The notes beneath the pieces were generated by a model, which was given only the letters and a program-made list of their open reading frames with translations, was not told the DNA's origin and searched no databases. The position numbers were made by a program, and so were the translations under genes. This document shows positions 1-31,379 of a DNA stretch of 31,379 nucleotides, piece after piece. The first letter of the stretch is position 1. Every line of letters begins with the position of its first letter. Source of the DNA: Schoenoplectus triqueter (taxonomy: Eukaryota; Streptophyta; Magnoliopsida; Poales; Cyperaceae). The stretch covers positions 1-31,379 of the forward strand of contig CAXKVV010001136.1 in assembly GCA_964058805.1 (NCBI GenBank), in the 5' to 3' direction.

Positions 1-3000
1 AATGGTAAACAAAAGAGAATTGACGGAGATGTCAAGCCATTCGGGGTGCATGAGATTAAATTTAATGACGCCCAATATTTTTTGCCTAAATCCGCCGTGG
101 CGCCAAGCCGGCCTATAACAAAAGCAGGTCAGAAACCCTTCAGCAAAGGCCCTAAATTTGATACCTCATCCGGAGAAGAAGAAGAGGTCAAATTTAATAT
201 TAAACCCCGAGGTGCTCGAGCCCAAAGACCCGAAAAAAAGTCGGGTGAAGAAGCAATCTTCCGCTTCAAACAGGTGGCTACGTATAAGGCCCAAATAAAA
301 CCGAGCGAAATCAATGCAAGTGATTCTGAAGAGGAGGTCATTTTCAATTTTAAGCCTGCCAACACTCCTCAAATTCAGATCATAGAGGCAACTTCGGGAG
401 AAGACTCCGAAGATTCTAACAACTCGGGCGATACCACCTCGGGAGAAGAGTCTGGCCATGATCGTCAACCCTGGGAAGAGGAATCCGACGAAGAGATCAT
501 CTATCACATCCTCAAGAAGCCATATAAAGGGCCCGAAACAGATAATGAAAGCGAGGAGTCATATATGATCAACACGGGACCCGGTAGCGGAAGGGATAAC
601 CCGGTTAGGTCAAGGCCTATAAATGAAGAACGCTCATGGCGGGAGAATTTCGAAGGTCGCGTCTGGAATACGATCGACGAAATAAGGCACCAGGTTGAAA
701 ATAATAGAAGAGAGGTGTCTGAACAATGGGAAGTGATGCAGGATATTAAAGTGCAACACAATGAAATCATGATAATGATTGAAAACCTGCAAACTGCGAT
801 CTATAATTCCGAGCTGCTCAAGGAAATGACGAGCGAACCCCGTTCCGGGACCCCTGAAAGACAAGCACCCGACAGCAGCAAACAGGTAATTGTAATAGTA
901 GATGAATCAAGAGGGGAAGAAACGAAAGCTAAACAATCGACCGTCATGCAAACCCTCAAGATCAAGAAGAGTAAACCATACTCTTTCCTGAAAAATAAAA
1001 CAGCTCGGATATTTGAGCAGGCCTTAAAAAGTGGGTTAACACTTCCCGTCTGCAAAAGACCCGCAGACATAGAAAGAGCCGGTGAAGGCGAATTCTGCCC
1101 TTATCATCGCATATTGGGCCATACAATTGAAGAATGTTGGGTATTCAAGGACCTAATAGAAGAAGGGCACAGAAACGGGACAATCCAACTCCCGAAGAGC
1201 TTTCAACAAGACCCAGCTCCGCACAACTCGAATAGCAAAGGCAAAGGGGTTGCTTATACGATCTCGCACACTCCCGTACCTAGCAAGTCTAAGGTTGCGA
1301 GACGTAAGCCGATTAAAGAAATCTACCGCTCCAACTCAGTCATGAACATTGAGATAGAAGAAGAGATGGCAGCACTAGAGATTACTGTGGTTCCCGAAAG
1401 GCATTTTAAAGACCTCATGCCAAGGGAAGTGAACCACATACAAACCCTAAAGACCTTTGTTGTGCCGGCAAAGGTGGAACGCATCAAAGGGAAAACTATC
1501 ATCCACAAGGCCATAATTTTCTATCAGAGCGATTCAACCCAGTCTCTGAAGAACCCTGATCACAACACTTGGAAGAAGTGGGTGATGGAACAAGAATCAG
1601 AGAATGCAACGGGCGGTGATGTTGCATCTCATCCCTTTGGAAAGAAGCTGTATAAACTGGCAAAAAGGGCAAAATGTCTGAGAGACATATCCAAGGCCGA
1701 GGCCAAGCGCTTTGATGAACTCTGGAATGGCGGCCAGAATAAAGTCCTGGGCCTAGACGGTAAAATAAAATACACCCGGGGGTTAGGGTATGACTGCGAT
1801 AACGCAGCATGCTTCGGGGGGTCTCTCAACGAGTACCGTATGGAAGAGAGCTGCTGCATGACTTCTGTTGAAATGCCAGATGATAAAACAGAAGAGGACA
1901 ATACCCCAGTCCTGAAAAATGCTCTGAAACAGCTAGAAAAGGAGCCTAATACGGTCGATGAGTTAGCGGAAATTAATTTGGGGACAGAAGAAGACCCACG
2001 ACCAACTTTCATAAGCGCGTCTTTGCCGGAAGAGGTGGCTGACAGGTTGAAGACGTTCCTTAAAAATTACATGGATTGCTTCGCTTGGAGTTATAAAGAA
2101 ATGCCTGGATTAGATCCCAACGTAGCGGTCCATTACTTAAAAATTGATCCAACCTTCAAGCCGATTAAACAAGCGCCGAGGCGAATGAGAATAGAACTCG
2201 AAGAAAAGGTCGTGGAGGAGACAAAGAAACTCATCGACGCCGGCTTCATACGGGAAGAAGAGACGCCAGAATGGGTGGCTAGCATTGTCCCGGTTAAAAA
2301 GAAAAATGGGCAGATCCGTATTTGTGTGGACTTTCGGGACCTAAACAAGGCGTGTCCTAAAGATGATTTCCCGCTCTCAGTAACCGAAATCATAATTGAC
2401 CACACATCCTCCTATGAAGTCTTCTCCTTCATGGACGGTTATGCGGGCTATAATCAAATTAAAATGGCGCCAGAAGATGAGAGGCATACGGCATTCCGCA
2501 CGCCGATTGGCATATATTGTTACAAAGTCATGCCGTTTGGGCTCAAAAATGCGGGAGCCACCTACCAACGGGCGATGACGAAGATATTTGACGATTTGAT
2601 CCACAAGATAGTTGAGTGCTATGTGGACGACCTAGTCATCAAGGCCATGTCATATGAAGAACACCTCCAATACCTTGAGGTCGTTTTCAACCGCCTGAGA
2701 GAACATGCGCTCAAATTAAACCCGTTGAAATGCGCATTCATGGTATCATCTGGCAAATTTCTGGGGTTTGTGGTACGCCATAGGGGAATTGAGATAGACC
2801 CGGGCAAGATCAAAGCAATCACTGAACTATCCCCGCCGAAGAATTTAAAACAATTGCGATCCTTGCAAGGGCAATTGGCGTACATTAGGCGGTTTATAGC
2901 CAACCTATCGGGTAAAATCCAACCCTTCACCCGGCTGACTAAGAAGAATATCCCGTTTAAATGGGATGGTGAGTGCCAGCGAGCCTTTGAAGAGATCAAG

Positions 3001-5304
3001 GCATATCTACTCAACCCTCCAGTGTTGGCGGCGCCCATACCCGGGAAGGAGCTTATCCTATATACGACCGCCCTAGATGGATCCTTGGGAGCCCTATTGG
3101 CCCAAGAAAACCAAGATGGTAATCAAAATGCGCTATATTACTTAAGTCGCATGATGGTAGGGGCAGAACACGGGTATTCACCGATCGAGAAGCATTGTTT
3201 AGCCCTAATCTTCGCGGTGAAGAAATTGAGGCATTACATGCTAGCCCACAAAATCATATTAATATCCAAGGTGGATCCCCTCAAGTATCTGATGACTCGG
3301 CCAATGCTGACGGGGAGGCTGGCCAAGTGGGCTATCATTCTTACCGAGTTCGACATCACCTATACACCGCAAAAGGCGATCAAGGGGCAGGCGCTAGCAG
3401 ATTTCCTGGCTGCACACCCGATTCAAGATGACTCCCCATTAAAATGTGACTTTCCCGATGAGGAAACTCTACATGTTGAAGAAGGAGACCCTATATGGGA
3501 GATGTACTTTAATGGTGCCTCGTCAATCAAGCCAATTATGGGCCCGGGAGTCCCAACTGTGCGAGCTGGCGCAGGACTAGTCTTCGTAACCCCGGAAGGC
3601 GGGATAATACGACATTCTCTGGCTTTAACCGAACCATGTACGAATAATGAAGCAGAGTATGAGGCACTTATCGCTGGACTAGAGCTATCACTGGAGCTGG
3701 AAATCAAGGCTGTGCGCATCTTTGGGGATTCACAGTTGATAATAAATCAAATAATTGGCGAATACAAGGTCCTAAAGCCGGAGTTAATACAATATCACCA
3801 GAAGGCCATGGAATTAATGAAGAAAATTCCGTATGTGTCCATCGAGAAGGTCACGAGGGCCGTGAACGGTGAAGCAGATGCGTTGGCCAAACTCGCCAAG
3901 GAGCTGGGTGAACCAACAGAGCCGGAAATCCACATCATCGTCCGCAATAGAAGGCCATTATCATTGTGTCAAACAACAGATAAGGCGAATGATGAAAATG
4001 CTGGGCTAGGAAAGATAGAATGCCAAGAAACAATGATAACTGAAGAAGACGATGATTGGAGACAGCCGTTCATCGAATATTTCCGGCATGGCACCCTCCC
4101 CAAGGATAAAAGAATAGCTGATCAACTAAGAAAGTGGGTACTACGGTATGCGTATGTGGGTAATACGCTATACCGGAGGTCTTATGATCAGTTGTGGCTA
4201 AGATGTGTATCAGGGTCTGAAGCCGGGCAGGTTATGAAAGAAGTTCATTCCGGGCTATGCGGAGCACATCAGTCTGGGCCGAAAATGAAGTTGAAAATCA
4301 AGAGAATGGGGTATTATTGGCCCACGATGGTGGCTGATTGTGAAGAGCACGCGAAGAAGTGCCGCATGTGCCAGATACATGGCCCTTTTATACATCAAGC
4401 GCCAAACCCGTTGCACCCCACGGTAGCATCCTGGCCATTTAATATGTGGGGCACAGATATAGTGGGGCCCATAGACCCTCCGACGTCGAGAGGTCATCGG
4501 TTCATCCTGGCGGCGACAGATTACTTTACAAAATGGGCCGAGGCCGTTCCGCTTAAAGAAGTTAAAGCATCCGATGTAGTTAAGTTCTTCAAGACGCACA
4601 TCCTCTACCGATTTGGTACACCACAACGAATAATATCTGATAATGGAACGGCCTTCAAGAGCTCCAAAGTCTATGCCCTGGCGGAGCAATTTAACATCGA
4701 CTGGAGATTCTCGTCCATTTACAACCCGAGAGCCAACAGCCTGGCCGAAGCCTTTAATAAAACCCTAATAAATATCATGAAGAAGACCGTGGACGGCAAC
4801 CAACGAGACTGGGATAATCGTCTACAGGAGGCATTATGGGCTTATCGGACCACGTACCGAACGCCTACGCAAGCTACCCCGTATTCTTTGGCTTTTGGGG
4901 TTGAAGCCGTTCTCCCTCTTGAGGTGGAATTACCGTCATTGCGGGTGGCTATGCAAAATGATATGACCATGGACGAATGCCAACAACTTAGACTGGACGA
5001 GTTGGATGCCATGGACGAGAAGAGACTGATAGCCCAGCAGAACCTCGAGATATATCAGGCAAAAATGACAAGGGCATATGATAAAATGACGCGAGTCAGG
5101 GCATTTCAACAAGGGGAGCTTGTTCTTGTCCTTAAGAGGCCGATCATTGGCCGGCACATCGGCCCGAAATTCTCTCCGAACTGGGAAGGGCCATATGTAA
5201 TTGAGAAGGTATACGAGGGCGGCGCATACCAACTCATAGATCATGAAGGTGAAAGGCCCATGCCACCGATTAATGGGCGATATCTGAAGAAATACTACAC
5301 ATAG
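1..5304 (+). CDS. gag-pol polyprotein, partial at the 5' end
   Basis: The frame is open from base 1 to the TAG at 5302-5304 (1767 codons) with no stop or frameshift. The first in-frame start-like codon, GTG at 46, is not credible as the start because the frame continues upstream off the edge. Order: acidic N-terminal region with repeated modules (about 158-522); a Gag Cys-His motif at 1096-1137 (CPYHRILGHTIEEC, the CxYH...GH...C form of Tat Gags); a linker without a visible protease; reverse transcriptase (YVDD at 2620-2631); RNase H; second, archaeal-type RNase H; integrase with HHCC and DD35E; and a C-terminal GPY-type region ending in a KKYY-like tail. The protein would package and reverse-transcribe the element RNA and integrate the cDNA. 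Intact length suggests recent activity, but one RNase H catalytic residue is changed. Confidence 0.95.
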   Translation, partial: NGKQKRIDGDVKPFGVHEIKFNDAQYFLPKSAVAPSRPITKAGQKPFSKGPKFDTSSGEEEEVKFNIKPRGARAQRPEKKSGEEAIFRFKQVATYKAQIKPSEINASDSEEEVIFNFKPANTPQIQIIEATSGEDSEDSNNSGDTTSGEESGHDRQPWEEESDEEIIYHILKKPYKGPETDNESEESYMINTGPGSGRDNPVRSRPINEERSWRENFEGRVWNTIDEIRHQVENNRREVSEQWEVMQDIKVQHNEIMIMIENLQTAIYNSELLKEMTSEPRSGTPERQAPDSSKQVIVIVDESRGEETKAKQSTVMQTLKIKKSKPYSFLKNKTARIFEQALKSGLTLPVCKRPADIERAGEGEFCPYHRILGHTIEECWVFKDLIEEGHRNGTIQLPKSFQQDPAPHNSNSKGKGVAYTISHTPVPSKSKVARRKPIKEIYRSNSVMNIEIEEEMAALEITVVPERHFKDLMPREVNHIQTLKTFVVPAKVERIKGKTIIHKAIIFYQSDSTQSLKNPDHNTWKKWVMEQESENATGGDVASHPFGKKLYKLAKRAKCLRDISKAEAKRFDELWNGGQNKVLGLDGKIKYTRGLGYDCDNAACFGGSLNEYRMEESCCMTSVEMPDDKTEEDNTPVLKNALKQLEKEPNTVDELAEINLGTEEDPRPTFISASLPEEVADRLKTFLKNYMDCFAWSYKEMPGLDPNVAVHYLKIDPTFKPIKQAPRRMRIELEEKVVEETKKLIDAGFIREEETPEWVASIVPVKKKNGQIRICVDFRDLNKACPKDDFPLSVTEIIIDHTSSYEVFSFMDGYAGYNQIKMAPEDERHTAFRTPIGIYCYKVMPFGLKNAGATYQRAMTKIFDDLIHKIVECYVDDLVIKAMSYEEHLQYLEVVFNRLREHALKLNPLKCAFMVSSGKFLGFVVRHRGIEIDPGKIKAITELSPPKNLKQLRSLQGQLAYIRRFIANLSGKIQPFTRLTKKNIPFKWDGECQRAFEEIKAYLLNPPVLAAPIPGKELILYTTALDGSLGALLAQENQDGNQNALYYLSRMMVGAEHGYSPIEKHCLALIFAVKKLRHYMLAHKIILISKVDPLKYLMTRPMLTGRLAKWAIILTEFDITYTPQKAIKGQALADFLAAHPIQDDSPLKCDFPDEETLHVEEGDPIWEMYFNGASSIKPIMGPGVPTVRAGAGLVFVTPEGGIIRHSLALTEPCTNNEAEYEALIAGLELSLELEIKAVRIFGDSQLIINQIIGEYKVLKPELIQYHQKAMELMKKIPYVSIEKVTRAVNGEADALAKLAKELGEPTEPEIHIIVRNRRPLSLCQTTDKANDENAGLGKIECQETMITEEDDDWRQPFIEYFRHGTLPKDKRIADQLRKWVLRYAYVGNTLYRRSYDQLWLRCVSGSEAGQVMKEVHSGLCGAHQSGPKMKLKIKRMGYYWPTMVADCEEHAKKCRMCQIHGPFIHQAPNPLHPTVASWPFNMWGTDIVGPIDPPTSRGHRFILAATDYFTKWAEAVPLKEVKASDVVKFFKTHILYRFGTPQRIISDNGTAFKSSKVYALAEQFNIDWRFSSIYNPRANSLAEAFNKTLINIMKKTVDGNQRDWDNRLQEALWAYRTTYRTPTQATPYSLAFGVEAVLPLEVELPSLRVAMQNDMTMDECQQLRLDELDAMDEKRLIAQQNLEIYQAKMTRAYDKMTRVRAFQQGELVLVLKRPIIGRHIGPKFSPNWEGPYVIEKVYEGGAYQLIDHEGERPMPPINGRYLKKYYT
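158..522 (+). other. Gag acidic-hydrophobic repeat modules
   Basis: Four imperfect modules start near 158, 238, 313 and 481. Each has a Ser/Gly or Ser/Asp plus Glu-rich patch followed by a short hydrophobic strand and usually a Lys-Pro (for example SSGEEEEVKFNIKP and SDSEEEVIFNFKP). The first three are spaced about 75-80 bases apart. The pattern is low-complexity and negatively charged. It resembles an acidic patch next to a beta-strand-forming short linear motif, but no function can be assigned from sequence alone. A separate VIVIVDE segment lies near 883-909. Confidence 0.6.
2155..2950 (+). other. Reverse transcriptase domain of pol
   Basis: The domain begins at the conserved PIKQAPRRM region and includes the fingers motif VKKKNGQIRICVDFRDLNKA (about 2290-2355), the palm segment SFMDGYAGYNQI, the MPFGLKNAGATYQR block (about 2530-2574) and the catalytic YVDD at 2620-2631. 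It then continues through LGFVV and the thumb to LAYIRRFIA. All expected landmarks are present in order and uninterrupted, so the polymerase looks functional. It copies the element RNA into cDNA inside the virus-like particle. Confidence 0.95.
2955..3900 (+). other. Tandem RNase H domains (retroelement type, then archaeal type)
   Basis: The first domain (about 2955-3420) has the usual LYYLSR and EKHCLALIFAVKKLRHYM blocks and ends near KGQALADFLAAHP. The second (3493-3900) starts WEMYFNGASS, continues with NNEAEYEALIAGL and FGDSQLIINQ, and ends NGEADALAKLA. In archaeal-type RNase H the first catalytic residue is the Asp of an F/V-D-G motif. Here codon 3511-3513 is AAT (Asn). The other three acidic residues are kept: Glu at 3655-3657, Asp at 3727-3729 and Asp at 3877-3879. 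RNase H removes RNA from the RNA-DNA hybrid, so the second copy is probably impaired while the fold is preserved. Confidence 0.9.
4060..5290 (+). other. Integrase domain of pol
   Basis: An N-terminal zinc site is complete: His 4246-4248, His 4267-4269, Cys 4360-4362 and Cys 4369-4371. The catalytic core has Asp at 4456-4458 (WGTDIVGP), Asp at 4639-4641 (SDNGT) and Glu at 4747-4749 (LAEAFNK). Thirty-five residues separate the last two, the classic DD35E spacing. The C-terminal part holds GPYVIEKVYEGGAYQL, a GPY/F-type module of Ty3 integrases. All catalytic and zinc-binding residues are present, so the integrase is predicted active. No chromodomain is seen after it, as expected for the Tat group. 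Confidence 0.93.
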
Positions 5305-5974
5305 CCCGGAGCGGGGCCAATCGAGTAGTATCTATTGTAAATAAATAAGGAGGGAATAAGTGTTCGCTTACACACACGTGCACGAAACACGAACCCATGT
5401 CTAACCTCCACTTTTGCATAAAAATCCCAAAACCCTACTTGTGCATCTGTAAATAGAATGCATCCAAAAATCCAAAACCACACAAACACATTTAGCCCTA
5501 TAAAAATAAAAAATATAGAATAAGAGAATTCAACGCCAAAACCACGCGAGAATGTAAGGCGAGAGCTTTGGTGTTTGGGCTCACAATACAAATACCACTG
5601 GGTTTGTCCATTTGATACAGAATAAACACAAAAATGGGCAGGGTTTGCAGTTTGTCCCTCAAACTATCTGTTGCCCAATGACGAAAGTTGCTCATATTGG
5701 TCGCCCGCGGCGCAAGTCAAGGGATAGGTCGAGCAAATTGGTGGCTAGTAAATAGTCGCTTCTGAGGGCATGTAAATAAATAACTCTCGTATTATTAGTA
5801 ACATGTATCACTAATAACCAAAAATCTGCCTTCTTCTAATAAAATAAAGGGATATATATGTAAAACAATAAAAACCTATTTTCCTACTCAAAAAAAATGA
5901 TAATAAAAAAATAATAAAATAATAAAATCTTTTCAATAAGGGGTTGCCACCTTTGTCCCCGACACCATGAGTGT
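5305..5974. other. Non-coding spacer after pol
   Basis: About 670 bases with no credible gene. The sequence is AT-leaning with short A and T runs (for example around 5880-5930) and an AATAAATAAGG stretch near 5340 that could serve as a polyadenylation signal for a pol transcript. Small open frames here are short and show no protein-like composition. The spacer lies beyond the 3' end of the PMD gene, so it could also be part of an antisense 3' flank. Confidence 0.6.
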
Positions 5975-6449
5975 TATACAAAGCCAGGTTGGGTGCATTC
6001 ATCCGTAAAAGCACCACACGCCCGAAGAAATGGTATGTCATAATCCCACGACGTATCATGGAGGGGTCAGATCAAGGGTTTACGCTTGTACCCGACATCT
6101 CATGTTAAACAAAGCGGCTCGCTTAAAGAAGTGACTCAGGTCATGGAAAGCGGACCTACCCGATGAAAGCCTGTCTCGCAGGGATGCGTGATGGATGTTT
6201 GAGGGTAGCTAAAATATAAAAAACTAGGTTGGGTACATTCATCCGCAAAAGTACCACACGCCCAAGGAGGTGATCTGTTTCTAATCCCAAAATAGATCAT
6301 GGAGGGGTCAGACTAAGGGTTTATGCTTTTGCCCGACATTCAGTGTCAAATAAAGTAATTTGCTTAAAGAAGTGACTCAGGTCATGGAGAGCGAACCTAC
6401 CCAATGAAAGCCTGTCTCGCAGGGATGCGTGATGGATGTTTGAGGGTAG
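5975..6449. repeat. Two tandem copies of a 240-bp hairpin-rich unit
   Basis: Two copies lie at about 5975-6209 and 6215-6449, aligned at an offset of 240-241 bases (AGGTTGGGT at 5985 and 6225; TTTGAGGGTAG ends both copies). Most of each copy is nearly identical, but certain paired segments differ strongly and remain complementary. One stem is 6030-6039 with 6050-6059 in copy 1 and 6271-6280 with 6290-6299 in copy 2, both around a TAATCCCA-containing loop. A second is GGTGC/GCACC (5992, 6011) in copy 1 and GGTAC/GTACC (6232, 6251) in copy 2. Both copies also keep CCTG/CAGG and TGAC/GTCA hairpins. Confidence 0.85.
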
Positions 6450-6654
6450 TACCCCCACAAAACAAATTGAGTGGAGATGAGTGAATGTGAGTTTCCACTT
6501 TTGCACGCAACGGTGCACAAATGAGGGGAGAGTAGGTGAGCTTCCACAAATAAAAGTCAATTAAATATATAAGGAGCATCCACAAAATGGTGTAATCAAT
6601 TGCATCCGTAATCCAATTGATACTGGTAAGTTTATCCATCAGTAATAAAGGGAT

Positions 6655-6720
6655 AAACGGGTTTATTCTGTACCCGGCCTAGAGGTCAATACAGACAGGT
6701 TCGGTATCCGTAAAATACCA
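6655..6720. repeat. Degenerate third copy of part of the 240-bp unit
   Basis: The segment resembles parts of the upstream duplication: GGGTTTATTCTGTACCCGG matches the GGGTTTA...CCCGACA stretch, and CAGGTTCGGTATCCGTAAAATACC matches the AGGTTGGGT...CCGTAAAAGCACC stretch. Its own stem is GGTAT (6703-6707) with ATACC (6715-6719), a third complementary version of the same hairpin. Confidence 0.55.
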
Positions 6721-7045
6721 CGGTTACTTGAGTTTTGTATTGCCATAAATAAAGAGAGATGATGTATAGAATCAATGTAATAGGATGTTGTAAGATTTTC
6801 CTTTTATTATGATTAGACGCTGCAAGAGAATGAAGCAGTTGTAATAGGGCGCTTTTACAAATAAGATTGAAGGTGCATAGCATGAAATCAATAAAATACT
6901 TCCTCGCGCTGCAGAGGAAGCGATGAAAGGATAACAATAAAGGCAAGCATCATCCACGACAAGAGATCAAAATGATAAATGTCAAAACATCCTATATCAA
7001 GTATAGCAAAAGAAAAGGAGAAAAGAAAAAAAATGAAAGTGCAGT
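6721..7045. other. Non-coding 3' flank of the PMD gene
   Basis: No gene is supported here. The stretch is AT-rich and purine-rich toward 7010-7035. It lies immediately downstream of the stop codon of the minus-strand gene, so it is the likely 3' untranslated region and cleavage region of that transcript. I see no repeat or conserved motif beyond short A runs. Confidence 0.5.
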
Positions 7046-7656
7046 CTATGGGCCCAAAAAGCGGGACTCCAACTCTAATAGCACAGTGCTAATAGTCTCT
7101 AAATGAGTATGGAGGGAGTGCCTATCCTCCTCCGAAGCTGCCTCGAAGTCCAAGAACTGAGCGAAGGCACTATCTCGGGCGCTCGAATGAATCTGCAACT
7201 CTGGGAGACGTCCCGCTAAATGTCGAGAGAAGCCCTCCACTGATAATCTATGGTCCTCTAGCTCCTGCACGAGCAGTCGAGCGGGCCCACCACTAACTCC
7301 CATGGAGCGGAGAGTAGCACAAGAAGAGAGCCGCTGAAGATAGTGGAGTCGAGCAGCCTCCAAGTGTCTGCGTAGCTCATGAATCTCCAATTCGTGCTGA
7401 TATACGAGAGAGCTCGCATCCTGGTAAATCTTGAGCAGCTCCTCACACCTCCTGGAAATGAAAGTGCTCTCGAGACGAGGTGCAATGAGTAGAGCTGGCG
7501 CGATGGTATCCCGCATCAGCCTATACCAATCGAAAGAGAAGCCACTGGGCAGAGAATCCAGGATGTCGAAATCTAGTGGATAGCCCCCGAAGAAGGTATC
7601 TCGGAGTGCATCCGCCAGCGCGGCCAAGGCGAGCTGCACATCCCTCGATGAAACAT
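7046..7656 (-). other. PMD gene terminal exon: helical coiled-coil-like tail
   Basis: This last exon follows a clean acceptor (TTTTTCTTGCAG, AG at 7658-7657) and runs 202 residues to a TAG stop at 7048-7046. The middle has long Leu/Glu/Arg-rich segments (CEELLKIYQDASSLVYQHEL, EIHELRRHLEAARLHYLQRL) compatible with a coiled coil, with more Leu/Glu-rich helix near the end (about 7060-7110). It may mediate oligomer formation. That function is inferred from composition only. Confidence 0.65.
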
Positions 7657-10600
7657 CTGCAAGAAAAATAAATGGGTTAGACAAATTGTTATAACCAAAG
7701 AAAAAATAGAAGGAAGAGAAGATCTAACCTATCGCCTCGTCGCCTGAGACAGGCGGGACTGAGTCAGGGATAGGGATGTCGGTCGCCTCAGGAGGACCCG
7801 CAGGTGTACCAGACCCGGCTACAAAACAAAATGAAAAGCATAAATACATGGAAAAGAAAAATACGGGCAAATGACAAAAGGAAATATAAGGTACCGGGAG
7901 AAGCATGAGGCTCGGCGAGACCCTCGCCAGCCAGGGCCCCCGTCTCTGGGCTGTGGAATAGCTGCTCCACCAGCCAACTCTCATCCAACTCTGAGTCATA
8001 ATCGACTGCAACCCGCTCAGTCGAGACTCTGCCATCTGTGGCCATGAGAGGCTGCTCGTCGGGAGATGAAGAAGCATGAGATGGCCCTCCCTCGATCAGT
8101 AATGGCTCGTCGCCTGCGGGCTCGACAGCCAATGGACTCCCCTGCTCTAAAGAAGCCTCCTCTGATCGTACAAGAGTGAGCACTGACCCTAGAACCACAT
8201 CAAAGGAGTCACCATCCCCGGTAGGCACCAATAAGATCGACGGTGAGGCAGGACCGTCGTAAAAGAAAGGCTCCGAGCGGTGTGGAGATGCCATGTCATC
8301 GGCCTCAGGGTCTGTAAAATCTACATGTAAGAATGAAAATACTAGTGCATGCTGGCAACTAGGTATTAAATGAAGCACACGAACCTGCGACGGCAAGGTC
8401 GGTGCAAAACCCTGAAATAGCAGTGCTCGCAGGCGCCGATAAATCTGCTATGATGTCATCTCGGGCGGCCTCCACAGGAGATGTCCCACGAGCTGAAAAA
8501 TAAACCCTAATCAGAGATGTAAATGAAGTGCGCCCGAGTAAAGATAGGTGAGTCAGTAAAGAAAATCACCCGGAGTGGGAGAAGGAAAAGAAGATAGAGA
8601 AGACGGCTGAGAGGCGCCGTCTCGATCTCTCCCCATGGTAGCTGGAGCCGGTGGCTCAACATGTGGCTGGGAATGAATGCCAACTACTCGTGGACGAGGG
8701 ACCGAGAACCCGGGCTCCGCGTGATCATACTCATAAGCCAGCTCTGAATCAAAGAAGAAGAATCGGTCGAAATGAGATAAGGCTTATCGAAAGGAAATAA
8801 CCTGAAGGGATGATAAAGCATACCTGTAAGAATGGTCCTAACAGGAGCACGAGAAAATCGGCTGTCTAAACCCTGAAAGTCGACAGGCTCTGCGGCAATG
8901 GCCGGGAAAGGGCTGCGATCACGCGAAACGGTGCCATCTAATAGAGGCTGGCCATCTCGCGGACATGTACTCCGGACGACCACCGGAGGAATATATGACT
9001 GGTAAGAGCGAATGGTCTCATAATACCACTGCTGATAACGCCTCGTGAAGGTGGAAGTCCTAGAGGTGGATACCATCTGATAGCGAGTGCCTGTGCCTAG
9101 TCGGAAGAGGTGAGTATAGCACCATCCGATACCCTCCAAATCAGCCGCCAATGATGTAGGGCGGAGAAGAGGCGCTGGAATATCCTGATCCAAGCCAAAC
9201 TGATGTGCGCATCGATGTGGCGAATAGGGCTCGATGAACATATAATCGCCCAATCTGAGAGGAAGAAAGCCCTGACGAATACTGATCAGGTACTCTAAAT
9301 CGATAGGCCTGGCTCGAATGCTAGAGGGGTCAGAAGAAGGGACCCTGCCATCAATCACCATCCTGTCAGCAACCCTAGCTGCCCCACGGGCCACTGATCT
9401 GTCTCGAGAGAAGCGCAGATGGTCTCGACTCCTGAAGAATCTATACCGAGCAGCCTCCGGAGTCAATGAAGCTGGCTGCACCCCAGCTAGGTCACTCAAT
9501 AAGGGTAAACGATCTCGTAGCGTGGCCGCCATGCCGGGATCATATGAGCCAGACCAATGTAAATGGAGCCATCCGCTAATCAGATGCCATGGGATCAGCT
9601 CCTGGCACTGTGAAGGACTACGAGATGAAGTCAGACCACGGAGGCACCTATAAATGTTGGCCAGTACAGGCACGGCCAAAGAAATCCTGTCGCCGCGCGC
9701 GATCAGGCTCGCCATAATGAACACCGAAGGCCGAATGGTGTATGCGGGGGAGCTAGGCAATAAGAAATAACAGATCCACCAAGAAATGAAGGCAGTCAAA
9801 TAAGTCTCCCGATCCACGTCATGTGAACACAGGGTATCCTGAGATGGGATAGGGCCGTCATGATGAATCTCGAGCCGACCTGTACCAAATGGATCTCTAG
9901 TGGAAGCCAAACCCGTAGGGCGAGTATGGACCCGATCGGTGAAATAGGCGATCCAATGTCTGAACGGAACTCCGGGATGCCCCCTCCGTAAATGATGATA
10001 AATCTCATAAATCCTATGCAAAGAAGGCGGGAATCGAGTGAAGTCTCCCGAGTCAGCGGGTGAGACCATGAACTCGTCATAGAAATGGCCGAAGATCGGC
10101 AGCCCGGTCAACTGCTGTATCTCTAGGAGGGTCGGAGTCAGCTCCCGATCGTCGATGAACAGAGTGTTAGTGGAATAGTTCCACCGCTCACAAAAGGCCC
10201 GTAGCCAGGGTGTGTCGATATGGTAATGGAACATCGACAAGAAAACCGAGTCATATATCCCGGCTCGCCTGAGCAGAGTCCCCTCCCGCATGAGCACATA
10301 CCGGGTCCACTCTAGCTGATATCCATAGCACTCCAAGGGAGTGATAAAAGGGGCAGTAGTCCATCTGTGAGCCTTCCCGTCGATAATCTCCTTGCCCAGG
10401 AGATGTGTCAAAGGAGCTGTAGAAGCGACGCCTAAGGGCTGAAGGGGTATGATATCATGAGGCTGATCATCCCTAAAGAATAAACCGCCGCCTCGCGGGT
10501 AGACAGGAGTCGCTCGGATGGCTGAGACGAGAGGAGTCCAATCACTAGGATCCTCGTAAAAAGAATGGTAGTGACTCAAGGGGCGACGCGGAATGGCGTC

Positions 10601-10729
10601 ATGAGAAGAAACTACAATACCCGAAGAGGAGAAGACGTCATGAGAAATGAAGTGATTAATGATAAGGAATAATGCACCAAGACAAGCCTTTCGAGCGTTC
10701 AAGACTCGTCTTGGTGGGTGGCTCTTTGT
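7046..10729 (-). CDS. Plant mobile domain (PMD, MAIN-like) protein gene, six exons, start unresolved
   Basis: Predicted exons on the minus strand: 10729-8824, 8743-8570, 8492-8385, 8311-7895, 7818-7729 and 7656-7046. All five introns begin GT, end AG after a pyrimidine-rich tract, are 72-80 nt long and split codons after the first base. Joined, the frame is open for about 1092 codons from 10702. Exon 1 holds the PMD (residues about 130-570 counted from 10702), with LLRRAGIYDSVFLSMF, CERWNYSTNTLF, ELTPTLLEIQQLTGLP, the YLTAFISWWICYFLLP block with IARGDRISLAVPVLANIYR, and PWHLISGWLHLHW. Exons 2-5 encode acidic, Ser/Pro-rich linker. Exon 6 encodes a helical, coiled-coil-like tail. PMDs occur both in transposons and in host proteins (MAIN, MAIL1) linked to gene expression and transposon silencing. 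No ATG opens exon 1: an in-frame TAA at 10732-10730 precedes it, so the start lies in an unseen upstream exon or is lost. It is antisense to gag-pol. Confidence 0.85.
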
Positions 10730-10801
10730 TTACCCTTGAAAGATATCAAGGATGAATAGATGAATAAATGAAAATAAAGTTGATGATTAATGATAAATCA
10801 T

Positions 10802-10826
10802 GAGAAGAGGGAAGAAGAGAAAGCAA
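10802..10826 (+). promoter_or_regulatory. Candidate polypurine tract (plus-strand primer of the retrotransposon)
   Basis: There are 22 consecutive purines at 10802-10823 (GAGAAGAGGGAAGAAGAGAAAG), followed by CAA and then TGAAAGATGG, the proposed LTR start. A polypurine tract directly before the 3' LTR primes second-strand synthesis in LTR elements. It is the only long purine run on the plus strand between the PMD gene and the repeat-rich region. It also lies close upstream of the PMD gene's 5' end. Confidence 0.55.
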
Positions 10827-10880
10827 TGAAAGATGGCCCACTAATCAGGAGAGGTCGCTGCTTAATCCCGGAATGGATCC

Positions 10881-11380
10881 ATTAGTCCCACAATGGAATG
10901 CTGGGCATGAAGTGAAGAGTATAAATACCCCACTATTCTCTATCCACTCAGCATGAGTGACAGCTGAGAGGATCGAGGGAGAGAGGAGATCTCTCGGGTG
11001 TCACCATGTGATTATATCTTTTCTGACAAGTGGGACCCACATGGCAGTCCTTTATGAGCAGCTCCAGTGACATGGACCTAGTCTATTTTGCTAAGAAAAC
11101 TAAACAACCCGGAACAGAGGTTAAGCATTAATCCCACAATGAAATATTAGGGTGAAAGACGAGGATATAAATACCCCACCACCTCCTACTCATTCGAGGT
11201 GGCTGACCCTCGGGAGATTTAGGAGAGAGAAAATCTCCTGATGGGTCAGTCATTTGATTACATTTTCTCTGACAAGTGGGACCCACCTGGCAGTCCCTTG
11301 TAGATGAATCTAACAACATAGCCTATCTGATGAGTCATCCATGTGACTATTTTCACTGACAGGTGGACCCCACACCTCAG
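10881..11380. repeat. U3 tandem repeats of about 246 bp with TATAAATA and hairpins
   Basis: Two copies are offset by 246-247 bases: ATTAGTCCCACAATG at 10881 and ATTAATCCCACAATG at 11128, TATAAATACCCCAC at 10920 and 11166, and TGACAAGTGGGACCCAC at 11024 and 11270. A shorter third piece (TGACAGGTGGACCCCAC) is at 11357. Between the TATAAATA and the GTGGGACCCAC motif each copy has a long stem-loop. In copy 1, 10957-10970 pairs with 10991-11004. In copy 2, 11203-11209 plus 11213-11220 pairs with 11231-11238 plus 11243-11249. The arms differ in sequence between copies. The TATAAATA motifs may be extra promoters on either strand. Confidence 0.75.
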
Positions 11381-11554
11381 TGACTTATTATAGGAGTCAG
11401 AATTGAACCCTAAAAATCTGCCCTTGGAGCTAACCCTAGAAAGGAGCTGAAGCAGTATAATCCCTATGCTACATGAAATGATGTCAATGCCAAGCTAGCA
11501 TTTTGATGCAACTAGTCATGAGAAATTTCAAATGTGATTTTGCTTTCAAGGCTG

Positions 11555-11765
11555 ACCTGGTGCCAAAGCTGCGAGCAACCACCTAACCATGCTTTGATTT
11601 GTGTCAATTACTGATAAGTAGTCAGTTCTTTGACCAAGTCACCCTCATGTTAAGGGATTGAAAGTCAATTTCACAAGACTGATCAGGTGCCAAAGCTGGG
11701 AGCAACCACCTGATCAAGTCTAGATTTGTATTAATTGCTGATAAGTAGTCAGCATTTGATCAAAT
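11555..11765. repeat. U3 direct repeat, period 127 bp, with covarying hairpin
   Basis: Two copies begin with GGTGCCAAAGCTG at 11559 and 11686. Copy 2 has a 13-bp stem (11676-11688 with 11708-11721, one bulged A). A second hairpin in each copy keeps the loop TAAGTAG but changes its closing pair: ACTGA/TCAGT at 11610-11626 and GCTGA/TCAGC at 11737-11753. Confidence 0.75.
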
Positions 11766-12188
11766 CAAGCCCTAATAAATATCAATATAAGTCTAATTGG
11801 TATTTAGTTAGGGTGGTTTCTGCAAGAGGAAGATAATTGGCAGAGACATTGAGTTACAAATGAGATCAGGGATTAATTCAGAAGGAATAATAGGGTTTTA
11901 TGGATAAAAGAATTTTTAATTCAGAGAAGGAAGGGTAAAAATGGAATTAAAAATTACAGGAGTGATTATCATGATTTTAGGGATTTTTGGTGAAATTTTC
12001 ATGATTTTTGGATAAGTGGAGCTATTAAAATAAATTCAGGGAAAATAAAGGCAGAATAAATGAATTAATCAAAGGCTGAGATTTGATCAGAGCAGTTCTG
12101 GGTGCAAGTTGGGGATAACAGCAGCTCTGGGTACAAACTGGGTGCAGGAAACACAGAAGGAATAAGATAAGAGAAGAGAGAGGGTGTG
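11766..12188. other. U3 stretch without a gene
   Basis: AT-rich, non-coding. It contains the short GGGATTTTTGG / TGATTTTTGG type duplication near 11976-12012 and no credible open frame. Nothing else was recognised. Confidence 0.4.
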
Positions 12189-12451
12189 CCACGTGGCAGC
12201 CTCTCATTGGGCCATGTCAGCAAGTGGGCCCCACCCTGGTATGAGTCACTGACATGTGGGCCCCACCTTAGTGCCACGTGGCAGACAACCAGTGGGCCAC
12301 CTCACCACCCCAGTGCCACATGGCTCTACACAATAGGGCCACTTCACCCTCCCAGTGCCACATGGCAACACCATGGCATCACACCTCAACACTCTAGTGC
12401 CATATGGCAGCTAACCATTGGCGCCACATCACAGGGGACTAAGCCACATGG
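12189..12451. repeat. 42-bp tandem array of CCAYRTGG (G-box/E-box-like) sites
   Basis: CCACGTGG occurs at 12189 and 12274, CCACATGG at 12316, 12358 and 12444, and CCATATGG at 12400, with a decayed copy (CCACCCTGG) at 12231. Spacings are 42, 43, 42, 42, 42 and 44 bases, so this is a seven-unit tandem repeat with one palindromic site per unit. CACGTG is the known core bound by plant bHLH and bZIP factors. Four helical turns between sites would place them on one face of the DNA. Its place in the proposed U3 suggests an enhancer role (inference). Confidence 0.75.
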
Positions 12452-13600
12452 CACTACACTACAGAGCCACCTCAGCATGTTATAACAGATGATTAATGGA
12501 TTGATTAAACAAGTGGACCTATCAGAGTGTGCCAAGTCAGATTGATTAAATTTAAGCAGGGAGTTAATCAATCCACAGCTGGACTAATGGGCCGAGATTC
12601 ATATACTTACATGTGGGGCCCATTTATCAGGTTTATGAATGTATAGCTCACACAGGCAATCATGCACCAAGCTTATGCACAGATCTAATCAGAGATTTAA
12701 ATCAAAAGAAAGGAATGATGTGCACCTGGCTCACTTGTATTGCGCCTCTGACTGTGGGTCCCACATAGTTGTGGACTCTGTGCGCCAAGCGCGCCTCCTT
12801 CTTTCTCTTCTCCTTCTCCCCTCCCTCTCTTCTTTCTTCTTCTCGACGAGGCAGAAGGCGCCATTAGAGGGGATCAAGCTCTCCGAAGCTCACAACTCCA
12901 ATTCCTTTCACCTAGAACTAGCCTATGCATGGGAGAGTATGTGCAATTGATCAGAATTGAAAAACAACAAATGAATAAGGTGATTGAGAGAGATGAATAC
13001 CTCGGGCAATTGATGAAGCACTTCAATTCCTACTTCAAAATCAAAAATTGATGATGCAAACCTTCTCCACTCACTTAGGCGACACTGTGTATGAAGAAAG
13101 GAGCAGCAATTAAGGGATGAATTGAAGTAATTGAGAAGAAGTGGTGAAGTCGGGCAAATGGGGAAAATTTGAAACCTTGCACTATTAGCTCGAATTATCA
13201 ATGCTGGCAGCTTCCCTATGCTTACACGATGCTGTTTAGATGATGGAGATTATCAATTGGATGGTGGAGATATGCTTTTGGCCAAGAGGTGGAATCGGGT
13301 GATGAAGCTTTAAGCTCTGAAGGAAAATAACAATGGCAGAGGGTAGAAGGGTATCCCAGATGCATTAGAGTGAGTATATATAGTATGTTTAGATGCTCTA
13401 GAAGGTTCTAGCAATAGATAGGAGGTGAGTCAAACATAGTCAACAGTGAAAGGCTTAAGCTTTGGATTCTTTGAATAGGGGCCCACATCGCAACAGAATG
13501 GATAACAGAATCAAAAGACCATGTTCATGAGCCAAGAGGGTCCAATTGCTGGTGTATGAGTGGTGTATAGCTCTAATCCCTTTGGTACACCCTTTAATTG
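12452..13600. other. U3 to promoter-proximal non-coding stretch with a 51-nt pyrimidine tract
   Basis: No gene is supported. An uninterrupted pyrimidine tract spans 12794-12844. Short open frames at 12639-12950 (plus) and 12923-13201 (minus) have no recognisable domain. Around 13370-13382 there is an alternative TATA-like run (GTATATATAGTATG). The pyrimidine tract would be a polypurine tract on the minus strand, or a plant core-promoter pyrimidine patch on the plus strand. Confidence 0.45.
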
Positions 13601-13601
13601 C

Positions 13602-13609
13602 TATATAAA
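13602..13609 (+). promoter_or_regulatory. TATA box of the candidate LTR promoter
   Basis: TATATAAA sits in the context CTATATAAACCCC and is followed after about 30 bases by an A-rich, AGAGAGA-type leader (about 13635-13730) like many plant 5' leaders. In the LTR model this marks the U3/R boundary near 13635. It is the strongest plus-strand TATA motif in the proposed LTR. Confidence 0.55.
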
Positions 13610-13750
13610 CCCCTAATCCATGGAAATTAAGAACAACACGCATACAGAAGACAAGAGACAGAGAGAAGACACTTTAGAGATTACATATAGAGTCTAGAGA
13701 GAGAAAAAGAGCAAGGAAGAGGCAAGAACCGAGGGAGATTTGATAGAATT

Positions 13751-14220
13751 GATTGATCTCAGTTTTAACTTGAGAACTCAATTCCTTTGCTTCAATTACT
13801 TATCTAGAGGTAAGCTATATACTCTATTATCTGCCAATTAAGGGTTAGTAGGTTTAATTCTTGAAGATTGGAGCTTTAGAGATGTAATCGTCACTGGATA
13901 TCAGTATTTCACTGTGCTGTCTTTGAATTTCTTCAAATTTCAACTATTTCTCCATGATTGTCTTCTTTATTTCATGCATTGCAAGTTTATAAAGCATAAA
14001 TCTTTTATTTCTTTCAATGAATTTTGTTTAAAGGTTGATGAATGAGGCTGTTAAATCGATTGATCTCAGTTCAACTTGAGAACTCGGTAACAGTTGAGTT
14101 CATTGATCAATTCTTGATTCTTGAGTGAGAATTATCTTGATCCTTGTTAGTACTATATGCATTAGGGTCTGTGGAGTCCTTTGAAGTCGATTGATCTCAG
14201 ATATAATCTTGAGAACTCGA
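13751..14220. repeat. Three dispersed hairpins with GATTGATCTCAG...TTGAGAACTC
   Basis: Copies start at 13751, 14058 and 14189. Each forms TCTCA plus a 3-bp inner stem, a 1-3 nt loop, and a return arm with a single bulged T before TGAGA. The inner stem is GTT/AAC in copies 1 and 2 and GAT/ATC in copy 3, so it changes in a matched way while the bulge is kept. They lie in the proposed R-U5, just after a consensus splice donor (AG/GTAAGC, GT at 13810-13811). Confidence 0.7.
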
Positions 14221-14613
14221 CTGATTTGAAGTTTTAATACTGTTATCGCGTTCCGTTTCTGAAATTGAGTTTTAGATTGAGAATTAGGGAAGATCATAAG
14301 CATAAGCATGTGTGTCATGGTTTGGATAAGTGTTATAAAGAATATTAAGCATGATAATGTCAATGTTGATCAATGAATAACAAGAATTTGAAGAAAATTG
14401 CGATCGGTACCAACAGCTTCTATTGCATTTCAACAACTATACCGAGTAGTGGAATCACAGACCAATTTGAATCGCTCTAATCATGTTAGAAGGCATTTAC
14501 ATGGGTACACGATACTAATTGAGTGGTTAATTGTTGAAAGAAACAACTAATTGTGTGGAATTTGCGGAATCTGAGACTCGGTACCGGTTGGTACTAAATC
14601 AGTTCATCTGACA

Positions 14614-14631
14614 TTGGTGCATAGCACAATC
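14614..14631 (+). promoter_or_regulatory. Possible primer-binding site next to the LTR end
   Basis: TTGGTGCATAGCACAATC directly follows the CA at 14612-14613. Primer-binding sites start TGG just inside a 5' LTR because tRNAs end in CCA. I cannot name the matching tRNA. If real, this LTR is also the 5' LTR of a second, decayed copy to the right. An ATG in good context (14715) opens only 18 codons. Confidence 0.3.
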
Positions 14632-15060
14632 CACCGCATAGATCATTAATCAAACGCCGTAGAATAATTCCTCACGGCAAGACGACCCTGAGGCAGTCTC
14701 CTGATCGGAGGGAGATGGCCGCAGTCGCCGGCGCCGCCAATGGCACGAATCTTGGAACTCATGTTGACTGAGGAGTCAGAGAATCGCGGCAGCACGGATA
14801 TTGACGCGCGTGTGTGAATCTTGAAGAGATCGGACGTGTGAAGTAAAGCGTCGCATTAAACAGAGATGTGGATATGGATCTGGGCCGTCCATCTAATACG
14901 AATCAATCTTGAAGCATATCCGGCGGCCCAAATAAGAATAAAGTTAAATGAAAGATAGGCGCCGATCTTGATACAGATCTGGTGGCCCATATTAAACCCA
15001 TTAATTAAATAATAACAGAATAGTGATAATATAGAGTAAATAAATGATTTGAAAATGCTC
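14632..15060. other. Non-coding transition, GC-rich then AT-rich
   Basis: A GC-rich patch around 14695-14760 contains the 18-codon ATG frame mentioned at the possible primer-binding site and a TGACT/AGTCA hairpin near 14764-14777. From about 14850 the composition drops steadily to AT-rich. Nothing codes here that I can support. Confidence 0.4.
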
Positions 15061-16136
15061 CTGAACTCCAAATTAACTCAAATTTGTTTCTAAAATTTTC
15101 TTATTTTTCATACTATTTTTCTATACAATAATATTCCAGTTTTAAAAATATGATCATGACAAAACAATTTAAAAGCAAAAGACATTACCTATATTGATAT
15201 GTTTGACCTAGCTTTGACTTGTCATTTTAAAAACTATAAAAATTCCAAAAATACAAATAAAAATCATAAATAATAACTAGATATATTTTAGTGATTTTTC
15301 AAGTGATTCTCCATGAAATAATAATGGTGATAGTAATATACCATAATAAATAATGAGATTAGCTATATCCTTTGATAAATAAAGAAATATGAATAATAAT
15401 AGATATTATGTTAATATTTTCTATAAAAAGAATAATAAAAATAAATAGCACAAAATATACAAAAAAAAAATATACTACCATGGTAATAAATAGTAAAATA
15501 TATTTTCTTTTATAATAAAAAATGATAATATAGCTTTATAATATGAATTGTATTTCTTTTGTTATACAATAAAAATACTAGTTGAATTTCATCTTTCAAC
15601 TAATAATAGTAAAAAAATCTTATATTTTTCTATGGATAATAAATAGAAATAATAAAAATAATGAATAATATAATAAATAGAATAGAATATTAATAATGAT
15701 TTCTTTTAGCTATTATAGATTTTTAAAAAAAATAAAAAAAATAATAATAAAAAAATATATATAATAATAATAACAAAAATAATATAGCTAACCATCTTTT
15801 GATTTTGTAAATAATTCCTACATAATGAATAGTGTTTCAACATAATAGAATATAATAATAAAATTCTATTACTTTGGCTATTTTAAAAATACACATAAAA
15901 ATCATAGCCATTTTATTTTCTAGTATTTTGTAAGTGATTTTCTACAAAATAAATAGAGTTTAGAAATAATAAAAATAAATTTCTACTATTTTAGCTATTA
16001 TAAAAATCCCAAAAATATAAATGAAAATCTAGTTAAATAGCTAACCCCTTTTCCTATTATTTTTGTAAGTAATTTTTCTACATAGATAAATAGAGTTTAA
16101 GAAATAAAAGTAATAATAATAGTAATAAGAATATAA

Positions 16137-16178
<42 letters not shown>

Positions 16179-16318
16179 GCATCTTTATAATAAAAATAAT
16201 AATGGAAGATATTATATAATAAACTTTGTGCATCTTAGAAATGAATAAATATGCTCACATAAGGAGTGCAGAGCCACATAAGAATATTTGCACACATGAT
16301 ATAACATTTAGAATGATT
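15061..16318. other. Very AT-rich region with imperfect 125-135 bp repeats and an (AAT)n microsatellite
   Basis: Most of this 1.2 kb is A and T, dominated by TAATAATA-type runs. (AAT)10 lies at 16141-16170. A motif TTTTGTAA...TTTCTACA...AAATAGAGTTT recurs near 15801, 15925 and 16059, giving diffuse repeats. No open frame is credible. Regions of this composition can act as matrix-attachment or easily melted DNA, but that is speculation. Confidence 0.6.
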
Positions 16319-16998
16319 AGTCAAGACGAGAACACCTTGACGGAGGATAAATAAGGTTGCAATGACAACACGAAAAGATGCGTTGAGACAGGAACATCTC
16401 GACGTAGGATGATTAAGGCTTCGATAGCAATATGAAGAAGATACGTTGAGACAAGAACATCTTGACGTGAGATGATTAAGGCTTTAATAGCAACATGAGA
16501 GGATATGTCGAGACAAGAACATCTTGACACTTGATGAAGAATAATAAAATACGTTGAGACAGGAACATCTTGACGTAAGATGAATAAGGCTTTGATGGCA
16601 ACATGAGTGAATATGTCGAGACAAGAACATCTTGACGCTTGATGAAGAATAGCCAGAGCTGCAACATCAGCATGGAGAGATATATGTCGACTCTGAAGAA
16701 GAAGAACATTATGATGTCCTAGATAGGTGACATCTTAATGACTCACTGCCATGAGCAAGTAACTCATGATTGAATACGCTCACACAAAGGGGTGTAGGGC
16801 AACGTAGTAATTTTGCACAAGTAATGCAACACGTAGAATGATTAGTCGAGACAAGAACATCTTGACGCTCGCTGAAGAATGACCAAAGCTACGACATCAG
16901 CATGGAGAGATATGTCGACTTTGAAGAAGAAGAACATTACGATGTCCGAGCAAAGCGACATCTTAATGACTCGGTGTCATGAACAAGTAATTCATGAC
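16319..16998. repeat. Hairpin minisatellite and larger nested duplication
   Basis: A 62-63-bp unit (one variant spacing of 45) carries the imperfect palindrome GAGACAAGAACATCTTGAC. Copies begin near 16320, 16381, 16444, 16506, 16552 and 16614, with another near 16848. Arms include CGTTGAGA/TCTCGACG (16381-16404) and TGTCGAGA/TCTTGACA (16506-16529). A 230-bp duplication (CATCAGCATGGAGAGA at 16665 and 16895) adds two more hairpins: a GATGTC/GACATC stem extended by ATTA/TAAT (16708-16739 and 16936-16967), and CATGAG/CTCATG (16750-16768) versus GTCATGAA/TTCATGAC (16976-16998) around the same loop CAAGTAA. Confidence 0.8.
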
Positions 16999-17017
16999 CA
17001 TTGGAGCTAGCAAGACT

Positions 17018-17603
17018 GAACTCATCCGTCGATAAGTTCGTCTCCTGGTTCATTTCCCGAGACTGTGAGATTGAATCGTTCTGTAGGTAGATTCATCCAC
17101 AAAACAGTGAATGTGAACCGTTCTGTAGGTAGGTTCCTTCACTAACACATGCCTCAATGTCGAACTGGCTCAGCGCTTCAGGTTTGACATTGTGTGTAAT
17201 TGTGTTTCCTAGGTTTATGAATCGGCTTAGTGCTTCGAATTCATGATCTAGAAGATCGGTGAGAAGAAACACGTGGGCCATATCCACCCTTCTCCTGATT
17301 CACCAACCTCAAGATCAACCGGCTCAGCGCTTCGAGTTGTATTTTGTGTGATTGGTTGTTGACTAGTTAAGATTGAACCGATCTGTTTGTAGGTTTATCT
17401 TCTAGATCAACGGAGGTCGAGTCGTTCTGTATGTAGACTCACCTCAAGCCCCTCTAAAGAGATTAACCTGGTCTGTAGGTAAGGTTACATCTCGAGGTGG
17501 CATAGACTGAACCGATCTGTTTGTAGGTTCGTCTTCCATAGGACAAAACCGATCTGTTTGTAGGTTTGTCTTCCATAGATTGAACCGATCTGTTTGTAGG
17601 TTC
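17018..17603. repeat. Array of two hairpin families with conserved loops and covarying stems
   Basis: Family 1 has nine copies with a 12-nt loop (mostly GATCTGTTTGTA or GTTCTGTAGGTA). The arm pairs are GAACT/AGTTC (17018), GAATC/GATTC (17073), GAACC/GGTTC (17115), GAACC/GGTTT (17375), GAGTC/GACTC (17419), TAACC/GGTTA (17464), GAACC/GGTTC (17509), AAACC/GGTTT (17546) and GAACC/GGTTC (17582). The last three are spaced 36-37 bp. Several extend further past one bulged base (GAGGT/ACCTC at copy 5, GAGAT/ATCTC at copy 6, GAC/GTC at others). Family 2 has three copies with a 16-nt loop like CGGCTCAGCGCTTCGA and stems CAATGTCGAAC/GTTTGACATTG (17155-17192), ATGAAT/ATTCAT (17217-17244) and CAAC/GTTG (17316-17339). 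Confidence 0.85.
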
Positions 17604-17926
17604 GTCTTCCATGGACCCCTTTTTATAAACCTAGACGACCACTTGACCATCTTTTAACTATACTATTTGCTTCTCTCTTTCAAAGATCCAGAGGTGCCTC
17701 GAGGTTAGTAGCCCAGGGTAATTAACGGTGGGGGCTTGCGCCCACCGGAATCTACAAGAACTCACAATCACTAAAAACCCCCTGAATGTGCATCCAAATA
17801 TCTCTAAACGGCTGAATCGGCCGACACCCGTCAGATGCACGCTCGGGAGGGATCTCCGTGTCCTTCTTCCGCAAACCCATCGCCCAGCGGCGGTGCGGCG
17901 GCGCGCGAAAAAGGGTCGCACACGGC
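17604..17926. other. Non-coding transition to the satellite
   Basis: A TATA-like TTTTATAAAC sits at 17621-17630. A perfect 7-bp inverted repeat CGGTGGG/CCCACCG lies near 17726-17747. GC content rises sharply from about 17800, and 17880-17926 looks like decayed satellite or its immediate precursor (GCGCGCGAAAAAGGGTCGC). No gene is supported. Confidence 0.5.
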
Positions 17927-19339
17927 GGTACCGGAGCGTCGGGTCCCGTTTTCAAGATTTGCGCGCCCGGACTCGTTTTCGGCGGTACCGAGGGCGTCGG
18001 GTCCCGTTTTCATGTTTTGCGCTCCCGGACACGTTTTTGGCGGGACCGAGGGACTCGGGTCCCGTTTTCAAGATTTGCGCGCCCGGACTCGTTTTCGACG
18101 GAACCGAGGGCCTCGGGTCCCGTTTTCAGGTTTTGCGCGCCCAGACTCGTTTTCGGCGGTACCGAGGGCGTCGGGTCCCGTTTCCATGTTTTGCGCGCCC
18201 GGACTGGCTTTCGGAGGTACCGAGGGCGTCGGGTCCCGTTTTTATGTTTTGCCCGCCCGACTCGTTTTCGGCGGTACCGAGGGCGTCGGGTCCCGTTTTC
18301 ATATTTTGCGCGCCCGGACTCATTTTCGGCGGTACCGAGGGCGTCGAGTCCTTGTTTCATGTTTTGCGCGCCCGGACTCGTTTTCGGCGGTACCGAGGCC
18401 GTCTTGTCCCATTTTCGGTTTTGCGCGCCCGGACTCGTTTTCGGCGTTACCGGGGGCGAAGGGTCCCGTTTTCAAGATTTGCGCGCCCGGACTCGTTTTC
18501 GGCGGTACCGAGGGCCTCGGGTCCCGTTTTCAAGATTTGCGCGCCCTGACTCGTTTTCGACGGTACCGAGGGCCTCGGGTCCCGTTTTCATGTTTTGCGC
18601 GCCCGGACTCGTTTTCGGCGGTACCGAGGGCCTCGGGTCCCGTTTTCAAGATTTGCGCGCTCGGACTCGTTTTCGGCGGTACCCAGCGCGTCGGGTCCCG
18701 TTTTCATGTTTTGCGCGCCCCGACTCATTTTCGGCGGTACCGAGGGCGTCGGGACCCGTTTTCAAGTTTTGCCTGCCCGGACTCGTTTTCGGCGGTACCG
18801 GGGGCCTCGGGTCCCGTTTTCATGTTTTGCGCGCCCGGACTCGTTTTCGGCGGTACCGAGGGCGTCGGGTATCTTTTTCATGTTTTGCACGCCCAGACTC
18901 GTTTTCGGCGGTACCGAGGGCGTCGGGTATCTTGTTTATGTTTTGCGCGCCCGGACTCGTTTTCGGCGGTACCGAGGGTGTCGGGTCCCGTTTTCATGTT
19001 TTCCGTGACCGGTCTCATTTTCGGCGGTACCGAGGGCGTCGGGTCCCGTTTTCATGTTTTGCGGGCCCGGACTCGTTTTCGGCGTTACCGGGGGCGTCGG
19101 GTCCCGTTTTCAAGATTTGCGCGCCCGGACTCGTTTTCGGCGGTACCGAGGGCCTCGGGTCCCGTTTTCAAGATTTGCGCGCCCTGAATCATTTTCGGCG
19201 GTACCGAGGGCGTCGGGTCCCGTTTTCATGTTTTGCGCGCCCGGACTCGCTTTCGAAGGTACCGAGGGCGTCGGGTCCCGTTTTCATGATTTGCGCGCCC
19301 GGACTCGTTTTCGGCGGTACCGAGGGCGTCGGGTCCCGT

Positions 19340-21540
19340 TTTCATGTTTTGCGCGCCCGGACTCATTTTCGGCGGTACCGAGGGCGTCGGGTCCCTGTTT
19401 CATGTTTTGCGCGCCCGGACTCGTTTTCGGCGGTACCGAGGCCGTCTTGTCCCATTTTCGGTTTTGCGCGCCCGGACTCGTTTTCGGCGGTACCGGGGGC
19501 GTCGGGTCCCGTTTTCAAGATTTGCGTGCCCGGACTCGTTTTCGGCGGTATCGAGGGCGTCGGGTCCCGTTTTCATGATTTGCGCTCCCGGACACGTTTT
19601 TGGCGGTACCGAGGGACTCGGGTCCCGTTTTCAAGATTTGCGCGCCCGGACTCACTTTCGACGGAACCGAGGGCCTCGGGTCCCGTTTTCAGGTTTTGCG
19701 CGCCCGGTCTCGTTTTCGGCGGTACCGAGGGCGTCGGGTCCCGTTTCCATGTTTTGCGCGCCCGGACTGGCTTTCGGAGGTACTGAGGGCGTCGGGTCCC
19801 GTTTCTATGTTTTGCCCGCCCCGACTCGTTTTCGGCGGTACCGAGGGCGTCGGGTCCCGTTTTCATGTTTTGCGCGCCCGGACTCGTTTTCGGCGGTACC
19901 GAGGGCGTCGGGTCCCGTTTCCATGTTTTGCCCGCCCCGACTCGTTTTCGGCGGTACCGAGGGCGTCGGGTCCCGTTTCCATGTTTTGCCCGCCCGGACA
20001 CGTTTTCGGCGGTACCGAGGGCGTCGGGTCCTGTTTTCATGTTTTGCGCGCCCGGACTCGTTTTCGGCGGTACCGAGGGCGTCGGGTATCTTTTTCATGT
20101 TTTGCGCGCCCGGACTCGATTTCGGCAGTACCGAGGGCGTCGGGTATCTTTTTCATGTTTTGCGCGCCCCGACTCGTTTTCGGCGGTACCGAGGTCGTCG
20201 GGTCCCGTTTTCATGTTTTGCGCGCCCGTACTCACTTTCGGCGGTACCGAGGGCGTCAGGTCCCTTTTTCATGTTTTGCGCGCCCGGACTCGTTTTCGGC
20301 GGTACCGAGGGCGCCGGGTTCCGTTTTCATGTTTTTCGCGCCCGTACTCATTTTCGGCGGTACCGAGGGCGCCGGTTCCGTTTTCAAGTTTTGCGCGCCC
20401 GGACTCATTTTCGGCGGTACCGAGGACGTCGGGTCCCGTTTTCATGTTTTGCTCGCCCGGACTAATTTTCGGCGGTACCGAGGGCGTCCGGTCCCTTTTT
20501 CATGTTTTGCACGCCCGGACTCGTTTTCGGCGGTACCGAGGCCGTCTTGTCCCATTTTCGGTTTTGCGCGCCCGGACTCGTTTTCGGCGGTACCGGGGGC
20601 GTCGGGTCCCGTTTTCAAGATTTGCGCGCCCGGACTCGTTTTCGGCGATATCGAGGGCGTCGGGTCCCGTTTTCATGTTTTGCGCTCCCGGACACATTTT
20701 TGGCGGTACCGTGGGACTCGGGTCCCGTTTTCAAGATTTGCGCGCCCGGACTCACTTTCGACGGAACCGAGGGCCTCGGGTCCCGTTTTCAGGTTTTGCG
20801 CGCCCGGACTCGTTTTCGGCGGTACCGAGGGCGTCGGGTCCCGTTTCCATGTTTTGTGCGCCCGGACTGGCTTTCGGAGGTACTGAGGGCGTCGGGTCCC
20901 GTTTCTATGTTTTGCCCGCCCCGACTCGTTTTCGGCGGTACCGAGGGCGTCGGGTCCCGTTTTCATGTTTTGCGCGCCCGGACTCGTTTTCGGCGGTACC
21001 GAGGGCGTCGGGTCTCGTTTCCATGTTTTGCCCGCCCCGACTCGTTTTCGGCGGTACCGAGGGCGTCGGGTCCCGTTTTCATGTTTTGCGCGCCCGGACA
21101 CGTTTTCGGCGGTACCGAGGACGTCGGGTCCCGTTTTCATGTTTTGCGCGCCCGGACTCATTTTCGGCGGTACCGAGGGCGTCGGGTATCTTTTTCATGT
21201 TTTGCGCGCCCGGAGTCGATTTCGGCAGTACCGAGGGCGTCGGGTATCTTTTTCATGTTTTGCGCGCCCCGACTCGTTTTCGGCGGTACCGAGGTCGTCG
21301 GGTCCCGTTTTCATGTTTTGCGCGCCCGTACTCACTTTCGGCGGTACCGAGGGCGTCAGGTCCCTTTTTCATGTTTTGCGCGCCCGGACTCATTTTCGGC
21401 GGTACCGAGGGCGTCGGGTCCCGTTTTCATGTTTTGCGCGCCCGGACTCGTTTTCGGCGGTACCGAGGGCGTCGGGTCCCGTTTTCATGTTTTGCGCGCC
21501 CGTACTCATTTTCGGCGGTACCGAGGGCGCCGGTTCCGTT
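19340..21540. repeat. Higher-order tandem duplication, 1100 bp (about 19 monomers)
   Basis: Diagnostic variants recur at exactly 1100 bases: GCCGTCTTGTCCC at 19441 and 20541, GCTCCCGGACAC at 19584 and 20684, and CGGA(C/G)TCGATTTCGGCAG at 20111 and 21211. The two blocks are directly adjacent. An older, partly matching piece with the same GCCGTCTTGT variant is at 18398. Confidence 0.8.
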
Positions 21541-24139
21541 TTCTTTTATTGCGCGCCCGGACTCATTTTCGGCGGTACCGAGGACGTCGGGTCCCGTTTT
21601 CATGTTTTGCTCGCCCGGACTCGTTTTCGGCGTTACCGGGGGCGTCGGGTCCCGTTTTCCAGATTTGCGCGCCCGGACTCGTTTTCGGCGGTACCGAGGG
21701 CCTCGGGTCCCGTTTTCAAGATTTGCGCGCCCCGAATCATTTTCGGCGGTACCGAGGGCGTCGGGTCCTGTTTTCAAGATTTGCACGCCCGGACTCGTTT
21801 TCGACGGTACCGAGGGCCTCGGGTCCTGTTTTCATGTTTTGCGCGCCCGGACTCGTTTTCGACGGTACCGAGGGCCTCGGGTCCCGTTTTCAAGATTTGC
21901 GCGCTCGGACTCGTTTTCGGCGGTACCCAGCGCGTCGGGTCCCGTTTTCATGTTTTGCGCGCCCCGACTCGTTTTCGGCGGTACCGAGGGCGTCCGATCC
22001 CCCTTTCATGTTTTGCGCGCCCGGACTCGTTTTCGGCGGTACCGAGGGCGTCGGGACCCGTTTTTCAAGTTTTGCGCGCCCGGACTCGTTTTCGGCGGTA
22101 CCGAGGGCCTTGGGTCCCGTTTTCAAGATTTGCGCGCTCGGACTAATTTTCGACGGTACCGAGGGCGTCGGGTCCCGTTTTTATGTTTTACGCGCCCGGA
22201 CTCGTTTTCGGCGGTACCGAGGGCGTCGGGTCCCGTTTTCATGTTTTGCGCGCCCGGATTCGTTTTCGACGGTACCGGGGGCCTCGGGTCCCGTTTTCAT
22301 GTTTTGCGCGCCCGGACTCGTTTTCGGTGGTACCGAGGGCGTCGGGTATCTTTTTCATGTTTTGCGCGCCCGGACTTGTTTTCGACGGTACCGAGGGCGT
22401 CAGGTATCTTGTTCATGTTTTGCGCGCCCGGACTCGTTTTCGACGGTACCGAGGTCGTCGGGTCCCGTTTTTATGTTTTGCGCGCCCGTACTCATTTTCG
22501 GCGGTACCGAGGGCGTCGGGTCCCGTTTTCATGTTTTGCGCGCCCGGACTCGTTTTCGGCGTTACCGGGGGCGTCGGGTCCCGTTTTCAAGATTTGCGCG
22601 CCCGGACTCGTTTTCGGCGGTACCGAGGGCGTCGGGTCCCGTTTTCAAGATTTGCGCGCCCTGAATCATTTTCGGCGGTACCGAGGTCGTCGGGTCCCGT
22701 TTTCATGTTTTGCGTGCCCGGACTCGTTTTCGGCGGTACCGAGGACTCATTTTCGGCGGTACCGAGGGCCTCGGGTCCCGTTTTCAAGATTTGCGCGCTC
22801 ATACTCATTTTCGGCGGTACCGATTGCGTCGGGTCCCGTTTTTATGTTCTGCGCGCCCGGACTCATTTTCGGCGGTACCGAGGGCGTCGGGTCCCGTAAT
22901 CTTGTTTTGCGCGCCCGGACTCGTTTTCGGCGGTACCGAGGGCGTCGGGTATCTTTTTCATGTTTTGCGCGCCCGGACTCGTTTCCGGCGGTACCGAGGG
23001 CGTCGGGTCCCGTTTTCATGTCTTGCGCGCCCCTACTCGTTATCGGCGGTACCGAGGGCGTGCCATCCCTTTTTCATGTTTTGCGCGCCCGGACTCGTTT
23101 TCGATGGTACCGAGGGCGTCTTGTCCCATTTTCATGTTTTGCGCTCCCGGACACGTTTTTGGCGGTACCGAGGGACACGGGTCCCGTTTTCAGGTTTTGC
23201 GCGCCCGGACCCGTTTTCGGCGGTACCGAGGGCGTCGGGTCCCGTTTCCATGTTTTGCGCGCCCGGACTGGCTTTCGGCGGTACCGAGGGCGTCGGGTCC
23301 CGTTTCTATGTTTTGCCCGCCCCGACTCGTTTTCGGCGGTACCGTGGGCGTCGGGTCCCGTTTTCATGTTTTGCGCGCCCGAACTCGTTTTCGGCGGTAC
23401 CGAGGTCGTCGGGACCCGTTTTCAAGTTTTGCGCGCCCGAACTCGTTTTCGGCGGTACCGAGGTCGTCGGGATCCGTTGTCAAGATTTGCGCGCGCGGAC
23501 TCATTTTCGGCGGTACCGAGGGCGTCGGGTCCCGTTTTCATGTTTTGCGCGCCCGGACTCGTTATCGGCGGTACCGAGGGCGTCGGGGCCCGTTTTCAAG
23601 TTTTGCGCGCCGGGACTCGTTTTCGGCGGTACCGAGGGCCTCGGGTTCCGTTTTCAAGATTTGCTCGCTCGGACTCATTTTCGGCGGTACCGAGGGCGTC
23701 GGGTCCTGTTTTTATGTTTTGCTTGCCCGGACCCATTTTCGGCGGTACCGAGGGCGTCGGGTCCCGATTTCATGTTTTGCGCGCCCGGATTCGTTTTCGG
23801 CGGTACCGGGGGCATCGGGGCCCGTTTTCAACGGTACCGAGGGCGTCGGGTCCCATTTTCATGTTTTGCGCTCCCGGACTCGTTTTCAGCGGTACCGGGG
23901 GCGTCGGGTCCCGTTTTTAAGATTTGCGCGCCCGGACTCATTTTCGACGGAACCGAGGGCCTCGGGTCCCGTTTTCAGGTTTTGCGCGCCCGGACTCGTT
24001 TTCGACGGTACCGAGGGCGTCGGGTCCCGTTTCCATGTTTTGCGCGCCCGGACTGGCTTTCGGAGGTACCGAGGGCGTCGGGTCCCGTTTCTATGTTTTT
24101 GCCCGCCCCGACTCGTTTTCGGCGGTACCGAGGGCGTCG

Positions 24140-27100
24140 GGTCCCGTTTTCATGTTTTCCGCGCCCGGACTCGTTTTCGGCGGTACCGAGGGCGTCGGGT
24201 CCCGTTTCCATGTTTTGCCCGCCCCGACTCGTTTTCAGCGGTACCGAGGGCGTCAGGTCCCATTTTCATGTTTTGCGCGACCGGACACGTTTTCGGCGGT
24301 ACCGAGGGCCTCGGGACCCGTTTTCAAGTTTTGCACGCCCGGACTCGTTTTCGGCGGTACCGAGGGCCTCGGGTCCCGTTTTCATGTTTTGCGCGACCGG
24401 ACTCGTTTTCGGCGGAACCGAGGGCTTCGGGTATCTTTTTCTTGTTTTGCGCGCCCGGACTCGTTTTCGACGGTGCCGGGGGCCTCGGGTCCCGTTATCG
24501 TGTTTTGCGCGCCCGGACTCATTTTCGGCGGTACCGAGGGCGTCGGGTCCCGTTTTCATGTTTTGCGCGCCCGGACTCGTTTTCGGCGTTACCGGGGGCG
24601 TCCGGTCCCGTTTTCAAGATTTGCGCGCCCGGACTCGTTTTCGGCGGTATCGAGGGCGTCGGGTCACCTTTACAAGATTTGCGCGCTCGGACTCGTTTTC
24701 GGCGGTACCCAGCGCGTCGGGTCCCGTTTTCATGTTTTGCGCGCCCCGACTCGTTTTCGGCGGTACCGAGGGCGTCCGGTCCCCCTTTCATGTTTTGCGC
24801 GCCCCGACTCGTTTTCAGCGGTACCGAGGGCGTCGGGTCCCATTTTCATGTTTTGCGCTCCCGGACACGTTTTCGGCGGTACCGAGGGACTCGGGTCCCG
24901 TTTGCAAGATTTGCGCGCCCGGACTCGTTTTCGAAGGTACCGAGGGCCTCGGGTCCCGTTTTCAGGTTTTGTGCGCCCGGACTCGTTTTCGGCGGTTCCG
25001 AGGGCGTCGGGTCCCGTTTCCATGTTTTGCGCGCCCGGACTGGCTTCCGGCGGTACCGAGGGCGTCGGGTCCCGTTTCTATGTTTTTGCCCGCCCCGACT
25101 CGTTTTTGGCGGTACCGAGGGCGTCGGGTCCCGTTTTCATGTTTTCCGCGCCCGGACTCATTTTCAGCGTTACCGGGGGCGTCGGGTCCCGTTTTCAAGA
25201 TTTGCGTGCCCGGACTCGTTTTCGGCGGTATCGAGGGCGTCGGGTCACCTTTTCAAGATTTGCGCGCTCGGACTCTTTTTCGGCGGTACCCAGCGCGTCG
25301 GGTCCCGTTTTCATGTTTTGCGCGCCCCGACTCGTTTTCGGCGGTACCGAGGACGTCCGGTCCCCCTTTCATGTTTTGCGCGCCCCGACTCGTTTTCGGC
25401 GGTGCCGAGGGCGTCTTGTCCCGTTTTCAAGTTTTGCGCGCCGGGACTCATTTTCGGCGGTACCGAGGGCGTCTTGTCCCATTTTCATGTTTTGCGCTCC
25501 CGGACACGTGTTCGGCGGTACCGAGGGACTCGGGTCCCGTTTGCAAGATTTGCGCGCCCGGACTCGTTTTCGAAGGTACCGAGGGCCTCGGGTCCCGTTT
25601 TCAGGTTTTGTGCGCCCGGACTCGTTTTCGGCGGTTCCGAGGGCGTCGGGTCCCGTTTCCATGTTTTGCGCGCCCGGACTGGCTTCCGGCGGTACCGAGG
25701 GCGTCGGGTCCCGTTTCTATGTTTTGCCCGCCCCGACTCGTTTTCGGCGGTACCGAGGGCCTCGGGATCCGTTGTCAAGATTTGCGCGCGCGGACTCATT
25801 TTCGGCGGTACGGAGGGCGTCGGGACCCGTTTTCAAGTTTTGCACGCCCGGACTCGTTTTCGGCGGTACCGAGGGCGTCGGGACCCGTTTTCAAGTTTTG
25901 CACGCCCGGACTCGTTTTCGGCGGTACCGAGGGCGTCGGGACCCGTTTTCAAGTTTTGCACGCCCGGACTCGTTTTCGGCGGTACCGAGGGCCTCGGGTC
26001 CCGTTTTCATGTTTTGCGCGCCCGGACTCGTTTTCGGCGATACCGAGGGCTTCGGGTATCTTTTTCATGTTTTGCGCGCCCGGACTCGTTTTCGACGGTA
26101 CCGAGGGCCTCGGGTCCCGTTTTCGTGTTTTGCGCGCCCGGACTCGTTTTCGGCGGTACCGAGGGCGTCGGGTCCCGTTTTCATGTCTTGCCCGCCCCGA
26201 CTCGTTTTCAGCGGTACCGAGGGCCTCGGGTTCCGTTTTCAAGATTTGCGCGCTCGGACTCATTTTCGGCGGTACGGAGGGCGTCGGGTCCCGTTTTCAT
26301 GTTTTGCGCGCCCGGACTCGTTTTCAGCGGTACCGGGGGCGTCGGGTCCCGTTTTCAAGATTTGCGCGCCCGGACTCGTTTTCGGCGGTACCGAGGGCGT
26401 CGGGTCCCGTTTTCATCTTTTGCGCGCCCGGACTCGTTTTCGGCGGTACTGAGTGCGTCGCGTCCCGTTTTGCGGGCCCGGACTGGTTTTCGGCGGTACC
26501 GAGGGCGTCGGGTCCCGTTTTCATGTTTTGCGCGCCCGGACTCTTTTTCGGCGGTACCGAGGGCGTCGGGTATCTTTTTCATGTTTTGCGCGCCCGGACT
26601 CATTTTCGGTGGTGCCGAGGGCGTCGGGTCCCGTTTTCAAGTTTTGCGCGCCCGGACTCGTTTTCGGCGTTACCGGGGGCGTCGGGTCCCGTTTTCAAGA
26701 TTTGCGCGCCCGGACTCGTTTTCGGCGGTATCGAGGGCGTCGGGTCACCTTTACAAGATTTGCGCGCTCGGACTCGTTTTCGGCGGTACCCAGCGCGTCG
26801 GGTCCCGTTTTCATGTTTTGCGCGCCCCGACTCGTTTTCGGCGGTACCGAGGGCGTCCGGTCCCCCTTTCATGTTTTGCGCGCCCCGACTCGTTTTCAGC
26901 GGTACCGAGGGCGTCGGGTCCCATTTTCATGTTTTGCGCTCCCGGACACGTTTTCGGCGGTACCGAGGGACTCGGGTCCCGTTTGCAAGATTTGCGCGCC
27001 CGGACTCGTTTTCGAAGGTACCGAGGGCCTCGGGTCCCGTTTTCAGGTTTTGTGCGCCCGAACTCGTTTTCGGCGGTTCCGAGGGCGTCGGGTCCCGTTT

Positions 27101-27630
27101 CCATGTTTTGCGCGCCCGGACTGGCTTCCGGCGGTACCGAGGGCGTCGGGTCCCGTTTCTATGTTTTTGCCCGCCCCGACTCGTTTTCGGCGGTACCGAG
27201 GGCGTCGGGTCCCGTTTTCATGTTTTCCGCGCCAGGACTCGTTTTCGGCGGTACCGAGGGCGTCGGGTCCCGTTTCCATGTTTTGCCCACCCCGACTCGT
27301 TTTCAGCGGTACCGAGGGCGTCGGGTCCCATTTTCATGTTTTGCGCGCCCGGACACGTTTTCGGCGGTACCGAGGGCGTCGGGACCCGTTTTCAAGTTTT
27401 GCACTCCCGGACTCGTTTTCGGCGGTACCGAGGGCCTCGGGTCCCGTTTTCATGTTTTGCGCGCCCGGACTCGTTTTCGGCGGAACCGAGGGCTTCGGGT
27501 ATCTTTTTCATGTTTTGCGCGCCCGGACTCGTTTTCGACGGTGCCGAGGGCCTCGGGTCCCGTTTTCGTGTTTTGCGCGCCCGGACTCGTTTTCGGCGGT
27601 ACCGAGGGCGTCGGGTCCCGTTTTAATGTC
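24140..27630. repeat. Two more internal duplications (offsets 2081 and 3068) in swapped order
   Basis: The block 24580-25140 recurs at 26660-27220 (offset 2081; ACCCAGCGCG at 24707 and 26788). The block 24140-24560 recurs at 27210-27630 (offset 3068; CATGTTTTCC at 24151 and 27219, CGGAACCGAGGGCTTCGG at 24413 and 27481). In the left copy the order is 3068-block then 2081-block. In the right copy it is reversed, so the array is a mosaic rather than a simple higher-order repeat. Confidence 0.75.
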
Positions 27631-29420
27631 TTGCGCGCCCGGACTCGTTTTCGGCGGTACCGAGGGTGTCGGGTCCCGTTTTCATGTCTTCCGCGCCGGG
27701 ACTCGTTTTCGGCGGTACCGAGGGCGTCAAGACATGTTTTCAAGTTTTGCGCGCCCGAACTCGTTTCCGGCGGTACCGAGCGCGTCCGGTCCCGTTTTTT
27801 TGTATTGCGCGCCCGGACTCATTTTCGGCGGTACCGAGGGCGTCGGGTCCCGTTTTCATGTTTTGCGCGCCCGGACTCGTTTTCGGCGTTACCGGGGGCG
27901 TCGGGTCCCGTTTTCAAGATTTGCGTGCCCGGACTCGTTTTCGGCGTTACCGGGGGCGTCGGGTCCCGTTTTCAAGATTTGCGTGCCCGGACTCGTTTTC
28001 GGCGGTATCGAGGGCGTCGGGTCACCTTTTCAAGATTTGCGCGCTCGGACTCTTTTTCGGCGGTACCCAGCGCGTCGGGTCCCGTTTTCATGTTTTGCGC
28101 GCCCCGACTCGTTTTCGGCGGTACCGAGGGCGTCCGGTCCCCCTTTCATGTTTTGCGCGCCCCGACTCGTTTTCGGCGGTGCCGAGGGTGTCTTGTCCCG
28201 TTTTCAAGTTTTGCGCGCCGGGACTCATTTTCGGCGGTACCGAGGGCGTCTTGTCCCATTTTCATGTTTTGCGCTCCCGGACACGTGTTCGGCGGTACCG
28301 AGGGACTCGGGTCCCGTTTGCAAGATTTGCGCGCCCGGACTCGTTTTCGAAGGTACCGAGGGCCTCGGGTCCCGTTTTCAGGTTTTGTGCGCCCGGAGTC
28401 GTTTTCGGCGGTTCCGAGGGCGTCGGGTCTTGTTTCCATGTTTTGCGCGCCCGGACTGGCTTCCGGCGGTACCGAGGGCGTCGGGTTCCGTTTCTATGTT
28501 TTGCCCGCCCCGACTCGTTTTCGGCGGTACCGAGGGCCTCGGGATCCGTTGTCAAGATTTGCGCGCGCGGACTCATTTTCGGCGGTACAGAGGGCGTCGG
28601 GACCAGTTTTCAAGTTTTGCATGCCCGGACTCGTTTTCGGCGGTACCGAGGGCGTCGGGACCCGTTTTCAAGTTTTGCACGCCCGGACTCGTTTTCGGCG
28701 GTACCGAGGGCCTCGGGTCCCGTTTTCATGTTTTGCGCGCCCGGACTCGTTTTCGGCGATACCGAGGGCTTCGGGTATCTTTTTCATGTTTTGCGCGCCC
28801 GGACTCGTTTTCGACGGTACCGAGGGCCTCGGGTCCCGTTTTCGTGTTTTGCGCGCCCGGACTCATTTTCGGCGGTACCGAGGGCGTCGGGTCCCGTTTT
28901 CATGTCTTGCGCGCCCGGACTCGTTTTCGGCGGTACCGAGGGCGTCGGGTCCCGTTTTCATGTCTTGCCCGCCCCTACTCGTTTTCGGCGGTACAGAGGG
29001 CGTGCGGTCCCTTTTTCATGTTTTGCGCGCCCGGACTCGTTTTCGGCGGTACCGAGGGCCTCGGGTTCCGTTTTCAAGATTTGCGCGCTCGGACTCATTT
29101 TCGGCGGTACGGAGGGCGTCGGGTCCCGTTTTCATGTTTTGCGCGCCCGGACTCGTTTTCAGCGGTACCGGGGGCGTCGGGTCCTGTTTTCAAGATTTGC
29201 GCGCCCGGACTCGTTTTCGGCGGTACCGAGTGCGTCGCGTCCCGTTTTGCGGGCCCGGACTGGTTTTCGGCGGTACCGAGGGCGTCGGGTCCCGTTTTCA
29301 TGTTTTGCGCGCCCGGACTCTTTTTCGGCGGTACCGAGGGCGTCGGGTATCTTTTTCATGTTTTGCGCGCCCGGACTCATTTTCGGTGGTGCCGAGGGCG
29401 TCGGGTCCCGTTTTCATGTT
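25170..29420. repeat. Segmental duplication in the satellite: 25170-26640 repeated at 27950-29420 (offset 2777)
   Basis: Shared rare variants give a fixed offset of 2777: ACCCAGCGCGTC at 25288 and 28065, CTCGGGATCCGTTGTC at 25761 and 28538, and a 50-bp short monomer with GAGTGCGTCGCG at 26451 and 29228. Between these markers the offset shifts by one monomer to 2719 and back, so single monomers were gained or lost after duplication. Confidence 0.8.
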
Positions 29421-31379
29421 TTGCGCGCCCGGAGTCGTTTTCGGCGTTACCGGGGGCGTCGGGTCCCTTTTTCAAGATTTGCGCGCCCCGACTCATTTTC
29501 GGCGGTACCGAGGGCGTCGGGTCCCGTTTTCAAGATTTGCGCGCCCGGACTCGTTTTCGACGGTACCGAGGGCGTCGGGTCCCGTTTTCATGTCTTGCGC
29601 GCCCGGACTCGTTTTCGGCGGAAACCGAGGGCGTCGGGTATCTTTTTCATGTTTTGCGCGCCCGGACTCGTTTTCGACGGTACCGAGGGCCTCGGGTCCC
29701 GTTTTCATGTTTTGCCCGCCCCGACTCGTTTTCGGCGGTACCGAGGGCGTCGGGTCCCGTTTTCATGTTTTGCGCGCCCGGACACGTTTTCGGCGGTACC
29801 GAGGGCGTCGGGTCCCGTTTTCATGTTTTGCGCGCCCGGACTCGTTTTCGGCTGTACCGAGGGCCTCGGGTCCCGTTTTCAAGATTTGCGCGCCCGGACT
29901 CGTTTTCGATGGTAACGAGGGCGTCGGGTCCTGTTTTCATGTTTTGCGCGCCCGGATTAGTTTTCGGCGGTACCGAAGGCCTCGGGTCCCGTTTAAATGT
30001 TTTAACCGCCTGGACTCGTTTTCTGCGGTACCGAGGGCGTCGGCTATCTTTTTCAAGTTTTGCGCGCTCGGACTCTTTTTCGGCGGTACCGAGGGCGTCG
30101 GGTATCTTTTTCATGTTTTGCGCGCCCGGACTCGTTTTCGGCGGTACCGAGGGCGTCGGGTATCTTTTTCATGTTTTGCGCGCCGGACTCATTTTCAGCG
30201 GTACCGAGGTCGTCGGGTCCCGTTTTCATATTTTGCGCGCCCGTACTCGTTTTCGGCGTTACCGGGGGCGTCGGGTCCCGTTTTCAAGATTTGCGCTCCC
30301 GGACTCGTTTTCGGCGGTATCGAGGGCCTCGGGTCCCGTTTTCATGATTTGCGCGCCCTAACTCATTTTCGGCTATACCGAGGGCGTCCGGTCCCGTTTT
30401 CATGTTTTGCGCGCCCGGACTCGTTTTCGGCAGTACCGAGGGCTTCGGGACCCGTTTTCAAGTTTTGCGCGCCTGGACTCGTTTTCGGCGGTACCGAGAG
30501 CCTCGGGTCCCGTTTTCAAGGTTTCCGCGCCCGGGCTCATTTTCGGCGGTACCGAGCGCGTCGGGTCCCGTTTTTAAGTTTTGCGCGCCCGGACTCGTTT
30601 TCGGCGATACGAGGGCGTCGGGTCCTGTTTTCATGTTTTGCGCGCCCGGATTCGTTTTCAGCGGTACCGAAGGCGTCGGGACCCGTTTTCAAGTTTTGCG
30701 CGCCCGGACTCGTTTTCGGTGGTACCGAGGGCCTCGGGTCCCGTTTTCATGTTTCGCGCGCACGGATTCTTTTTCGGCGGTACCGAGGGCGTAAGGTATC
30801 TTTTTCATGTTTTGCGCGCCCGGACTCGTTTTCGGCAGTACCGAGGGCGTCGGGTCCCGTTTTCATGTTTTGCGCGCCCGTACTCATTTTCGGCGGTACC
30901 GAGGGCGTCGGGTCCCGTTTTCATGTTTTGCGCGCCCGTACTCATTTTCGGCGGTACCGAGGGCGTCGGGTCCCGTTTTCATGTTTTGCGCGCCCGTACT
31001 CATTTTCGGCGGTACCGAGAGCGTCGGGTCCCGTTTTCATGTTTTGCGCGCCCGGACTCGTTTTCGGCGGTACCGAGGGCGTCGGGTCACGTTTTCATGA
31101 TTTGAGCCCGGACTCGTTTTCGGCGGTACCGAGGGCGTCGAGTATCTTTTTCATGTTTTGTGCGCCCGGACTCATTTTCGGCGGTACCGAGGGCGTCGGG
31201 TCCCGTTTTCAAGATGTGCGCGCCCGGACTCGTTTTCGGCGGTACCGAGGGCCTCGGGTCCCGTTTTCAAGATTTGCCCGGACTCATTTTCGGCGGTACC
31301 GAGTGCGTCCGGTCCCTTTTTCATGTTTTGCGCGCCCGGACTCGTTTTCGGCGGTACCGAGGGCGTCTTGTCCCGTTTT

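Follow-up and report, generated by a model that had tools for sequence, protein, structure and literature searches.

The window, the whole stretch of 31,379 bp of Schoenoplectus triqueter DNA analysed here (assembly searched: 82,091,230 bases, 2086 contigs), carries a retrotransposon truncated on its 5' side and followed by a satellite array. The + strand is the coding strand of gag-pol, and the main parts of the element are the following.

1 to 5304, + strand: gag-pol open frame, truncated by the window start, with RVT_1, RT_RNaseH, RVT_3, Integrase_H2C2 and rve in that order
8684 to 10702, - strand: antisense extra open reading frame with a Plant Mobile Domain (PF10536, E 3.9e-27)
10727 to 17922, + strand: 3' LTR of the retrotransposon, 7196 bp, its end taken from the LTR pair on contig C51 and its start from the motif TGTTTACCC

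Within gag-pol, the Pfam domains occupy residues 765-924 (RVT_1), 1014-1117 (RT_RNaseH), 1187-1299 (RVT_3), 1406-1460 (H2C2) and 1479-1576 (rve). The accessible text of Neumann et al. 2019 (PMC6317226) gives two RNase H domains, the second between RH and INT, as the arrangement of Ogre/Retand elements of the Tat lineage. Because a second RNase H (aRH) sits between RH and INT here too, the window element is classified, from its domain order, as a Tat-lineage (Ogre/Retand-type) Ty3/gypsy retrotransposon. It further resembles the elements described there in its extra open reading frame with a plant mobile domain (found in 57% of Ogre elements), its very long LTRs and the tandem repeats in its non-coding parts. 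Among the 120 protein matches listed for pol residues 600-1300, the best relatives come from Ananas (70-73% identity), Dioscorea (72%) and Dendrobium (67%).

The LTR boundaries were set with a complete element of the same kind on contig C51, whose LTRs (23222-29638 and 40832-47247) are 99.7-99.9% identical over their aligned pieces. This element is flanked on both outer sides by AGACC, a target-site duplication, and has a TGG-starting, primer-site-like (PBS-like) stretch two to six bases past its 5' LTR end; LTR pair, target-site duplication and primer site were all assessed on this copy, the 5' part of the window copy lying outside its contig. Both C51 LTRs start with TGTTTACCC and end with CGCACA. 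In the window TGTTTACCC occurs once, at 10727, and CGCACA ends at 17922, which gives an LTR of 7196 bp. Directly at the LTR end starts a 58-bp GC-rich satellite (17923-31379, about 232 copies), and stop-free long frames cross this array; this would fit an insertion of the retrotransposon into the satellite as well as an origin of the satellite from the retrotransposon. A TATAAA near 17623 is present in window-like copies; as a promoter it was dropped, being missing at that place in the related loci L047 and L058.

Nine hairpins, 309-915 bases from the 3' end of the LTR, are the subject of this analysis. We searched both strands of the window, filters off, with a covariance model, R1 (43 positions, 71 sequences, 9 pairs). 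The nine hairpins proposed by the initial annotation were all recovered, on the + strand, between 17007 and 17613 and at E 4.4e-10 to 0.0026, matches that are partly by construction since the related copies behind R1 include these hairpins as they occur in window-like LTRs. Of the 16 window matches listed over both strands, the remaining seven have E values of 2.2 or worse.

17007 to 17049, + strand: hairpin 1, arms GAACT/AGTTC at 17018-17022/17035-17039, divergent loop CATCCGTCGATA, fold z -3.15; R1 25.0 bits, E 0.0011
17062 to 17104, + strand: hairpin 2, arms GAATC/GATTC, loop 17078-17089; 33.3 bits, E 8.9e-06
17105 to 17146, + strand: hairpin 3, arms GAACC/GGTTC, loop 17120-17131; 23.5 bits, E 0.0026
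17364 to 17406, + strand: hairpin 4, arms GAACC/GGTTT (one G.T), loop 17380-17391; 50.4 bits, E 4.4e-10
17408 to 17450, + strand: hairpin 5, GAGGT-C-GAGTC/GACTC-ACCTC (17413-17445), loop 17424-17435; 27.4 bits, E 0.00028
17454 to 17496, + strand: hairpin 6, arms TAACCT/AGGTTA and outer GAGAT/ATCTC (17459-17493), loop 17470-17481; 29.3 bits, E 9.1e-05
17498 to 17540, + strand: hairpin 7, arms GAACC/GGTTC and outer AGAC/GTCT, loop 17514-17525; 49.3 bits, E 8.1e-10
17542 to 17570, + strand: hairpin 8, arms AAACC/GGTTT, loop 17551-17562; 29.3 bits, E 9e-05 (local match, model positions 8-36)
17571 to 17613, + strand: hairpin 9, arms GAACC/GGTTC, loop 17587-17598; 48.1 bits, E 1.6e-09

The array had been placed at 17018-17603, where it is indeed present, although as part of a larger hairpin-rich stretch of about 16.25-17.61 kb. 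The single conserved 12-nt loop attributed to it holds for eight of the nine copies, which carry close variants of one 12-mer (four GATCTGTTTGTA, two GTTCTGTAGGTA, one GTTCTGTATGTA and one GGTCTGTAGGTA); the first copy (17018-17039) departs from it, its loop CATCCGTCGATA having 7 of 12 letters the same as GATCTGTTTGTA. Similarly, the extension of two copies to about 10 bp past a bulged base is seen but is not special to them, the second stem being a feature of the family; the first of the two starts at 17413 and not at 17414, and the bulge of the other (17459-17493) folds on the 3' side. Folded singly, the eight conserved-loop copies are only modestly better than shuffled sequences (z -0.81 to -2.39). 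ARAGORN found no tRNA in the window, a scan of 16200-17930 with 4227 Rfam covariance models gave no match at E<=1, and the exact 22-nt pattern had no match in the viral contig collection.

The hairpins belong to a large family. A 20-nt core with up to 3 mismatches matches the 82-Mb assembly 2315 times, against 8 for the reversed control, and the loop 12-mer within one mismatch 2808 times, against 487. The array is present in both C51 LTRs; R1 gave 97 matches at E<=1 on 15 further loci and none at that threshold in L059-L062, which cover most of what remains of the C51 LTRs and the adjacent pol end. The fetched loci hold arrays of 2 to 19 counted hairpins, and identity between the subfamilies in the search tables is 71-100% across the array. 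For the comparative analysis, copies were taken from 90 sources (89 loci and the window) wherever the loop had at most 2 mismatches and another such place lay 30-300 nt away. The arms were not used for selection, and the set comprises 471 unique 64-nt contexts from 86 of the 90 sources, all of one genome. It replaced a set of 740 contexts with 3-mismatch loop matches, which was too noisy.

In these copies the motif consists of a 12-nt loop, 5 bp, a bulged base (usually a 5' U or C), 4 bp and a loosely paired base. All five inner pairs are Watson-Crick in 314 of the 471 copies, four in 123, three in 28 and fewer in 6; hence the stems are not mostly unpaired in other genomic copies, 465 of 471 keeping at least three inner pairs. 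The arms nonetheless occur in 90 combinations, including 15 different perfect stems: GAACT/AGTTC (123), GAACC/GGTTC (57), GAATC/GATTC (37), GAGTC/GACTC (31), AAACT/AGTTT (16), AACCT/AGGTT (15), GATCT/AGATC (13), AAACC/GGTTT (11) and seven rarer ones. When excess pairing was computed for every pair of columns (166 contexts), a signal appeared at -1 to -5 against +1 to +5 and a second one, shifted by one base, at -7 to -10 against +6 to +9.

We assessed covariation in two ways. Firstly, in 74 mutually distant copies (9 pairs, 648 cells, 500 shuffles), 82.1% of the cells are paired (shuffled, 74.3 +- 0.8), 69 cells are doubly changed (24.1 +- 3.9) and the covariation score is 0.345 (0.206 +- 0.012); 0 of 500 shuffles reach any of these values, while the number of pairs changed on both sides, nine, is equalled by 40 of 500. 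Structures slid by 1-3 columns pair at most 47.5% of the cells and score at most 0.143. RNAalifold predicted no pair on the first 74-row alignment, which contained misregistered rows; with the three rows misregistered by MAFFT left out (71 of 74), it recovered the five inner pairs without being given them, every one with compensated rows. Secondly, as a control for relatedness, we counted changes along a minimum spanning tree of the 471 contexts, using the 403 of its 470 edges with a distance of 1-14 and three or more inner Watson-Crick pairs in each of the two joined sequences, a filter that treats G.T and A.C alike. The inner stem changed on both sides of a pair 21 times, against 5.6 expected if changes were independent and 6 and 5 in slid controls, and 16 of these changes led from one Watson-Crick pair to another. 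Over all nine pairs there are 23 double Watson-Crick swaps, a number reached by 0 of 493 scrambled pairings (mean 1.6, maximum 7). The matched changes of the arms, first noticed among the copies in the window, thus extend to covariation beyond every shuffle in the larger alignment; chance as the cause of the hairpins is discounted in view of the shuffles and the R1 E values.

Covariation by itself could also be produced by a mutation process, template switching or arm conversion, that perfects imperfect palindromes with no selection involved: the arms do match, and tandem duplication is clearly ongoing in arrays of such variable length. Such a process would, however, erase A.C and G.T mismatches equally, and duplex DNA is likewise not expected to give an asymmetry of G.T over A.C. 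When one base of a Watson-Crick pair undergoes a transition, the result is either G.T, which is paired in + strand RNA, or A.C, which is a G.U pair in - strand RNA. Along the 403 edges, single changes produced G.T 134 times and A.C 55 times, with G.T ahead at all nine pairs (bootstrap of the G.T share, 0.65-0.77), whereas non-partner pairs of the same columns gave 435 and 518 (Fisher 1.9e-10, too small a value as tree edges share sequences). The ratio is 88:35 for GC-type and 46:20 for AT-type pairs; an excess of C/T over A/G changes is disfavoured as the cause because the AT class would then shift the opposite way. It is 119:52 in divergent subfamilies, 14:3 in window-like copies and 33:29 on edges at distance 15-30. 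Since 22 of 493 scrambled pairings match the observed G.T share, column make-up alone can sometimes give it. A modelled outer third stem is unsupported as modelled because its ratio is reversed (45:96), and over the whole 16.24-17.66 kb, in 34 unique window-like rows, the asymmetry is weak (+ strand 84:65, - strand 63:73). RNAfold z-scores are low on both strands. With G.T exceeding A.C on the + strand, these sequence comparisons favour selection as sense RNA over duplex DNA or palindrome repair; this is the best reading and not proof, and the strand inference is good but not final. Of the three causes first offered for the matched arms (a selected RNA, cruciform DNA and template switching), the ratio of 134:55 favours the RNA and speaks against both DNA branches. 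The mutation process, which also leaves unexplained why the loop is conserved between copies with differing flanks, we regard as highly improbable.

A role at the DNA level could otherwise be expected from the position of the array just upstream of the probable core promoter, where the hairpins might act as palindromic cis-regulatory repeats, that is, as transcription-factor sites in U3. This has been proposed for the RM boxes of Sireviruses, palindromic clusters in the LTRs of Ty1/copia elements that lie upstream of the TATA box, have eight or more copies in each of the 13 elements tabulated and are thought to be regulatory DNA, according to the accessible portion of Bousios et al. 2010 (PMC2829016). 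What the two share is a cluster of numerous short inverted repeats in the LTR of a plant element, drawn upstream of a TATA box. The same portion gives the RM boxes a CGG-CCG arm core (12 of 13), little or no loop and a motif 66-100% identical within an element, whereas the hairpins described here have covarying arms, a fixed 12-nt loop, a bulge and a sense-strand G.T signature. In the arms, with GAACT/AGTTC the commonest combination, no conserved CGG-CCG core was found, and the loop is conserved instead; INT follows RT and RNase H, the Ty3/gypsy order and not that of a Ty1/copia Sirevirus host. The Sirevirus inverted-repeat clusters are the nearest known counterpart of the hairpin family, which differs from them by element class and by an RNA-like sequence logic. 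Arms that vary in matched pairs around a fixed loop are the reverse of a palindromic site, and we consider transcription-factor sites improbable. We found no description of covarying hairpins in Ogre/Retand elements in the accessible text of PMC6317226, nor a published description of such a hairpin family in the open-licence literature searched.

Palindrome clusters of Sireviruses have also been reported to attract small RNAs, in the part of PMC10760457 available, and the hairpins might accordingly matter mainly as small-RNA sources of the host, as miRNA-like or DCL substrates whose structure is read by silencing. The element would draw no benefit from keeping hairpins for its own silencing, and typical DCL substrates are not short bulged stems with a fixed loop; we hold this reading to be very improbable.

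Some positions of the loop are nearly fixed. Along the 403 edges, changes at loop positions 3, 5, 7, 11 and 12 number 8, 3, 9, 1 and 2; there are 87 and 49 at positions 4 and 6, and 31-57 at each of the flank columns -22 to -12. Standing fixed in a loop that is free elsewhere, this U..U.U...UA pattern suggests that a putative partner recognises it. The loops also show UUUGUA/UGUA, a plant far-upstream poly(A) element, and the array could be a U3 enhancer of 3'-end formation, by which the 3' LTR would be processed and the 5' LTR not. Of 465 loops, 327 have UGUA at positions 5-8 or 9-12, and between 17000 and 17613 the words are sense-biased (TGTA 11 on + and 1 on -, TTTGTA 4 and 0). Likewise, the probable R region follows downstream of the array, and UUUGUA is a recurrent far-upstream (FUE) motif resembling the CFIm site UGUA in the accessible text of PMC10082929. 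Yet 138 of the 465 loops have no UGUA in either frame, the positions that are fixed (3, 5, 7, 11, 12) differ from the UGUA word, position 9 varies, and the hairpins begin up to about 600 nt before the last one, beyond the usual FUE span of 60-130 nt given in the same text. The array thus shares with the far-upstream element a sense-strand word found in many loops, and departs from it in fixed loop positions that lie off the word, a far greater length and display on a stem. The UGUA loops keep 3'-end enhancement a candidate role, though an unlikely one.

A large share of plant genomes consists of LTR retrotransposons, and, to our knowledge, little is known of how these elements single out their genomic RNA when it is to be exported, packaged or formed at its 3' end. 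We propose that the nine hairpins are probably one array of a structured-RNA motif family in the LTRs of Tat-lineage Ty3/gypsy elements, selected as sense RNA. Transcription of the 3' LTR would place the array in the 3' part of the genomic RNA; were the start site to lie upstream of the array, the 5' leader would contain it as well. The repeated hairpins would serve a loop-reading protein as a multivalent platform by which the genomic RNA of the element itself is marked, their repetition providing avidity. Hairpin number would rise and fall by tandem duplication, and the stems would drift through G.U intermediates while the recognised loop is kept. The likeliest partner, though held with low confidence, would be the element's own Gag, acting in RNA selection; a host export, stability or 3'-end factor would be the alternative. 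Retroviral constitutive transport elements, packaging hairpins and the rows of coat-protein-binding hairpins in the alfalfa mosaic virus 3' UTR are likewise repeated hairpins with conserved loops, protein-bound and near the 3' end of genomic RNA, a likeness to the array by description only. In a wider reading, advanced tentatively and with a little less than even confidence, the tandem, loop-conserved, bulged hairpins of Tat-lineage LTR retrotransposons would form a new family of cis-acting structured RNA, with thousands of genomic copies, which near the 3' end of the genomic RNA would act as a multivalent recognition code, read in trans by a protein (the element's Gag or an RNA-processing factor of the host). 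A motif with measurable covariation and a wobble signature is a concrete, testable RNA element, and the contrast of G.T with A.C between close paralogues offers a simple test of RNA-level against DNA-level selection for other repeats long read as promoter palindromes.

Other structured features lie in the same LTR.

16253 to 17003, + strand: upstream hairpin-rich part with other hairpin types (RNAfold z scan; RNAalifold of 34 unique window-like rows)
17144 to 17206, + strand: family-B hairpin, loop GGCTCAGCGCTTC, 25 bp when window-like copies are folded together by RNAalifold
17209 to 17251, + strand: family-B hairpin, loop GGCTTAGTGCTTC
17302 to 17356, + strand: family-B hairpin, loop GGCTCAGCGCTTC

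Family-B stems covary: they show 14 double Watson-Crick swaps and the two slid controls none; their G.T:A.C ratio is 52:42 (stem to -5), and one slid control stands at 36:16. A 41-nt piece of the 17302-17356 hairpin, folded alone, has a z of only -0.32 and a different minimum-energy fold. The loop core is AGCGCT in 45 and AGTGCT in 61 of the 267 selected contexts, which were kept out of 623 by a pairing rule and so include chance members. The core, AGCGCU/AGUGCU in RNA, is self-complementary, and kissing or dimer loops (dimer initiation) are possible, the sequence being suggestive only. In the upstream part (16253-16998) there are GTCGAGA/TCTTGAC repeats with the loop CAAGAACA, and CATGAG/CTCATG and CATGAA/TTCATG around a CAAGTA loop amount to a G-C to A-T swap between two copies; a further hairpin lies at 16976-16998.

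A stretch of some 60 bases close to the 3' part of the LTR (window 17632-17694; L039 2672-2731 and other 5' LTR contexts) has an inverted copy of 81-87% identity, which lies about 33-92 bases past the 5' LTR end and was seen at 16 of 61 anchor sites tested. Because this copy follows the 5' LTR end, a long leader stem would enclose U5 and the primer site in its loop; no excess of G.T over A.C was found there. Finally, two other parts of the LTR, 11201-11400 and 11601-11900, have strong RNA folding scores (z down to -6.7), and the latter stretch is a 127-bp tandem duplication.
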